Source: Gammaproteobacteria bacterium (GTDB lineage: Bacteria > Pseudomonadota > Gammaproteobacteria > S012-40). From it: a stretch of DNA of 64,000 nucleotides. The stretch lies in assembly GCA_029881255.1 (NCBI GenBank), contig JAOUMY010000004.1:85313-149312 (forward strand). The letters run 5' to 3'. Within the stretch, counting starts at the first letter, position 1, and every line of letters starts with the position of its first letter. The translations under genes and the position numbers were made by a program. Below are positions 1 to 64,000 of this stretch, piece after piece. Below the pieces are notes generated by a model. It ran no database searches, was not told where the DNA came from, and was given only the letters and a program-made list of their open reading frames with translations.

Positions 1-1128
1 GCCTCACTGGAAATCATGGAGCAATGTGGGGTTCCATCAACCCAGGTGCGTAGTTTTCTAGGGATGGCGCAGATTTCCATGTCTTTGGGAGAAGCGTCTA
101 ATGCGTGGCGTTATTTAGCGCGAGCCAAACACATGGCCCGTGCTATGAAGAGTCGGAATAATCTGTATATCGCGTATTTGATTTCTGCTCAGTTTGCTTT
201 CGAAAAACGAAAATATCGGCGTTGCAAAGTGTTATTGCGACGTGCTTTGAGCGTGGGAAATCATCAGGGTTATTTGAATGTGGTATGGTTGCGTCGCGAA
301 CAGCTGGCCGATTTGTTTGTGTTTGCTTTGGAGCAGGGAATAGAGCCTGAGTTTGTAACTCGTGTAGTGAATAGTCTGAAGCTTGAACCTGTCAAGGCTC
401 CGGTACATATCGAAGAATGGCCATGGAAGACTCGCATATATACGCTTGGGCGTTTTGAAATCGTCGGTGGTGGTGGCGGTGCACCGGCTAAAATCCAAGG
501 GCGCCCTATGGATTTATTACGAAATCTGATCTCACTGGGTGGGCGAAATGTACGCGTCGACCATTTGTTAGAAAATTTTTGTGCAGAGGAAGATGATAAG
601 GCTCAACAGCTGTTTCACACCAATCTCTATCGCCTGAGAAAATTACTTGGCGGGGAAGAAACTGTCATATGGGAGTCCGGACAAGTGTCTCTCAATGAAA
701 GGTTGTGTTGGGTTGATGCCTGGGCTTTTGATGCTTTGACTATGGATACAAGGCATGATTATTTTCAGATGAGTAGGATGCAACGCGCTTGGGAGCTCTA
801 CAGGGGTAGATTCTTTCGCGAAGAGCTGGAAGATTTTAGCGCTGTTGCGCTGCAGGAACGCCTGCACAATAAATTTATACGGTTATGCGTGGATTATGGA
901 AAGTTACTTGAATCCAAGGGCTTATCTGTTGAGGTGGTGGATATGTTTTGGGAATCGACCAAGGTTGATCCGCTCGCTGAACCGCTCTACCAGGCTTTGA
1001 TTGAATGTTACGTCGCCCAAGGGCGTCGGTCAGAAGCTGCGGCATTATTGCAACGTTATTCGCAACTCGTACGTTCTGAAATTGGCTGCGATCCTTCGCC
1101 TAAGCTTCAGACACTATTGGATGCATAA
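1..1128 (+). CDS. BTAD/SARP-type transcriptional regulator, C-terminal part (cut by left window edge)
   Basis: The frame is open from base 1 through the ATG at 16, so the N terminus probably lies outside the window. The visible part starts with TPR-like helices (about the first 120 residues). A winged-helix DNA-binding region of the OmpR/SARP kind follows (GRFEI, LLRNLISLGG, NLYRLRKLLGG, about residues 140-235). The end is a bacterial transcriptional activator domain (ELYRGRF, DPLAEPLYQALIECYVAQGR, to the end). Regulators with this domain at the C terminus are often large proteins with an N-terminal ATPase and TPR sensor. The effector and targets cannot be told from here. Confidence 0.75.
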   Translation, partial: ASLEIMEQCGVPSTQVRSFLGMAQISMSLGEASNAWRYLARAKHMARAMKSRNNLYIAYLISAQFAFEKRKYRRCKVLLRRALSVGNHQGYLNVVWLRREQLADLFVFALEQGIEPEFVTRVVNSLKLEPVKAPVHIEEWPWKTRIYTLGRFEIVGGGGGAPAKIQGRPMDLLRNLISLGGRNVRVDHLLENFCAEEDDKAQQLFHTNLYRLRKLLGGEETVIWESGQVSLNERLCWVDAWAFDALTMDTRHDYFQMSRMQRAWELYRGRFFREELEDFSAVALQERLHNKFIRLCVDYGKLLESKGLSVEVVDMFWESTKVDPLAEPLYQALIECYVAQGRRSEAAALLQRYSQLVRSEIGCDPSPKLQTLLDA

Positions 1129-1274
1129 TGCCGTTTGCAATATCACTAAGGTGAGTGTTTGTAATGTGTTGAAAAATAAGAATATATGTCTCGTTTGGGG
1201 CGTGTAAGTAGGCTGTGACGCCACTTTGCTATCGTTCCGCCTAGTTGCATAGAGTCTCAGGCGGGGTATTAGTA

Positions 1275-1880
1275 ATGGTCGATCAACAATTGATTTCCAC
1301 TTCCCTTCAGGAGCCGGATCAGGATGACAGTGCTCGTAACTTCCTCACCAGCTATCTTCTTAGTCACTCTTCCAAAGAACCCCCTCATTGGTACCAGCGT
1401 ATCAATCAATGTCTGGAGGAGCTTGGTACTGACCAACTCAATTTCCGAGCCTGCCTCAGAGAACATTTTTCTCAGTGCTACAAATGTGGTGATGTAGAGG
1501 GAGCATATAACTGTTGGTCTCTGATGGTTGATGCTTGTCGAGAAGGTTGGATTGACCAAGGCGAACTATCTGAGTGGCTGGGAAAACTCGACGAGCTTCG
1601 TGAACGATATCCGGTTTTTCCATCACTGCCAACGGCTGCAAACGTGACTGTCGCACGATTTGCTCTGGTTTCTATTCTACGGAGTGAAAATGCGGCGGAA
1701 TTACAGCCACTGGCAAAAACGTGTGAGTTTTTGATCACACAAAGTCGTAATCCCTACTTTAAGAGACGAGCGCGTCACTATCTTTCTCAATATTACCTAA
1801 CGCGAGGAAATCAACTGAAAGTGGATGAATTGAATAGCCAGTCAGAACGTCGAAAGGAGACTATGCTGGTATACGGCTAG
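1275..1880 (+). CDS. Hypothetical helical protein
   Basis: I do not recognise this 201-residue protein. The ATG at 1275 is preferred over an in-frame TTG at 1245 because a GGCGGGG purine run lies about 9 bases upstream. The sequence is soluble, helix-rich and TPR-like near the end (YFKRRARHYLSQYYLTRGN), with no signal peptide or membrane segment. It follows the BTAD regulator on the same strand after about 145 bases and could be co-transcribed. Its stop codon overlaps the stop of the convergent gene (shared CTAG at 1877-1880), so the two mRNAs are complementary at their ends. Confidence 0.6.
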   Translation: MVDQQLISTSLQEPDQDDSARNFLTSYLLSHSSKEPPHWYQRINQCLEELGTDQLNFRACLREHFSQCYKCGDVEGAYNCWSLMVDACREGWIDQGELSEWLGKLDELRERYPVFPSLPTAANVTVARFALVSILRSENAAELQPLAKTCEFLITQSRNPYFKRRARHYLSQYYLTRGNQLKVDELNSQSERRKETMLVYG

Positions 1881-2509
1881 TTGGCCGTTTGGGCTTCCCC
1901 AAGTAGTCCATAAGCGTTTGAACCGCTTATCTGCCCGTGGGCGTTGAGCAAGGCCGAGGGGTTATCCCCCAGATTTGCCTGTAACCTGCTAACTACATCA
2001 TCGATACGATTTTCCTTTTGCTCGCCGATAATCCCAATCAATTGGTTATCGATTTCTTTCCCCAATTTAACCGACTCATTGTGTATATTCTGAGTGGATA
2101 GGCTAAGGCTTTCTGAGAAAGCTGTGCTACCAGCTTCCTCGGCTAATAGTCGGCGCAAATTTTGATAGGTGCCGTTACTGGCAAACTCTGGATGTTGCGT
2201 TAGCAAACCACTAAGTGTGGCACGCATTTCTGATACCTGTTCGTCCGTTGCTTGTCCACCAAGCTGCTTCAGCGTATCACTGACCGTACGTAGAAGTTCT
2301 TTTCTGGACTGGAGGTTGGTAATTGTGTCGTTTGCACGCCTGAGCTGCTGGTTCATGCCGCTTTGGTGTAAAGCAAACTGGCTGGCGTTGGATAATTGGA
2401 CGTTGTTGCCGGATTCACTTTTCCCTGTTGAAGGTTCCGAAACAGACTTAGGGCTGGACATATTTCCAGACTGATTCACTCTATTGATATTTTTCCCATC
2501 AATTTTCAT
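1877..2509 (-). CDS. Hypothetical protein with FlgM/flagellin-like flavour
   Basis: This 210-residue polar protein has no signal peptide or membrane segment. The first 40 residues are Ser/Asn-rich and disordered (begins MKIDGKN), as in FlgM anti-sigma factors. The middle is helical with Gln/Leu heptad character, and the last 30 residues (RLQANLGDNPSALL then NAYGLLG) faintly resemble flagellin C termini. Neither match is strong enough to name it. The start at 2509 is the first possible one in its frame. Its Shine-Dalgarno sequence is 24 bases away and serves a five-codon upstream ORF instead (2506-2523). Confidence 0.55.
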   Translation of the reverse strand: MKIDGKNINRVNQSGNMSSPKSVSEPSTGKSESGNNVQLSNASQFALHQSGMNQQLRRANDTITNLQSRKELLRTVSDTLKQLGGQATDEQVSEMRATLSGLLTQHPEFASNGTYQNLRRLLAEEAGSTAFSESLSLSTQNIHNESVKLGKEIDNQLIGIIGEQKENRIDDVVSRLQANLGDNPSALLNAHGQISGSNAYGLLGEAQTAN

Positions 2510-2523
2510 GAATTGCTACCCAT
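2506..2523 (-). other. Five-codon upstream ORF coupled to the 2509 start
   Basis: On the minus strand, AAAGGAG (2540-2534) is followed after 10 bases by ATG GGT AGC AAT TCA TGA. The TGA overlaps the ATG of the downstream gene as ATGA. This is the usual geometry of translational coupling: ribosomes loading at the good site would terminate on the downstream start. It is seen directly in the sequence; the function is inferred. Confidence 0.45.
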
Positions 2524-2729
2524 AGTTTCCAAACTCCTTTAGATGTCGGACGATGGGAAGCTGAATTAGAGGTGGGTGAACTGTGCAAAAGTAGAAAATG
2601 TGACCGACTTCATATTTTTCTCTAAACGAACAGTTTTAAACGGGTAAATTACGACTGTATATGATTTATTGAGTCTTCCCATTGTTGTGTACCCCCTGTG
2701 TCAGAACAGTTGTCAAGATGAAAACAGAC

Positions 2730-3095
2730 TCAGGGCGGGGTTGCTACACCTGTGTCATTGTCGGGTGATTTATCCTGGCCGTGGGGTAGTAGCTTTTCAA
2801 AGGCGTTGATCTGGGTTTTTGAGAGTTTAATCAGCTTGAGCCCTGTCTCCAGTATGGTGGAGTATAAACCCTCAATTTTATAGCCATAATAAAACAGGCC
2901 GCCGCAAATCGGTAAGGCCATAAGCAGAGCGACGATTCCGTTTATACCAGTAGTGCTAATTATGCTTGTCGAGTGGTATAAAACTGCCAGTGGTAACAAA
3001 AGTAATATACCGAAAAAGGAGGACACTACGAGTATAAAAAACAAGCCGACGAGAGCCTGTGAAAATCGGATCATTGCAATCTGTATGAGATTCAT
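2730..3095 (-). CDS. Small inner-membrane protein, unknown function
   Basis: This 121-residue protein has two clear hydrophobic segments (about residues 15-40 and 52-72) and a polar C-terminal tail ending in a Pro-rich stretch. AGAGGG lies about 9 bases upstream of the ATG on the minus strand, which supports it as a real gene. It is divergent from the diguanylate cyclase operon and 220 bases upstream of the next minus-strand gene. I do not recognise the family. Confidence 0.55.
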   Translation of the reverse strand: MNLIQIAMIRFSQALVGLFFILVVSSFFGILLLLPLAVLYHSTSIISTTGINGIVALLMALPICGGLFYYGYKIEGLYSTILETGLKLIKLSKTQINAFEKLLPHGQDKSPDNDTGVATPP

Positions 3096-3431
3096 GGTGA
3101 GTACCCTCTGCGCATTATTTAGTCTTGTTGCTCCCCGTGAAGAGAAAAACCTTTCCCCTAGACACAGTACAGCTTAATGTAACAGGGGACACACATACAG
3201 TCTATGTAAACTTAAGTATTCTCTCTAACTTTGCCGATACTTTCCTAATATGAGATTGCTTTTCCCTAAATTGTTTAAGTAGGGTGGAGAAATGGTTTTT
3301 TGGGGTAATTCTACTGCGAACATTGAAATGATGAGAAGTGCTGCTCAGGCATTTCAACCGTGAATTTTGACTCACATTGTTTTTGAGGGTGATGAGGGGA
3401 CAACTAATTGATAAATATACTGAGGTAATTT
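3096..3431. other. Intergenic region, divergent promoters presumed
   Basis: About 336 bases between two divergent genes. A minus-strand frame (3202-3459) crosses it but has no ribosome site or recognisable product. A weak promoter-like pair for the cyclase operon is TTGACT at 3367-3372 with a poor -10 17 bases on. No terminator or convincing regulator site was found. Confidence 0.4.
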
Positions 3432-4481
3432 GTGCGCGACCACATGTTGTGTAAGGCACTTGGGCTTGATACTAAGGCCATCTACGAAAGGCTGCATTTG
3501 CTCGAATTTTCAGGAGCCGATCGTGCGTTGGTGGAAAAAATGCACATGTTCGTTATTCAGCCCAATCTTGCCACACTGGTGGATCGCTTTTATGAGTATG
3601 TTCTGGCCCACCCTCAGTTCAGGGAGTTTGCAAGTGACGCCTCAACTATCGCAAAGCTCACTCATACGTTTCATGATTACCTGGATACTCTCGGCAAGAA
3701 CTACGAATCCATCGATTATTTTAATGACCGGCTTAGAGTCGGTATCGCACACCATCGTATTGGAATGTCTTTGATGCTATATGAGTGTGCCTATCACAAA
3801 CTCCAATCGCTATTGTTAAATGAAATTCCTGCGGAGCTCAATGAGAAGTTGTTTGCAGGCTTACAAGACATTATTCGCAAAGTTGTTGCGCTTGATATTT
3901 CTTTGGCAATAGACAGTTACAACTTGGAAAGTTTTAAAGGGTTTAAGGACGAGATACGGCAGCTTTTTAGCCAGGAAGAAAAGATGAAGCACTATGCCAG
4001 TATAGATCCGCTGACAGGTGTGGAAAATCGAAGTGCTATTTTACAAAGAATCAAGCAAATTATTTCCGGTAGTAGTGACGCTGAATCCTATGCTTTAGTT
4101 ATGATTGATATAGATAATCTCCGCAGCATTAATGACGAACAGGGACATCTCGTTGGAGATCATTTGATCAAGGGTGTTGTCGATAGAATTAGAAGCGAAT
4201 TGGAAAAACACGATGTACTTGGACGTTACGGAGGCGATGAATTTCTCTTGTTGCTAAAAGGAGTTGGTCTCGATCAGGCCGTTGAAAAAATGAAAAATAT
4301 CTATCGAAAAGTTTGTAAGGAAGAGTTCGATATTGGCCAAGGAAAAATTAAAGTGAGCATCAGTCAGGGCGTTACACTCCTGGATGGAAGTAAGAAGCTA
4401 ATCGATTTTATTAAAAAAGTTGATAAGGCACTATTGCAAGCAAAGCAAGCAGAAAAAACCAAAATAGTGGTTTCGAAATAA
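3432..4481 (+). CDS. Globin-coupled diguanylate cyclase
   Basis: The protein would make the second messenger c-di-GMP in response to a gas bound at haem. Residues about 15-160 are a globin-coupled-sensor domain; the family signature RVGIAHHRIGM places the proximal haem ligand at His107. Residues about 185-349 are a GGDEF domain with an intact active-site GGDEF at 267-271. The inhibitory RxxD site is absent (EKHD instead), so product inhibition is unlikely. GTG at 3432 is chosen over ATG at 3444 because TGAGGT lies 5 bases upstream. The HD-GYP-like gene starts 2 bases after its stop, so the two are surely co-translated. Oxygen is the usual ligand of this family; the ligand here is inferred. 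Confidence 0.88.
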   Translation: MRDHMLCKALGLDTKAIYERLHLLEFSGADRALVEKMHMFVIQPNLATLVDRFYEYVLAHPQFREFASDASTIAKLTHTFHDYLDTLGKNYESIDYFNDRLRVGIAHHRIGMSLMLYECAYHKLQSLLLNEIPAELNEKLFAGLQDIIRKVVALDISLAIDSYNLESFKGFKDEIRQLFSQEEKMKHYASIDPLTGVENRSAILQRIKQIISGSSDAESYALVMIDIDNLRSINDEQGHLVGDHLIKGVVDRIRSELEKHDVLGRYGGDEFLLLLKGVGLDQAVEKMKNIYRKVCKEEFDIGQGKIKVSISQGVTLLDGSKKLIDFIKKVDKALLQAKQAEKTKIVVSK

Positions 4482-4483
4482 AC

Positions 4484-5599
4484 ATGGATTTAAAAAAGTC
4501 AACAAATCACGTTAAAGTCGTGCGACAATTGATACACTCCGATATTCCTCTATTGGTACCGTTGTTCAATAGTTGTGGCGAATTATTAGCAAACAAAGGC
4601 GTCATTCTAGATAGCAAACAAGTGATTAAAGTATTGCAGCATGGTGATATTTACACCAATAAGGATGACTATGTTGCGGCAATGGGATCGGGGTTTGCTG
4701 AAGTTCATAGCAATAATAAAAATAGCTCTGTACCGCATATTTTTGAACGCATGGAACAATTAGAGTCGCAACTTTATTCCGCTTTTCGTGTCGAATCTGG
4801 AGCGTTTGTGCAGCGTATTGAGCGTGTTAGATCCCAGCTTTTACAGGTAGTCAGCATATCGTCAACGGCGGTTATTGCCTATATTGTGATGAATCAGCAA
4901 CGAGATGTTATAAGCCACGATTTGTGCTGCGCAGCGCTATGTTGTTTGTTGGGTGAGCAACTGGAATGGAAAAAATCGGAACGCGATAGTCTGGTCTCTG
5001 CCGCGCTAACAATGGATATTTCACTTGTATCCGAACATGAGGACTCTGAACAACTGGTGATCGATGATCGATACAATAGACACCCTTTAATGAGTAGGGG
5101 CGTTTTGTCTGGTTTAGGAGTAACTGATGATAAGTGGTTGGACTATGTTTGTGGCCATCACGGAGACGATGTTCAGGAAAGAGATACACAAGAGAAATTA
5201 CCCTGGGGATGTCATATACTATCTCTCGCTGACATATTTTGTTCCCAACTCGTCGGTCTATATGAGAATCAAGTTATGAATGCACATGACATACTTGGGT
5301 CTCTGGATAAGACACTAGTAAACCCTAAGGCCAGACTTACTATGGATGCGCTTTTAACGATAACAGGTTGGTATCCATTTGGTTCGGTGGTTTTGTTAGA
5401 GAACGACGAAGTAGGCGTGGTTACAGCGCATGGCGACACGTCCACTACGCCAATTGTAAAAGTGATATTTGCGCAAGATGGGAGTGAGTGGCGTACTCCT
5501 GTGTCCAGAAAAACAAGCGTATCAACGTATGCAATAAAATCGGTTATACCGATTGAAAATTTTAGAGATGTGATTATAAATAAACAAATCTGGCATTGA
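4484..5599 (+). CDS. Degenerate HD-GYP-type protein
   Basis: Residues about 120-300 follow the helical layout of HD-GYP c-di-GMP phosphodiesterases: a first His-Asp (HDLCCAALCCLLG, about 145), a position like the catalytic HD (ALTMD, about 176), a conserved HP (RHPLMSRG), a double His (CGHHGDD) and LADIF near the end. The catalytic HD pair is MD here and the GYP loop is missing. It is therefore probably not an active phosphodiesterase, and may bind c-di-GMP or act as a partner protein. The gene is fused in expression to the upstream cyclase (2-base gap). The N-terminal 110 residues are of the kind often found before HD-GYP domains. Confidence 0.7.
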   Translation: MDLKKSTNHVKVVRQLIHSDIPLLVPLFNSCGELLANKGVILDSKQVIKVLQHGDIYTNKDDYVAAMGSGFAEVHSNNKNSSVPHIFERMEQLESQLYSAFRVESGAFVQRIERVRSQLLQVVSISSTAVIAYIVMNQQRDVISHDLCCAALCCLLGEQLEWKKSERDSLVSAALTMDISLVSEHEDSEQLVIDDRYNRHPLMSRGVLSGLGVTDDKWLDYVCGHHGDDVQERDTQEKLPWGCHILSLADIFCSQLVGLYENQVMNAHDILGSLDKTLVNPKARLTMDALLTITGWYPFGSVVLLENDEVGVVTAHGDTSTTPIVKVIFAQDGSEWRTPVSRKTSVSTYAIKSVIPIENFRDVIINKQIWH

Positions 5600-5645
5600 T
5601 GAGATCAAGGACCAGTGTATAACAGAAAATTATTGTGGGGATGAA

Positions 5646-7073
5646 ATGAAGACCAATAAAGACACCGCTTATTGGCGACAGCAAGCGGAATCCTATTTAT
5701 ATGACGTGGTTGGCTTGCATGAAGTTAGGCAAACGGGAATCTTGCCTGCAAGCGGTAATAAGTTCTTTCCGGTGATAGGATATCCGCCACTAACGATGTT
5801 TTCGTCCATGGACGAGTCGCCACTGTTTGAAAATATTGTATCCCGCAATGTAAATCCTACAGCTGGTTATCTACACATTCCATTTTGTCCAACTCGATGT
5901 ACTTTTTGCCATTGGATAACCAAAACCAAAAGCAAGGCGGAAGAAGTAGATGTCTATATTGATTATCTAATCCGTGAAATGGCGCTTTACGCACAGAAAA
6001 TGGGGGTGTCCAGCATTCCGCTCAAATCCGTATTGTGGGGTGGAGGGACACCGACATATCCCGATGCGAATCAACTCGAGAAACTACTGAAGGCATACGT
6101 TAGCTATTTTGATTTAAGTGGCTGCACACAGTTTTCAGTAGAAGCAGAGCCAACGACCCTATTAGGTGACGAGGGTATGGCGAGGCTAAAGGTGTTGAAA
6201 GACTATGGAGTGGATCGTATTAGTTTGGGCGTCCAGTCATTCGATGATGATGTGTTGCGGTATATGGCGAGAGCTCACGACAATGAGCAAACAATAGCCG
6301 CGATAAAAAACATTCGTCTCGCTGGAATAGATAACATTTCTATTGATCTGATTTATGGTTATCCTGGGCAAACCGTGGACAACTGGATTAACAACTTGAA
6401 TATTGCGATCAATTTGGATATCGAGGGGTGGCAACTATATCGTCTGCGTATTCGCCAACATGGCGACAGGCCCGGGAACATTATTCGCGAATTTGAAAAG
6501 CGTCCGGAACGTTTCAGTTCAGCCGAGGAAATTCTACAGATGAAGGCCCTAGGTATGCTGATGTCGGTAAAGAATGGCTATGGAGAGCACCTCCGGCGTG
6601 TATTCGGCAAAACTGCCGATGGGATATCACATTACCTCCGTGACTGGACCGCGAATCTTTATGATGTGGTAGGGGTAGGTGTCTCATCATGGTCGAACTT
6701 GCGTGGCGTATTTACGCAAAATATTGGCGACCAGAATTTGAGTAGCTATTACGATTTGATTGATGCTGGAAAGGTTTCAGTTAATCGGGGCAAGATACGT
6801 ACAGCGGACGATGAGCAGCGTCGTGCTTTTTTACTGCCGCTCAAAAACCGTGTTGTCGAAAAGTCAGAATTCCGGCGTTTAACGGGCTGTGATGTGAGTC
6901 AAAGGTTTGGCGTTGAAATGGATTGGCTGAAATCTTTGGGAATGATAGAAGAGAGTGCATCCCAAATTTGGCTGACTGAAAAGGGCGGATTTTTTGCGGA
7001 CGAAGTGGCTACTCAATTTTTCGACCCGGCGTATTTGCCGTTTCCCGAAGTCGCCAGACCGCCTGGATTATAG
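5646..7073 (+). CDS. HemN/HemW-like radical SAM protein
   Basis: A radical SAM enzyme of the coproporphyrinogen III dehydrogenase-like family. Residues 75-90 carry the cluster motif LHIPFCPTRCTFC (Cys81, Cys85, Cys88). LWGGGTPT, the VEAEPTTL glutamate, RISLGVQSFDDDVL and DLIYGYPGQT follow in the usual order. The C-terminal third (from about residue 385) fits the winged-helix HemN_C region. At 475 residues it is HemN-sized, but the N-terminal 70 residues and the CHW after the third Cys differ from true HemN. It could act in anaerobic haem synthesis, haem delivery or another radical reaction. It lies 46 bases after the c-di-GMP pair, and GTGGGG precedes the ATG. The link to the haem-based sensor upstream is suggestive. 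Confidence 0.75.
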   Translation: MKTNKDTAYWRQQAESYLYDVVGLHEVRQTGILPASGNKFFPVIGYPPLTMFSSMDESPLFENIVSRNVNPTAGYLHIPFCPTRCTFCHWITKTKSKAEEVDVYIDYLIREMALYAQKMGVSSIPLKSVLWGGGTPTYPDANQLEKLLKAYVSYFDLSGCTQFSVEAEPTTLLGDEGMARLKVLKDYGVDRISLGVQSFDDDVLRYMARAHDNEQTIAAIKNIRLAGIDNISIDLIYGYPGQTVDNWINNLNIAINLDIEGWQLYRLRIRQHGDRPGNIIREFEKRPERFSSAEEILQMKALGMLMSVKNGYGEHLRRVFGKTADGISHYLRDWTANLYDVVGVGVSSWSNLRGVFTQNIGDQNLSSYYDLIDAGKVSVNRGKIRTADDEQRRAFLLPLKNRVVEKSEFRRLTGCDVSQRFGVEMDWLKSLGMIEESASQIWLTEKGGFFADEVATQFFDPAYLPFPEVARPPGL

Positions 7074-7129
7074 TTTTCATTCAGGATGTCCGCGTGTAAA
7101 ATGCTTCCAGATTAAAAAAGGAGATCATC

Positions 7130-7282
7130 ATGCGGCGTCTGGCTGTTATCGTTTCAATATTGGCCATGTTTTTGCTTAGTGCTTGTCCAAGCAAGCCTTC
7201 AAATACACGATATTCTGATCCTGAGACCGCACAAAAGCGCTCAGATAAAGCCATGGAAGAGATGAGTCGCGAAACTCGTTAA
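7130..7282 (+). CDS. Small lipoprotein, 50 residues
   Basis: A short gene with AAGGAG 7 bases before the ATG. The product begins MRRLAVIVSILAMFLLSAC: two Arg, a hydrophobic stretch and a lipobox LSAC with Cys19 as the lipidated residue. The mature peptide is only 32 residues, hydrophilic and Glu/Arg/Lys-rich. With Pro at +2 it gives no clear inner-membrane retention signal, so the outer membrane is likely. It is 30 bases upstream of a second lipoprotein gene and probably shares its transcript. Function unknown. Confidence 0.7.
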   Translation: MRRLAVIVSILAMFLLSACPSKPSNTRYSDPETAQKRSDKAMEEMSRETR

Positions 7283-7311
7283 AGTTAAGCCAGAGTATAA
7301 GAGGTATTACA

Positions 7312-7722
7312 ATGAAGTATATTGTATTTGCTTTCATGGTGATTTTTAGCTTAGTTGGCTGTGCTCCGGTGACCGAAAGCTCGTTGCGGCAGGAGGCGGC
7401 AGGTGTGCGCACCTTTACCATAGAACAGCCTTATCAGCAGGTATTTCAAAATTTGCTGGATAGTTCCCGCCAGTGTTTTCTTAATCGCCCCATCGAAACG
7501 CAATTTACCGTTGTTGGAAACAGAAATAATCGCGTGAAGTCGGGGGAAATTGTTATAGCCGAAATCTGGAGCATGGCAGAAAGAAACGTCTTCATGTTGG
7601 TCGATGTTGAGGCTGTTAGTAACGGGGAATCCAGGATTACTTCGTACCATAGCTCAAGAAAGGCCGAAGAGTTTGTCAAACTGCTTGGTGATTGGATTAG
7701 CCAGGGAAAAAGCGCCTGTTAG
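7312..7722 (+). CDS. Lipoprotein, unknown function
   Basis: A 136-residue protein with signal peptide and lipobox LVGC (Cys17), so it is lipid-anchored. The mature part is a compact alpha/beta domain of about 110 residues (FTIEQPYQQVFQNLLDSSRQC near its start) with Cys near both ends (SRQC and the terminal GKSAC) that may form a disulphide. AAGAGGT precedes the ATG. It follows the 50-residue lipoprotein and is closed by a hairpin at 7771-7810. I cannot assign a family with confidence. Confidence 0.7.
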   Translation: MKYIVFAFMVIFSLVGCAPVTESSLRQEAAGVRTFTIEQPYQQVFQNLLDSSRQCFLNRPIETQFTVVGNRNNRVKSGEIVIAEIWSMAERNVFMLVDVEAVSNGESRITSYHSSRKAEEFVKLLGDWISQGKSAC

Positions 7723-7770
7723 GGCTGGCCAACGCCTTACATCGCTACCAAACGACACATTACCTAGAAT

Positions 7771-7810
7771 TTGAGCAGCCATTCTTGTTCTGGATGGCTG
7801 CCCAAGTTTT
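7771..7810 (+). terminator. Rho-independent terminator candidate
   Basis: GCAGCCAT (7775-7782) pairs with ATGGCTGC (7794-7801) across an 11-base loop. TTG/CAA flanks extend the stem past one mismatch, and GTTTT follows. It lies about 50 bases after the lipoprotein stop codon. Confidence 0.55.
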
Positions 7811-7973
7811 CACAAATACCACAACCCATCTTATTTCCATGTAAAAAGTAGCTGCGCTATGCTCGTTTCTTTCAGATAAAGTGCACTTTTTCTTTAGTTC
7901 TTATCTCGCTCTTACTCAACAAAAGATCACCTTACCCCTTATTCGGTGTTCAGCATTGAACACTGACGCAAAA

Positions 7974-7989
7974 TGGCGTGATATTGGCA
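7974..7989 (+). promoter_or_regulatory. Sigma-54-like promoter candidate
   Basis: TGGCGTGATATTGGCA has the -24 GG and -12 GC of a sigma-54 promoter exactly 10 bases apart (consensus TGGCACG-N4-TTGCA). The -24 half is strong; the -12 half has one mismatch (TGGC for TTGC). Transcription would start near 8001, about 93 bases before the barrel gene. Confidence 0.35.
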
Positions 7990-8093
7990 TCTATCTTCTC
8001 GATTTATGGCCGGCTATGGGTCGTGGTGTGGTCAGTTTAGATGTTCAGGTTATGAAATGGCATATCAGAGGAAAGCGCTAACAAATCGCAGCT

Positions 8094-9308
8094 ATGAAAG
8101 ATTTGCACAGGATACTACTTCACAATCTGATGATTATCTGTCTCATTTGTGGAACGACTTCTACCTTCGCCAAAAGCGGTATTGGACTGGGAGTAGCTTC
8201 AGAATATGCCTATGACAACAATATTAAACGAGTCAATACGAACAAAGAAGAAGCGCTGATCTTGTTGGCCAAGCCCACTGTCGGATTGCAACTTGATATC
8301 GGTAAATTTTCGCTTACGGCTGCCGGTCATGGTGTCTTCGCTTATGACCAATTGGGCTCAGGGGATGATTATGAGGATTTAGCGGCTACTGGAGCGCTGG
8401 CTTGGAAAGCGAATCGTTATCATGGCATGACGATCGAATATTTGTATTCAGACGCTCATATTCCGCGTGGTACCCTGGAAGCTTTTTTGCCGCCAACCGC
8501 ACCACTTGAATACGAGTTCACGCAAATTGGGTCAGGTAAATTATCATTTCCTATATATAAAGATAGTTATGACTTGCATTTAGGTGGTGGCTATGCTGAA
8601 AAACGCTACTTCGGTGCAATAACTACAAGCAGAAATCGTAATCAAGTTTTCGTCGAACCTGAGTTGCGCTATCGGTATTCGGGGAAAACCTCGGCTGTGT
8701 TCGGCTACAGGATCAATGATGTCAAAATGCTTGATCAAGCACCAGTGACTAATTTAAACCTCTTTTCTCAATCCGGGTATATAGGTGCTAGGTGGTTAGC
8801 AACGGGTAAATCGCAAAGTCATGCGTTGATAGGATATGAATTTGCTCATGCGTATAATGATGCTAATGGTCGAGATGACAATTCCGGCAAGTTCAAAATT
8901 GACGTAGCCGCACAATGGAGACGAAAAAGTTTCAGTACGGTTGTGCTCAAACTAAAACGTGAATCACAAAGCAGTGAACTATTTGGAGTCGGCTACTTAG
9001 TAAAGTCCGATATCACAGGCAATTGGATTCATAAATTGACAAATCACTGGGGCCTGGATGCGGGTTCGACACTTTATATGCTAGAAGCTCTTGATAAGCC
9101 AAGAAAGTTAGGTGGCGAGTTTTTTGTTAGAGAGATAGGTGGCGAGTTCTCGGTTAGAACGGGCTATGACAGGACTTGGATTGGATTTGGAATTCGTACG
9201 AGTTTCTATTATCGCCTCGGGATAACTGACTTACTTTCCTGGAAGTTTGATCCGACAAGACATTTCACAGCGTACAAAATTGCGCTTGAGGCTAGACTGT
9301 CTATATAA
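8094..9308 (+). CDS. Outer-membrane beta-barrel protein of the polysaccharide locus (EpsL/VpsM-like)
   Basis: A 404-residue protein with a signal peptide (hydrophobic residues 8-22, cleavage near STFA-KS). It then has repeated amphipathic beta-strands with aromatic girdles throughout and ends RLSI. Length and pattern fit the putative beta-barrel porin 2 type found in exopolysaccharide loci. There it is thought to form the outer-membrane exit channel or assist export. It heads the first polysaccharide cluster. The start ATG at 8094 has only a distant AGAGGAAAG. The family call rests on layout and context, not on a diagnostic motif. Confidence 0.65.
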   Translation: MKDLHRILLHNLMIICLICGTTSTFAKSGIGLGVASEYAYDNNIKRVNTNKEEALILLAKPTVGLQLDIGKFSLTAAGHGVFAYDQLGSGDDYEDLAATGALAWKANRYHGMTIEYLYSDAHIPRGTLEAFLPPTAPLEYEFTQIGSGKLSFPIYKDSYDLHLGGGYAEKRYFGAITTSRNRNQVFVEPELRYRYSGKTSAVFGYRINDVKMLDQAPVTNLNLFSQSGYIGARWLATGKSQSHALIGYEFAHAYNDANGRDDNSGKFKIDVAAQWRRKSFSTVVLKLKRESQSSELFGVGYLVKSDITGNWIHKLTNHWGLDAGSTLYMLEALDKPRKLGGEFFVREIGGEFSVRTGYDRTWIGFGIRTSFYYRLGITDLLSWKFDPTRHFTAYKIALEARLSI

Positions 9309-9418
9309 CAAGACAGGAAGTAGTATCCACAATATTGCCGTACACAAGTCCTGTTTTCTCATTCGGGTATAACCCGGTGGTCCCAAAATAGGTAGCCGCA
9401 CAATTCTTCGCTTTCTTA

Positions 9419-9465
9419 TATCCCAGTGGATAAACTGGCCTGTGGATTGCTGTTTAACTGGGATA
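9419..9465. repeat. 47-base stem-loop upstream of the glycosyltransferase gene
   Basis: TATCCCAGT (9419-9427) is the exact inverse of ACTGGGATA (9457-9465). Inside it, TAAAC (9431-9435) pairs with GTTTA (9452-9456). Fourteen pairs form with a 3-base bulge. No T-run follows, so it is not a standard terminator. Confidence 0.55.
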
Positions 9466-9505
9466 GCTATCTACTCATAGGTATCCGGATCGAAAGGAAG
9501 GTACT

Positions 9506-10444
9506 TTGGAACAACATCAGGATATCAAGTTTAGTATCGTCATCCCCACATATAATCGTGCACAACTAATCGCAAAAACATTACGTAGCGTAAAAAATCA
9601 GAGCTACTCGAATTTTGAAGCAATTATCGTTGACAATTGTTCTACGGACAATACTCATGAGGTCTTGTTGCCTTTTCTGGAAGATAAACGATTTAGATAC
9701 ATTCGAAATGATAGAAACTATGAACGCGGCTATTCGCGCAATGTTGGAATGAGTGTCGCAACGGGTGACTACCTGACGTTGTTGGATTCAGATGATTTAG
9801 TGAGTGATAATTTTCTACAGAGTGCTGCAAACTACATTGTAAACAATTCTTATGATATTTTTCATAACCTATACGTGATGATGAATGGACGGGACGAAAT
9901 TATCTATAAATATTCTTTTCCTCCGGTCGAAAAGGCCATACCAAGTATAGCAGAAGGTAATTTTCTTTCTTGTATAGGTGTGTTCATTTCAAAGAAAATA
10001 TATAGTTTTTATCGGTTTGATGTTGAGAATGATATAACTGGCGTCGAAGACTGGGATTTCTGGTTGCGAATTTTGGCTGTATATCCACTGGGCCGGATAG
10101 AAGAGGTAAATTCCTTTATTATTGATCATGCCGATAGAACGGTTAGAGACATTGGACTTGCAAACTCAGTTCTAGCAAAGAAAAATACTGTGATTGCGAA
10201 AATCGTAGCTGATCGGAATCTTCACGAAACCTATGGCAGTTATCTTGATCGGATGTACGCGTGTACATATTTGTATGCGGCGAGTCTTGCAAACGACAAT
10301 CATGAAGTTAACGTTGCTTTAGCTAGTTTGCTGAAGGCGGCGTTAAAGGACTGGAGAATGATTTTTACCAAGCGGTTTCTGGTTATAGTCGCTAAGGCAT
10401 TTTCATTAAGTCACATTATTTGGCAGAAGGAAAAAGTCTATTAG
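9506..10444 (+). CDS. Family 2 glycosyltransferase
   Basis: Transfers a sugar from a nucleotide donor during repeat-unit assembly at the cytoplasmic face. Residues 8-110 are the GT-A fold: FSIVIPTYNRA, the nucleotide-binding VDNCSTDNT and the metal-binding LLDSDD. GVEDWDFWLRI (about residue 180) holds the acceptor-side ED that precedes the catalytic base region. The start is TTG at 9506, with AAAGGAAGG 5 bases before it; no upstream ATG fits. The last 29 bases overlap the end of the convergent flippase gene. Donor and linkage are unknown. Confidence 0.85.
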   Translation: MEQHQDIKFSIVIPTYNRAQLIAKTLRSVKNQSYSNFEAIIVDNCSTDNTHEVLLPFLEDKRFRYIRNDRNYERGYSRNVGMSVATGDYLTLLDSDDLVSDNFLQSAANYIVNNSYDIFHNLYVMMNGRDEIIYKYSFPPVEKAIPSIAEGNFLSCIGVFISKKIYSFYRFDVENDITGVEDWDFWLRILAVYPLGRIEEVNSFIIDHADRTVRDIGLANSVLAKKNTVIAKIVADRNLHETYGSYLDRMYACTYLYAASLANDNHEVNVALASLLKAALKDWRMIFTKRFLVIVAKAFSLSHIIWQKEKVY

Positions 10445-11903
10445 TTAGTCCGTTGAGATAAGGTATCTGCCTCGTAATCGGGCGTATTACCTCTATGTCG
10501 AGCAGCCGCGTCTTGATTAGTATGTAATAAGAAATACACAAACAAACTACTCCCTGTAAGAACAACACAAAGATGTTACCCGAAATCGGCAGTATCGAAT
10601 AGAGCGAAGCCGGTGCTATCGCAGACGCTAGTGCGATTAGCGTAATTCTCTTCACATCAAAGTATTCCAAAATACGACATTCCAACGTTTTGCACGATAG
10701 ATAAAGCAAAACGGCAATTTGCACGGTTCCGGAAATTACGGTTGCAATTGCTGAACCTACGATGCCGATCTCCTTGATGAGAAAGTAGTTAAGGATGATG
10801 TTTAGCAGGAGGCAGGAAAACACGACCAGGCTAATTCGCTTAGTACGGGAAGCGACCAGTAAAATGTCGGAAAATTCGTTTATTTTGAGAAGTATCAGCA
10901 AATTGTATACGAAAAATACCGGAACAGACTGCTCGTACTTTGATGTTAAATATGCAGTAATGATCGGCGTTGAGAAGATTAGAATAAATATTACGCCGGG
11001 ATAGACCAGCGCCGCTGTGGTTAGGATGGCACGGCGCTTCAAGTCTACAATGGTCCGAAGTTTGCTTTCTGCATAGAGGCTCGATAACTCCGGTAAAAGT
11101 ACTGTTGCTATAGATGCATACACATTGGCAACAAAGGGGATGAATATTGCACCGGCATGATAGTAGGCATAATTCCTGACCGAAGACATCAGACTTACCA
11201 TTACCTCATCTGAAGTGAGAAAAAGATAGCTGAATAAGCCGGAGATTGCATAAGGAATACCGATTTTGAGCATTCTTCTGGCTAAGTCAGGATCAAATCG
11301 TGAAGGCTGCAATACTTCCTTTGGCAGTAGTAGAAACGCGAATACAAAATGTACGACTGACCAGGCAAGTAGCAATACGAATATTGTAGTGAGTGAATAG
11401 AAAACATGTATGGCTACAAAAAGCAGTACGATTCGAAGCACTGCTGGTAGGAAGTTGGATATAACCGCTCTTTTGATTAATCCATAATTGATTAGAGTGG
11501 CGTAGACTACTGAGAACGGAATATCAAACAGTAGACAGGCGCAGTATATCTTCAATAAATAGGAGAGTTGAGGGTTGTCAAAATGCACTGAGACGAGATC
11601 AGATACTAGGAACACGGTAAGCGTCGCCAGCATTCCTGATATAAAGCATATGCTGATACTGGTTTTGAAAATCGAAGCACCCAAAGTCTCGTTGCGGGAA
11701 TAGAAGATATATATCACCGAGGAAAGCCCAAGATAGAAAAAGCTGGCAACTGAGGTGGTAATTAGTAGTCCTTGTCCATAGATACCGTAATCGACGACGC
11801 TCATATAGCGGACAAGGAAAGGAACAGTTAGTACATGAATTATACCCATGCCGATATTGGCAGTGGTAAGCAACAACACCTTATTGGTTCTTGTTGTTTT
11901 CAT
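10416..11903 (-). CDS. Wzx-like polysaccharide flippase
   Basis: A 495-residue polytopic protein with about 12-14 hydrophobic segments, as expected for a Wzx/MATE-like exporter that flips lipid-linked repeat units across the inner membrane. The N terminus (TANIGMGIIHVLTVPFLVRY then YGIYGQG) is typical of the family. The frame extends upstream to 12074, but that would overlap the next gene. The ATG at 11903 has AAGGA just before it and starts right ahead of the first membrane segment. It is the only minus-strand gene between the early sugar genes, and its end overlaps the glycosyltransferase by 29 bases. Confidence 0.85.
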   Translation of the reverse strand: MKTTRTNKVLLLTTANIGMGIIHVLTVPFLVRYMSVVDYGIYGQGLLITTSVASFFYLGLSSVIYIFYSRNETLGASIFKTSISICFISGMLATLTVFLVSDLVSVHFDNPQLSYLLKIYCACLLFDIPFSVVYATLINYGLIKRAVISNFLPAVLRIVLLFVAIHVFYSLTTIFVLLLAWSVVHFVFAFLLLPKEVLQPSRFDPDLARRMLKIGIPYAISGLFSYLFLTSDEVMVSLMSSVRNYAYYHAGAIFIPFVANVYASIATVLLPELSSLYAESKLRTIVDLKRRAILTTAALVYPGVIFILIFSTPIITAYLTSKYEQSVPVFFVYNLLILLKINEFSDILLVASRTKRISLVVFSCLLLNIILNYFLIKEIGIVGSAIATVISGTVQIAVLLYLSCKTLECRILEYFDVKRITLIALASAIAPASLYSILPISGNIFVLFLQGVVCLCISYYILIKTRLLDIEVIRPITRQIPYLNGLTNRLFPSAK

Positions 11904-12014
11904 GTCTTCCTTGTGAAAAATACGGGCGGTAATATGAAATATCTTGACGACTAAAATGATTAATACTTTAGAATTTTGTGAAAATATAGTCGCACGGCGC
12001 AAGAGGAGTGCTTT

Positions 12015-12968
12015 ATGAAACAGCGGGTTTTGATAACGGGAGGCACAGGCTTTCTGGGAAGGCATCTTGCGCATGCGCTCAAGAATGATTATGAGGTGTT
12101 TTTAGGCGCGAGAAACAATAAACAAAACTCTGTTGCGGCTCGTATAACGGGTTGTGAAGTCATGCCACTCGATATATGCAATATGGAATCTGTGCGTGAT
12201 GCTGTTATAGAGTCCAGGCCTGATATTATCATACACGCTGCAGCGACAAAATTTGTGGATCTCTCCGAAAAGTTTCCCATGGAGTGTATCGATGTTAACG
12301 TAACCGGATCGCAAAATGTGATTCGGGTAGCGGTTGATAAAGGTGTAAAGTCAGTCATTGCTGTTTCGACGGACAAGGCAGCACCTCCAGTAAGGAATAC
12401 ATATGGAATGAGTAAGGCGCTGATGGAAAGGGCTTTCTGTTCTATGCATGGTAAAACTGCAACTAAGATGATGTGCGTACGTTATGGAAACGTCGCCTGG
12501 TCAACAGGATCTGTGTTACCGATTTGGAAAAGCATGTGGGAAAAGGAAAAGCTTATTGGTTCCACTGGCCCGGAAATGACTCGATTTTTTTTCACCGTAA
12601 ATGACGCCGTGAATCTAGTGAAAACTGCTATGGAAAACATTGATAGATTTGGAGGGATGGTATTATCAAGAGAGATGAAAGCTGCCAAAGTTGAAGATAT
12701 TCTCAATGTCTGGATGGAGGAATACGGTGGCAGATGGGAAAAAATTCAAGGCAGACCGGGTGAAAGAAATAATGAATATCTAGTAGGTGAGCTTGAATTG
12801 GCATATACCCGAAAAATTAAGTTAAATAATATTATGCATTATGTCATTTCATTTAATGATAAATCCGATACTGCCCTCGAAGATGTTGTGACATCAGATA
12901 ATGCACCACGTATGAACAGGGACGATATCCTACACATTTTGAACGCCGTTCCAGAAGAGATTGTGTAA
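12015..12968 (+). CDS. NAD-dependent sugar-nucleotide dehydratase/epimerase (CapD/PseB-like)
   Basis: A short-chain dehydrogenase/reductase-fold enzyme of the Polysacc_synt_2 group, which includes UDP-GlcNAc 4,6-dehydratases. Residues 9-15 form the NAD loop GGTGFLG. STDK at 118-121 gives Asp120 and Lys121, and YGMSK gives Tyr130 and Lys134, the catalytic set of inverting dehydratases. RYGNV and the following TRFFFTVNDAV are also family features. At 317 residues it matches the short soluble PseB type rather than long membrane CapD. AGAGG precedes the ATG. The nucleotidyltransferase gene starts directly after its stop. Confidence 0.82.
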   Translation: MKQRVLITGGTGFLGRHLAHALKNDYEVFLGARNNKQNSVAARITGCEVMPLDICNMESVRDAVIESRPDIIIHAAATKFVDLSEKFPMECIDVNVTGSQNVIRVAVDKGVKSVIAVSTDKAAPPVRNTYGMSKALMERAFCSMHGKTATKMMCVRYGNVAWSTGSVLPIWKSMWEKEKLIGSTGPEMTRFFFTVNDAVNLVKTAMENIDRFGGMVLSREMKAAKVEDILNVWMEEYGGRWEKIQGRPGERNNEYLVGELELAYTRKIKLNNIMHYVISFNDKSDTALEDVVTSDNAPRMNRDDILHILNAVPEEIV

Positions 12969-13646
12969 ATGAAAATCCAACATGCGGTCATATTGGCTGC
13001 GGGTAGAGGGAAACGTATGTTCCCACTAACTGAAGTTGTCCCAAAACCCATGGCTCCGATCGATGGTACGACGCTGATCGCAAAAGGTATAGAAAATATT
13101 TTGAAGTATATTCCGCATGTACATATCACTGTTGGATACAAAAAGTCTATGCTTGCCAAGCATGTCATCGAACTTGGCGTTTCTTCCGTGATCAATACAG
13201 AGGGAAAATCAAACTCCTGGTGGATTTTCAACACATTGCTTTCGAATATTGATGAACCGATATTTGTTTTGACATCAGACAATATCATTGAACTCGATTT
13301 CTCATTGCTGGAGCGAAGCTACTATGCGCTCGGTGAGCCAGCTTGTATGCTGGTACCCGTCAAGCCCATTTCTGGTTTGGAGGGAGACTACATTTCCCAC
13401 GCAAACAATATAGTCACGGGTCTCGATAGGTCAACTCCAACTCCAATCTATTGTTCCGGCGTACAAATTGTACATCCAAGAAAGGTTGGTGAGTTCGTAA
13501 AGAATGAGGGTGATTTTAATGATGTTTGGCGAGCACTGATTAGCAAAAAACAGCTTTATGTCTCAGACGTATATCCGAAGGAGTGGATATCAATTGATAC
13601 TGTTGAGCAACTGGAAAGTGTACAGGGAAAACGTACTTCTGGTTGA
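12969..13646 (+). CDS. Sugar-phosphate nucleotidyltransferase
   Basis: A 225-residue NTP-transferase that should activate a sugar-1-phosphate (or similar) to an NDP/CDP-sugar. AVILAAGRGKRM (residues 6-17) is the nucleotide loop and PKPM holds the conserved Lys. LTSDN (about residue 100) stands at the metal site, and the end carries WISIDTVEQLE. The ATG abuts the stop of the dehydratase (TAAATG), so translation is coupled and the two enzymes probably act in one sugar-donor pathway. The sugar is not known. Confidence 0.8.
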   Translation: MKIQHAVILAAGRGKRMFPLTEVVPKPMAPIDGTTLIAKGIENILKYIPHVHITVGYKKSMLAKHVIELGVSSVINTEGKSNSWWIFNTLLSNIDEPIFVLTSDNIIELDFSLLERSYYALGEPACMLVPVKPISGLEGDYISHANNIVTGLDRSTPTPIYCSGVQIVHPRKVGEFVKNEGDFNDVWRALISKKQLYVSDVYPKEWISIDTVEQLESVQGKRTSG

Positions 13647-13852
13647 ACTTTGGGTAAGAGAATCTAGAGACGTGAAAGCATGAGTAAAATAGTGAGTATG
13701 CCTAAGTTCGCTATAGAACAAAGTCAGTTTTTCGAGACATTCGAGAAGCATATCTCGGATAGAAAATTGTCTGTATTTCCTCGCCGACTATTTATAATTA
13801 AAATGATCCAAAACAGATCAATGTGTCGAGTATCGAAACAGCTGAGTTTGAA

Positions 13853-15820
13853 ATGTGTGGTATAGCTGGATTTTTAGATAGACGACTATCATACAAACAT
13901 CCAGAAAGTGTGCTGGAAACGATGGCGTCCCGCATGAATTACCGTGGGCCTGACGATCGTGGAGTCTGGTTCGAAAAAGCATCCGGAGTAGGTTTTTCTC
14001 ATACTCGACTTTCTATTCAGGATGTAAGCGCACAGGGCCATCAACCTATGCATTCCACCTCGCAGCGATACACGATCACCTATAATGGAGAGATTTACAA
14101 CGCACCGGAACTCCGTGACGATTTGTTGAAATCCGGTATGCAATTTCGAGGGCGCTCGGATACGGAGGTTATACTTGCTCTTGTTGAGGTCTACGGATTA
14201 AGGCGCACGCTGGAACTTGTCAATGGAATGTTCGCCTTCGCCCTCTGGGATAGCCACAACAAAACACTATCGTTAGCACGAGACAGAGTTGGGATTAAGC
14301 CTCTCTATTATGGGTGGGTAAATGATGTTTTTCTTTTCGCTTCTGTTTTAAGTGCGATTGAGTCGATACCGTCATTTGGAGCTGAAATCGATCATGGCGC
14401 TCTAGGGCTGTTTTTCAGATTCAACTATGTTCCCGATCCATACTCGATTTATGAAAACATTCACAAGTTATTACCGGGTAGGGTGCTCACTCTGCGTCAA
14501 AGCGATACGCAGTCGACAATGAGTGTGCCGGAATGCTACTGGAATTTGCCAAAACGGGATGAACAAACATGCGAAAACGTGAGTGCTGAGATAGCTGTAA
14601 CCCAGCTAGATGAGCTACTAGGCGACGCCGTCGCCAAGCAGATGCTTTCTGATGTACCTGTAGGTGCTTTTCTGTCAGGAGGTATAGATTCCTCTGTAGT
14701 GGTTGCACAGATGCAGAAACATAGCCACCACTCTGTGAAAACGTTTTCCATCGGGTTTGAAGATAGTCGGTTTAACGAAGCTGAACAGGCCGCGATAATC
14801 GCGAATGTACTTGGTACGGATCACACTGAGGCTTATGTGAGTGTGCAGGATGCGATTGATGTGATTCCATCTCTAACTGGCATATACGACGAACCTTTCG
14901 CGGATACGTCTCAGATTGGGATGTATTTGGTGTCAAAACTGGCGAGTGACAGTGTTTCTGTGTGTCTATCGGGTGATGGGGGGGATGAACTATTCGGTGG
15001 ATATAACCGGCATATCGTTGGAGACGATTTGTGGCGACTAAAAAATAGAATACCTAGCACATTTAGGCAGGTTATCGCGCGAGGTTTAAGCAGTATATCC
15101 CCCCAGACCTATAATAGTCTGGGAGATATTTTTGACGGCGTGCTTCCGATGAGAGCCAGATTTAATTCGCCCGGAGATAAGTTACACAAACTTTCTCGAG
15201 TGTTGTCAACCAGTACTCCATGGGAGATGTATCAATCTCTCGTTTCTCAGTGGCACAATCCCGTGCAGCTAGTCTCAGGAATGGGAAATCCCGAAGTAAT
15301 GGCCGACCAGCATTCGATATTCGCAGATAGCGGTACGATAGGCGAGGCTATGATGAGAATGGATTTGCTGACTTATTTGCCGGGGGATGTGTTGACGAAG
15401 GTTGACCGCGCAAGCATGGCTTTCAGTTTGGAGGCTAGAGTGCCATTGCTCGATCACCGTATAATTGAATATGCAAATAACATTCGTATGGATTTGAAAG
15501 TGTCTCGCGGTCAGGGTAAATGGTTGTTGAGAAAAGTTTTGCAAAAGTATGTGCCGCTAAACCTCTTCGAAAGGCCCAAAATGGGTTTTGGCGTACCTGT
15601 AGAACAATGGTTGCGTTCCGAGTTGAGAGATTGGGCTGAGTCATTACTCGATCCTGTCAAATTGCAACAACAGGGTTTTATAGACCCTGTACCGGTTCAG
15701 AAAGTGTGGAAGACACATCTTTCAGGTAAGGCGAATCACTATCTGGACATATGGAGCATATTAATGTTTCAAAGCTGGCTGGAAGAACGCCAGAATTCTA
15801 ATACGGCTACGTTTCAATAA
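13853..15820 (+). CDS. asnB: Asparagine synthase-type amidotransferase in polysaccharide locus
   Basis: A 655-residue glutamine-dependent amidotransferase. The start is set at 13853 so that the protein begins MCGIAG: Cys2 is the class II glutaminase nucleophile and must follow Met1. The glutaminase domain spans about residues 2-210 (RGPDD, NGEIYN, RSDTE). The synthase domain has the ATP loop SGGIDSS at about 276-282 and CLSGDGGDELFGG further on. AsnB paralogues are common in exopolysaccharide loci, where they may amidate uronic acids or act as ordinary asparagine synthase. No strong ribosome site precedes it. The role in polymer modification is inferred from position. Confidence 0.88.
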   Translation: MCGIAGFLDRRLSYKHPESVLETMASRMNYRGPDDRGVWFEKASGVGFSHTRLSIQDVSAQGHQPMHSTSQRYTITYNGEIYNAPELRDDLLKSGMQFRGRSDTEVILALVEVYGLRRTLELVNGMFAFALWDSHNKTLSLARDRVGIKPLYYGWVNDVFLFASVLSAIESIPSFGAEIDHGALGLFFRFNYVPDPYSIYENIHKLLPGRVLTLRQSDTQSTMSVPECYWNLPKRDEQTCENVSAEIAVTQLDELLGDAVAKQMLSDVPVGAFLSGGIDSSVVVAQMQKHSHHSVKTFSIGFEDSRFNEAEQAAIIANVLGTDHTEAYVSVQDAIDVIPSLTGIYDEPFADTSQIGMYLVSKLASDSVSVCLSGDGGDELFGGYNRHIVGDDLWRLKNRIPSTFRQVIARGLSSISPQTYNSLGDIFDGVLPMRARFNSPGDKLHKLSRVLSTSTPWEMYQSLVSQWHNPVQLVSGMGNPEVMADQHSIFADSGTIGEAMMRMDLLTYLPGDVLTKVDRASMAFSLEARVPLLDHRIIEYANNIRMDLKVSRGQGKWLLRKVLQKYVPLNLFERPKMGFGVPVEQWLRSELRDWAESLLDPVKLQQQGFIDPVPVQKVWKTHLSGKANHYLDIWSILMFQSWLEERQNSNTATFQ

Positions 15821-15834
15821 TGGCATGAAAGTAA

Positions 15835-16020
15835 TTGAAAAGCGAAAAAAATTTACCGATAGAGTCCGTTAGAGGGTTGGCAGCGTTTGCAGTTGCAACG
15901 TCCTTTACTTTGCTACTCACGGCATTTATGTACCGATACATAGAGAAACGGTTTCGAACAAAACCTCAGTCAGCAACTGTCTCGGCTAGCACACCAGAAA
16001 ATGTACGTCGAAATTCTTAG
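15835..16020 (+). pseudogene. Acyltransferase-3 (OafA-like) remnant with internal deletion
   Basis: An open frame of 61 codons from TTG at 15835. It begins like the N terminus of family 3 membrane acyltransferases (PIESVRGLAAFAV, the usual LRGLAAxxV motif). It continues directly into what resembles the last transmembrane helix of the same family (FTLLLTAFMYRYIEKRF, as in SyrxIExPF). About 300 residues between these ends, including the catalytic His region, are missing. I read it as a deletion scar of an O-acyltransferase that once modified the polysaccharide. It might instead be a new small single-pass protein. Its end overlaps the convergent phosphatase-like gene by 4 bases. Confidence 0.55.
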
Positions 16021-17423
16021 ATGTTAACAGCTCTGTGCATATAGGCTGGCGGTTTTATTGCGTAGTTAGCCAGTAAAGCAGGAGCGATATCTAATGTGGA
16101 AATTTGAGGGCGTTCTTTTGTTCCAGGGCTGTTAGGTTCGTATATAGCGAGGCTTCCTTGCGGTATATGATAGGCATTTGCGTTGCACATCTCCTCAATT
16201 TTCGTATTTTTCAGTCCTATTGCATCGAAACTATAAGACTGTTTGTTAATAGACAAAGCGCTCTTACTTAGATCTAGGTTAGGGTGACCAAAATCCAGGC
16301 TGAACAGATTTTCAGACGAGCGGCGAAATGACAATGGTTCACCGTTAATGAGAAATTGTAAAAGTGATCTTTCGAGTTTGTTGGCTTTGTCTGCGGCAAC
16401 CTTAAAGCTGTAATTAGGGCTCATCGCAGGCGCACGGCTCCAATCCTCCGCATTTAGTCCTAACACATTAAATAGTTTTTTTGGGTCGTGTAATAGGAGC
16501 TGCGTTTCTATCCGTCGCGGTGTAGTCGCGGCCTGTCCCATGCTTGATGTAAGCCATAGGCTGTATCCGGGGTTTTGATGCACAAAATTCATCAGAGATC
16601 TTAAAAAACCATCTAACGTGTGCATGACAAATTCTATTTCACGGGCATAGTGATGCTGCCATTCGTTAGGGTAAACGGATTGCTCATAGTCTTCGGGAAA
16701 GGCCGCTGCCCAGAACCGATGCATGGTTGAGGCAACATGATTTGTAAAGAATGTAACAAAATCCGGTTTATTTGATTTGAGTTGTTTCATAAAAATATCA
16801 AAGGCAAGTACACTCTGCATGGTGCGCCGACGTACTTTTCTTCTGCTGTTTAACATTTCTGTTGCTAACTGTGATCCTACTTTGGCAAGAGACCTGGTGG
16901 TGATGCCCAGGGAAGGAAGTTTCGCGACAACGTGTGCCGCTGCGGAGATTGGAATGCCACGCGATACGTTCATTGATGAGGATTGTACCATGCGTAAGTT
17001 GAAGGCTTGAAATGTGTTTAGACTTTTGGGGTGACAATCGACACCTTTGGAAAATGTATCGGGAACATAAAAATCGTAGTCATCGATATTGGTCGGCAGT
17101 GGATATGAATGCAGACTGCCAAATACGCCGGTCCGAATACCGCTTTCCGCAAGTATTTGCCATACGGGGCGATAGGCACGGTTAGCCTCTGTCAGATCAT
17201 CCCCTAAATCGGATATCAGATGTGTCCTGTCATTCACTCCTCGGTGAAGTGAGGGCCATGTTTTCCACGGACTCAATGAGGTTTCATCTTCTGTATAGGT
17301 TTCATATTGTCGACTCTGTGTGAGCAAATGCGCCAAAGTTGATTGAGGATAGCGATCACAATAGAAATCGAGGATACGCCACGGTATCTCATTGCACTCG
17401 AAGAGTATGATTTTTTTGTCCAA
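16017..17423 (-). CDS. Alkaline-phosphatase-superfamily protein
   Basis: A 468-residue protein resembling type I phosphodiesterase/nucleotide pyrophosphatase members of the alkaline phosphatase superfamily. The N terminus reads IILFECNEIPWRIL, and TSLSPWKTWPSLHRGV at about residues 48-63 corresponds to the nucleophile region. FFTNHVASTMHRFW (about 224-237) supplies metal-type His residues. It has no signal peptide, which suggests a cytoplasmic enzyme. Such proteins occur in other surface-polysaccharide loci, with unknown substrates. Several metal ligands are not obvious, so activity is uncertain. It is divergent from the GT4 gene, with 210 bases between the starts. Confidence 0.65.
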   Translation of the reverse strand: MDKKIILFECNEIPWRILDFYCDRYPQSTLAHLLTQSRQYETYTEDETSLSPWKTWPSLHRGVNDRTHLISDLGDDLTEANRAYRPVWQILAESGIRTGVFGSLHSYPLPTNIDDYDFYVPDTFSKGVDCHPKSLNTFQAFNLRMVQSSSMNVSRGIPISAAAHVVAKLPSLGITTRSLAKVGSQLATEMLNSRRKVRRRTMQSVLAFDIFMKQLKSNKPDFVTFFTNHVASTMHRFWAAAFPEDYEQSVYPNEWQHHYAREIEFVMHTLDGFLRSLMNFVHQNPGYSLWLTSSMGQAATTPRRIETQLLLHDPKKLFNVLGLNAEDWSRAPAMSPNYSFKVAADKANKLERSLLQFLINGEPLSFRRSSENLFSLDFGHPNLDLSKSALSINKQSYSFDAIGLKNTKIEEMCNANAYHIPQGSLAIYEPNSPGTKERPQISTLDIAPALLANYAIKPPAYMHRAVNI

Positions 17424-17633
17424 TTACGTTTAGACCCCTATAAAGAAGATTCGACCGCTAAACGTTTCATCGGTTAGATGGCGAAAATTCTTTAGTTATT
17501 TGATAGATATACCGCTGAGGGATGGCAGATGCTTCTACGGCAGACAAATTGCTAGGGTGGGGTATTGGCAAAACGAAAGTGTATTCAAAATGTTATGTTT
17601 GAAATGAAAGAGCGAAGTCGATAGCTCGCAGAA

Positions 17634-18848
17634 ATGAAAACGATATTCTATATCAGCTATGATGGCCTCCTCGAACCTCTTGGTAGCTCGCAGGTCAAGC
17701 AATATTTGTTGTTACTTGCAAAGCAGTACAGGATTGTACTGCTTAGTTACGAACGCCAGAGTGACTTAGAGGACACGGAGAATGTTCGTAACGCGGAAGA
17801 GTCACTGCGACTGGCCAGTATTGAATGGATACGCTTACGCTATCACAAACGCCTCTCATTGGTGTCTACTACCTGGGACATCTCGCAGGGAGTCTACGTT
17901 GGGTTCAGAACACATCTGCGGCATGGCATAGATCTGGTACATGCCAGAAGTTACGTAGCAGCGACCATTGCACTTTTGTTGAAAAAGCTTCTGCGAATTC
18001 CCTATTTGTTCGATATGCGCGGGTTATGGGTGGACGAACGTGTCGACGGCGGAATTTGGAAGCCGCATAGTCGGAAATTTAGAGTAGCGAAAAATATAGA
18101 AAGACATTTAGTGAATCGTGCATCTGCACTGGTTTCTCTCACGCATAAAGTGAAACTATGGCTAATCAAAAGCGGTATGGCAAGAGAATCGCTCATACAT
18201 GAGGTCATACCAACCTGCGTTAATTTGGATGCTTTTCATCCAGTTGTCGACAAGAAGAAAAAAAGTAATAACAAGAAAAAAATTACCATTGGATATTTTG
18301 GAAATGTTAGCACCTGGTATCAATTTGACAAAACGATTCTGTTTTTTCGTCATCTACTTTTACGATATCCTGACTCTGTATTAAAAATTGTCAATCGTGG
18401 AGATCATAAGAAAGTAGAATGTATGCTGTTTGAAAACGGTATACGGAATTCTCAATACACCTTGGATGAAAAACGCTATGAGGAAATGCCTGAGGAAATT
18501 TCCTCAGTGGATATTTCGGTGTTTTTCATAAAACCAGCGTTCTCAAAGATTGCATCCATGCCAACCAAACTTGGGGAGATTCTCGCTTGCGGCATACCTT
18601 GCATAACGAATGACGGAATTGGGGATGTTGCTGAGGTCTTAACGGACTCAAATGTTGGCTTGATACTCAATGTAGATAACATTAGGGAAATGGACCTGGT
18701 TATCGAAAAGCTAGAGACATTTTTAAGCGATAGTGATTTACATGACAGGTGTAGACGAGTCGCAGAGGAGAAATTTTCCGTGTCTGACGGTGCCAAAAAG
18801 TATCACGATATCTATAAACGATTATTGAGTATCGAAGGAAAAAATTAG
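17634..18848 (+). CDS. Family 4 glycosyltransferase
   Basis: A 404-residue GT-B retaining glycosyltransferase. The N-terminal acceptor half begins IFYISYDGLLEPLGSSQV. The donor half has IGYFGNVSTW (about residue 222) and SMPTKLGEILACGIPCITN, which matches the E-x7-E region; GIGDV is the usual following loop. No membrane segment is seen, so it acts as a soluble or peripheral enzyme at the inner membrane. A lysine-rich stretch (about 205-216) marks the linker. Its stop overlaps the GTG start of the polymerase candidate by one base. Sugar donor unknown. Confidence 0.82.
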   Translation: MKTIFYISYDGLLEPLGSSQVKQYLLLLAKQYRIVLLSYERQSDLEDTENVRNAEESLRLASIEWIRLRYHKRLSLVSTTWDISQGVYVGFRTHLRHGIDLVHARSYVAATIALLLKKLLRIPYLFDMRGLWVDERVDGGIWKPHSRKFRVAKNIERHLVNRASALVSLTHKVKLWLIKSGMARESLIHEVIPTCVNLDAFHPVVDKKKKSNNKKKITIGYFGNVSTWYQFDKTILFFRHLLLRYPDSVLKIVNRGDHKKVECMLFENGIRNSQYTLDEKRYEEMPEEISSVDISVFFIKPAFSKIASMPTKLGEILACGIPCITNDGIGDVAEVLTDSNVGLILNVDNIREMDLVIEKLETFLSDSDLHDRCRRVAEEKFSVSDGAKKYHDIYKRLLSIEGKN

Positions 18849-20119
18849 TGTTTACCCAGCAAAAATATTTACCAGCAATAATCATGATTGGACTTATCCT
18901 ATTGATTCCTCTTTTCGTTCAGTGGGTGGAAGTGGCAGGCTCGGTTATACATGATGGTGATATTTTTAGTGATTACTATATAGGTTTCGTCACAGCGATC
19001 ATTATCGGAATCAGCATTAGTATCTGGCCAGTACCGAATCAAGACAAGTTGCCACTATTTAATGTTTGGGTAGTAAAATCTTTAGTTGTTCTAGGGGGGA
19101 TGCTGGTATATGAGTACCATTACGGACAGATCGGGCTAGATGCCTTTAATTACTATGCTGAATCGCGACATGGCGAGTTTCGTGCTGAAGACTTTATACA
19201 AGGCGCTGGCACTGCCAATATAATCAATCTGGCGCGACTCTATCAGGTTTACTTGCCGGATTCTTATCATGCGATGAAAGTAATATGGGCGCTTATAGGG
19301 TTTTTAGGTGTGTATTTGATATATACTGCTGCAAAAAAGGTCTATTTGAATTGCGACGTTAAAGTGTTCTACGTTCTTTCATTTTTTCCAAGTATATTGT
19401 TTTGGACGTCTATCCTTGGTAAAGATCCGATTAATTTTATCGGTATTGCGATTTATATCGTTGGTGTAGTAGGATTTTATGCGGATAGGCGTTTGCATTA
19501 TATTATCTTAATTGCATTTGGAATCTATATCGCTTCATATATTCGATTTTGGTATGGCCTAATACTTACGATTCCGCTAATACCCTATTTTCTTCTTTTT
19601 CCGCTACCTCTGCTGAACCGGTTTCTCATAATCGCAGCTTCCGCTGTCGGGGTCTATTTCACATCGCAAGAGTTATTCAGCGGATTCAATATAGGCAGTC
19701 TAGCAGACCTCATTCTCACGTCTGATAGTATTTCACACAGTTGGGCTGATCGCGGTGGGTCCGGGCAGACTATTGAGGGAGGTTTGAACAGCCTGGATGC
19801 GACTATGAAGTTTATTCCACTTGGCGCATTCACCGCCTTGTTCCGCCCATTTCCAGGAGAAGTATTGAATTTGTTTGGCACGCTTTCGGGATTCGAGAAT
19901 TTGATCATATTCATACTCACTATTCTTGCATTCATGCGAACACGCTTTAGCGAATTGCAACACCCGATTCTGATTTGGGCGATATCATTAATAGTGGTTT
20001 GGGCATTGTTTTACTCGATAGCATCGTACCAAAACATGGGCGCAGCCGTTCGATTTCGTCTTCAAATACTTCCGGTGCTATTAATGGTCGTTCTATATCT
20101 TTCCAGAAAGCGCGTCTAA
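18848..20119 (+). CDS. Polytopic membrane protein, Wzy-like polymerase candidate
   Basis: A 423-residue protein with about 10-12 hydrophobic segments, starting at a GTG that overlaps the upstream stop. FPSILFWTSILGKDPI (about residues 178-193) resembles a motif in EPS/O-antigen polymerase-like membrane proteins. A long polar loop (about 280-330) follows before the last helices, as in Wzy proteins. It ends with a basic tail. Position between glycosyltransferases fits a repeat-unit polymerase, but this family is poorly conserved and the call rests on topology and context. A second candidate polymerase/ligase is at 25235. Confidence 0.6.
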   Translation: MFTQQKYLPAIIMIGLILLIPLFVQWVEVAGSVIHDGDIFSDYYIGFVTAIIIGISISIWPVPNQDKLPLFNVWVVKSLVVLGGMLVYEYHYGQIGLDAFNYYAESRHGEFRAEDFIQGAGTANIINLARLYQVYLPDSYHAMKVIWALIGFLGVYLIYTAAKKVYLNCDVKVFYVLSFFPSILFWTSILGKDPINFIGIAIYIVGVVGFYADRRLHYIILIAFGIYIASYIRFWYGLILTIPLIPYFLLFPLPLLNRFLIIAASAVGVYFTSQELFSGFNIGSLADLILTSDSISHSWADRGGSGQTIEGGLNSLDATMKFIPLGAFTALFRPFPGEVLNLFGTLSGFENLIIFILTILAFMRTRFSELQHPILIWAISLIVVWALFYSIASYQNMGAAVRFRLQILPVLLMVVLYLSRKRV

Positions 20120-20258
20120 TAGGAAATGAGTCGTAGCGCCGCCTATAGACAGAATTAATCTGCTCTATAAGAAATGTGGATATAGTCAAATTAAATTGAA
20201 TTTCAGAGGGAATAGGCGTTGTCCGATATAGCAGTATACGATCACCGAACTGGCGGAT

Positions 20259-21422
20259 GTGATGCGCGCTACGGACAAGAAACAGACAATAATTATGTTT
20301 GCAAATACCGACTGGTACTTGTACAACTTTCGCCGCTCTTTAATCAGAGAATATCAGAGACACGGTTTTGAGGTCGTGCTGCTGTCGCCAGGCGAATATT
20401 ACGCCGCCAAGCTACTTGACGAAGGATTTAACTGGATAAAGATCCCCTTAATCACGAAAAGCATGAACCCGTATCGCGAGTTTCGCGTATTGATGCAACT
20501 ATTCTCAATATTTCGCCGGCACAAGCCTGTTCTGCTTCACAACTTTACGATCAAACCAGCACTATATGGTTCGCTCATCGCACGTTTAATGGGTGGAGTT
20601 CAGATAGTCAATGGCATAACTGGCCTCGGTCATGTTTTCACTGCGCCAGGAGTAAAGGCGTGGGTAATACGAGGCTTTGTGAAATTACTCTATCGCATGA
20701 TCCTATCTTCACCCGCAGTGCAGGTCATCTTTCAAAATGAAGACGACAGAGAGGTATTTGTCGGTGAGAAATTGGTGACCTCTCGTCAGGCGAATATTGT
20801 GCGCGGTTCGGGGGTGAATTGTGAATTGTTCAAGCCGAGAAAAGAGCGTCGGGGGCAGAAGCGAGTTAAGGTATTATTTGCCTCTCGGCTGTTAAAAGAA
20901 AAAGGCATATGTGAATTGCTTGAAGCGAAAGAATTACTGAAAAACAGCTCGGTAAACTGTGAAATATTGATCGCTGGAGATATTTATACAGAAAATCCAT
21001 CCTCACTTAGTCGCAGCGAAGCAGAGCAACTCGACGACGGATTGTGGGTACGATACCTAGGGCATGTAGAAGACATGCCCTCGCTAATACTACAATCCGA
21101 TATCGTTGTTCTACCTTCGTACCGTGAAGGGACACCGAAAATATTGCTGGAGGCTGCCGCTTGCGGGAAGCCTATTATTGCGTCAGACATTGCGGGCTGC
21201 CGCGGTATAGTCCAAGATGGGATTAATGGCATTCTCGTTCCTGTAAAAGATGTACGACGACTTGCACAGGCACTGGAGCTACTCATTAGTCAACCAGAAC
21301 TAAGAAGTGACTTCGGTAAAAATAGCCGCCAAATTGCCTTGCAATATTTCGACGAAAGAATCATAAATCACCAAACGCTCGATGTTGTCCGTGCGCTGAG
21401 TTTGTCCTGTCCCATGTCTTGA
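20259..21422 (+). CDS. Family 4 glycosyltransferase
   Basis: A 387-residue GT-B enzyme. NGITGLGHVF (about residues 117-126) is typical of GT4 enzymes that add hexosamine or galactose to lipid-linked acceptors. The donor-binding part has VLFASRLLKEKG and REGTPKILLEAAACGKPIIA (the E-x7-E motif, about 288-307), and then DIAGCRGIV. The start is GTG at 20259 or the adjacent ATG at 20262; GGCGGA just upstream fits either. It lies 140 bases after the polymerase candidate and closes this run of sugar genes. The donor cannot be read from sequence. Confidence 0.85.
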   Translation: MMRATDKKQTIIMFANTDWYLYNFRRSLIREYQRHGFEVVLLSPGEYYAAKLLDEGFNWIKIPLITKSMNPYREFRVLMQLFSIFRRHKPVLLHNFTIKPALYGSLIARLMGGVQIVNGITGLGHVFTAPGVKAWVIRGFVKLLYRMILSSPAVQVIFQNEDDREVFVGEKLVTSRQANIVRGSGVNCELFKPRKERRGQKRVKVLFASRLLKEKGICELLEAKELLKNSSVNCEILIAGDIYTENPSSLSRSEAEQLDDGLWVRYLGHVEDMPSLILQSDIVVLPSYREGTPKILLEAAACGKPIIASDIAGCRGIVQDGINGILVPVKDVRRLAQALELLISQPELRSDFGKNSRQIALQYFDERIINHQTLDVVRALSLSCPMS

Positions 21423-21557
21423 AAAAATACCTTATCTCGCAACAAGTTAATTTAGCTTTTGTTAAAGAATCAATATTTCCCTGTCGATAAAACTACTGGT
21501 AAGTGGAATTCCAGAAACTGTACCTGTTTTAAGAACATAAACGGACTTGACGATTAC

Positions 21558-21571
21558 TCAACAAATTTGTT
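21558..21571. promoter_or_regulatory. 14-base palindrome upstream of the export operon
   Basis: CAACAAATTTGTTG is a perfect palindrome about 85 bases before the export gene, just after a TTGACG at 21546-21551 that could be a -35 box. It may be an operator; no known regulator is matched. Confidence 0.3.
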
Positions 21572-21654
21572 GTTAAATAGTGAGGCCACCGTCACAGTTC
21601 GAGGTTCCCTTTGATAAATAACATTACTATGTACGGTCTAATGATCATAACGTA

Positions 21655-22251
21655 ATGTATTTTCGGAAAAAACAGGGAGGTTTATATAAAAGATTGGGCG
21701 CGAATATGTATTTACCTACCAGCGAGCGACAAATATGGTTGTTGATAGCACTGCTTGTGCTTTCAGTACTATATACAGGCGTTGCGTTTGCGAAAGAGTA
21801 TAAGCTCGGTTTTGGAGAGGTTTTGTCGGTAACTGTTTATGACGAACCGGACTTAAGTCTGGACGTTGTACGAATTCAAAAGAGCGGGGAAATAACTCTA
21901 CCCCTGGTGGGTTCTGTAAAAGCGGTTGGTAGGACTGTGACCGAAATTGAGCAGGATGTAACCGCCATGTATCGCGATGGGTATCTAAAAGAACCGAAAA
22001 TTACGGTAGCAATTAGGAGCTATCGAAATTTTTTTACAAACGGGCAGTTGAGAAGTCCAGGGGCATATACCTTTGTAGAGGGACTAACCGTAAGAAAAGC
22101 GATTTCAATTTCTGGCGGCATGACGGATCGTGCTTCCCACGAGAAAATATTATTAAAAAAGGAAAATGGCATATCAGAGATTAAGGTAATCGATCTGGAC
22201 CAGGAAATGGGGCCAGGAGATATTTTAACAGTGGGCGAAAGCCTCTTTTAA
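21655..22251 (+). CDS. Wza-like polysaccharide export protein
   Basis: A short (198 residues) periplasmic/outer-membrane export protein. A signal-like segment (WLLIALLVLSVLYTGVAFA) precedes the Poly_export domain (YKLGFGEVLSVTVYDEPDLS, IQKSGEITLPLVGSV) and one SLBB-like region (QLRSPGAYTFVEGLTVRKAI). It has no lipobox Cys and no C-terminal outer-membrane helix, so it is a minimal VpsN-type protein that would need the barrel at 8094. The start is uncertain: ATG 21655 has no ribosome site, TTG 21694 has GGGAGG 13 bases upstream, and ATG 21706 gives the most typical signal peptide. It is followed after 16 bases by its kinase partner. Confidence 0.85.
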   Translation: MYFRKKQGGLYKRLGANMYLPTSERQIWLLIALLVLSVLYTGVAFAKEYKLGFGEVLSVTVYDEPDLSLDVVRIQKSGEITLPLVGSVKAVGRTVTEIEQDVTAMYRDGYLKEPKITVAIRSYRNFFTNGQLRSPGAYTFVEGLTVRKAISISGGMTDRASHEKILLKKENGISEIKVIDLDQEMGPGDILTVGESLF

Positions 22252-22267
22252 CAGGAAGTATTGGTAG

Positions 22268-24478
22268 ATGTCTCGCAACAGGAACTCATCCCACAACAGC
22301 AGATTAACCACGCATGGTAAGGCTGAGGGTATGGGAAATTATTTTGCCGTTTTGCGTCGTAATCTTCTTACCATTATAAGCTTTTCAATCTTGTCTACTG
22401 TTATAGGTTATTTTTGGGCAGCCAATATACCACCGGCCTATCGTACTTCAGTAACACTTGTGGTCGATTCTAATAAATCCGCGCAATATTCCATACACAC
22501 ACCGGTCGGTCTGACCAGAAGTCTGAACTACGAACAGGCGCAAATTGAATTAATACGAAGCCGAGCGGTTGCAGAAGCCGTTATCTCTAACCTTGGGCTG
22601 AAGAAGCATGCTGATTTTCTTCCTCAGAAAAAGGGGATGCTTGATATTGTAATTAGCAAAGTGACGGGTGCAAACCAAGAAGCAAAAATCAGTCGTGAAG
22701 AAAGAGATGAGGGGCTGGAAGAAATACCCATCTATATAAAAGCTTTTGCACAGAGACTTGATGTGGCGTACGAGAGCGCCAAATCTATCATCAGAATATC
22801 GTACGAATCCACAGACAAGGTGATCGCAGCCAAAGTAGCCAACGAAATAGTGGCAGTATACTTGGAAGTATTGAAGAAGGTAAAAAATGAATCGGATGTG
22901 AATACGGCGGGTTGGTTGAGTGCCAGGTTAGAGGAAGTGCGGAAAACACTGGTGCAGTCTGAGGCAAGGTTAAAGGCCTTTCAAGTGGAAAAAAGCATCG
23001 TGGATAGTAATGATGAAAATAGCGTCAGAAGCAGCAAACTAGGCGGGATTACATCGCAGATTGTTAAGGCCAGGGCGATGCGCGCGGACGCGGAAGCCGT
23101 CTACAACGAGGCAAAGAAAATCGTCTCCGCCTCTGGAGTCAAGGCGATTTCTTCAATCGTAGACGACGACCAACTGCTCGAAGCAAAGTTGCGTGAAAGT
23201 GACGCAAATCGAGAAGTAAGCCTGTTATCCAAACGATATGGGGAGAAACATCCGAAAATGAAGGCTGCCCGGTCTCGATACCAGCAACTCTCTGCTCAGG
23301 CAAAAGCAGAGGCTCAGCGAGTTTTTCGCCGTGTGAAAAGATCATTGGATTTGGCGTTGGAGCAGGAAAAAGAAACAGATGCACTATACAAGCAGCTACA
23401 ACAGGAATTAGCTTCGACAAAAGACAAACAATTTGAACTCGCCAAAATGGAAATGGATGTTTCCACCAATAGAGAACTTTATGATTTATTATTGATGCGT
23501 TTGAAAGAGGCCGATATCAATCGCGCGGACAATGTTGCCGATGTTAGAGTGCTAGACCCAGCAGCGGTTCCCAGTGCGCCCTATAAGCCCAATCGAACTA
23601 AGATTATGCTCTTCTCGTTTCTGATCGGATTCGGCTTAAGTCTAGGCATGGCTGTCATTCGAGAAGCCAATGATCCAACCTTCAAGACCGCCGAGGACTT
23701 ACTTTCAATCCCCGGCGTACCGGTACTGGGTATTATGCCTCAGTTGTCACGTCGAGAAATTCGAAAATATTCGGCTGAGAAGATTGCGGTCGGGAAATCA
23801 CGATCCTCTGCTGCTGAAGCGATAAATAATATTCGAACGAATGTGATATTCAGTTCGAGTGACAGGGCGCCAAAAATTACCCTGGTCACATCGGCTGTTG
23901 CATCAGAGGGAAAAACTACCGTCAGCAGCAATCTTGCCATTTCAATGTCCATGCTTGGCCCGACACTTTTGATAGAGGCCGATACGCGTCGACCTCGCGT
24001 AGGAGAGTTTATGAAAGGGAAAGTCTTGGGTGGAATTTTTGAGTATGTTGCAGGTAAGCATAAATTGAAAGATTGTGTAGTAAAGGACGACGCGGCGGAG
24101 AACCTCTATGTTATGCCAGTAAAGACAATGCCTGCTAATCCACTCGAAATGTTCTCAAGTAAGCGTTTTGACGAAGTTTTGAAAAAACTCAGTAAAAAGT
24201 TTGAATACATTGTAATCGATTCACCACCAGTATTACCTGTTAGCGATTCAATAGTGATATCTTCCAAATGCGACGGTGTCGTGCTGGTCGTGGGTGCAGA
24301 AAGTACTCATAAAAAAGCAGTGTATGGCGCCTTAGACCGACTAAATCGTGCAGGAGCCAGGGTCTTGGGCACAGTTCTGTCTATGGCTAATATTCGCACC
24401 ATTCATTCCTATGGTGACCATTACTATTACGGTTACGAGAAATACCAGAGTGATGGCAAGATGCCCAAATTAGCCTGA
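22268..24478 (+). CDS. Wzc-like chain-length regulator and tyrosine autokinase
   Basis: A 736-residue inner-membrane protein. The Wzz part has transmembrane segments near residues 33-55 and 438-460 flanking a long periplasmic coiled coil. The cytoplasmic BY-kinase has Walker A ASEGKTT (about 544-551), Walker A' LLIEADTRRP and Walker B YIVIDSPP. The Asp usual in Walker A' has Glu before it (IEAD), but the AD core is kept. The C-terminal tail has a tyrosine cluster (SYGDHYYYGYEKY) for autophosphorylation. It controls polymer length and export with the Wza-like protein upstream. A second paralogue is at 32058. Confidence 0.92.
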   Translation: MSRNRNSSHNSRLTTHGKAEGMGNYFAVLRRNLLTIISFSILSTVIGYFWAANIPPAYRTSVTLVVDSNKSAQYSIHTPVGLTRSLNYEQAQIELIRSRAVAEAVISNLGLKKHADFLPQKKGMLDIVISKVTGANQEAKISREERDEGLEEIPIYIKAFAQRLDVAYESAKSIIRISYESTDKVIAAKVANEIVAVYLEVLKKVKNESDVNTAGWLSARLEEVRKTLVQSEARLKAFQVEKSIVDSNDENSVRSSKLGGITSQIVKARAMRADAEAVYNEAKKIVSASGVKAISSIVDDDQLLEAKLRESDANREVSLLSKRYGEKHPKMKAARSRYQQLSAQAKAEAQRVFRRVKRSLDLALEQEKETDALYKQLQQELASTKDKQFELAKMEMDVSTNRELYDLLLMRLKEADINRADNVADVRVLDPAAVPSAPYKPNRTKIMLFSFLIGFGLSLGMAVIREANDPTFKTAEDLLSIPGVPVLGIMPQLSRREIRKYSAEKIAVGKSRSSAAEAINNIRTNVIFSSSDRAPKITLVTSAVASEGKTTVSSNLAISMSMLGPTLLIEADTRRPRVGEFMKGKVLGGIFEYVAGKHKLKDCVVKDDAAENLYVMPVKTMPANPLEMFSSKRFDEVLKKLSKKFEYIVIDSPPVLPVSDSIVISSKCDGVVLVVGAESTHKKAVYGALDRLNRAGARVLGTVLSMANIRTIHSYGDHYYYGYEKYQSDGKMPKLA

Positions 24479-24486
24479 ACAGGTGC

Positions 24487-25227
24487 ATGATGCGACTGTC
24501 CAGGATACGATTCACATTTCTCTTCATCTTCCCGGCTTTGTTCGCGGTCTTATTAGGCACAGGTGCTCTCACTTATTCATCTTTTCTAACCTTGATAGCG
24601 GAATACAATCTAGATCAATGGGAATGTCGTGGAACTGTCAGCGATGATGGGGAATGGCAGACACAGGCGGAGAATCTGAATCAAGCGAAAAAGATAGAAC
24701 AATTTGATGCAAATGTATCTCTTGATTTGGGTCGATTGCATGAATTTCGTGCGCTATCAAAGCCTATATGGAGCGATGACGCCAAAATCAGTCGAAAGCA
24801 GTCGCTAGACTATTATCAAGAGGCGACAACTCAGCGTCCAACCTGGGCGCTGGCCTGGGTGAACGTTGCGCAGGCACGGTTGTTAAATCAGCAGATTGAC
24901 AAAGAGACATTCGATGCGATGCGAAAAGCGTTTCAATATGGCAGGTGGCAAGAGAAGGTGCAACAGCGTCTGATTTGGCTTGGGGTAGGAATGTGGAGCG
25001 TGTTGCCTGTGGATCTGAAAGATGAGATTCGCGCAGTCGTTCGCCAAACGCTGGAACAAGACTACCGTGTTTATGGGCTTATAGTACTCGCCTACAGGCA
25101 AAAATGGGAAGGTGAACTGAAAAAGCTCGTTACGCGTAAAGAACACTGGGAGATTATAAGACGAATAGAAAAGAATGGAAATGAGTTGAACGAATACTTA
25201 CGCAAGCAGCAGGCAAGGAAGTGTTGA
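24487..25227 (+). CDS. VpsP-like polysaccharide biosynthesis protein
   Basis: A 246-residue protein with one N-terminal membrane anchor (about residues 8-38) followed by a periplasmic helical, TPR-like domain (YYQEATTQRPTWALAWVNVA). It sits between the Wzc-like kinase and an O-antigen ligase-like gene. This matches VpsP of Vibrio-type vps clusters in place, size and layout. Its biochemical role is unknown in the family. The start is one of two adjacent Met codons (24487 or 24490). Eight bases separate its stop from the next start. Confidence 0.6.
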   Translation: MMRLSRIRFTFLFIFPALFAVLLGTGALTYSSFLTLIAEYNLDQWECRGTVSDDGEWQTQAENLNQAKKIEQFDANVSLDLGRLHEFRALSKPIWSDDAKISRKQSLDYYQEATTQRPTWALAWVNVAQARLLNQQIDKETFDAMRKAFQYGRWQEKVQQRLIWLGVGMWSVLPVDLKDEIRAVVRQTLEQDYRVYGLIVLAYRQKWEGELKKLVTRKEHWEIIRRIEKNGNELNEYLRKQQARKC

Positions 25228-25234
25228 AAATACG

Positions 25235-26689
25235 ATGAATGAAGTAGTTTATAGTAATCTTCAAGAAAAGATAATTTTTGCACTATTTCTGATATTGCTG
25301 GTCTGGGCACCTATTCCGCTAGGCAGTAACAGGGATATCGGTTGGACGCTGTTGTCTACTGCATCGACAATTTTGCTTGCCTGGTCTGCCGCTTTGCTTT
25401 CGGTTCGTAGAATGACGCTTACAAAAAGCTTCTTCAGGCTTAAGCTCGTTTATCTGATGTTTATAGCCCTGGTATCTTTACAAATAGCGCAAGTCGTCCT
25501 CATACCAATTGATATCATCAAACAGTATTCACCTCAACACTTAGGAAAACTATCTTTGCAGGACATCTATGTAGGTGCTGAAGCCTTGTCTATAAGTGTC
25601 GATCGCAATCAAACTATAGAATATCTGATTCGTTTCATTTCCTATATCTCTGTGTTCCTACTAACTGTTTTACTCGTAAATGGAAATAGTCGGCTAGTCT
25701 GGCTATTACTAGCGATGTCTGTGTCCGGCGTATTGCAGAGTATCTATGGAATCGGAGAACTGATTTACAATTACGCAGCCACCAGTGCCTTTACCATATT
25801 GCATGGAACATTTGTCAACAATAATCATTTTGCTGCCTACCTAAATATGGTGGTTGGTAGCGTCCTGGGTCTTTTGCTGTTGGCGACCTACAGTAATCGA
25901 AGTGGCACCGTAGGTTTTATACGTAGTTTTGGAACTCAGCAATTTTCTGTTACCGTTTACTTGATATTGTGTATCGTGGCCCTTTTGTTGGCCCAGTCAC
26001 GTGGTGCTGGTATCGCCTTTGTTGTCGCCTTTCTATCGGTATTTGTGTTAATCAACATAAACGATAAAGGAAAAGAATGGTTCGGCCGTCGCATGGTTGG
26101 TTTGGCGCTGCTGCTGCTATTTATGATTTTTCTATTTGGAAACAAAATCATTATTGATGAGTTAAAGAATGTTGACACCGATATGCTCACGCGTATGGAG
26201 ATATGGGAAATTTCCTTACAAATATTTAAAGATTTTCCTCTATTCGGAGTAGGAGCGGGCAATTTCGCCACGGTTTTTCCAGTATATGAAAGTCGGCACA
26301 TGTCAGTGTTCGTCAATCACGTGCACAATGACTATATTCAGGTACTAGTCGAGCAGGGGATTAGCGGCTTTGCAATAATGGCTATTTTGATACTGTTATG
26401 TATCGGTGCGGCCTTCCGCATTTTACGTGCGTCCTCCAATGTCCATGTGCTTGTTGCTACCAGCGTGGGGATGTTTGGGGTGGTGAGCATGCTAGTGCAC
26501 GCTCTGGTGGATTTCAATTTCTATATTCCCTCAAATGCCGCTTATTTTTTTGTCTTCCTGGGACTCTCTGTTGCGAATATCGATAAAGTAAAAAAGGCGA
26601 CTAGGGCAAGGACGAGAACAAGTCAAACCGCCATCGACGAACAAGTATTAGAAAGACCCGCGTTTACGCTTTCCGAGCCACAAGCCTGA
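25235..26689 (+). CDS. O-antigen ligase/polymerase family membrane protein
   Basis: A 484-residue polytopic protein of the Wzy_C type with about 12 membrane segments. The large periplasmic loop carries FVNNNHFAAYLNM (about residue 188) and the signature FGVGAGNF...HVHNDYIQVLVEQG (about 345-380), which are common to O-antigen ligases and related polymerases. It could ligate or polymerise the exported glycan. It ends the first polysaccharide cluster, and its stop is about 95 bases before the lexA start. A paralogue is at 39026 in the second module. Confidence 0.85.
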   Translation: MNEVVYSNLQEKIIFALFLILLVWAPIPLGSNRDIGWTLLSTASTILLAWSAALLSVRRMTLTKSFFRLKLVYLMFIALVSLQIAQVVLIPIDIIKQYSPQHLGKLSLQDIYVGAEALSISVDRNQTIEYLIRFISYISVFLLTVLLVNGNSRLVWLLLAMSVSGVLQSIYGIGELIYNYAATSAFTILHGTFVNNNHFAAYLNMVVGSVLGLLLLATYSNRSGTVGFIRSFGTQQFSVTVYLILCIVALLLAQSRGAGIAFVVAFLSVFVLININDKGKEWFGRRMVGLALLLLFMIFLFGNKIIIDELKNVDTDMLTRMEIWEISLQIFKDFPLFGVGAGNFATVFPVYESRHMSVFVNHVHNDYIQVLVEQGISGFAIMAILILLCIGAAFRILRASSNVHVLVATSVGMFGVVSMLVHALVDFNFYIPSNAAYFFVFLGLSVANIDKVKKATRARTRTSQTAIDEQVLERPAFTLSEPQA

Positions 26690-26721
26690 TCAATTCGTTT
26701 ATCCAGTCAAAATATTTTAGG

Positions 26722-26750
26722 TTGAATTTAAAAATTACGTCCTGTATGCT
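26722..26750 (+). promoter_or_regulatory. lexA promoter candidate
   Basis: TTGAAT (26722-26727) and TATGCT (26745-26750) are 17 bases apart, each 4/6 to sigma-70 consensus. The -10 lies inside the first SOS box, so LexA binding would block it. Confidence 0.6.
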
Positions 26751-26757
26751 TGAACAG
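26742..26757. promoter_or_regulatory. SOS box 1 (LexA operator)
   Basis: CTGTATGCTTGAACAG is an exact CTGT-N8-ACAG match to the gammaproteobacterial LexA operator. It overlaps the proposed -10 element. Confidence 0.85.
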
Positions 26758-26759
26758 TG

Positions 26760-26775
26760 CTGTGCTTGACAACAG
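26760..26775. promoter_or_regulatory. SOS box 2 (LexA operator)
   Basis: CTGTGCTTGACAACAG is a second exact CTGT-N8-ACAG, only 2 bases after the first (centres 18 bases apart). It ends beside the ribosome site AGGGGT of lexA. Confidence 0.85.
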
Positions 26776-26784
26776 GGGTGTATT

Positions 26785-27402
26785 ATGACGGCGTTAACCG
26801 ACCGCCAGGCGTTAATTCTGGACGTTATAAAGGAATATATCGAAGATACCGGGTTTCCGCCAACCAGAGCGGAGATTGCAGAAATTCTTGGCTTCAGATC
26901 TCCAAATGCAGCGGAAGATCATTTGAGAGCACTTGAGAGAAAGGGCTATGTAGAAATTTTGCCCGGAGCTTCTCGTGGGTTACGCTTGATCGAGCAGGAA
27001 GGCGAGCGTGAAGGACTGCCTGTTGTTGGGCGTGTAGCAGCTGGTAGCCCGATTTTGTCGGAAGAATATGTCGAGACCTATTACAAGATAGATCCGTATT
27101 TGTTTGAACCCCAGGCAAATTATCTTCTACAGGTGCAAGGCATGAGTATGCGGGACGCCGGTATTTATGAAGGAGATCTGCTTGCTGTTCATAAAACTGA
27201 AAGAGTGCGCAGTGGGCAGGTAGTCGTTGCACGAATAGACGGTGAAGTCACCGTCAAGAGATATCGCAAAAAGGGCCGTGTCGTATTCCTGGAACCCGAA
27301 AATCCAGACTTTGACATTATTGAAGTGAACCCCAAAAATCATAGCGATTTTCAAATTGAAGGTCTCGCCGTGGGTATTATAAGGAACAATGTTTCATTGT
27401 AA
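26785..27402 (+). CDS. lexA: LexA repressor
   Basis: The SOS-response repressor, 205 residues, full length. The N-terminal winged helix (residues 1-65) has PPTRAEIAEILGFRSPNAAEDHLRAL. The hinge carries the self-cleavage bond Ala86-Gly87 (RVAAGSP). The S24 protease-like domain has the nucleophile Ser121 (GMSMRD) and the general base Lys158 (GEVTVKRY). On RecA-ssDNA stimulus it cleaves itself and frees DNA-repair genes. Two SOS boxes in its own promoter show autoregulation. No sulA-like gene follows; the next gene is cobS. Confidence 0.97.
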   Translation: MTALTDRQALILDVIKEYIEDTGFPPTRAEIAEILGFRSPNAAEDHLRALERKGYVEILPGASRGLRLIEQEGEREGLPVVGRVAAGSPILSEEYVETYYKIDPYLFEPQANYLLQVQGMSMRDAGIYEGDLLAVHKTERVRSGQVVVARIDGEVTVKRYRKKGRVVFLEPENPDFDIIEVNPKNHSDFQIEGLAVGIIRNNVSL

Positions 27403-27460
27403 GTCTTGTTTGGATTGCGAGACGTTTATAAAAGATCTTGTGGCAAGAGGCTGATTTCCG

Positions 27461-28219
27461 TTGATACGTAAGTCAATCTCGGCAATTCGCCTAGCACTTC
27501 AGTTTTTAACTCGTCTCCCGGTGAAATCATCGCCAACCGTTCCCACAGATCACGAGTTGGCGAGCTCGGTAAAAGCCTTTCCTATTGCAGGCGCGGTTAT
27601 TGGTTTTGTACTGGCGTGTTTTATTGTCCTTACACAAGCTCTTCCGGATTATCTCCAGGCTGCCCTAGTTTTGATCGTATGGGTCGCGTTAACGGGTAAT
27701 CTGCACATGGACGGCTTAGCGGATACGGCTGATGCCTGGGCAGGTGGTAGAGGGCAAAAGGATCGTATTCTCGCTATTATGAAGGATCCGCACACCGGGG
27801 CTGCCGCTGTGAGTGTCGTGGTGCTCACATTGTTAGTCAAATGGTCTGCGGTCTCGGCTTTGTTACCTGGCGACAACCTGCTCGTTTTTTTTCTGGTTCC
27901 CATAGTCCCACGCGCAACAATGTTGCTATTTTTTACCTCTATGCAATATCTACGAAGTGAAGGTGGTTTGGCCTCTGGATATAGCGATGCGATTTCTCAT
28001 ACGACTCTTGCCGCAATTTTACTGCTCACATTTCTTGTCGTGATAGCGCTTGCTGCCTGGCTAGGCATTCTCATGTTTGCGGCAGCAGTAGCAAGTTTTG
28101 TAATTTTTTATTTCTATTGGCGACTCCTGCTCGGAGGATATACCGGTGATATTATTGGGGCATACGTGGAAATAACGGAGTGTCTTATGCTCGTCGTCGC
28201 CGTGGCTTGGCTAGTTTAA
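27461..28219 (+). CDS. cobS: Adenosylcobinamide-GDP ribazoletransferase (cobalamin synthase)
   Basis: Joins adenosylcobinamide-GDP with alpha-ribazole in the last steps of vitamin B12 assembly, in the inner membrane. It has 252 residues, with LALQFLTRLPV at the N terminus, the signature HMDGLADTADAWAGG (about residues 84-98) with its acidic metal site, and about six hydrophobic segments. The start is TTG at 27461, with AAGAGG 10 bases upstream. No other cobalamin gene is nearby, so it may serve salvage or work with genes elsewhere. Its end overlaps the convergent nsrR by 4 bases. Confidence 0.92.
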   Translation: MIRKSISAIRLALQFLTRLPVKSSPTVPTDHELASSVKAFPIAGAVIGFVLACFIVLTQALPDYLQAALVLIVWVALTGNLHMDGLADTADAWAGGRGQKDRILAIMKDPHTGAAAVSVVVLTLLVKWSAVSALLPGDNLLVFFLVPIVPRATMLLFFTSMQYLRSEGGLASGYSDAISHTTLAAILLLTFLVVIALAAWLGILMFAAAVASFVIFYFYWRLLLGGYTGDIIGAYVEITECLMLVVAVAWLV

Positions 28220-28671
28220 GATGGCTTGCGAGGGAACCATTTTACCGCTGTCTCTGCCCCTTCTTCTACCGCGCATGAAACCATGTCAGCCAGCGTATAT
28301 CGTCTCAACTCGGCTAAAAACGCATCAGTTGCCCGGCCTAGTACGGCTTTTAGTCGACAAACGGGTTCCACGGTACATGCTGGGCTTTCCGCATCGAAAC
28401 ATTCAACAACATTGAAATGAGGCTCTGTGTCCATAACGACATCGGCGATATTGATGTCTATTGCCTTGCCCGATAAACTCAAGCCACCCCCTTTTCCCCT
28501 TGTGGAAATTATATAGCCTTTCAAAACCAGGTTATGGACGACCTTGACTAAATGATTGCGTGAGATTTGATAAAACTCGGCTATTTCACCGATTGTGCTC
28601 AGTTTGTCACCATGAATTTCCAGATAAATCAGAGTTCTGAGAGAATAATCGGTGTAAAGGGTAAGTTGCAT
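28216..28671 (-). CDS. nsrR: NsrR-type nitric oxide-sensing repressor (Rrf2 family)
   Basis: A 151-residue Rrf2-family regulator. The winged helix begins MQLTLYTDYSLRTLIYL and continues ISRNHLVKVVHNLVLKGYI, close to NsrR. Three Cys (91, 99, 105; ECFDAESPACTVEPVC) have the spacing that binds the Fe-S cluster destroyed by NO. GAGG precedes the ATG. It is divergent from the truncated-haemoglobin operon, whose promoter holds an NsrR-like operator. Repression of that operon, relieved by NO, is the natural reading. Other Rrf2 proteins such as IscR have different Cys spacing. Confidence 0.88.
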   Translation of the reverse strand: MQLTLYTDYSLRTLIYLEIHGDKLSTIGEIAEFYQISRNHLVKVVHNLVLKGYIISTRGKGGGLSLSGKAIDINIADVVMDTEPHFNVVECFDAESPACTVEPVCRLKAVLGRATDAFLAELRRYTLADMVSCAVEEGAETAVKWFPRKPS

Positions 28672-28747
28672 GGGTCACCTCGGTTGTAGCCCAGTTTACT
28701 CCGTATTCAGTTCACGTTCAAAAACATGTATTCAGGATATATATTTA

Positions 28748-28776
28748 TTGACAAATTCAATAACCCGATATTTAAT
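28748..28776 (+). promoter_or_regulatory. Sigma-70 promoter of the truncated-haemoglobin operon
   Basis: TTGACA (28748-28753, consensus) and TTTAAT (28771-28776, 5/6) are 17 bases apart. Transcription should start near 28783, leaving an 83-base leader. Confidence 0.75.
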
Positions 28777-28794
28777 GCATTTAAGATGCATCTT
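28772..28794. promoter_or_regulatory. NsrR-like operator overlapping the -10 box
   Basis: An 11-1-11 inverted repeat: TTAATGCATTT (28772-28782), A, AGATGCATCTT (28784-28794). It follows the known NsrR pattern AAGATGCYTTT-N-AAARGCATCTT. It covers the -10 and the start point, so bound NsrR would block transcription. Confidence 0.72.
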
Positions 28795-28865
28795 TAAAGG
28801 ACGATATGGTAGGGACACTTTTTTAGATTGAGTTTTGTATGTCAATAACCACGGAGAAAAAGTAA

Positions 28866-29234
28866 ATGAGTGAAACATTGTATGATCGCCTGGGTGGGGA
28901 AGCGGCTGTAAATGCAGCTGTGGACATCTTCTATCGTAAAGTTCTTGCGGATGATCGTATCAATCATTGGTTCGAAAATACAAACATGGAAAAGCAAGCG
29001 GCCAAGCAGAAAGCCTTTCTTACCATGGCGTTTGGTGGCCCACATAGCTATACCGGCAAAGATATGCGCGACGGACACGCTCACCTCGTTGCGAAAGGCT
29101 TAGGTGACGTAGACTTCGATGCGGTTATCGAGAATTTAGGGGCTACCTTGCAGGAGCTGAATGTACCGCAAGACATGATCGCTGAGGCAGCGGCCATTGC
29201 AGAAAGCACTCGTAACGATGTGTTAGGCCGCTAA
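28866..29234 (+). CDS. Group I truncated haemoglobin
   Basis: A 122-residue 2-on-2 globin of the trHbN type. It begins TLYDRLGGEAAV, the usual N-terminal motif. FYRKVLAD gives the B-helix Tyr23 likely to contact bound ligand. FGGPHSYTGKDMRDGHAHL (about residues 56-74) holds the proximal His71. Proteins of this group bind O2 tightly and convert NO to nitrate when re-reduced. The reductase gene 11 bases downstream and the NsrR-like operator upstream support an NO-detoxification role here. GGAG precedes the ATG. Confidence 0.93.
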   Translation: MSETLYDRLGGEAAVNAAVDIFYRKVLADDRINHWFENTNMEKQAAKQKAFLTMAFGGPHSYTGKDMRDGHAHLVAKGLGDVDFDAVIENLGATLQELNVPQDMIAEAAAIAESTRNDVLGR

Positions 29235-29245
29235 GTTTTCACGCC

Positions 29246-30217
29246 ATGCCGCAGCTCCAATTTAGAGAAAAGTTCTATACCACTGAGGGCGAGGAATCTG
29301 TTTTAGATTGCTTGCTGCGGCACGGTGTTGAAGTTCCCCATAGTTGCAAGAAAGGTACTTGCCATACCTGCACACTAAAAGTGACAGAGGGAGTGGTTCC
29401 TGAAGAGTCTCAACGTGGATTAAAGGATACCGAAAAAGCGCAGGGTCTTTTTCTATCGTGCTCCTGTCGTCCAAGCGCCGATATGACGGTATTACTACCT
29501 GACGTGAGTGGTCAACAGCACACGGTAAGTGTATTGCAAAAAGATCACATCGCTGACGATGTGATTCGTCTTAGGCTAGATGTTCCCGATGGTTTTAGCT
29601 ATCGTCCTGGTCAATTCATCAACCTCTACAAAACACCTGTCATAACTCGATCTTATTCTCTTGCGAGCATGGGCGATTCTGAAGCCTTCCTCGAGCTACA
29701 TATAAAACATGTTAAGGGCGGACAAGTTAGTGATTGGCTTGCACAAGACCTAAAACCAGGTGACGAAATTGTAATCGGTGATGCCCTTGGAAGTAGTTTT
29801 TACCTAGCGGAAAAACTGGATCAAAATCTGCTTCTTGTCGGCACTGGAACAGGATTGTCGCCACTGTACGGGATCGCCCGTTCAGCTGTGGCGTCGGGGC
29901 ATACAGGGCAGATCAAATTGTTTCACGGTAGCAGGACCCGAAACGGACTTTATCTGGATCGTGAGTTACGGAAGTTTGCTGATGACGTGAGTAATTTCGA
30001 ATATACTGCGTGTGTTTCCGGAGAATCAAATTTGCCTGTAGGTTTTCATGAGGGGCGTGCGAATGACTTGGCGCTCAAAGAGAACAAGGATCTGAAGAAT
30101 TGGCGTGTATTTTTATGCGGACATCCAGATATGGTGGAGAAGACCAAGCTCAAAAGCTATCTTGCAGGTGCATCGCTTTACGATATTCACGCGGACCCAT
30201 TTATCCCAGCAACATAG
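29246..30217 (+). CDS. Ferredoxin-FAD-NAD(P)H reductase, probable partner of the truncated haemoglobin
   Basis: A 323-residue electron-transfer protein. The N terminus is a plant-type 2Fe-2S ferredoxin (Cys34, Cys39, Cys42 and Cys72 or Cys74; SCKKGTCHTC). It is followed by an FAD domain (RSYSLAS, about residue 135) and an NAD(P)H domain (LVGTGTGLSPL, about 198-208; CGHPDMV near 292). This is the layout of class IB oxygenase reductases. Next to a truncated haemoglobin it would supply electrons, together doing what a one-piece flavohaemoglobin does. The ATG lacks a clear ribosome site and may rely on coupling to the globin gene 11 bases upstream. Confidence 0.88.
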   Translation: MPQLQFREKFYTTEGEESVLDCLLRHGVEVPHSCKKGTCHTCTLKVTEGVVPEESQRGLKDTEKAQGLFLSCSCRPSADMTVLLPDVSGQQHTVSVLQKDHIADDVIRLRLDVPDGFSYRPGQFINLYKTPVITRSYSLASMGDSEAFLELHIKHVKGGQVSDWLAQDLKPGDEIVIGDALGSSFYLAEKLDQNLLLVGTGTGLSPLYGIARSAVASGHTGQIKLFHGSRTRNGLYLDRELRKFADDVSNFEYTACVSGESNLPVGFHEGRANDLALKENKDLKNWRVFLCGHPDMVEKTKLKSYLAGASLYDIHADPFIPAT

Positions 30218-30232
30218 TTCACATGCGACGAC

Positions 30233-30670
30233 ATGTTTAGTCGATTAGCCAGAGATCCTTTGTTCTGGTTTGCCTGCCTGGCTGCCATTATTCTTTGGAT
30301 AATTCTCAACGTTTTTGGCGACGCCGTTTTTTCGTTTGAATCTCCAAAGAAAGATTCCACGACCTTTCTATTAATGGTCGTTCTCATTTATCCTTTGTTA
30401 GAAGAGTTGGCATTTCGTGGCTGGCTACAAGGTCAATTGTTACGGCTTAACCGCTTGAGTGTGACGCTGTGGTTGGTGAGTTCTGCGAATGTTCTGACAT
30501 CCATTGTGTTCGCTGGTGTGCATATAGTGGCGCAACATGCGATGTTGGCGGGCCTTGTTTTTTTTCCCTCCCTGGTATTTGGCTTGTTTCGTGAGCGCTA
30601 TGATAGTGTGCTTCCTTCAATATTGCTGCACGCTTTCTATAATTTCGGGTGGTTTTTATGGGTGGTCTAG
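30233..30670 (+). CDS. CPBP-family intramembrane protease
   Basis: A 145-residue membrane protein with about four hydrophobic segments. It has the three conserved motifs of CPBP/Rce1-like glutamic proteases: LLEELAFRGW (Glu57, Glu58, Arg62), SIVFAGVH (His near 97) and LLHAFYN near the end. It is short, about the minimal family size, as in the small proteases that process C-terminal sorting signals. It lies 15 bases after the reductase and is probably on the NsrR-controlled transcript. Its substrate is not evident; no sorting-signal protein was seen in the window. Confidence 0.75.
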   Translation: MFSRLARDPLFWFACLAAIILWIILNVFGDAVFSFESPKKDSTTFLLMVVLIYPLLEELAFRGWLQGQLLRLNRLSVTLWLVSSANVLTSIVFAGVHIVAQHAMLAGLVFFPSLVFGLFRERYDSVLPSILLHAFYNFGWFLWVV

Positions 30671-30800
30671 CTCAGAAGTTGCCGGAATACTTGACACTAA
30701 CCTGCTAATACTAATGTATTAATTGTTTAACACACGAATTCTAATTTTGCGTCACTAAAACTCATTAACGTATTAATTTTAGAGTATATATTTGGGTGAA

Positions 30801-30822
30801 AAGACACTTGGGGTGTTTTTTT
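30801..30822 (+). terminator. Short terminator after the globin operon
   Basis: AAGACAC pairs with GTGTTTT (one G-U) around TTGGG, followed by more T residues. It lies about 130 bases after the protease stop. Confidence 0.4.
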
Positions 30823-30872
30823 GAAACCAATTATCCTGTCGAGATATCTTACAAACCAGTATTGGTTGATGG

Positions 30873-30901
30873 TTGAATGGGTCTAATTAATTGTATTTAA
30901 T
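30873..30901 (+). promoter_or_regulatory. Sigma-70-like promoter in the intergenic region
   Basis: TTGAAT (30873-30878) and TTTAAT (30896-30901) are 17 bases apart. Predicted start near 30908, pointing toward the hairpin and the export operon. Confidence 0.5.
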
Positions 30902-30907
30902 GACAAA

Positions 30908-31120
30908 AAATGAATTGGTCCGATACCTGCTAAACCTCCCGTGCTGGTTGTAGTAGGCTTCTATTTCCTGCCGTATGGACAGGTGGCTTTATGGAAGGAC
31001 TAATCAGCGAATGAGGTAAGACCTCTCGCAAACATAAGAAGTTACGGACAAATAATAAGAAGATACTTACGAGGCCACGAGATTTACAACAGGGACATGT
31101 TGTTACTCGTGGCTTTTGTT
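30908..31120 (+). ncRNA. Candidate small RNA or attenuated leader
   Basis: Bounded by the promoter at 30873-30901 and the hairpin at 31074-31120, giving an RNA of about 210 bases. Smaller stems inside are CCTG/CAGG (about 30968-30983) and GAGG/CCTC (about 31013-31025). No known riboswitch core was recognised. If transcription reads through the hairpin, it would be the 5' leader of the second polysaccharide operon. Confidence 0.35.
31074..31120 (+). terminator. Strong hairpin with T-tract
   Basis: GCCACGAG (31074-31081) pairs with CTCGTGGC (31106-31113), then ACAACA pairs with TGTTGT inside, closing on GGGACA. TTTTGTTT follows at once. A good rho-independent terminator about 200 bases before the export gene. 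Confidence 0.7.
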
Positions 31121-31317
31121 TATATGCAGTCTTATCCGCGGAAAACTTCCCTTTAACAGCTCATTAAGTCAAATCGTCTATTATGCCCGCTGGTACTCAA
31201 TGATATTGCCAGCTTTAGTGTCGTCCTGTCGGTTACTGGTATATCATATGCCGGCCCTGTCTTCAGATTATGTTAACAGTATTTTCAAAATAAATTGCAG
31301 TGAGTTCCTAGATCGAT

Positions 31318-32058
31318 ATGACTGGACAAATTAAACCGGGATTGAGTCCGTTCAGAGTTATGGTGCGACTAATTTTGGTGATTACGATATTAGTATTTTT
31401 TCCGTTTGAGTCGATGGCTCAGCAGGAGTTGGATATTATTGCTGCGGATCCACATTCACTTGAATATGGCGACCCTAGTACGCGCCCGGAAGCAGGTACC
31501 CATGAGTACAGAATTGGACCGCATGATTTGCTAGAAGTAGACGTATTCAGAGTGGAAGAATTTACCCGAGTTGTCAGAGTTAATTCGCGGGGAAGCATCA
31601 GTCTGCCCTTGATTGGCTCGGTCGTGGCACATGGAAAAACCAGCGAGGAACTGGAACAGATAATCGCAAAATCGCTGCAGTTGAGTTTTCTTCAAGAACC
31701 ACATGTCAGTGTATTTGTAAAAGAATATGCAAGCCAGAAAGTAACGCTAGAAGGCGAGGTGAAGAAGCCTGGTCTATATGCATTGACGGGACGTACGACT
31801 GTTTTACAGGCGATTGCCATGGCAGAGGGACTGACGGATTTGGCGGATATTGGTGGCGTGCAACTCTTTCGCCCTAATCGTGATGGTCGAATGCTGAGTT
31901 ATGTTCTCGATGTTAAAGCGATACGCAACGGCGAGACGCGAGATCCGCTGGTATTTGGCAATGATATTCTAGTCGTTCATCGCGCCACATTTAGATCGTT
32001 TACCAAAGCACTGACCGATACCTTGCGCGGCTTTGTCACATTTGGGAGACCTTTTTAA
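31318..32058 (+). CDS. Wza-like polysaccharide export protein, second module
   Basis: A 246-residue secreted export protein. The signal segment (VRLILVITILVFFPFESMAQ) is cleaved near residue 35. The Poly_export domain has YRIGPHDLLEVDVFRVEEFT and VNSRGSISLPLIGSV, and one SLBB part has VTLEGEVKKPGLYAL. There is no lipobox Cys. It is a different protein from the one at 21655, longer at both ends. The stop overlaps the start of the kinase by one base (TAATG). It is the first gene after the hairpin-containing gap. Confidence 0.88.
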   Translation: MTGQIKPGLSPFRVMVRLILVITILVFFPFESMAQQELDIIAADPHSLEYGDPSTRPEAGTHEYRIGPHDLLEVDVFRVEEFTRVVRVNSRGSISLPLIGSVVAHGKTSEELEQIIAKSLQLSFLQEPHVSVFVKEYASQKVTLEGEVKKPGLYALTGRTTVLQAIAMAEGLTDLADIGGVQLFRPNRDGRMLSYVLDVKAIRNGETRDPLVFGNDILVVHRATFRSFTKALTDTLRGFVTFGRPF

Positions 32059-34337
32059 TGTCTCAATGGCCTGAACGTCGGCGTAGCGATATCGGTGGGG
32101 GAGAGGTTCGACATCTTTCTGAACGCCGAAGAAAAACGGACGCGGTCGACGATAACTACCTCGCTCGTCAATTGGTATTAGAATCGTATCAGGAAGAACC
32201 TCAGGTCAATCTACGTGATTATTGGCAGATACTCAGACGTCGACAGTCGATTATTTTACTCTTTGCTGGCTTGGTGTTGTTCACTACCTTGATTGCCAGC
32301 ATGTTGATGACGCCAATCTACCGCGCTAGTTTGTTGTTGCAAATTGATCGTGAATCACCCAAGGTGCTCAATTACCAGGATGTGACGCCAGTCGAGTCTA
32401 TCAATGATAAAGACTTTTATCAGACCCAATACGAATTGCTCAGAAGTTATACCTTAGTCAAACGCGTGATAAATGAACTAGACCTGATCCACCATCCCGT
32501 ACTGTTAAAGGAAACGGAGCCTTCCAGTCTGCGCGCTGTTATGGGTGAAATGTTGCTCTGGTTTGCAGAGGAGCAGGAGAATCGATTAAGCGAAGATAAT
32601 CGATGGCTGGAATATTTTTTAAATCGATTAACGGTGGAGCCAGTCAAGAATTCACGTTTGGTTCGCGTGCATTTCGATAGTACAGACCCTGAAACCGCGA
32701 CAATGATTGTGAATAACTATGCCGAAAACTACATCAACATGAATCTGGAGCGTCGATACGATGCTTCCTCATATGCGAAATCATTTCTTGATGAGCGCCT
32801 GGCAAGCGTGAAGATTCGCCTTGAAGAGTCTGAGCAGCGTTTGGTGGCGTTCGCACGGCAAAATCAAATCATTAATATTGATGACAAGCAAAATATCGAT
32901 ACTGAAAAATTGCGTGAAACGAACCTTGCCCTCGCTAGGGCGGAACAGGCTAGAATTTCCAGTGAGGCAATTTTCAATGAAATGAGGAAAGCGGAGGATG
33001 ATCATTTATCCGAAATACTTGATAGTGAAGTCATACAAACGCTGAAAAACAACAAAGCAAAGCTGGAAGCTGAATATGAAGACAAGCGCCGAGTATTTAA
33101 GCCTGCATATCCGGCGATGTTGCAGCTAGCAGGGCAGATTGAGATTATTGAGAAGAAGATTCATCTCGAAATTGCTAGTGTACGTGCGGCTTTAGAAGCC
33201 AAATACAATGCAGCCAGAGACAAAGAAAACATGTTGCGCGAGAATTTGGCGGAAATTAAAGAAAGCGTGTTAGCTCTGCAGGATCGTAGTATACAGTACA
33301 ATATACTCAAGCGTGAGGTCGACACTAATCGAGAGTTATACGAAGGCTTGCTACAACGTATGAAAGAGGTTGGGGTAGCGGGTGGAATCAGTACCAATAA
33401 TATTTCGGTGGTAGATCCCGCTGCGATTCCTGACAAGAAACACAAGCCACGTCTGCTCATCAACATGTTGTTAGCACTGTTCGTCGGATTTCTAGGCGGA
33501 GTCGGTCTGGCGTTTCTTTTCGAGCACCTGGATGACAGCATAAAAATGCCAGAGGATTTCGAGAGACTGGTACAACTTCCCGTTATTGGCCTGATTCCCT
33601 TCCATGAATCGAAAGGGCGCGATGATGTAGATGTAGCCCTGATGTGCTATACCGATCCGTCATCGGCAGTTGCGGAAGCCTATCGCTCAATGCGTACGGC
33701 GCTGAATTTTTCCACCACTAACGGTGCACCGCAAGTCATGTTGGTAACCAGTCCTTCTCCTGGTGAAGGTAAGAGTACAACAGCGCTTAGCACGGCGATT
33801 ACGTTTAATCAGACGGGCAAGAAGGTATTGCTTGTCGATACAGACCTGCGGAATCCGTCATTACACAAAATGCTCAATCTATCTAATGCCGATGGGCTTT
33901 CCAATTTTCTGACCGGCAACAGTAAACCGATTGATGTGTCACACGCGACAAATATTGATAACTTGTTTGTAATTACATCAGGTCCAGTGTGTCCAAATCC
34001 GGCTGAGCTTTTGTCAGGGACGCGGATGCAGGAGTTGCTGGTTTACGCCCGCGAAGCATTCGACTGTATTGTTCTTGATGGCCCGCCTGTTTTGGGTCTG
34101 GCCGACGCGCTATTGTTGTCAAATATGGCAGATGGGACCCTGATAGTCGCAGAGTCAGGCGTCACGCGCCAAGATTCGCTTAAATCGAGTGTTAAACGAC
34201 TGCGCAATGCGCGGGCTCATCTCATTGGTGGTTTGGTAACCAAAGTCAGCGAGCATATGGTTGGGTATGGGCAATATGCCGGTTATTATTACTATGAACG
34301 TTCCGATGGGCAGGACCAGCCTCGGCTGCCAGTGTAA
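32058..34337 (+). CDS. Wzc-like chain-length regulator and tyrosine autokinase, second module
   Basis: A 759-residue paralogue of the protein at 22268. An Arg-rich cytoplasmic N terminus (about 65 residues) precedes the first membrane helix (about 72-94). A long coiled coil and a second helix (about 470-490) follow. The BY-kinase has Walker A SPGEGKST (about 566-573), Walker A' LLVDTDLRNP and Walker B CIVLDGPP. The tail has a tyrosine cluster (YGQYAGYYYYE). These are the classical kinase motifs, fuller than in the first copy. Its dephosphorylation by the CpsB-type protein at 40524 is likely, as the pair usually occur together. Confidence 0.93.
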   Translation: MSQWPERRRSDIGGGEVRHLSERRRKTDAVDDNYLARQLVLESYQEEPQVNLRDYWQILRRRQSIILLFAGLVLFTTLIASMLMTPIYRASLLLQIDRESPKVLNYQDVTPVESINDKDFYQTQYELLRSYTLVKRVINELDLIHHPVLLKETEPSSLRAVMGEMLLWFAEEQENRLSEDNRWLEYFLNRLTVEPVKNSRLVRVHFDSTDPETATMIVNNYAENYINMNLERRYDASSYAKSFLDERLASVKIRLEESEQRLVAFARQNQIINIDDKQNIDTEKLRETNLALARAEQARISSEAIFNEMRKAEDDHLSEILDSEVIQTLKNNKAKLEAEYEDKRRVFKPAYPAMLQLAGQIEIIEKKIHLEIASVRAALEAKYNAARDKENMLRENLAEIKESVLALQDRSIQYNILKREVDTNRELYEGLLQRMKEVGVAGGISTNNISVVDPAAIPDKKHKPRLLINMLLALFVGFLGGVGLAFLFEHLDDSIKMPEDFERLVQLPVIGLIPFHESKGRDDVDVALMCYTDPSSAVAEAYRSMRTALNFSTTNGAPQVMLVTSPSPGEGKSTTALSTAITFNQTGKKVLLVDTDLRNPSLHKMLNLSNADGLSNFLTGNSKPIDVSHATNIDNLFVITSGPVCPNPAELLSGTRMQELLVYAREAFDCIVLDGPPVLGLADALLLSNMADGTLIVAESGVTRQDSLKSSVKRLRNARAHLIGGLVTKVSEHMVGYGQYAGYYYYERSDGQDQPRLPV

Positions 34338-34388
34338 TTGCAAGTTCATTGTGATAATATCCTAAGCCTAAGATTAATAGGTAAATAA

Positions 34389-37055
34389 GTGTACGACTCT
34401 CATTACGGATATTCCGAGATTCCATTCCGGCTGAGTCCGGACCCTTCTTTTTATTTTGGAAGTAAGGGACATAACCGCGCGCTGGCGTATTTGCGTTATG
34501 GTCTTACACAAAAAGAGGGGTTTATCGTCGTTACCGGTACCCCTGGCACCGGGAAAACCACTATCGCGCGGACACTGTTACAGGAAGTTGGCAGTGAGCG
34601 TATCGTTGTTTCAGAGCTCAACACAACTCACCTTCAGGCTGACGATGTTTTACGTATGGTGGCAGCCTCTTATGGGCTTGAACATGAAAACACTTCCAAG
34701 GCCAGTCTTCTAAAGCGCCTGGAGCAATTCTTTCTGGCCAAGTTTCGCGCCGGATATCACTGTTTGTTGATGATTGATGAGGCACAGAACCTGCCATTTG
34801 AATCGATCGAAGAATTGCGCATGCTCTCGAACTTCTATCAGGGCAACAACGCGCTAGTGCAGATATTCCTGCTTGGGCAAGAACAGTTTCGAGATATGTT
34901 ATACATGCCCAAGTATGAGCAGTTGAGACAGCGGGTAGTCGCAGCCACACATTTAGAGCCACTTAGCGCACGCGACACGAGAGACTACATCATGCACCGC
35001 CTGACCAGAGTGGGTTGGACGGGGGAAAATCCTGCTTTTACCAAACGTGCCTTTGCGCATATCTACGCCTTAACTCAGGGTATTCCCAGACGTGTTAACA
35101 CCTTCTGTGACAGATTGTTGTTGTTTGGATCATTGGAAGGTATCGATGTCGTTGATGAGAACGCGGTACAGAATGTTGCTAAGGAATTAATGTATGAGGG
35201 TACTGGTAAGAAACCCGAGGATGCTCCGACCGAAGCGATGAAATTTCAGTTCGTCGACGATGACGATGATGACGTCGTCGACGATATCGAAGACGATCAG
35301 GAATTAGATTTACCCGTAAAACAGATAGTGGAGCAAACTGTCACAAAAAATTCGCCTCCAGAAAAAGTGGAAGCGACCACAAAAGAAACAAAGGTAGCTG
35401 TTGAGCGCGAACAGGAGAAGGAAGTCGATATTGTCCGGCCAAGCCTGACGCTGGTTTCCAATAATAGTTCTGCCCAGCCAAAACGCGAAGAATTGCCCTC
35501 AATACAACCGAAAACTTTACCATCAGAACATGAGTGGGTTGCTTTTTTACGTGAAGTTGTTCAGTTAAATCAAACACGTAATATGGAACTGCTTTTTGAG
35601 CATGCTCATAAACCGGTTTCTCCTCATTTGCGCAATCTGCTGGAATTGACTAGTGGACAGCGACAAATACCAGGACATCTGCATCATTTGTTCGGAAAGA
35701 CAGATCAACGTGAACTCAAGAGAGCGATACGATTTTATGTCCAAGAGACCTTGCTGAATAGTTCGGCAGATTATTACCGACGATTGGGGTTGCCCAGCAG
35801 AGTCGATGAAGCATCGGTTAAGATTCACTACCAACATTTATTTAAGTTATTCCAGCCGGACAGCAATATCGACGCGGAACAATGGGACAGGCGACACACT
35901 CAGCGAATAAATCAAGCCTATGCGACCTTGCGTGATCCGCATAAGCGAATTGCATATGATCAGTTTCTTGAAGACCTTCAGTTACAGGCTAATCAAGATG
36001 TATCTCAACAGTCGGCCTTTGTTGATAGTGTTGACGTTGAAGAACCAGACTCAAACATGGAAGTTGCGACAACTGATCCACAAATTGAATACGACTCTGG
36101 CGAGAGCAAAAAATCAGGGTCTGGCCTCATTTGGGCATTGTTGGTCTTTCTTATGGCGGCGGGAGGCGGTGGTTTCTGGTTTTATACGACCACTATGTCT
36201 GATAATTCGTCGGCCAGTCACATTGCGTCCTTGGCTGATTCAGACAAACCTATTCGATCGGGTGGAATCAATCGAGAAGCCATAACCGAAGAATCAAATA
36301 CCCAAGAAACTGCTCCCGCTCATGTTGAAGAGCCAGTGTACGAGGCTAAAAGCAGTGTGAGCGAATCTATCAGACAGACCCAGCCAGAGATATCGGTAGA
36401 AAAGGAGTCGGTTGGCAAGAAAACACCAGTGTTAACAGATCAAAGCACACGCTTATCGACGTCCAACAAGCGAAGAGATGAAGCGGTGACGCCGACGCCA
36501 GTTGTAGTTGAGAAAGTTACGCCTAAGAAAGTAACAAAGGAACCGGTTGAGCGAAAACCACCCAAAACAACTAAAGAAAGTCAGGTTGCAGAGAGCGGCC
36601 TGGATACAGAAGCTAAGACAAAAGTCGCTCAGATTTCCTCAAATGGAGATCAGAAGAAGAATATCGTCGAAACGAAAGCTCCTATTCCTAACAAGAAGGA
36701 GTTAAATGAGATGTTGCAGAAATTCTCACTGGTCTATGAAACCGGTGATATTGATGCCTTTATGGAAATGTTTGTCGACGAAGCATATACAAATGATCAG
36801 GAAAACAAAGAAGGTATACGCAAAGATTATCAGGCGCTATTTGCGAATACGATAATGCGTACCATTGATATCACTAACGTAAGTTGGTTAATCAAGGATG
36901 ATAAGGCTCGTGGTAAAGGTGACTTCGTTGTCACTGTAAAGCAAAAGGGCAATACTCAGCAACGCGTTGTTGGCACAATTTCAATTGGTTTCGTGAAGAA
37001 GCAAGATAAACTGTTTCTCACCGATATGTTGCATACCTATAATTTGAATAACTAA
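34389..37055 (+). CDS. ExeA-like AAA ATPase fused to a degenerate J domain, membrane helix and NTF2-like domain
   Basis: An 888-residue multidomain protein. Residues 1-275 are a secretion-type AAA ATPase of the ExeA/MshM and exosortase-locus kind (YFGSKGHNRALAYLRYGLTQ; Walker A GTPGTGKTT 50-58; Walker B LLMIDE 126-131). A long acidic linker follows, then a J-domain-like helix pair (about 460-530) in which HPD is changed to QPD. A single membrane helix is at about 577-598, then a Lys/Glu/Thr-rich stalk, and the last 120 residues look NTF2/SnoaL-like. The ATPase would be cytoplasmic and the last domain periplasmic. It starts at GTG 34389 and overlaps the next gene by one base. I know no standard family with this architecture. 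Confidence 0.8.
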   Translation: MYDSHYGYSEIPFRLSPDPSFYFGSKGHNRALAYLRYGLTQKEGFIVVTGTPGTGKTTIARTLLQEVGSERIVVSELNTTHLQADDVLRMVAASYGLEHENTSKASLLKRLEQFFLAKFRAGYHCLLMIDEAQNLPFESIEELRMLSNFYQGNNALVQIFLLGQEQFRDMLYMPKYEQLRQRVVAATHLEPLSARDTRDYIMHRLTRVGWTGENPAFTKRAFAHIYALTQGIPRRVNTFCDRLLLFGSLEGIDVVDENAVQNVAKELMYEGTGKKPEDAPTEAMKFQFVDDDDDDVVDDIEDDQELDLPVKQIVEQTVTKNSPPEKVEATTKETKVAVEREQEKEVDIVRPSLTLVSNNSSAQPKREELPSIQPKTLPSEHEWVAFLREVVQLNQTRNMELLFEHAHKPVSPHLRNLLELTSGQRQIPGHLHHLFGKTDQRELKRAIRFYVQETLLNSSADYYRRLGLPSRVDEASVKIHYQHLFKLFQPDSNIDAEQWDRRHTQRINQAYATLRDPHKRIAYDQFLEDLQLQANQDVSQQSAFVDSVDVEEPDSNMEVATTDPQIEYDSGESKKSGSGLIWALLVFLMAAGGGGFWFYTTTMSDNSSASHIASLADSDKPIRSGGINREAITEESNTQETAPAHVEEPVYEAKSSVSESIRQTQPEISVEKESVGKKTPVLTDQSTRLSTSNKRRDEAVTPTPVVVEKVTPKKVTKEPVERKPPKTTKESQVAESGLDTEAKTKVAQISSNGDQKKNIVETKAPIPNKKELNEMLQKFSLVYETGDIDAFMEMFVDEAYTNDQENKEGIRKDYQALFANTIMRTIDITNVSWLIKDDKARGKGDFVVTVKQKGNTQQRVVGTISIGFVKKQDKLFLTDMLHTYNLNN

Positions 37056-38272
37056 TGAATAAATCGGCAATTACTACCTTATTTGGTGTAATACCGTTTT
37101 TGATTTTGACAGGTTTGGTGTTTTCAAATGGAATTGGAAATCATTTAGCCTCTTATAAAGACTTATCAAAGCTTCAACAGGCAATAGAATGGAATCATAA
37201 TGCTTTTGCCGAATACAAAGTCGCTTTCTTTACAGTTGATAGCGATGCCAGAAAAGAACTACTCATCTCTTCTATACAGCATAACCCTTCCAATAGTTTC
37301 GCCATACTTCAATACGTTTTACTTGCGTCCGCCGCAGAAGATTCGACGAAAAATACAGATGCTCTAGTCGAGGCAGCCGCTCAATTGCGCCCGGTCGACG
37401 GTGAAATATTGACCCAAGCGGCAGCATACTGGCTCGAAAAAGGACAGATTTTAAAGGCGCTCAACCTCTGGAGTGAGGCCCTATCAATTACAAGAAACTA
37501 CGATGACCGATTGTTTCCGTTTTTTCAGGAATTTCTCAGACAAGAAATGTCTTCTTCCGAATATGACAGTTGGATAGGTAGCGCTGGTAGCTGGTGGCCA
37601 AGACTTTATCGATTTCTGGCAAGGAATTCGGAAAATCTTCCTCTGCTGGAAAGCATTTTTGAGAAACGTAGACTATATAAAAATGCGGTTTCAGATGAAG
37701 AACAGCGCGTTCTGATTAGTTTTCTAATAGAAGAACGTTCCTGGGATCGAGCCTACTTATATTGGCTAAACAGTCTCGATGATGAGTCCAGGAAACATAC
37801 AGGCTTATTGTTTAATGGCGGCTTTGAACATAAGATATCTAATTATGGATTCGGTTGGCATATACGGCGGGGACACGCTTATATAGAGACGGCCTATATA
37901 CCGGGAGTAACGGGCAGAAAGGCTTTGCACATTATCTTTCGCGATGACCCTGCTCGTTTTCAGCATATATCGCAGTTAACTCGCCTATTGCCAGGAGAAT
38001 ATGTGCTGAACGGGCGTTATAGGGCGCAGACCTTACGCGCCGTCCGTGGGGTCCAGTGGCGCCTCGACTGTGTATCACCCCGTTATGAAAACCTCGGACG
38101 ATCAAGCCACTTTGTGGGAAATTCCGCGTGGGAAACTTTTAGCATGAAGATCGAGATCCAGCATCAATGCGATGTTCAGAAGCTGTCACTGGTCGCCGAT
38201 GGTCGCAATGAAGTAGAACAAAGAGTAAAAGGGGAGCTCTGGTTTGATCAGTTGGAGATTAAGCGTTTGTAA
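37055..38272 (+). CDS. Membrane-anchored TPR protein with jelly-roll-like C terminus
   Basis: A 405-residue protein. It has an N-terminal signal anchor (about residues 8-26), then helical TPR-like repeats (about 40-240; ILTQAAAYWLEKGQILKALNLW). The C-terminal 140 residues (from LLFNGGFEHKISNYGFGWHI) have the start and strand pattern of carbohydrate-binding jelly-roll modules, with FDQLEI near the end. The product is probably periplasmic. TPR proteins in export loci often link polymerase, secretin or chain-length protein; glycan binding by the C terminus is inferred. The start codon overlaps the stop of the ATPase gene. Confidence 0.62.
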   Translation: MNKSAITTLFGVIPFLILTGLVFSNGIGNHLASYKDLSKLQQAIEWNHNAFAEYKVAFFTVDSDARKELLISSIQHNPSNSFAILQYVLLASAAEDSTKNTDALVEAAAQLRPVDGEILTQAAAYWLEKGQILKALNLWSEALSITRNYDDRLFPFFQEFLRQEMSSSEYDSWIGSAGSWWPRLYRFLARNSENLPLLESIFEKRRLYKNAVSDEEQRVLISFLIEERSWDRAYLYWLNSLDDESRKHTGLLFNGGFEHKISNYGFGWHIRRGHAYIETAYIPGVTGRKALHIIFRDDPARFQHISQLTRLLPGEYVLNGRYRAQTLRAVRGVQWRLDCVSPRYENLGRSSHFVGNSAWETFSMKIEIQHQCDVQKLSLVADGRNEVEQRVKGELWFDQLEIKRL

Positions 38273-38344
38273 ACCGCGGCGCCTATACTATAATCCCTTC
38301 TATTCCTATTAGTTACTACATTGATGGAAAGAGTGATAAGGACT

Positions 38345-39010
38345 ATGAAACAGTATATTTGGGGATGCATCCTGGGAGCGGCTTTTACTTCCTTGTCAGT
38401 TTCGGCAGCCGAGGTTAAAATCAATGAATTCAAAGGGTTGGTGTTGGTCAACAACGGCCAGGCCTTTATCAGCGCCAAACCAGGACAAGTGCTACATTCT
38501 GGTGACCAAGTGTATATCCTTGATCATTCTGTTGTGGTGCTCGCCCAAGGTGAAGCCTGTTTCGTCAAGATCCGTCAAAATGCTTTAGTAACTATTCCTG
38601 CAGGAAGTCTCTGCGAGATTAACGCAAGTACCGTCAAATTTATGGGCACGCGCTATGCGGCGGCGATAGGCATAGTAAACACTCCTACAAACGACGCGGC
38701 TAAACCAGCTGGAAACGGGGCACTGGGCGGGATAGTCATTGAAGAAGAACCTATTCAGATTAGTGATGCCGATACACCAAAAGAGGTTCCTGCTTCGGAA
38801 TCCGGCGGCATAGAAGGTCTGGCAACTAAGTTAGCGGTACCGGCAACCGTGTTGGGCGCGATTGGGTTTTCTGCGATAGTTGGCGGAGCGGGTGAGCCGG
38901 TTGATGTAGGTCCGACAACAGGTGGCACATCAGGAGAAACTGGTGATAATACAGTTGGTGGTGTAACCGGTGAGCCTGGTGAAAACGGCGAACCTATTAG
39001 CCCGGCCTAG
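38345..39010 (+). CDS. Secreted FecR-like protein with Gly/Thr-rich tail
   Basis: A 221-residue exported protein. The signal peptide is MKQYIWGCILGAAFTSLSVSA, which together with GGAAAGAG-like purines upstream favours ATG 38345 over ATG 38324. A FecR-like beta domain follows (about residues 23-100; GQVLHSGDQVYILDHSVVVL), with two Cys (EACFV and SLCEI) that may form a disulphide. A hydrophobic stretch (LAVPATVLGAIGFSAIVGGAG) and a low-complexity Gly/Thr/Glu tail end it. The hydrophobic stretch followed by a disordered tail suggests membrane or surface association. No LPXTG or PEP-CTERM signal is present. Function unknown. Confidence 0.6.
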   Translation: MKQYIWGCILGAAFTSLSVSAAEVKINEFKGLVLVNNGQAFISAKPGQVLHSGDQVYILDHSVVVLAQGEACFVKIRQNALVTIPAGSLCEINASTVKFMGTRYAAAIGIVNTPTNDAAKPAGNGALGGIVIEEEPIQISDADTPKEVPASESGGIEGLATKLAVPATVLGAIGFSAIVGGAGEPVDVGPTTGGTSGETGDNTVGGVTGEPGENGEPISPA

Positions 39011-39025
39011 AACTTTTTTGGTTGA

Positions 39026-40405
39026 ATGACTTCGTTAGAAAATTCTTCCCCTAGCGGGAGAACCCATTCCTATTTTCCTTCCACGTTATCCTTTTATTTC
39101 TGTCTTGCTATCATTGTTTTCGCGCCTCTGTATCGAGGAGGAAATCGACCACTGGCTTTGATGAGTCTGGAGTTACTCGGCTTGATTCTCCTTGCTCTCG
39201 GATATTTTGTGTGGAAACGTGAGAATTTGACGGTCGGTGTATTTGGCTGGCTGGTGGCTCTAATTTGTTTGCCGGTCATTTATCTGGTTCCACTACCCAC
39301 ATCGATTTGGGAGTTGCTACCAGGTACATCTATTTATGTTGAAATTCTGAATCAGCTACCAGAAAAAACAAGCTTCCACGCGATCACTCTATACTCTGGA
39401 GCGAGCCTCGACGCGTGGGTAGCGCTAATCCCTGTGATAGCAGTATTTTTGTTTTTTGTTAACAGCTCCTACTCGCAGCTGATTCGACTTGTTTATGTGG
39501 TTTTGGCAATCGCAGTTTTTCAATCGCTGCTGGGATTATTGCAGTACACCCAAGGCTCCGAAAGCTTGCTACGGTTTGGAATGACAGGTCATGCTGATAG
39601 TGGAATCGGAACCTATCCTAATCGAAACCATCTTGCAGGCTTTCTGGAAATGTTTTTGCCGCTCGCATTGATGTTTTTTTTCGTATCGGTGAGTCAGTTT
39701 GCGCATTCCAAGCGTGGCCGTTTTGCCAAGCTGGCGGTTTTAGGAAATATGCGCAGTGGGGTATTGTTTGTAGTGAGCGTGCTGTTGCTGCTGGGAATCG
39801 TGTTTACCCGTTCCCGAACGGGGTTGGCTTTAGGTATGTTTGGAGTTTTGTTAACGGCATTCCTATTGCTAAAGCTACGCTCGCTAACGATGGTGAGAAA
39901 AACGACGTTGATTACCGTTGTAATAGTTTTTACCTGCGCGGCCGAAATCGGTTTGCTGCCAGTTTTTGAACGCCTGGCCAATCAAAATCCTCTGTCGGAT
40001 AGCCGATGGACGCTGTTTGCCTCCACTTGGGAAGGTATTCGATATTTTCTCCCCTTTGGTTCCGGGCCGGGAACATTTCCATATATCTATCCACGTTTTC
40101 AAGTACCAGAGATAACGGGTTTTGTTAACTATGCTCACAACGACTATTTGCAATGGTTGTTTGAGATGGGAATGGGGGGGGGGCTGCTTCTGTTGACGGC
40201 AATATGGCTTTTTATCATGCAATGGCAGTATCTATGGAAGGGAACAAAAGAAAATCCGCATATACTGGTTCAATTATCCTGCGGTGTTGGTATAATCCTG
40301 CTCCTTCTGCATAGCTTGGTCGATTTCAATCTCCGAATACCGGCTAATTCCATATATTTTTCAATGCTTTGCGGTATATTTTTTAGAATAAAAAAAGAAA
40401 ATTGA
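39026..40405 (+). CDS. O-antigen ligase/polymerase family membrane protein, second module
   Basis: A 459-residue Wzy_C protein with about 12 membrane segments. Family marks are YPNRNHLAGFLEM (about residue 192), FTRSRTGLALGM (about 253) and FGSGPGTF...YAHNDYLQWLFEMG (about 345-378). It parallels the gene at 25235, so each export module has its own ligase/polymerase. A G-run encoding four Gly (about 40172-40181) lies in a membrane segment; it could be prone to slippage, but the frame is intact here. It follows the FecR-like gene by 15 bases. Confidence 0.86.
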   Translation: MTSLENSSPSGRTHSYFPSTLSFYFCLAIIVFAPLYRGGNRPLALMSLELLGLILLALGYFVWKRENLTVGVFGWLVALICLPVIYLVPLPTSIWELLPGTSIYVEILNQLPEKTSFHAITLYSGASLDAWVALIPVIAVFLFFVNSSYSQLIRLVYVVLAIAVFQSLLGLLQYTQGSESLLRFGMTGHADSGIGTYPNRNHLAGFLEMFLPLALMFFFVSVSQFAHSKRGRFAKLAVLGNMRSGVLFVVSVLLLLGIVFTRSRTGLALGMFGVLLTAFLLLKLRSLTMVRKTTLITVVIVFTCAAEIGLLPVFERLANQNPLSDSRWTLFASTWEGIRYFLPFGSGPGTFPYIYPRFQVPEITGFVNYAHNDYLQWLFEMGMGGGLLLLTAIWLFIMQWQYLWKGTKENPHILVQLSCGVGIILLLLHSLVDFNLRIPANSIYFSMLCGIFFRIKKEN

Positions 40406-40523
40406 TCACCGAAAAACGGTAATCATCGCGTGGGAGTTATGGGGCTCTGAATTGTTGTTGAATTTATTTGAACCACCATGCTTCAAGCGGTTCAAATAAT
40501 GAAAATATAGAGAGGGAGGCCCT

Positions 40524-41312
40524 GTGATTGATTTGCACGCCCATATTCTGCCAAAACTGGTGGATGGCTCTTCTGAAAACACTCAAGTCTCAGAGCAACT
40601 GGTAAGAACTGCCATGGAAGATGGTATTCACACCATCGTATGTACGCCTCGAATGGGGGCAGATCGTGGCCTGAGCGCGGCAACCATACGCAAAAGATTC
40701 TTTCGTTTCTATCACGCAGTCCAGGAACTAGGCTACCCGATAAGTTTGAAGCTTGGGGCTGATATAGATTTAAGTGAAGGGCTGGCGGAAAACCTTAGAT
40801 CGGCGAAATTCTTGACAATAAATCGTAGCCGCTACTTTCTACTCAGATTACCAAAAGAAGCTCCTTCACTTATGCTCGAAGGTGAAGTTGAGCAATGTCT
40901 TGCTGCTGGTTATATACCCATTTTGACCCATCCAGAAAGATTGAACTGGATTTCCTCGCATTATAAACGAGTAGTTAATTTGCTATTGGCCGGCGCGTGG
41001 TTACATATTACGGGTGACAGCCTGACCGGTCATCTTGGCCGTTTGCCCAAGTATTGGGCGGAGCGTTTGCTAGACGAAGGTTTAGTGCATCTGATTGCTA
41101 CCGATGCTCATGCCAGAGACAAAAGGGCACCAATGTTATCTGAGGCTTTTGAATTGGCATCGGTACGTGTTGGTTCTCAGGAAGCAACACAACTGGTAGA
41201 AGGGCGTCCAAAGGCGGTGTTGTTCGATATGGATCCGCAAGATGTAATATTGCCGCCGGCACTTATAAAGGAAAAACCTTTACCGGTAAAACTGGTGTCC
41301 CAAGGCGTTTGA
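40524..41312 (+). CDS. CpsB/YwqE-type tyrosine phosphatase (PHP superfamily)
   Basis: A 262-residue metal-dependent phosphatase expected to dephosphorylate BY-kinases. It begins MIDLHAHILPKLVDG, with the metal-binding His-x-His. VCTPR, THPERLNWI and ATDAHARDKRAP follow in the family order. It starts at GTG 40524, with GGGAGG 7 bases before. It closes the second polysaccharide module and, with the two kinases at 22268 and 32058, completes a phosphorylation cycle. This manganese-type phosphatase is commoner in Gram-positive capsule loci than Wzb-type enzymes, but also occurs in Gram-negatives. Confidence 0.88.
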   Translation: MIDLHAHILPKLVDGSSENTQVSEQLVRTAMEDGIHTIVCTPRMGADRGLSAATIRKRFFRFYHAVQELGYPISLKLGADIDLSEGLAENLRSAKFLTINRSRYFLLRLPKEAPSLMLEGEVEQCLAAGYIPILTHPERLNWISSHYKRVVNLLLAGAWLHITGDSLTGHLGRLPKYWAERLLDEGLVHLIATDAHARDKRAPMLSEAFELASVRVGSQEATQLVEGRPKAVLFDMDPQDVILPPALIKEKPLPVKLVSQGV

Positions 41313-41333
41313 ATCGCCTAAATACTCAGTTTT

Positions 41334-42839
41334 TTAAGCCGCTTCGGTTTTGTGTAGTTCGAATGTGAGTTCTGGTTCATTGTCTTCGCTGACAGTCTCC
41401 AGCTTTACATTGAATCCCCACAAACGCCCCAAATGTTTCATAACTTCTTCAAGGCTATTGCCCAACGGACGGCGATTGTATTGGTAATGTCTGAGCGTCA
41501 GCGATCGGTCCCCTCGAACATCAACTTTATAAACCTGAATATTGGGTTCAATACTGCCGAGGTTGTACTGGTCGGCCAGCTTTTGGCGCACGGTACGATA
41601 GCCTTCATTATTGTGTATTGCCGAAATTTCAATATGACTGTTTTTGTCGTCGTCGAGGACGGAGAAAAGTTTTAAATCACGAATGACTTGTGGTGACAAA
41701 TACTGAGCGATAAAACTCTCATCTTTAAAATTGCGCATTGCAAAATCCAGAGATTCTATCCAGTTGCTACCAGCAAGGTCAGGGAACCAGTAACGATCTT
41801 CGTCAGTCGGTTTCTCACAGATACGGCGGATATCGCGGAACATGGCGAAGCCGAGGGCATAGGGGTTGATGCCTGAATAATATGGGCTATCAAAGGCTGG
41901 TTGAGATACAACATTGGTATGTGACTTTAAGAACTCCATCATAAAGCCATCGGTAACCAATCCTTCTTCGAATAATTTGTTCAAGATGGTGTAGTGCCAA
42001 AACGTCGCCCAGCCTTCGTTCATAACCTTGGTTTGACGTTGAGGGTAGAAGTACTGCGCGATCTTGCGTACGATGCGCACAATCTCTCTCTGCCAGGATT
42101 CCAGCAGTGGCGCATTTTTTTCAATGAAATACAGGACGTTTTCCTGCGGTTCTTCAGGAAAATTGTGCTCTTGTTTGTCTTCCGTTTTTTTGCCGAAATT
42201 GGGGATGGTGCGCCAGAGTTCGTTTATTTGGGACTGAATATAGGCCTCACGTTCTTTTTGTCGGGTCTGCTCTTTCTGCAACGAAACGGGTTGAGGCCTC
42301 TTGTAGCGATCTACGCCATAGTTCATTAATGCGTGACACGAATCGAGGATTGCTTCCACCGCTTCGACTCCGTAACGTTTTTCGCATTTGGCGACATACT
42401 TTTTGGCAAATAGAAGATAGTCAATTATGGCATCGGCCGAAGTCCATTGCTGAAAGAGATAATTATTCTTAAAGAATGAATTGTGTCCATAGGCAGCATG
42501 GGCGATTACCAGAGCCTGCATCATCATGGTGTTCTCTTCCATCAAATATGAGATACAGGGATTGGAATTGATAACGATTTCGTAGGCGAGCCCCATTTCG
42601 CCCCGCTTATAGCGTTTTTCTGTTTCAAGAAATTGTTTGCCAAAAGACCAGTGGTGATAACCAACAGGCATACCGACAGAAGAATAGGCATCCATCATTT
42701 GTTCAGCGCTGATAACTTCGATCTGATTTGGATAGGTATCCAGTCCGAACTCTTTAGCAACTCTGGAAATTTCTCGGTCGTATTCCTCTATCAACTCGAA
42801 GGTCCAGTCAGAACCGGTAGATATAGGTTCACGCTTCAT
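41334..42839 (-). CDS. SpoVR/YcgB family protein
   Basis: A 501-residue soluble protein of the SpoVR family. Marks include WHYTILNKLFEEG, the region YGINPYALGFAMFRDI, and YWFPDLAGSNWIESLDFAMR. The function is not known at the molecular level. It is the third gene of the conserved prkA-yeaH-spoVR set, which is tied to starvation and stress. It lies 8 bases after yeaH. The C-terminal 110 residues form a separate alpha/beta part (DVRGDRSLTLRHYQYNRRPL). Confidence 0.93.
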   Translation of the reverse strand: MKREPISTGSDWTFELIEEYDREISRVAKEFGLDTYPNQIEVISAEQMMDAYSSVGMPVGYHHWSFGKQFLETEKRYKRGEMGLAYEIVINSNPCISYLMEENTMMMQALVIAHAAYGHNSFFKNNYLFQQWTSADAIIDYLLFAKKYVAKCEKRYGVEAVEAILDSCHALMNYGVDRYKRPQPVSLQKEQTRQKEREAYIQSQINELWRTIPNFGKKTEDKQEHNFPEEPQENVLYFIEKNAPLLESWQREIVRIVRKIAQYFYPQRQTKVMNEGWATFWHYTILNKLFEEGLVTDGFMMEFLKSHTNVVSQPAFDSPYYSGINPYALGFAMFRDIRRICEKPTDEDRYWFPDLAGSNWIESLDFAMRNFKDESFIAQYLSPQVIRDLKLFSVLDDDKNSHIEISAIHNNEGYRTVRQKLADQYNLGSIEPNIQVYKVDVRGDRSLTLRHYQYNRRPLGNSLEEVMKHLGRLWGFNVKLETVSEDNEPELTFELHKTEAA

Positions 42840-42847
42840 CTGCTACC

Positions 42848-44125
42848 TCATGTGGTTTTGATTTTATCCTGCTTTTTAAACAGGTCTCGGAATACGGGGT
42901 AAATGTCTGCAACAGTTTCCAATTGGCGCATGGCAAAATGCGCAAATTGACTGGTCAGAGTTTCGTACTCATACCATAAACTTTGGTGATTCTCCGGAGT
43001 AATTTCCACATAGGCGAAATATTGTACAAGTGGAAGAATTTTATTTTGCAATATGTTCTTGCATAACGGAGAGTCGTCGTGCCAGTTATCACCATCCGAG
43101 GCTTGTGCAACGTAAATATTCCATTCGTTTGTCGGATAACGATCACGTATAACGTCATCGGCAAGTTTCAATGCGCTGGATACTACCGTGCCGCCAGTTT
43201 CTCTGGAGTAGAAAAACTCCTCCTCTGTAACTTCTTTAGCGATCGTGTGATGGGAGATAAATACAAGTTCAATCTTTTCGTAATTTCGGTTTAAAAAGAG
43301 ATATAGCAAAATGAAAAAACGTTTAGCCATATCCTTCTTTTTCTGATCCATGGAGCCAGATACATCCATGATGCAGAACATGACTGCTTGTGTCGTTGGT
43401 TTAGGTAGTTCGATGCGGTTGTTATAGCGTAAATCAAAGGTATCAATAAATGGGACCTTTTTAATCCGACGCTTTAATTCCTCGATCTCTAACTCCAATG
43501 CCTTGATTTGGGGATTGGTTGAATCGAAGAGATTGCGGATTTCGGAAAGTTTGGCCTCCGCTTCTTTCAAACGTTTTTTATAGGGCGAACGTAATGCGAT
43601 GCGTCGTGCATAGGCATTGGTTAGTGATCTAACAATATTGATATTTGACGGAACGCCGTCTGATGTATAGCCCGCTCTAACACGACTCTTTTCATAAATC
43701 GTTGTTAGCTGTCGCTTGGTTAAATTAGGAAGTTCGAGGTCCTCGAAAAAGAATTCCATGAATTCTTCTTTGCTGAGTTCAAACACAAAGTCGTCGACAC
43801 CTTCGCCTTTGTTCGTTGCCTTGTTGCCTTTGCCTTTTCCACTTTGAGACTCGGGGCGGGGAACTTTATCGCCCGGTACAAACTCGCGGTTGCCAGGGTG
43901 TACAACGTCACGTCTTCCACCCTGACCGTGATGAATGTTGGGCTCCGAAATATCCTTAGAGGGAATGGAAATGCTTTCGCCTTTTTCGATATCTGTAATG
44001 CTTCTTCCGGCAATGGCATCGGAAACTGCACGTTTGATCTGGTTCTTGTAACGATGAATAAAGCGTTGTCTGTTGACTGCACTTTTATTCTTACCGTTAA
44101 GCCGCCTGTCTACAAATCGAGACAT
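42848..44125 (-). CDS. yeaH: YeaH/YhbH family protein (DUF444, VWA-like)
   Basis: A 425-residue protein. A basic N terminus ([20 protein letters not shown]) precedes a Gly-rich linker. The second half holds a von Willebrand A-like fold with the metal motif MDVSGSM at about residue 250, and [15 protein letters not shown] further on. It is the usual partner of the PrkA kinase in this operon. It lies 26 bases after prkA. Substrate and binding partners are unknown. Confidence 0.93.
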
Positions 44126-44151
44126 ATTGATAATCCTGTTGTTGTCTACTG

Positions 44152-46074
44152 CTATGACGACTTACGAACACGTAAATACCATTCACATAACAACCTCACT
44201 TGCTTGCCGGTGTATCCTTTTTCCGTCATACGATCAACGAAATCATCGTGCTTCTTCTTGTCATCAGCGGAAGATTTGGCATTGAAGGAAATAACCGGTA
44301 ACAAGTCTTCTGTATTCGAAAACATTTTCTTCTCAATAACATTGCGAAGCTTTTCGTAGCTGTTCCAACGTGGGTTTTTTCCGTTGTTACTGGCGCGTGC
44401 GCGGAGTACAAAATTTACAATCTCGTTTCGAAAATCCTTGGGATTGCTGATACCTGCGGGTTTCTCAATTTTCTCAAGCTCCTCGTTTAAGGCAGAGCGG
44501 TTGAGAATTTCGCCAGTATCCGGATCGCGGTAATCCTCGTCCTGTATCCAGTAATCAGCGTACGTCACATATCGGTCGAAAATGTTTTGACCGTATTCTG
44601 AGTAGGATTCGAGATAGGCGGTTTGAATTTCCTTGCCGATGAACTCTACATACTGAGGAACCAGGAACTCCTTTATATATGAAAGATAGCGTTCCTCAAT
44701 TTCAGGAGGAAATTGCTCCTGCTCGATCTGTTGTTCTATCACATAGAGCAGGTGTACTGGATTCGCTGCCACTTCGGTATTGTCGAAGTTAAACACTTGG
44801 GACAAGATCTTGAAGGCAAAGCGAGTGGATAGTCCGTTCATTCCTTCATCGACACCAGCGAAATCTCGATATTCCTGATAGGATTTTGCATTAGGGTCTG
44901 TGTCTTTGAGGTTGTCACCATCGTAAACACGCATCTTGGAGAATATGTTGGAATTTTCTGGTACTTTCAGTCGGGATAGAACAGCAAATTCAGCCATCAT
45001 CTTCAAGGTGTCAGGCGCGCATGGTGCTTTAGCCAAAGAGCTATTGACCAAGAGTTTGTTGTAGATCTTGATTTCGTCACTTACACGTAAACAATACGGT
45101 ACTTTTACGATATATATACGATCAAGAAAGGCTTCGTTATTTTTGTTGTTGCGGAATGCCTGCCATTCGGATTCATTTGAGTGGGCGAGTATGACGCCTT
45201 CGAATGGTATAGCAGAAAGTCCTTCTGTACCTTTGTAGTTTCCTTCTTGAGTCGCAGTGAGTAGAGGGTGCAACACCTTTATAGGCGCTTTGAACATTTC
45301 CACGAATTCAAGAAGCCCCTGGTTGGCCAGGCAGAGGCCACCGGAGTAGCTATAGGCATCGGGATCATCTTGCGAGTACTCCTCAAGCATTCTGATGTCC
45401 ACTTTTCCAACAAGGGAAGAGATGTCCTGATTGTTTTCATCTCCTGGCTCAGTTTTGGCGATAGCTGTTTGGCGTAGGATTGACGGTTTCAGTTTTACAA
45501 CTTTGAATTTGGTTACGTCACCATTGAATTCGTGAAGCCGTTTAACGGCCCAGGGCGACATAATGGTATTCAGATATCGTTTTGGTATGCCAAAATCCTG
45601 TTCAAGAATGTCGCCGTCCTCTTCAGGAGAGAATAGTCCCAGTGGCGATTCGTTGACTGGTGAGCCTTTGAGCGCATAAATTGGCTCATGCTCCATCAGT
45701 GACTTTAGTTTTTCAGCGAGAGACGATTTTCCGCCACCAACCGGGCCTAGCAAATAGAGAATCTGTTTCTTTTCCTCAAGCCCTTGAGCTGCGTGCTTGA
45801 AGTAGGCGACGATGCGTTCAATTGTCTCCTCCATGCCATGGAAGTCCTTAAACGCGGGGTAGACCTTGATCATACGATTGGAAAAGATACGACTCAGGCG
45901 TGGATCGTTCCTTGTATCAACCATGGTAGGCTCACCGATTGCCATCAGCATGCGTTCCGCAGCATTTGCGTATACTGAGCGGTCTTTTTTACACAGATCG
46001 AGGTATTCCTGTATGGAAAGCTCTTCTTCCTGCGACTCTTCGTAGCGGGTTTGGTAGTGGCTAAAAATACTCAT
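44152..46074 (-). CDS. prkA: PrkA-type serine protein kinase
   Basis: A 640-residue protein of the PrkA/YeaG family. The N-terminal AAA part has Walker [10 protein letters not shown] (residues 110-118), and a C-terminal PrkA kinase-like part follows. Start and size match YeaG. In Escherichia coli this kinase helps survival of nitrogen starvation and its transcription uses sigma-54. The sigma-54-like element 65 bases upstream here fits that. It is first in an operon with yeaH and the spoVR-type gene. Confidence 0.95.
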
Positions 46075-46581
46075 ATGAAATCTCCCACCGTCTGGTTATG
46101 TCCATGCCATGAATCTGCCAATATGCTGTTATGAGTGGAGCAAAATCCAAGCCAGTAGTCTGTGCTGGCCGTGAATGTAAAAAAAGCTTGTGTTTTCGTC
46201 AGTGCTGGTGTTAGGCCGAAGTGAATCAAGGTTTTGTCCTCGTTTGACGGGAAGCCGACAGTGAATATAACTTACTGCACAGGCACACGTTTTAGATAAA
46301 CCTCATAAGAATTGGTTCGTTCACAAGTGAAATAAAAATCAGCTTTTCGAATTAGAAATATAATTAATGAGAGTGGATTAAAAAAAGCTATTTGAAAGGG
46401 TGGTATCGATAGGATACAGATATAAATGTCGGACGCGGTTTAATTAAAAGCCTTTATAAAATGCTCAGTATTTATATGTAAAATTCCTTGGAATTTAGTT
46501 CTCTGGAACCCTAAGAGCTGCTCTCGATTTCGCGTCCTTCATCCAGTCTGGTTTATAACATCCGTGACAGGAGGACTAGTA
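46075..46581. other. 507-base divergent intergenic region
   Basis: Holds the sigma-54-like element for prkA (46139-46154). A plus-strand pair TTGACG (46244-46249) and TATAAC (46266-46271), 16 bases apart, could start the HPF gene transcript. The 46300-46480 part is strongly A+T-rich. No protein gene is supported. Confidence 0.45.
46139..46154 (-). promoter_or_regulatory. Sigma-54 promoter candidate for prkA operon
   Basis: On the minus strand TGGCTTGGATTTTGCT matches the sigma-54 pattern TGGCACG-N4-TTGCW at 5 of 7 in the -24 block and 5 of 5 in the -12 block, with the GG and GC 10 bases apart. Transcription would start near 46128, about 54 bases before the prkA ATG. Confidence 0.62.
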
Positions 46582-47115
46582 GTGAAACTTCCCTTACAGA
46601 TTACAACACGCAAGGTAAATTTGTCTGATTCTGTTCTTGCTTCAATAAAACGCAAAGCAGCCAAGCTCGAAAATTTTACTGATAGTATTATCGGATGCAG
46701 AGTGATGGTTGAGACGCCACACCGGCACAAAAATCACGGTCAGCAATACAATGTCAGAATCGACATTACCATGCCAGGCATTGAGCTTGTGGTAAAACGG
46801 GAACCGGATCAGGATTTGTCCGTGGCCGTCAGAGATGCTTTCGACGCTGCACGCCGCCAAATCCTTTCTTATCAACGCAAACGTCGTGGCGAAGTGAAAC
46901 ATCACGAAGAGATGATTCCAACCGCCACAGTGAGCAAGATATTTGAGCAGGAGGGCTATGGTTTTCTTGAAACCAATGACGGTCGAGAAATCTATTTTCA
47001 TGAGAATAGTGTTATAGACAAGGGGCTAGATGAATTGGAAATAGGAAATACCGTGCGCTTTTCTGAGAAGCAAGGCGTTAATGGCCCACAGGCGAGTTAC
47101 GTTTCCAGTTTGTAA
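46582..47115 (+). CDS. Ribosome-hibernation-like protein fused to a cold-shock domain
   Basis: A 177-residue protein. GTG at 46582 is chosen because AGGAGG (46569-46574) lies 7 bases upstream; the longer frame from GTG 46564 would put that site inside the gene. Residues 1-105 are an S30AE (HPF/RaiA) domain (LPLQITTRKVNLSDSVLASI), which binds the 30S decoding centre. Residues about 112-177 are a cold-shock-like nucleic-acid domain (EQEGYGFLETNDGREIYFHE). Long HPF proteins carry a dimerisation tail; here that is replaced by the cold-shock part. A role in ribosome protection or RNA binding under stress is likely. A good terminator follows. Confidence 0.85.
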   Translation: MKLPLQITTRKVNLSDSVLASIKRKAAKLENFTDSIIGCRVMVETPHRHKNHGQQYNVRIDITMPGIELVVKREPDQDLSVAVRDAFDAARRQILSYQRKRRGEVKHHEEMIPTATVSKIFEQEGYGFLETNDGREIYFHENSVIDKGLDELEIGNTVRFSEKQGVNGPQASYVSSL

Positions 47116-47136
47116 ATTATCTGAGACTCAATATAG

Positions 47137-47168
47137 AAACCACGTCCATTGGGCGTGGTTTTTTTTTG
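47137..47168 (+). terminator. Rho-independent terminator
   Basis: AAACCACG (47137-47144) pairs with CGTGGTTT (47154-47161) over a 9-base loop and runs into a long T-tract. It ends the HPF-cold-shock transcript. Confidence 0.88.
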
Positions 47169-47194
47169 TCTATACATTTCTTCAGCTCGATTGT

Positions 47195-47210
47195 TGTGAT
47201 CACGATCACA
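47195..47210. promoter_or_regulatory. CRP/Vfr-type site upstream of fliA
   Basis: TGTGATCACGATCACA is an exact TGTGA-N6-TCACA. A TATACT at 47261-47266 with a poor -35 would start RNA near 47273, placing the site centre at about -70, a usual activating distance. Confidence 0.62.
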
Positions 47211-47363
47211 GAAATGAATACTGTCACGCGAAGCTAGTCACAATAAAACAAGTGCTTATGTATACTGTCGCCAGTGGTTTCTAAAGTTTATTTAACCGAA
47301 TGTCGAAACTTTTCCAGAGGCACGGAAGCTGAACAAATGGTATGGAAAAGCACATAAAATTTA

Positions 47364-48107
47364 ATGAGAAAGATGAAAATGTCCAGTTCTTCCTATCAGG
47401 AATTGCCAAGCGACAAGAGTCAGACGCAGTTGATTCAGCAATACTCTGCACTGGTCAAACGAATAGCCTATCATCTGATGGCGCGATTACCTGCGTCTGT
47501 GGTGGTGGATGATCTGATTCAGGCTGGCATGGTCGGTCTTCTGGAAGCAGCGAAAAATTACAACGCAGAACTAGGCGCCAGTTTTGAAACCTATGCAGGT
47601 ATTCGAATTCGCGGTTCGATGTTGGATGAGCTGAGACGTAATGACTGGGCACCTAAATCGGTACATCGCAAGACGCGCGAGTTAGCTCAAGTGGTACGGA
47701 ATATAGAGGCTCGTACAGGAAGAGATGCCAGGGACGAAGAAATCGCTAACGAGATGGGCATCAGCCTGGATGATTACTACAAAATACTCCAGGATGCGAG
47801 CAGTGCTCGTATGTTTGGCTTCGAGGAACTTGGAGTGGATGAGGAGGCCCTCGAGGGCAGTACGTCTGGCGGTAATATATCGCCGTATGAAGCGATGAAG
47901 GACGAGCGATTCAAGGTCAAGCTCACTGAGGCAATTGGTGGCTTACCGGAAAGGGAAAAGATGGTAGTTACACTATATTACGACTCCGAGCTTAATTTGC
48001 GTGAAATAGGTTCAGTCCTCGGAGTCAGTGAATCTCGTATCAGCCAGCTGTTAAGTCAGGCGATGATACGTTTACGTGCCCGCATGAAGGAATGGATTAG
48101 CGACTAG
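47364..48107 (+). CDS. fliA: FliA-type sigma factor (sigma-28 family)
   Basis: A 247-residue sigma-70 family protein of the FliA type. Region 2 has LPASVVVDDLIQAGMVGLLEA and RIRGSMLDELRRNDWAPKSV, both close to FliA. Region 4 has LPEREKMVVTLYYDSELNLR and the helix-turn-helix VSESRISQL. It lacks the N-terminal region 1.1, as expected. No flagellar or chemotaxis genes are nearby, whereas fliA usually sits with flhF and fleN. Three ATG codons occur near the start (47364, 47373, 47379); 47364 is used without a strong ribosome site to decide. A CRP-type site lies about 155 bases upstream. Confidence 0.88.
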   Translation: MRKMKMSSSSYQELPSDKSQTQLIQQYSALVKRIAYHLMARLPASVVVDDLIQAGMVGLLEAAKNYNAELGASFETYAGIRIRGSMLDELRRNDWAPKSVHRKTRELAQVVRNIEARTGRDARDEEIANEMGISLDDYYKILQDASSARMFGFEELGVDEEALEGSTSGGNISPYEAMKDERFKVKLTEAIGGLPEREKMVVTLYYDSELNLREIGSVLGVSESRISQLLSQAMIRLRARMKEWISD

Positions 48108-48280
48108 GCATTGCTTTTGCCTTTCTTTTAGTCCTCACATCCACTCTCTTGTCAAGACTGTTTTTCACCATCCTTTCCCGCTAAACTGAAACCAGAAAAT
48201 TTTTAAAACTGAGGCCTTTTTGGTTAAAGCATTTCGATTAAGCAGCGATAAGGTAGAAACGGAATTGGAAAGACAAGGTC

Positions 48281-48715
48281 ATGAGAAAGCCGCATAAAGA
48301 AAATTCACAAGCGTTGTGCGAAGCGAATTATCGCAGCTTACGCCGTCTTTTTCCTGGGATTAAAGACCTGGGGTGCTGGACTTGTGGTTTCTTTGTATCG
48401 GGGCAGGAATTAGACGTCGAGATCATTGAACAAACTCCTTATACAACGACTGCGCGTATGGCGCTATCCGTGCATGGGCAATTATGCGTGCCAGCCAGTC
48501 AATTTCTGATTCGTATGTATCATGATGCGAGAGTTGCAGAGGTGCTGAACTTTCAAGGTCACGAACGCCTCCAGCCGCACTATCACTATCCCAATGATAA
48601 TCTCTATTACGCCGATGAAAAAAGACAGGTCAATCGATTGCTTTGGGAAGGTTTGATGATGTGTGAGCGATTTGGGCTCGAAGTCAGAACCGCGGACAGC
48701 AGAATCGCAATCTAA
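48281..48715 (+). CDS. DUF1249 (YqiB-like) protein
   Basis: A 144-residue soluble protein of the DUF1249/YqiB family. Marks are NYRSLRRLFPGI at the N terminus, RMYHDARVAEVLNFQ in the middle and the terminal run KRQVNRLLWEGL. The family is common in gammaproteobacteria, often near cpdA and parE, and has no assigned function. AAGACAAGG precedes the ATG. It follows the sigma factor after a 173-base gap. Confidence 0.88.
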   Translation: MRKPHKENSQALCEANYRSLRRLFPGIKDLGCWTCGFFVSGQELDVEIIEQTPYTTTARMALSVHGQLCVPASQFLIRMYHDARVAEVLNFQGHERLQPHYHYPNDNLYYADEKRQVNRLLWEGLMMCERFGLEVRTADSRIAI

Positions 48716-48855
48716 AGCTGTAAACAATATTTAGCGTAAGAACACTTCTACTATTCTCTTATATTAGTATTAGTTGAATTTTCGTATTCACTAATATATG
48801 CGAAATTCCTTAGTCTCATTGACCAATCGAAGAACTCCGAAATTCTTATAAATTC

Positions 48856-48884
48856 AAATTGTGATTCCATTCACAATTTTTTTT
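48856..48884. promoter_or_regulatory. CRP-type site that doubles as a terminator-like hairpin
   Basis: AAATTGTGA (48856-48864) and TCACAATTT (48871-48879) flank six bases: an exact TGTGA-N6-TCACA at 48860-48875 with symmetric flanks. Eight T residues follow, so it could also end the DUF1249 transcript. A TTAAAT/AAATAT stretch at 48894-48901 would put the site centre near -40 of a start at 48906-48908. Confidence 0.55.
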
Positions 48885-48975
48885 CTTGTCTCGTTAAATA
48901 TCTTTCGTGTGCAGACGATTATTTAGATAGATCGATTGAGGAATCGAGATTTACAAAGAATTCAGGAGGCATAAA

Positions 48976-49158
48976 ATGGGGCGGCCAGGGCACGCGAACG
49001 AAGAAGGTTATGAAGAAAGTTATTCGTTTGAAGACTCATATTTTGAACCAACGTCCGGACAATTAGGCGAGGACTGGGACACGCTAATGGAAGAGTATTT
49101 TGATGACTACGAAGATTTCAAGGACGTCAATTTCCCTGACTCAGATGACGATTTATAG
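48976..49158 (+). CDS. Very acidic 60-residue protein
   Basis: A short gene with a perfect AGGAGG 7 bases before the ATG and a strong terminator 40 bases after the stop, so it is probably real and on its own transcript. Of 60 residues, 21 are Asp or Glu, with many Tyr/Phe and only one Lys and one Arg. The end is DSDDDL. No signal peptide or membrane part is seen. The composition suggests a disordered protein that binds a basic partner or mimics nucleic acid. I do not recognise a family. Confidence 0.72.
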   Translation: MGRPGHANEEGYEESYSFEDSYFEPTSGQLGEDWDTLMEEYFDDYEDFKDVNFPDSDDDL

Positions 49159-49195
49159 TCAATTTCGGCTCAAGAAATTGTAAGGATACGAAGCA

Positions 49196-49222
49196 AAGCC
49201 GCACATTAGTGCGGCTTTTTTT
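49196..49222 (+). terminator. Rho-independent terminator
   Basis: AAGCCGCAC pairs with GTGCGGCTT around ATTA and runs into a T-tract. It is nearly symmetric, so it may also serve the convergent LysR gene ending at 49225. Confidence 0.9.
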
Positions 49223-49224
49223 AT

Positions 49225-50088
49225 TCAAGCGATATCTTCAAAAATAGTTAATAGTGCTTTTGCCGCCTTGGGTAGCGTACGTCTCTGGTCAAACACAAGG
49301 CCGAGATTTCTATTCAGTGCAATATTCTTTACTCTAAACGCCTGCAATTCAGGTGTAATCATAGTCTCCGGTAAAATGCTCCAGCCGAGTCCAACAGATA
49401 CCATCATTTTTATCGTTTCAAGATAATTGGTCGATAAGGTCTGGGTCAGGCTGATATCAAATTGGCTTAACGCGCGTTCCAGTATATCTCGGGTGACGGT
49501 ACCGCGTTCTGGCAGGATAGAAGGCATGCGGATCAGCTCATCTGGCGTGACTGTGGACTTCACTGTGTACTCGCGGCTGACGACGAAGAGCAGTTTGTCT
49601 TTCCACAAAGTCTGGCAGTGTAAATACTCGATATTGCGCGACGGCAGGGTTACAACGCCTATGTCCAGATCCCCATTTAATATCTTCTCGATCACCAGCT
49701 CCGAATCATTGAAATGCAACTGTAGATTGACCCCGGGGTATTGCTGAGAATACGTTCGCAAGATTGGTGGCAGGCGGTGCAGGCCAATATGATGACTGGT
49801 GCCCAGGAGTAATCTGCCTCCAACGCTACTGGCAAGGTTATCGATGGCTTTGCGACCGTCATCAATGCTGTGAAGAATGTGTCTGGCATGGGGAAGAAAC
49901 GTTTGACCTGCCTCAGTAATGAGTACGTTCCTGCCCACGCGATCAAATAGTCGCGTGCCCAACTGTTCCTCCAGGCTAGCGATACGCTTGCTAACCGCTG
50001 GTTGACTTAGATGTATCTGTTCTGCAGCGCGAGACACAGATCGCTGGTCTGCGACCGCAACAAACGCACGAATTTCTCTTATATCCAA
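49225..50088 (-). CDS. LysR-family regulator divergent from leuC
   Basis: A 287-residue LysR-type regulator, full length. The N-terminal helix-turn-helix begins MDIREIRAFVAVADQRSVSR and has LSQPAVSKRIASLEEQLG. The effector-binding domain spans about residues 90-287 (LLLGTSHHIGLHRLPPIL). The start faces leuC across 104 bases, the usual arrangement in which such a regulator controls the neighbouring operon and itself. An effector from leucine synthesis, such as 2-isopropylmalate, is possible but not shown. Confidence 0.9.
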   Translation of the reverse strand: MDIREIRAFVAVADQRSVSRAAEQIHLSQPAVSKRIASLEEQLGTRLFDRVGRNVLITEAGQTFLPHARHILHSIDDGRKAIDNLASSVGGRLLLGTSHHIGLHRLPPILRTYSQQYPGVNLQLHFNDSELVIEKILNGDLDIGVVTLPSRNIEYLHCQTLWKDKLLFVVSREYTVKSTVTPDELIRMPSILPERGTVTRDILERALSQFDISLTQTLSTNYLETIKMMVSVGLGWSILPETMITPELQAFRVKNIALNRNLGLVFDQRRTLPKAAKALLTIFEDIA

Positions 50089-50192
50089 TATATAACTCTT
50101 TGGAATAGAAAATATGAATAATATAAATTAGAGTAATACACGAAATATACGATAGACTTTGTTGGAAGGTCAATAATTCGCAGGAAAAGGCA

Positions 50193-51599
50193 ATGGGCGG
50201 AAAAACACTTTATGACAAATTATGGGACGACCATGTGGTCAATATTGACGAAAATGGTACAGCCTTATTGTATATCGATCGTCACTTGATACATGAGGTA
50301 ACCTCGCCACAGGCATTCGAGGGTTTACGCCTTGCACAGCGACAGCCATGGCGACTCAACGCCAATCTGGCAACACCGGATCATAATGTGCCAACGACGG
50401 ATCGAGAAAAGGGGATTGCAGATCCCATCTCTCGTTTGCAAGTCGAAACATTGGATGAAAACTGCAGGACGTTCAATATCACTGAGTTCGATATGTCTGA
50501 CCTACGTCAGGGCATCGTACATGTCGTGGGTCCGGAGCAAGGGGCTACGCTTCCGGGAATGACGGTAGTGTGTGGAGATTCCCACACAGCGACTCATGGG
50601 GCCTTTGGAGCACTGGCGTTTGGTATAGGTACTTCCGAAGTCGAACATGTTTTGGCAACACAGTGCCTCATTCAGAAAAAGTCCAGGAATATGCTGGTCA
50701 AGGTCAATGGAAAGACCGGACCTGGTGTTACGGCCAAGGATATTATCCTCGCCATTATTGGTGAAATCGGTACTGCTGGTGGGACTGGTTACACCATAGA
50801 ATTTGCCGGTGAGGCCATCCGTGATCTGAGCATAGAAGGGCGCATGACAGTGTGCAATATGGCGATTGAGGCAGGTGCTCGTGCAGGCATCGTGGCCGTC
50901 GACCAGAAGACACTGGATTATGTAAAAGGGCGACCTTTTGCGCCATCGGAAAAAGATTGGGCACAGGCGGCTGCTTACTGGAAGACGCTGGTCAGTGACG
51001 CGGATGCGAGCTTTGATCATGTGGTAGAACTAGATGCGACTGCGATACGGCCACAGGTGACCTGGGGCACCTCTCCGGAAATGGTAGTCGATATAGGTTC
51101 GAAAGTGCCGGACCCTGAATCTGTCACAGACCCGGTCAAGAAAGAAGGCATAAAGGCAGCGCTCAACTATATGGGCCTGCAAGCCAACACTCCGATCGAG
51201 CAAATCAGCGTGGACAAGGTGTTCATTGGTTCCTGTACGAATTCGCGTATCGAGGATCTTCGGCAGGCAGCGTCTGTCGCCAAGGGAAAGAAAGTCGCCG
51301 ACTCTATTCTTCAAGCCCTGGTTGTGCCAGGTTCTGGCCTGGTTAAGCAGCAGGCAGAGCAGGAAGGGCTTGATAAAATCTTTATCGAGGCCGGATTCGA
51401 GTGGCGTGAGCCAGGTTGCTCAATGTGTCTTGCGATGAACGCCGATCGTCTAGAACCAGGCGAACGGTGCGCGTCTACGTCGAATCGCAATTTCGAGGGA
51501 CGACAGGGGCAGGGCGGTCGCACTCATCTGGTGAGCCCGGCAATGGCGGCGGCAGCGGCAATCGCCGGACATTTCGTCGATATCAGCATTCAGGCCTGA
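50193..51599 (+). CDS. leuC: 3-isopropylmalate dehydratase large subunit
   Basis: Isomerises 2- to 3-isopropylmalate in leucine synthesis with LeuD. It has 468 residues, the normal length. [16 protein letters not shown] opens the protein. [20 protein letters not shown] and the cluster ligands in SCTNSR and GCSMCLAMN bind the 4Fe-4S centre, as in aconitases. AAAAGG precedes the ATG. leuD follows after 13 bases. An upstream LysR gene points away from it. Confidence 0.97.
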
Positions 51600-51612
51600 A
51601 GAGGAGATAGTA

Positions 51613-52251
51613 ATGAAACCTTATGTAAAGAACTCAGGCATTGTCTGTCCTCTCGATCGGGCGAATGTCGATACCGATGCCATTATTCCAAAGCAGTTTT
51701 TAAAGTCGATCAAGCGCTCTGGTTTTGGCCCGAATCTGTTCGATGAATGGCGCTATCTGGATCATGGCGAACCGGGGATGGATAACAGCAAGCGTGCGGT
51801 CAATCCCGAATTTGTGTTGAACCGTCCTCGGTTCGCAGGCGCGACAGTGTTGCTCGCAAGGGACAATTTCGGTTGCGGCTCTAGCCGCGAGCATGCCCCT
51901 TGGGCGCTGGAAGATTATGGTTTTCGTACCATTATTGCGCCGAGCTTCGCGGATATTTTCTATAACAACTGTTTCAAAAATGGTATTCTGCCCATCAAAC
52001 TTGGTGCATCGATTGTTGATCAGCTTTTTCGCGAAACCGAAGCCGAGGTCGGGTATCAATTGACGATAGAACTGGAAAAACAAAACATCATCACGCCATC
52101 GGGCCAGCAAATTTCCTTCGAGGTCGATGCGTTTAGAAAATATTGTCTCGTTAACGGCCTCGACGACATTGGACTTACCTTGCAGAAAGCCGATGAAATT
52201 CGAGCTTATGAAGCTCAGCGCAAAACACGGGCGCCATGGTTGTTCGCATAA
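51613..52251 (+). CDS. leuD: 3-isopropylmalate dehydratase small subunit
   Basis: The swivelling small subunit that completes the LeuC active site. It has 212 residues, with [19 protein letters not shown] near the start and the substrate-binding loop [15 protein letters not shown]. The ribosome site is AGAGGAGATAG before the ATG. It lies between leuC and leuB in the standard order. Confidence 0.97.
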
Positions 52252-52297
52252 TTGATAGTAAAGATGCAAAAGAAGTAGTAATTGAGAGAGTAATTAA

Positions 52298-53461
52298 ATG
52301 ACACACAAAATAGCAGTGCTTCCCGGCGATGGTATTGGACCAGAAATAGTCGCGGAGGCCGTCAAGGTGCTTCACTGCCTTCAAAAAGATTTTGGTTTGA
52401 AAGTCGAGTGTGAAAACGCCTTAGTTGGTGGTGCGGCAATCGATGCTACTGGTGGTCCACTGCCACAAGAAACGATGAAACTGGCCCTGGATGCTGATGC
52501 GGTCCTGCTGGGTGCGGTGGGTGGTCCGAAATGGGAATCACTCGATATTTCCATCCGACCAGAAAAGGGATTGCTAGGGCTGCGCTCCGGGATGGAATTA
52601 TTTGGAAATCTTCGCCCAGCGATACTCTATCCTCAGCTTGCCGACGCATCGACTTTGAAGCCCGATGTAGTATCAGGGCTCGACATCATGATCGTCCGTG
52701 AGTTAGTTGGTGGAATCTATTTTGGTCAACCGCGCGGGATTCGTACTCTCGATAATGGAGAGCGTCAAGGATACAACACTCTAGTCTACAAAGAGTCAGA
52801 AATCGAACGTATAGGTCGTATGGCCTTCGAAACCGCGCGTAAGCGTGACAAGCGAGTTTGTTCGGTTGACAAAGCCAATGTGTTGGAATGCACGGAGCTA
52901 TGGCGTGAGGTGATGACGCGAATTGCGAAGGATTATCCTGATGTCGCTTTAAGTCATATGTATGTAGATAATGCGGCCATGCAGCTAGTGCGAGCGCCCA
53001 AGCAGTTTGATGTAATGGTTACGACGAATATGTTTGGTGATATCTTGTCAGATTGCGCAGCCATGTTAACCGGTTCAATTGGTATGTTACCATCGGCATC
53101 ACTTGATGCGAATGGCAAGGGTATGTATGAACCAATACACGGTTCGGCGCCTGATATCGCCGGGAAGGGCGTAGCAAATCCACTGGCAACTATTTTGTCC
53201 GTAGCGATGATGTTGCGTTATTCACTGAGTGAAAGCGAACTGGCGGACAGAGTGGAAAATGCAGTCTCGACTGTGCTCGACGAAAAACTTCGTACACCTG
53301 ATATTTATACAGACGGTATGCGTAAGGTGGGTACAGAGGAGATAGGTGACGCGGTAGTCGCCGCAATGAAGCGCAGTCTTTGGAGTGAGACCGGCGCGAA
53401 CAACTGCGCGCAGCAAGCGGGTGAATGTGTGCGTAACGGTTTTTCCAATAGTATTGATTAA
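52298..53461 (+). CDS. leuB: 3-isopropylmalate dehydrogenase
   Basis: NAD-dependent oxidation and decarboxylation of 3-isopropylmalate, third step of leucine synthesis. It begins [30 protein letters not shown], the DKANVLE loop and [14 protein letters not shown] metal site, and [11 protein letters not shown] are all present. At 387 residues it is about 25 longer than most; the extra is a polar C-terminal tail with two Cys after the usual end. The tail could be real or harmless read-on. Confidence 0.96.
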
Positions 53462-53476
53462 TTCGGGAAGAAGGTC

Positions 53477-54502
53477 ATGAGTCAGAAAAAGTACGATGTT
53501 GCAATAGTTGGTGCCACTGGAGCGGTGGGTGAATCCATGCTCTCGATACTGGAACAGCGCAATTTTCCGGTAAACAATCTTTATCTTTTGGCCAGTGCGC
53601 GTTCTGCAGGTAGCAGAATGGAATACAAAGGAAAATATTTAATAGTAGAAGATCTTGCTACTTTTGATTTTTCCAAAGTACAAATCGGTTTGTTTTCTGC
53701 CGGTGGTTCTGTATCGAAAGAGTATGCGCCTAAGGCAGCGGCGGCAGGTTGTATCGTTATCGATAATACGTCAGAGTTTCGCTATGACGACGATATCCCC
53801 TTAGTTGTACCAGAAGTCAATCCGGACGCCGTGGCTACTTATACCAATCGCAACATCATCGCCAATCCTAATTGTTCCACTATACAGATGGTCGTCGCGC
53901 TAAAACCAATCTACGACGCTGTCGGTATTACGCGTATCAATGTCGCGACTTATCAGGCAGTATCTGGTACAGGTAAAGAAGCGATTGAGGAATTGGCAAA
54001 GCAGACCACAGCATTGTTGAACATGAAAGAGATCAGCTGCGAAGTATATCCTAAGCAGATCGCGTTCAATGTTCTGCCTCAGATCGATGTCTTTATGGAC
54101 AATGGCTATACCCGCGAAGAGATGAAGATGGTATGGGAAACCAAAAAGATCCTCGAAGATGACAGTATCCAGGTCAACCCGACTGCGGTTCGTGTTCCGG
54201 TATTTTACGGTCACTCTGAAGCGGTACATATTGAAACAAAAGAGAAAATTACCACTCTCATGGCAAGAGACTTGCTAGAAAAAGCACCGGGCGTACAGCT
54301 TTTGGATGTGCGTGAAGCCGGCGGCTATCCCACTGCGGTAACGGAAGGGGCGGGCAATGATCCTGTTTACGTTGGACGGATACGCGAGGACGTCTCTCAC
54401 CCGAGAGGACTCAACCTGTGGGTGGTAGCTGATAATGTTCGTAAAGGTGCGGCGCTAAATAGTATTCAGATTGCGGAGTTACTGGTCGACAAATACATTT
54501 AA
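53477..54502 (+). CDS. asd: Aspartate-semialdehyde dehydrogenase
   Basis: Reduces aspartyl-phosphate to aspartate semialdehyde for lysine, threonine, methionine and diaminopimelate synthesis. It has 341 residues. VAIVGATGAVGESML is the NADP loop, NPNCSTIQM gives the catalytic Cys, and VPVFYGHSEAVHIE the active-site His. It follows leuB by 15 bases with GAAGAAGG before the ATG, as in many gammaproteobacteria. Confidence 0.97.
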   Translation: MSQKKYDVAIVGATGAVGESMLSILEQRNFPVNNLYLLASARSAGSRMEYKGKYLIVEDLATFDFSKVQIGLFSAGGSVSKEYAPKAAAAGCIVIDNTSEFRYDDDIPLVVPEVNPDAVATYTNRNIIANPNCSTIQMVVALKPIYDAVGITRINVATYQAVSGTGKEAIEELAKQTTALLNMKEISCEVYPKQIAFNVLPQIDVFMDNGYTREEMKMVWETKKILEDDSIQVNPTAVRVPVFYGHSEAVHIETKEKITTLMARDLLEKAPGVQLLDVREAGGYPTAVTEGAGNDPVYVGRIREDVSHPRGLNLWVVADNVRKGAALNSIQIAELLVDKYI

Positions 54503-54548
54503 GACCTGGGCTCATTCAGGCGCCACCGTGGCGTTGCTGGACTAAACA

Positions 54549-57500
54549 ATGGATGCATTATTGAGCAGGAAGATTGTTAGCAGAACTTTGATCGGTCTCA
54601 TACTTGTTTTAGCAGGTATGGGGCCGTCTGTCGTGTTCGCCCTCGGCGTAGGTGCGATAACGCTTGAATCTTCATTAAATCAACCGCTTAACGCAAAAAT
54701 CGACCTGCTCGGCGCGACCACTGACGAGCTCGAGGGCCTATCGGTTAATCTAGCACCGAATGATGTCTATAACCGCATGGGTATTGAGCGGGGCGAGATA
54801 CAGGAAAATCTCAAGTTCCGCGTCGATCAGAATAGTAACGGTGATGCTTTTATTCGTGTCTATACGCTGGAGTCTTTCGGCGAGCCCTTTCTGAATTTTC
54901 TCATTGAAGTGAACTGGCCTAGTGGCCGTTTGCTGCGTGAATTCACGATTTTGTTAGATCCACCGGTGTTTGAACAGGAAGAAGCAAAGCCTGTGTCCAC
55001 GCCAGGGCTTGATGAACCACCACCGGAGACCATATCTGACGTCCAACCGGACTTCGATAAACCAATGGAAGTCGTTCCTTCAGCCACGGAATCCTTGGCG
55101 GAAGAACCGGAAATCGCTACGGAGACACTGGTAGAGAATCTGCAATACGGGCCTGTCAAACGAGGCGAAAACTTGTGGAAAATTGCCAATAGTATTAAGC
55201 CCAGTGATCTCACTCTACAACAAGTGATCATGGCGCTTTACAAGCAAAATCCCGAGGCATTTTTTGGCAATAATGTCAGCATGCTCAAGGAGGGAAGTGT
55301 TCTTCGTCTGGATGATATCGATGCTGCCCGGCGTATACCGGTGGACAAGGCTATTGCGGAACTGGCGCGCCATCACCAGGATTGGTTGGCTTATAAACGC
55401 GAAAAAGTTGCCTCGCGCGCTGTTGCAGCGGAATCCATAGGCGAACGATTACATGGCGAATCCAAAGTTAGCGATGAAGAACTCGCGGCTACACGTCCGG
55501 AGGAGCAGCCGGTACTAAAGCTGGTAACGCCTAGTCCGGAAGAATCACAATCAAAAGGCATCGATAGCAGTCTTAGCGAAAAAGTTGAAAGTGAGCTGAA
55601 CCATGCGCGCATCGAATTGGCTATGGCTAACGAAATGCTTGAGGCATCGAGGCAGGAAAACCAGGAATTAAGAAGTAGGATTAGTGCACTTGAGTCTCAA
55701 CTTGAGTCTATGAAAAAGTTGGTGGAGCTGCGCGATAAAGAAATGCAGCTTTTGCAGCAGGAACGAGTTGAATCACCACCTCGCGAAGTGGAAGACATCA
55801 CGCAGCTCTCTGTAGATACCGGCGATGAAGGTATGGCTCCAGCGGCTGAAAAAGAGCCAGAGCAGAGTAAAGAAATCGATATTTTTTCAGACACACGCAC
55901 GATTGTTACCTTGGGCTTAGTCGTTGTTCTTCTCCTCTCATTCTTCTATGTCGTAACGCGTTCACGCCAACGTGATTTGAACACTCCACTATTTGACGAC
56001 GAGGAACTGTATAGTGAAAACAAGTCCGATGCAGTTAAATCCGAGGCAGTCAAAGAAGTTGAAAAGCTGGAGACCAAACCAGAGGGTGATCTCGGGTTCG
56101 GGGTTTCGGAAATACCTCCAGAGGAGTCGGATGAGGACGAGTTTATTGATCCGATTTCAGAAGCCGATGTTTATCTGGCTTATGGAAAATACGATAAAGC
56201 CAAGGAACTGCTACGCCCAGCGATAGAAAAGAATCCAGAGCGTCATGAGCTCAAACTCAAGTTATTGGAAGTGTTTTCTTTGGCGGGCGACAAGCATTCG
56301 TTTGATAGTTATGTAGAAGAGTTTTACGCTGCGTTGGCTGGCGACCGGGAAAACCCACTCTGGGGTAAGGCAGCAGAACTGGCCAAAGATGTCAGCCCGG
56401 ATAACCAGTTATTCTCACAGGTAGTGGTTAGCGATGATTCAGTTTTCTCTGAGGAGACCAAGCTGGACTCGGTAGGCGCTCCAGAGTTCGGCGAATCAAC
56501 AGATGCTGTTCTGGATCGTTTGTTTGAGGACGATGCGACAGTTAGCCAACCAACATATTCTAGTGTCTCTACCGCTAGTGCCCATACTGGGTCTAAACTG
56601 GATTCCGACCCACTGCGAGAAGAAGATGTACCTTCGCTTGCTATGAGCGATCTGGAATTGTCGCAACTCGAAAGTATTGCGCCAGGCGATATGGGAGAGA
56701 ACCCAGCGCGTAGTGAACCGATGGTGAGCGATCGTGGTTTGACCAGCATGCTGGAGAACTTCGAGGAACCTGATATCGGGTCCAGTATTTCCAAAACAGT
56801 TGCTGAAGAACCTGTACAAACGCGTGGCCAGACTGACATCGCTAGCACTCAGGTACTCAGTGATGTCACTGCTGCTATCCCACTCGACGAACATGAAGAC
56901 AGCATCGCGGTAGCTGAAGCTCTCGATAGTTTGTTCGAAGAACAGCAGGCAGTCGAGTTCGCACAAACTCAGTCGGATAACAGTGCGATTGAGCAGATGA
57001 AATCGGCTGCTGCAGTTGCTGAAAATGAAGATTCGATAAGGTCAGCACCGATCAGTGAACTGGAAACTATCCCTGACTTGACAGATGTCGCATCAACCGA
57101 GTCGCCGACCATACAATCTCTCGGACTCGATGGTGAAACTGTTCCGGTCAGTGAAGGAATGAGTAGCCTGCACGATACTACAGTGGATGTTGCGGCAGCA
57201 TCGACGCCTGTAATGTCATCAGGGTTGGAAGAAGAGGCTGAAACCGTCGTATTCGATGAAGAAATTGGTCCACTGGAAACTTTGAGCAATAACGTCGAAG
57301 CCATCAGCATGTCCGTATTTGATGAATCGACGGATGAGAATCTGATATCAGATGCTTTTCTCGAAGAAGATAAATCCTTAACGGCCTTATTAAGTTCTTC
57401 ACCCGTTAGCGAGCCAGGTATACCAGAGGTTTCACTGCCAATGGATAGCGTTGCTGAGAATGTAAGTGACGTTTTCTCTGAGGGCATGGATGAACTGGAA

Positions 57501-57776
57501 TTGCACACATCTGCAACTGGTGAATTACCGGATGTTACCGAAGTAACCGATATTTTTGCTGAAGACGCGGAAACGCCAGTCCAGTCCGCAGCGGAATTTG
57601 AAGACACGACTATGTTTCTTCTAGCTGATGAAGTCGGTACCAAACTTGACCTTGCACGAGCTTATATTGAAATGGGCGACAAACAAGGTGCAATTGAGTT
57701 ACTCAGGGAAGTTCAGGCCGAAGGCGATGACAAGCAGCGTTCGGATGCCGAGGAACTACTCGCGTTAGCCGGTTAA
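54549..57776 (+). CDS. fimV: FimV-family polar peptidoglycan-binding protein
   Basis: A 1075-residue envelope protein linked to type IV pilus function and cell-pole organisation. A signal segment (about residues 12-34) is followed by the FimV N-terminal domain (GAITLESSLNQPLNAKIDLL). A LysM-like region (KRGENLWKIANSIKPSDLTL, about 198-255), a coiled coil (about 345-405) and one membrane helix (about 453-473) come next. The cytoplasmic half is very acidic and low in complexity, with a TPR-like part near 535-600. The conserved C-terminal TPR motif (KLDLARAYIEMGDKQGAIEL) ends it. Its place between asd and truA is typical. Confidence 0.95.
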   Translation: MDALLSRKIVSRTLIGLILVLAGMGPSVVFALGVGAITLESSLNQPLNAKIDLLGATTDELEGLSVNLAPNDVYNRMGIERGEIQENLKFRVDQNSNGDAFIRVYTLESFGEPFLNFLIEVNWPSGRLLREFTILLDPPVFEQEEAKPVSTPGLDEPPPETISDVQPDFDKPMEVVPSATESLAEEPEIATETLVENLQYGPVKRGENLWKIANSIKPSDLTLQQVIMALYKQNPEAFFGNNVSMLKEGSVLRLDDIDAARRIPVDKAIAELARHHQDWLAYKREKVASRAVAAESIGERLHGESKVSDEELAATRPEEQPVLKLVTPSPEESQSKGIDSSLSEKVESELNHARIELAMANEMLEASRQENQELRSRISALESQLESMKKLVELRDKEMQLLQQERVESPPREVEDITQLSVDTGDEGMAPAAEKEPEQSKEIDIFSDTRTIVTLGLVVVLLLSFFYVVTRSRQRDLNTPLFDDEELYSENKSDAVKSEAVKEVEKLETKPEGDLGFGVSEIPPEESDEDEFIDPISEADVYLAYGKYDKAKELLRPAIEKNPERHELKLKLLEVFSLAGDKHSFDSYVEEFYAALAGDRENPLWGKAAELAKDVSPDNQLFSQVVVSDDSVFSEETKLDSVGAPEFGESTDAVLDRLFEDDATVSQPTYSSVSTASAHTGSKLDSDPLREEDVPSLAMSDLELSQLESIAPGDMGENPARSEPMVSDRGLTSMLENFEEPDIGSSISKTVAEEPVQTRGQTDIASTQVLSDVTAAIPLDEHEDSIAVAEALDSLFEEQQAVEFAQTQSDNSAIEQMKSAAAVAENEDSIRSAPISELETIPDLTDVASTESPTIQSLGLDGETVPVSEGMSSLHDTTVDVAAASTPVMSSGLEEEAETVVFDEEIGPLETLSNNVEAISMSVFDESTDENLISDAFLEEDKSLTALLSSSPVSEPGIPEVSLPMDSVAENVSDVFSEGMDELELHTSATGELPDVTEVTDIFAEDAETPVQSAAEFEDTTMFLLADEVGTKLDLARAYIEMGDKQGAIELLREVQAEGDDKQRSDAEELLALAG

Positions 57777-57828
57777 AATACACACGATTTTTGAATTTAG
57801 AATAATCAACGTATAATTCAGGCCACAT

Positions 57829-58521
57829 TTGAATTGGCCAGTCGCATTGCATCCCAGTATCCTTATTGTAATATTTTTCGTATTCGCCGGTGTTCTTGCA
57901 ACAGGAGACTGGTCGCACCTGATATCGGGTGCATTCTTACTGACCTCCGCTTTTCTAATGTTTAGACGGCTACCTTCAACAAATACCTGGCGCTTGCTCC
58001 GTCGCTTGCGTTGGATATTTCTTACCCTGGTGGCGGTCTATGCCACGATGACACCCGGTGCTCCTGTCCTGCCAAACCTGGATTTTATTAGCAAAGAAGG
58101 GTTGTTGCTTGGCCTTCTGCGAGGGTTAATACTGCTATTGCTTGTGATTGCCGTTGACCTGTTGTTAAACGCCTTGTCCAGAAATGAGTTGGTGCGCGGT
58201 TTATACTGGTTGTTTCGTCCGCTTAATGGCGTTGGGTGTGATATCGATCGATTAGTCTTACGCACCTTGCTCACAATGGAATATGCGCTTGAGGGTAGCG
58301 GTGAGAAACGACAGACCCAGCCGTCGATTGAAACTGGTAATTTCTCACAACGATTAGATTTGGCAGCCAAAACATTGCAGCAACGATTTGAAAACGCACT
58401 GATGCAAGAGCACCATAGAGAAGAAATTGTCGTGGATACAGGTGAGCCACCGTCCGTGCTTGCTTGGCTTGTACCGGTGGCTATTGGTTTGGCAATGATG
58501 ACACTTGAAGCTGCAATATGA
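57829..58521 (+). CDS. EcfT/CbiQ-like membrane protein
   Basis: A 230-residue protein with about five hydrophobic segments, resembling the transmembrane T component of ECF transporters (RGLILLLLVIAVDLLLNAL, then LVRGLYWLFRPL). No ATPase or substrate-binding ECF genes are close, so it may act with parts encoded elsewhere or have another role. The start is TTG at 57829 with no clear ribosome site; TATAAT at 57812-57817 may be a promoter -10. It overlaps truA by 4 bases. A similar unknown membrane gene sits between fimV and truA in related bacteria. Confidence 0.6.
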   Translation: MNWPVALHPSILIVIFFVFAGVLATGDWSHLISGAFLLTSAFLMFRRLPSTNTWRLLRRLRWIFLTLVAVYATMTPGAPVLPNLDFISKEGLLLGLLRGLILLLLVIAVDLLLNALSRNELVRGLYWLFRPLNGVGCDIDRLVLRTLLTMEYALEGSGEKRQTQPSIETGNFSQRLDLAAKTLQQRFENALMQEHHREEIVVDTGEPPSVLAWLVPVAIGLAMMTLEAAI

Positions 58522-59318
58522 CTGAGAACACCAAACAACGCATTGCTATGGGCGTGGAATACGACGGCTCTGAATATAGTGGCTGGCAGTATCAGGGACA
58601 CACCCAGAACACGGTACAATACGACGTGGAAAAGGCCTTGTCAGCGGTGGCAGATGAAGCCATACAAGTTCATTGCGCTGGACGAACGGATGCTGGTGTA
58701 CATGGCAGCGAGCAGGTGATTCATTTCGACACATTGGCCGAAAGAAGTTTACGTGGCTGGGTCTATGGCGCGAACGCCAATCTTCCGAAAAAAGTGTGTG
58801 TTTTGTGGGCAAAAGAAGTGGATGATAATTTTCATGCGCGCTTTTCAGCGACGGCTCGTCGCTATCGCTATATCATACTGAATCGAGCCATCAGGCCAGC
58901 AGTGCTCAATCATCGTGTGACGTGGGAATATCGGGCACTGGATGCAGATAAAATGCATAGCGCAGCGCAAGCCTTGGTGGGCGAACATGATTTTACTTCG
59001 TATCGTGCTGTGGCATGTCAGGCGAAAAAGCCAGTGCGCGAGTTACGTTGGATTCGCGTATCGCGGCATGGCCAGTATGTCGTCATAGACGTTGAAGCCG
59101 ATGGATTTCTACACCACATGGTGAGAAATATTGCTGGAGTCTTGATGGATATTGGCGCCGGTAAAGCCAAGGATTCTTGGGCTGCGGAAGTGCTGGCACA
59201 TCGAGACAGGAATCTTGGCGGCGTAACTGCGCCTCCCTGGGGTTTATATTTGGCCAGAATCACTTACCCGGAGTCATTTAAACTGCCTCAACTTTCCCTA
59301 GACTCGCCAGTTTGGTAA
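58518..59318 (+). CDS. truA: tRNA pseudouridine(38-40) synthase
   Basis: Makes pseudouridine at positions 38-40 of the tRNA anticodon arm. It has 266 residues, normal length. EYDGSEYSGWQYQ opens the fold. The catalytic Asp58 lies in CAGRTDAGVHG. FLHHMVRNIAGVLMDIG is the conserved C-terminal motif. Its start overlaps the upstream membrane gene as ATGA. trpF follows after 36 bases. Confidence 0.97.
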   Translation: MTENTKQRIAMGVEYDGSEYSGWQYQGHTQNTVQYDVEKALSAVADEAIQVHCAGRTDAGVHGSEQVIHFDTLAERSLRGWVYGANANLPKKVCVLWAKEVDDNFHARFSATARRYRYIILNRAIRPAVLNHRVTWEYRALDADKMHSAAQALVGEHDFTSYRAVACQAKKPVRELRWIRVSRHGQYVVIDVEADGFLHHMVRNIAGVLMDIGAGKAKDSWAAEVLAHRDRNLGGVTAPPWGLYLARITYPESFKLPQLSLDSPVW

Positions 59319-59354
59319 TCTTAGCCACCTTTTTCAATGAATTGCTGACCCGTT

Positions 59355-59993
59355 GTGCGAACCCGTATCAAAATTTGTGGAATCACCCGTTGGGAGGACG
59401 CGGCTGCGGCCGTAGAGTGCGGTGCTGACGCACTGGGCTTCGTCTTCGTACCAAATAGCCCACGATGTATCGGGGCGAAGCAGGCTGCCACAATCATTCA
59501 GCGTCTGCCGCCTTTTGTAAGCGCAGTTGGCTTATTCATGAATCAGCAGGAACGGGATATCGGTCCGATAATCGACCAGGTGCCGCTCGATATACTGCAA
59601 TTCCATGGTAATGAGAGCGCGCAAGAATGTGCCTGCTATCAGCGGCACTACATAAAGGCGTTGCCTATGGGGGGCAATATTGACCCAGCAGACTATATGG
59701 CCGGACATCCTCTTGCTAAAGGGTTTTTGCTCGACAGCCATGCCGATGGAGGGCTCGGTGGGAGTGGACACACCTTCGACTGGAATCGGATACCCCGGGG
59801 GCTTGATATTCCGATCATACTGGCGGGCGGGCTTAAACCTGAAAATGTGGCCGCGGCGATAGGCAGTGTCAGGCCTTACGGCGTTGACGTTAGTAGTGGT
59901 GTTGAAATCGAAAAAGGAATAAAGGACAGAGTCCTGATCCAGGACTTTGTAAATGCTGTAAGAGAAGGTGACAGAATATATGAAATTGACTGA
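59355..59993 (+). CDS. trpF: Phosphoribosylanthranilate isomerase
   Basis: Converts N-(5-phosphoribosyl)anthranilate to CdRP in tryptophan synthesis. It has 212 residues, a TIM barrel. [13 protein letters not shown] holds the catalytic Cys, and [19 protein letters not shown] the catalytic Asp and phosphate loop. It starts at GTG 59355. Its last 14 bases overlap trpB. Confidence 0.96.
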
Positions 59994-61179
59994 TATGCCC
60001 GATGCTAATGGCCATTTTGGCGTTTATGGCGGGAAGTTTGTAGCGGAAACCCTGATGGAGCCGCTGGAAGAACTACGGCAGGCCTATGAAAGCCTAAAGA
60101 AAGATGCCGGTTTTCAGGCCGAATTAGACCGTGACCTGGCCCACTACGTCGGTCGTCCTAGTCCTATCTACCACGCAGAAGGGTGGAGTCGTCACCTGGG
60201 CGGGGCACAAATTTATCTTAAGCGGGAAGATCTCAACCATACAGGTGCGCATAAAGTTAATAACACCATTGGCCAGGCCTTGTTAGCCAAACATATGGGC
60301 AAGACACGTATCATCGCCGAAACCGGTGCTGGTCAGCACGGTGTAGCCAGTGCAACAGTGGCGGCACGTCTGGGTCTCGAATGTGTAGTCTATATGGGAG
60401 CAGAAGACGTCAAACGTCAGGCGATTAATGTCTATCGCATGAAGCTACTCGGCGCAGAGGTTGTCCCTGTTACCTCAGGTTCCAAGACACTCAAGGATGC
60501 CTTGAACGAAGCCATGCGTGACTGGGTAACCAATGTGGATAACACCTTCTACATCATTGGTACAGTCGCCGGTCCGCATCCATACCCGGCCATGGTGCGC
60601 GATTTTCAGTGCATTATCGGTCGTGAAGCGCGGAAACAGATGCAGGAGATGACCGGAAGGTTACCCGATGCGCTGGTGGCATGCGTTGGGGGTGGCTCTA
60701 ATGCCATCGGACTGTTCCATCCCTTCCTGGATGACAAAGAAGTGGCTATCTATGGCGTTGAGGGCGGTGGCGATGGCCTAGATAGTGGTCGTCATGCAGC
60801 TCCTCTTTGTGCGGGCACACCGGGTGTGTTACATGGCAACCGTACCTATTTGATGGAAGATGAAAACGGACAGATTATTGAAACACACTCGATCTCTGCA
60901 GGGCTCGATTATCCTGGCGTTGGCCCGGAGCACGCGTGGCTGAAAGATATCGGGCGAGCAAATTATGTGGCTGTTACTGATAGCGAGGCACTCGATGCCT
61001 TTCACGCACTAACACGCAAAGAAGGCATAATCCCTGCCCTGGAATCCAGTCACGCTCTGGCCTATGCGGCCAAACTTTCTAAAGAGCTGGGTAAGGACAA
61101 AAACATCCTGGTAAACCTCTCGGGCCGTGGTGACAAGGATATCCATACGGTAGCAGGTCTGGAAGGTATGAAAGTATGA
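59980..61179 (+). CDS. trpB: Tryptophan synthase beta subunit
   Basis: Condenses indole with serine to tryptophan, using PLP. ATG 59980 is preferred because AGAGAAGG lies 11 bases upstream; GTG 59968 and ATG 59995 are alternatives. The 399-residue protein has [15 protein letters not shown] with the PLP Lys, [13 protein letters not shown] and the [14 protein letters not shown] phosphate loop. It forms the alpha2-beta2 complex with TrpA, whose gene overlaps by 4 bases. Confidence 0.97.
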
Positions 61180-61982
61180 ACCGTATAGAAAAACGATTTT
61201 CCGATTTGAAGGCCCAGGGCCGTAAAGCACTCATTCCTTATGTAACCGCTGGCGATCCAGATCCCACGATAACGGTAAGCTTGATGCATAGCATGGTCGA
61301 GTCCGGTGCGGACTTAATTGAACTGGGAGTGCCGTTTTCTGATCCGATGGCCGATGGTCCGGTGATTCAAGCCGCTTGCGAGCGTGCATTGAAACACGGC
61401 GTCAGCTTGCGCGATGTGTTGGCGATGGTAGAGCGTTTTCGCGAACTCGATGCAGAAACACCGGTGGTTCTAATGGGCTACCTTAATCCGATTGAAGTCA
61501 TGGGTTATCAGACTTTCACCACAGCGGCAAAAAAAGCCGGTGTCGACGGTGTTTTAATTGTTGATCTTCCTCCTGAAGAAGGGGAAGATTTGGGCAAGTG
61601 TCTTAAACAGGACGATATTGCGCCGATTTTTCTGCTCGCACCGACAAGTACCGATGCGCGAATAGAGAAAATCGTCAGTCACGCCAGAGGCTTTGTCTAC
61701 TATGTTTCACTTAAGGGTGTAACAGGGGTGAAAAGTCTGAATGTAGACGAGGTCAGTGCCCGATTGAATCAATTAAGACGCATGACGGATTTACCTATCG
61801 GCGTTGGATTTGGAATTCGTGATGCGGATTCTGCTCGAAAAGTTGCAGCAATTGCCGATGCCGTTGTCGTAGGTAGTGCGATAGTAACCCGGGTAGAGTC
61901 TTTGCAAGACAAACCCGAAAGTATTAACGCCGAAGTGGGTGCATTTCTGGCAGAACTGCGCGCGGCGATGGATGGCAAATAA
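61176..61982 (+). CDS. trpA: Tryptophan synthase alpha subunit
   Basis: Cleaves indole-3-glycerol phosphate to indole and passes it to TrpB. It has 268 residues. [16 protein letters not shown] contains the catalytic Glu and [10 protein letters not shown] the catalytic Asp; VGFGIRD is the phosphate-binding loop. The start overlaps the trpB stop as ATGA. Confidence 0.97.
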
Positions 61983-62003
61983 CCGGAGTAGTGGAACGAA
62001 AAC

Positions 62004-62897
62004 ATGAGTTGGTTTGAAAAACTGTTACCTTCACGAATTCGTACCGAAGCGAATCAAAAGAGCACCGTACCAGAAGGTCTGTGGACCAAGTGCGACGGAT
62101 GTAGCGCGGTATTGTTTAAGGCTGAACTGGAGCGCAATCTCGACGTTTGTCCCAAGTGCGATCACCACATGCGCATCGGCGCCCGTCGTCGCTTGACAAT
62201 GTTTCTCGACGAAAACGGTCGTGAAGAAATTGCGCCCAATCTTGAGCCAGTGGATTTGCTTAAGTTCAAGGATAGCAAGAAGTACAAGGACCGGATTGTT
62301 CAGGCACAAAAGTCTACCGGTGAGAAAGATGCCCTAATCGCCATGCGTGGTGCGGTTAAAGGGGTGCCCGTTGTCGCAGCCGCATTTGAATTCAAATTTA
62401 TGGGCGGTTCCATGGGATCCGTAGTCGGCGAGAGATTTGTGCGTGCCGCCAACGTCAGTTTGGAAAAACGAATTCCTTTTATTTGTTTTTCTGCCAGTGG
62501 CGGCGCACGTATGCAGGAAGCTTTATTCTCCCTAATGCAAATGGGCAAAACCAGCGCAGCGCTCGCAAAACTGAGCGAGAAGGGAATACCTTATATCTCT
62601 GTCTTGACCGATCCAACTATGGGTGGTGTTTCCGCAAGTTTCGCTACGCTGGGCGATCTCAATATCGCAGAGCCTAAGGCCTTGATAGGTTTTGCGGGCC
62701 CAAGGGTAATTGAGCAAACAGTACGTGAAACCCTGCCCGAAGGGTTTCAACGCAGTGAATTTCTACTCGAAAAGGGTGCAATCGATATGATTGTCGACAG
62801 GCGAGATATGCGCGATAAGCTCTCCAGTATGTTGGCAATGCTTAGCGAGCATCTAAAAAAGCCCGCGAAACAAGAAGCAACTACTACGGTCGCGTGA
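62004..62897 (+). CDS. accD: Acetyl-CoA carboxylase carboxyltransferase beta subunit
   Basis: With AccA, transfers the carboxyl group to acetyl-CoA, making malonyl-CoA for fatty acid synthesis. It has 297 residues. The N-terminal zinc ribbon has CDGCSAVLF and [27 protein letters not shown] and [12 protein letters not shown] are the carboxyltransferase motifs. It follows trpA by 21 bases, and folC starts 4 bases after its stop, a usual gene order. Confidence 0.97.
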
Positions 62898-62901
62898 TTT
62901 C

Positions 62902-64000
62902 ATGCGCTTCTCATCGCTGGATGAGTGGTTGACTTGGCAGGAGTCGCTCCATCCCAAGAACATAGATCTTGGTTTGGAGCGCCTTCAGGTAGTTGCACAA
63001 AAACTATTCACACGTGAAGACTTCAAAACGATAATCACTGTCGCTGGCACCAATGGCAAGGGGTCGGTGTGCGCCATGTTGTCAGCCATATACCACAGTG
63101 CTGGTTTCCGTGCCGGTTGGTATTCATCTCCCCATTTATTGCGCTATAACGAACGCATTCGCATTGGCGATGTGGAAATCAGCGACCAACGCTTGTGTGA
63201 GGCATTCGAAAAAGTCGATCAGGCGCGCGGTGATATAACTCTGACCTATTTTGAATTCGGTACTTTGGCGGCGCTGGAAATTTTTCGCGATGCAAACCTT
63301 GATGTTGTTGTGCTCGAAGTAGGATTGGGCGGACGCCTAGATGCTGTGAATATACTCGATGCCGATGTGGCGGTGTTGACTACGGTCGATCTTGACCACC
63401 AGGATTGGTTGGGACCAGACAGGGAAAGTATCGCGAGGGAAAAGTTGGGTATCGGTCGCGAGAATCATCCCTTGGTTTGCGGTGATTTGGATCCTCCGTG
63501 CGCAGTAAGCGAATATTGCCTGGCGCATCATATTCCTTTGTATCGCATACGCCATGAATTCGCATTCTTCCTGCACGAAGAGCACTGGCATTGGCAAAGC
63601 GCGGATGAGAGGATTAGTGCATTGCCCAAACCAGTGTTGAACGGAGTCCATCAATACACCAATGCCGCTGTCGTGCTCATGGTGACTCGTTTGTTAAAGC
63701 AGCAACTACCCTTGAGTAATGCAGAAATTCGCAATGGCCTGTTGTCAGCAGTCTTACCCGGACGTTTGCAAATGGTGAAATTCCAGAACCGAATGTTCAT
63801 GCTCGATGTAGCCCATAACCCTCAGGCCGCGCGCGCTTTGGCGTCGGCGATAGAGAATGAGGGACTCGGTACGCCTATGCAGGCTGTGGTAGGCATGTTG
63901 CGCGATAAAGATGCCCTTGAGACTTTAAAACCGATGTTACCAAGAATAGAGTTGTGGCATGTGGCTGGTATAGCAGTAGCAAGAGGTGGAAGTGGAGAGC
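62902..64000 (+). CDS. folC: Folylpolyglutamate/dihydrofolate synthase, cut by right window edge
   Basis: Adds glutamate to folates and makes dihydrofolate. The ATG at 62902 lies 4 bases after the accD stop. The frame stays open to the window end, giving 366 residues of an expected 420-430. TVAGTNGKGSVCAML is the ATP loop, SSPHLLRYNERIRI the folate-side motif, and LEVGLGGRLDAVN and DHQDWLG follow. LDVAHNPQAAR marks the C-terminal domain, and the frame is cut shortly afterwards. Confidence 0.96.
   Translation, partial: MRFSSLDEWLTWQESLHPKNIDLGLERLQVVAQKLFTREDFKTIITVAGTNGKGSVCAMLSAIYHSAGFRAGWYSSPHLLRYNERIRIGDVEISDQRLCEAFEKVDQARGDITLTYFEFGTLAALEIFRDANLDVVVLEVGLGGRLDAVNILDADVAVLTTVDLDHQDWLGPDRESIAREKLGIGRENHPLVCGDLDPPCAVSEYCLAHHIPLYRIRHEFAFFLHEEHWHWQSADERISALPKPVLNGVHQYTNAAVVLMVTRLLKQQLPLSNAEIRNGLLSAVLPGRLQMVKFQNRMFMLDVAHNPQAARALASAIENEGLGTPMQAVVGMLRDKDALETLKPMLPRIELWHVAGIAVARGGSGE

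Follow-up and report, generated by a model that had tools for sequence, protein, structure and literature searches.

The locus considered here raises two questions: whether a truncated haemoglobin (trHb) and a reductase, encoded next to a divergent NsrR-like repressor, can replace the flavohaemoglobin Hmp in the destruction of nitric oxide (NO), and whether the membrane protease encoded directly behind them belongs to the same system. Hmp has been described as the most conserved NsrR target (PMC1274295). The locus lies in a window of 64,000 nucleotides, by which is meant the whole stretch of DNA that was analysed, and the following features of the window are discussed below.

28216..28671, minus strand: nsrR-like gene encoding a putative Rrf2-family repressor, 151 aa (Pfam Rrf2, NCBIfam, PDB, cysteine spacing)
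28748..28776, plus strand: sigma-70-like promoter, TTGACA-17-TTTAAT (read from the sequence)
28772..28794, plus strand: predicted NsrR-like operator, TTAATGCATTTAAGATGCATCTT (overlaps the -10; 13/14 of the published NsrR consensus; kept in relatives)
28866..29234, plus strand: group I trHb, 122 aa (Pfam Bac_globin, PDB 3aq5, alignment)
29246..30217, plus strand: [2Fe-2S]-FAD-NAD(P) reductase, 323 aa (Fer2 + FAD_binding_6 + NAD_binding_1)
30233..30670, plus strand: mrtJ, CPBP-family JDVT-CTERM sorting protease, 145 aa (NCBIfam NF033192)
34389..37055, plus strand: XrtA/PEP-CTERM-type ATPase (TIGR03015, 332.8 bits, cut-off 324.5)

The nsrR-like gene is divergent from the trHb, reductase and protease genes, which follow each other on the plus strand with gaps of 11 bases (trHb to reductase) and 15 bases (reductase to CPBP protease). 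Judged by this spacing, the three genes probably form one transcript. The anatomy of the locus, that is the coordinates, gaps, protein families and divergent regulator, had been given in an earlier, sequence-only reading, and proved correct when the sequence was read again and family searches were made. On either side of the locus, at 21655-26689 and 31318-37055 of the window, lies a set of genes for polysaccharide export and chain-length/tyrosine-kinase functions.

The haemoglobin, the reductase and their pairing

The trHb matches Pfam Bac_globin (PF01152) with 64.9 bits, the cut-off being 21, and its best PDB match is the group 1 trHb 3aq5 (3.5e-35), with cyanoglobins also among the best matches. 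When aligned to 3aq5, its haem pocket displays Tyr23, Gln44, Gln48 and His71, which we take to be the helix positions B10, E7, E11 and F8 of trHbs. In an alignment of 17 rows His71 is invariant and Tyr23 nearly so (at least 90%). The PF01152 match, the group 1 PDB relatives, the proximal histidine and the B10 tyrosine together place the protein among the group I trHbs. Single open reading frames with two or three tandem group I trHb matches are found in six relatives (L049, L055, L066, L043, L046, and L054), and for the one such frame that was tested (G008:C67) Pfam gives three PF01152 stretches in 402 aa. In three Zetaproteobacteria records (L175, L185, and L224) the reductase is preceded by two consecutive trHb domains.

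The reductase starts with a plant-type ferredoxin domain containing four cysteines (Cys34, Cys39, Cys42 and Cys72, invariant in 14 alignment rows), followed by the FAD and the NAD domain, a layout that presumably corresponds to what is called class IB. Its best PDB match is 5ogx, a cytochrome P450 reductase. No curated NCBIfam cut-off was exceeded among the best 25 of 33 rows, the top one being PRK05713 with 194.6 bits vs a cut-off of 338.

The two genes were searched for in 56 genomes, comprising the window's own genome and genomes of the same family and the same class. Relatives of the trHb are found in 25 of these (E up to 0.001, distant trHbs included) and relatives of the reductase in 34 (E up to 1e-20, paralogues included), while an adjacent pair is found in 15, the window's own included. 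Among the 15, G012 has a distant 37% globin, and in G013 the reductase is a fragment lying at the end of a contig; a further case at a contig end, in G036, is not counted. When the reductase alignment was used to scan named genomes, at least 557 candidates were confirmed, and the best 80 loci, that is the closest relatives, were kept. In 72 of these best 80 of at least 557 candidates a trHb is encoded upstream of the reductase, on the same strand and within 700 bases; the nearest gap does not exceed 60 bases in 53 of these 72 loci and 250 bases in 71. The remaining eight (L160, L166, L167, L168, L197, L209, L227, and L229) have no trHb upstream, with only 106 bases available there in L160. Still within the best 80 of at least 557, a divergent NsrR accompanies 37 of the 72 pairs; the other 35 have none within 2.5 kb, three of them having less than 2.5 kb of upstream sequence. 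The adjacency of trHb and reductase genes near nsrR, which had been proposed as a check in relatives, is thus borne out. Taken over all pairs, 41 of 87 are without a divergent NsrR, and because of these other regulators may serve some of the pairs.

According to the record titles, the matches come from Methylobacter, Methylovulum, Methylomonas, Methylococcus, Gallionella, Sideroxydans, Zetaproteobacteria, and other Gammaproteobacteria, while odd titles such as Blastopirellula and Chthonomonas may reflect misbinned records. As far as gene neighbourhoods can tell, the trHb-reductase arrangement is widespread.

Operator, promoter and regulator

The promoter hexamers, read directly from the sequence, are TTGACA at 28748-28753 and TTTAAT at 28771-28776, with a spacer of 17 bases. 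This promoter is not listed by the promoter scan, which accepts only -10 hexamers whose second base is A. The strict scan gives four promoter-like sites at 27500-31500 vs a shuffle mean of 7.1, and due to this low count the promoter by itself is weak evidence. The predicted operator at 28772-28794 overlaps the TTTAAT hexamer, in agreement with the earlier claim that it covers the -10 of a sigma-70-like promoter.

The published NsrR consensus is gATGyAT-N5-ATrCATc (PMC1274295), and the window site agrees with it at 13 of 14 positions, which is what would be expected of an NsrR operator at a target promoter. In the 4.97-Mb genome AANATGYATNTNANATRCATNTT is found in two places when up to two mismatches are allowed, while the reversed-pattern control is found in none. 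The second place was rejected as another NsrR target since it lies inside an open reading frame that, going by its translation only, resembles a chemotaxis receptor. A search of the whole genome with the letters of the window site itself, allowing up to three mismatches, gave no place besides that site.

The operator was further scored upstream of the trHb in 87 trHb-reductase pairs, 46 with a divergent NsrR, the window locus being one of these, and 41 without. A score of at least 12/14 is reached in 35 of the 46 and 9 of the 41 loci, compared to none of 86 control stretches downstream of the reductase (one stretch was too short and was dropped) and 7 of 1740 mononucleotide shuffles. With the threshold lowered to 11/14, the corresponding numbers are 43/46, 15/41, 7/86 and 100/1740. 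A looser pattern, at 14/18 or more, also gives 43/46 and 15/41, with 0/86 for the controls and 44/1740 for dinucleotide shuffles. These thresholds were picked after the counts had been seen, and neighbouring ones are given alongside. The looser pattern and AANATGYATNTNANATRCATNTT were adjusted after a first scoring of operators and are partly circular; the scoring of the 14 published positions repeats the test that was made with the adjusted pattern. Judged by these counts, the predicted operator is more than chance. The upstream regions with at least 14/18 by the looser pattern number 58, and the 45 bases upstream of the operator contain a TTGACA-like hexamer (at least 5/6) in 51 of them vs 205 of 1160 shuffled stretches, and an exact TTGACA in 34 vs 13.

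Many of the matches are by their record titles methanotrophs and iron oxidisers, taken here as low-oxygen dwellers, and group II and III trHbs have been discussed as oxygen carriers to methane monooxygenase (PMC11102522). The trHb could accordingly be imagined to take part in oxygen delivery or other haem chemistry, for instance nitrite reduction, with the reductase merely keeping it ferrous. However, an NsrR-type operator ties the expression of the pair to NO, and the one electron stated to be needed per NO dioxygenation (PMC3820574) fits a reductase driven by NAD(P)H. A role in oxygen delivery or other haem chemistry is thus considered unlikely, and a role in NO destruction is preferred.

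The regulator belongs to the Rrf2 family (Pfam Rrf2, 111.7 bits, cut-off 30) and contains the three cluster cysteines, spaced C-X7-C-X5-C. Its best PDB match is NsrR 5n07 (7.8e-15), and NsrR is also the best specific NCBIfam model with 126.2 bits. Since this is below the curated NsrR cut-off of 182 the protein is called NsrR-like. Among the NsrR-type domains of the loci that reach a score of 150, 47 of 48 have the 7/5 spacing, the window's included. C-X7-C-X5-C is also the spacing of RirA, and the RirA model ranks second in NCBIfam (108.3 bits, cut-off 193), as would suit an iron-responsive, RirA-like repressor that lets the pair answer to iron or Fe-S status. Yet NsrR outscores RirA, both being below their cut-offs, and the operator agrees with the consensus published for NsrR at 13 of 14 positions; control by iron is therefore considered very unlikely, and the NsrR-like assignment is kept below.

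Hmp and the proposed function

No separate hmp that could carry the NO response was found, which is in favour of the sequence-only reading: the Hmp model gives no match over its cut-off in any of the 56 genomes, the window's own included, and two control genomes pass. Partial matches below the cut-off, either globin-only or reductase-only, occur in 42 of the 56 genomes, and in G038 one of each kind lie side by side; Hmp-like pieces are not absent everywhere among these genomes. A hidden Hmp in the window's own genome was rejected, as only two partial matches are found there and neither is over the cut-off. One is a globin within a chemotaxis receptor, while the other is the reductase part at C1:950631, the site of a 32% reductase paralogue.

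At G000:C3:453818-454204 (L243, 925-3873) is found a 982-aa chemotaxis receptor with PF00042 globin, PAS, HAMP, and MCP signalling domains. The PF00042 globin is the part matched by the Hmp model, and the receptor adjoins genes that read like che genes. Several relatives have Hmp-model globin matches in frames of 780-1110 aa.

As for other NO genes, the window's own genome has no Hcp match, no RIC/DnrN over the cut-off, and one NnrS. The NnrS locus has no operator site above 12/18 upstream, a level also reached by 730 of 1740 shuffles, and NnrS was therefore rejected as another NsrR target. As this NnrS has no good operator in front of it, the trHb-reductase pair may not be the only NO response of this genome.

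The pair had been named a two-piece flavohaemoglobin. This holds as a functional analogy, since a globin and an FAD/NAD reductase are combined in both, but not as membership: Hmp is a single chain with globin and FAD/NAD domains, while the parts are here encoded by separate genes, the globin is a truncated PF01152 globin, and the reductase carries an extra [2Fe-2S] domain. To our knowledge, Hmp is without a [2Fe-2S] domain.

An arrangement of this type is known from Legionella pneumophila, where glbN-lpg2536 was predicted to be an NsrR target and proposed to perform an Hmp-like NO oxidation (Rodionov et al., 2005; PMC1274295). In the available text of that work it is the sole predicted NsrR target in Legionella, hmp and nnrS being absent (PMC1274295). 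Section 11.7 of Gardner (2012) states the same arrangement, citing another reference (PMC3820574). Compared by description, both loci have a cyanoglobin-type trHb and a ferredoxin reductase gene, a predicted NsrR site, and no hmp, and the locus in the window resembles the Legionella operon in that an NsrR site precedes neighbouring genes for a trHb and a reductase. They differ in that nnrS is absent from Legionella while NnrS is found here without a good operator, and in the neighbouring mrtJ, which the available text does not mention for Legionella. The arrangement is thus already known, having been predicted in print in 2005, and is found here to be widespread, often with a conserved operator. 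In a methanotroph a group I trHb is reported to be transcribed at a very high level, and a response to NO was suggested (PMC8788690). In the accessible part of the open-licence literature no experimental test of a trHb-reductase pair was recognised.

The conserved pairing and operators, the lack of Hmp over the cut-off in the 56 genomes, and the 2005 prediction all agree with the earlier proposal of an NsrR-controlled trHb with a dedicated reductase in place of Hmp. It is considered highly probable that the NsrR-controlled pair replaces Hmp in NO destruction and that the protease, MrtJ, belongs to JDVT-CTERM sorting. When no NO is present, the NsrR-like repressor would be bound at 28772-28794 and block RNA polymerase at the -10. 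NO would destroy or nitrosylate the Fe-S cluster of the repressor, which would then leave the DNA, and the trHb and the reductase would be made as one transcript. Electrons would pass from NAD(P)H via FAD and the [2Fe-2S] domain of the reductase to the haem of the trHb, and the oxy-haem would convert NO to nitrate, that is, act as an NO dioxygenase. The pair would in this way take over the role of Hmp, of which this genome has no match over the cut-off. In this genome mrtJ would probably be read from the same promoter, owing to a local rearrangement.

MrtJ, JDVT-CTERM sorting and the meaning of the locus

The protease scores 94.5 bits with the MrtJ model NF033192 (cut-off 75) and is the only MrtJ over the cut-off in its genome. 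The same genome encodes four JDVT-CTERM matches over the cut-off, dispersed and away from mrtJ: two subtilase-family proteins, one 561-aa DUF11 protein, and one protein of 2947 aa. Their tails display Gly-Cys, Asp-Pro, a hydrophobic stretch, and Arg/Lys. A score above the cut-off together with JDVT-CTERM substrates in the genome identifies the protein as an MrtJ. Among the JDVT-CTERM proteins of this genome (L240-L242), besides the 2947-aa one, are the two subtilase-family proteases, which are encoded next to each other.

MrtJ and one JDVT-CTERM target have been described as a two-gene neighbourhood that occurs sporadically in beta- and gammaproteobacteria and is linked to myxosortases (PMC11980579). 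The window's genome shares with the described system (NF033192/NF033191) an MrtJ over the cut-off and JDVT-CTERM proteins with Gly-Cys...Asp-Pro tails. The difference is that the described MrtJ is found beside a single target, while here there are four dispersed ones and mrtJ abuts the NO operon.

MrtJ exceeds the cut-off in six relatives from the same family, and in five of these mrtJ is followed by a homologue of the ATPase encoded at 34389-37055 of the window. These homologues were found by phmmer, the TIGR03015 score being that of the window ATPase only. In G003 one gene lies between mrtJ and the ATPase homologue, and in two of the five relatives the gene order beyond the ATPase is like that of window 41334-48715. 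The placement of mrtJ before the ATPase in L235-L239 (compare window 30233-37055) hints that JDVT-CTERM sorting may be connected with an exopolysaccharide/XrtA-like locus.

It could be argued that MrtJ works in the NO response, NO inducing it together with the pair so that JDVT-CTERM proteins are processed under nitrosative stress. The gap between the reductase gene and mrtJ is only 15 bases, and no plus-strand promoter-like site is listed at 28745-30765, a weak argument as the strict scan misses the main promoter too. Moreover, one MrtJ and four JDVT-CTERM matches occur in the same genome, and the relative G001 has mrtJ and the pair about 22 kb apart on one contig. The surveys point the other way. 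A single-sequence phmmer search of up to 4 kb on each side gave no MrtJ-like match at any of the best 80 of at least 557 reductase loci, where a single query could miss a distant MrtJ. The class-wide survey found MrtJ over the cut-off in 53 of 369 genomes, and among the 58 mrtJ loci, which are all the places over the cut-off in the family and class-wide surveys (10 + 26 + 22), only the window's own has a trHb or reductase gene beside mrtJ, as judged from flanks of roughly 1.5-3 kb, some of them truncated at the end of a contig. In five of the six family relatives mrtJ instead precedes the ATPase. A function of MrtJ in the NO response has therefore very little probability, and MrtJ as a conserved partner of the pair was rejected on the same counts. 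A crude regular expression for JDVT tails matches at eight of the 58 mrtJ loci, the match in L271 looking spurious, and this count is given no weight here.

It seems that only in this genome does mrtJ adjoin the NO pair. MrtJ is judged to be outside the NO system since it was not found beside the pair at the 80 best named loci and has another conserved neighbourhood in five of six family relatives; although adjacent, it most likely belongs to JDVT-CTERM surface-protein sorting. The membrane protease that the sequence-only reading saw in the operon thus stands for this genome, by its spacing, while as a part of the system it does not. That MrtJ has been captured by the NsrR promoter in this lineage, with NO controlling the surface anchoring of JDVT-CTERM proteins, is highly improbable; if true, nitrosative stress would be linked to the sorting of surface proteins, with two subtilase-type proteases among the targets, a connection of which no description was found in the available literature.

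The protease is a case for caution against inferring function from adjacency alone. As to the pair, a prediction made in 2005 for a single organism is extended to methanotroph, Gallionella/Sideroxydans, Zetaproteobacteria, and other Gammaproteobacteria records. The set of nsrR, trHb and reductase is present in Methylococcus capsulatus (L179) and Methylomonas lenta (L204), and its activity is therefore open to test in named hosts. The reductase is a likely native source of electrons for group I truncated haemoglobins.
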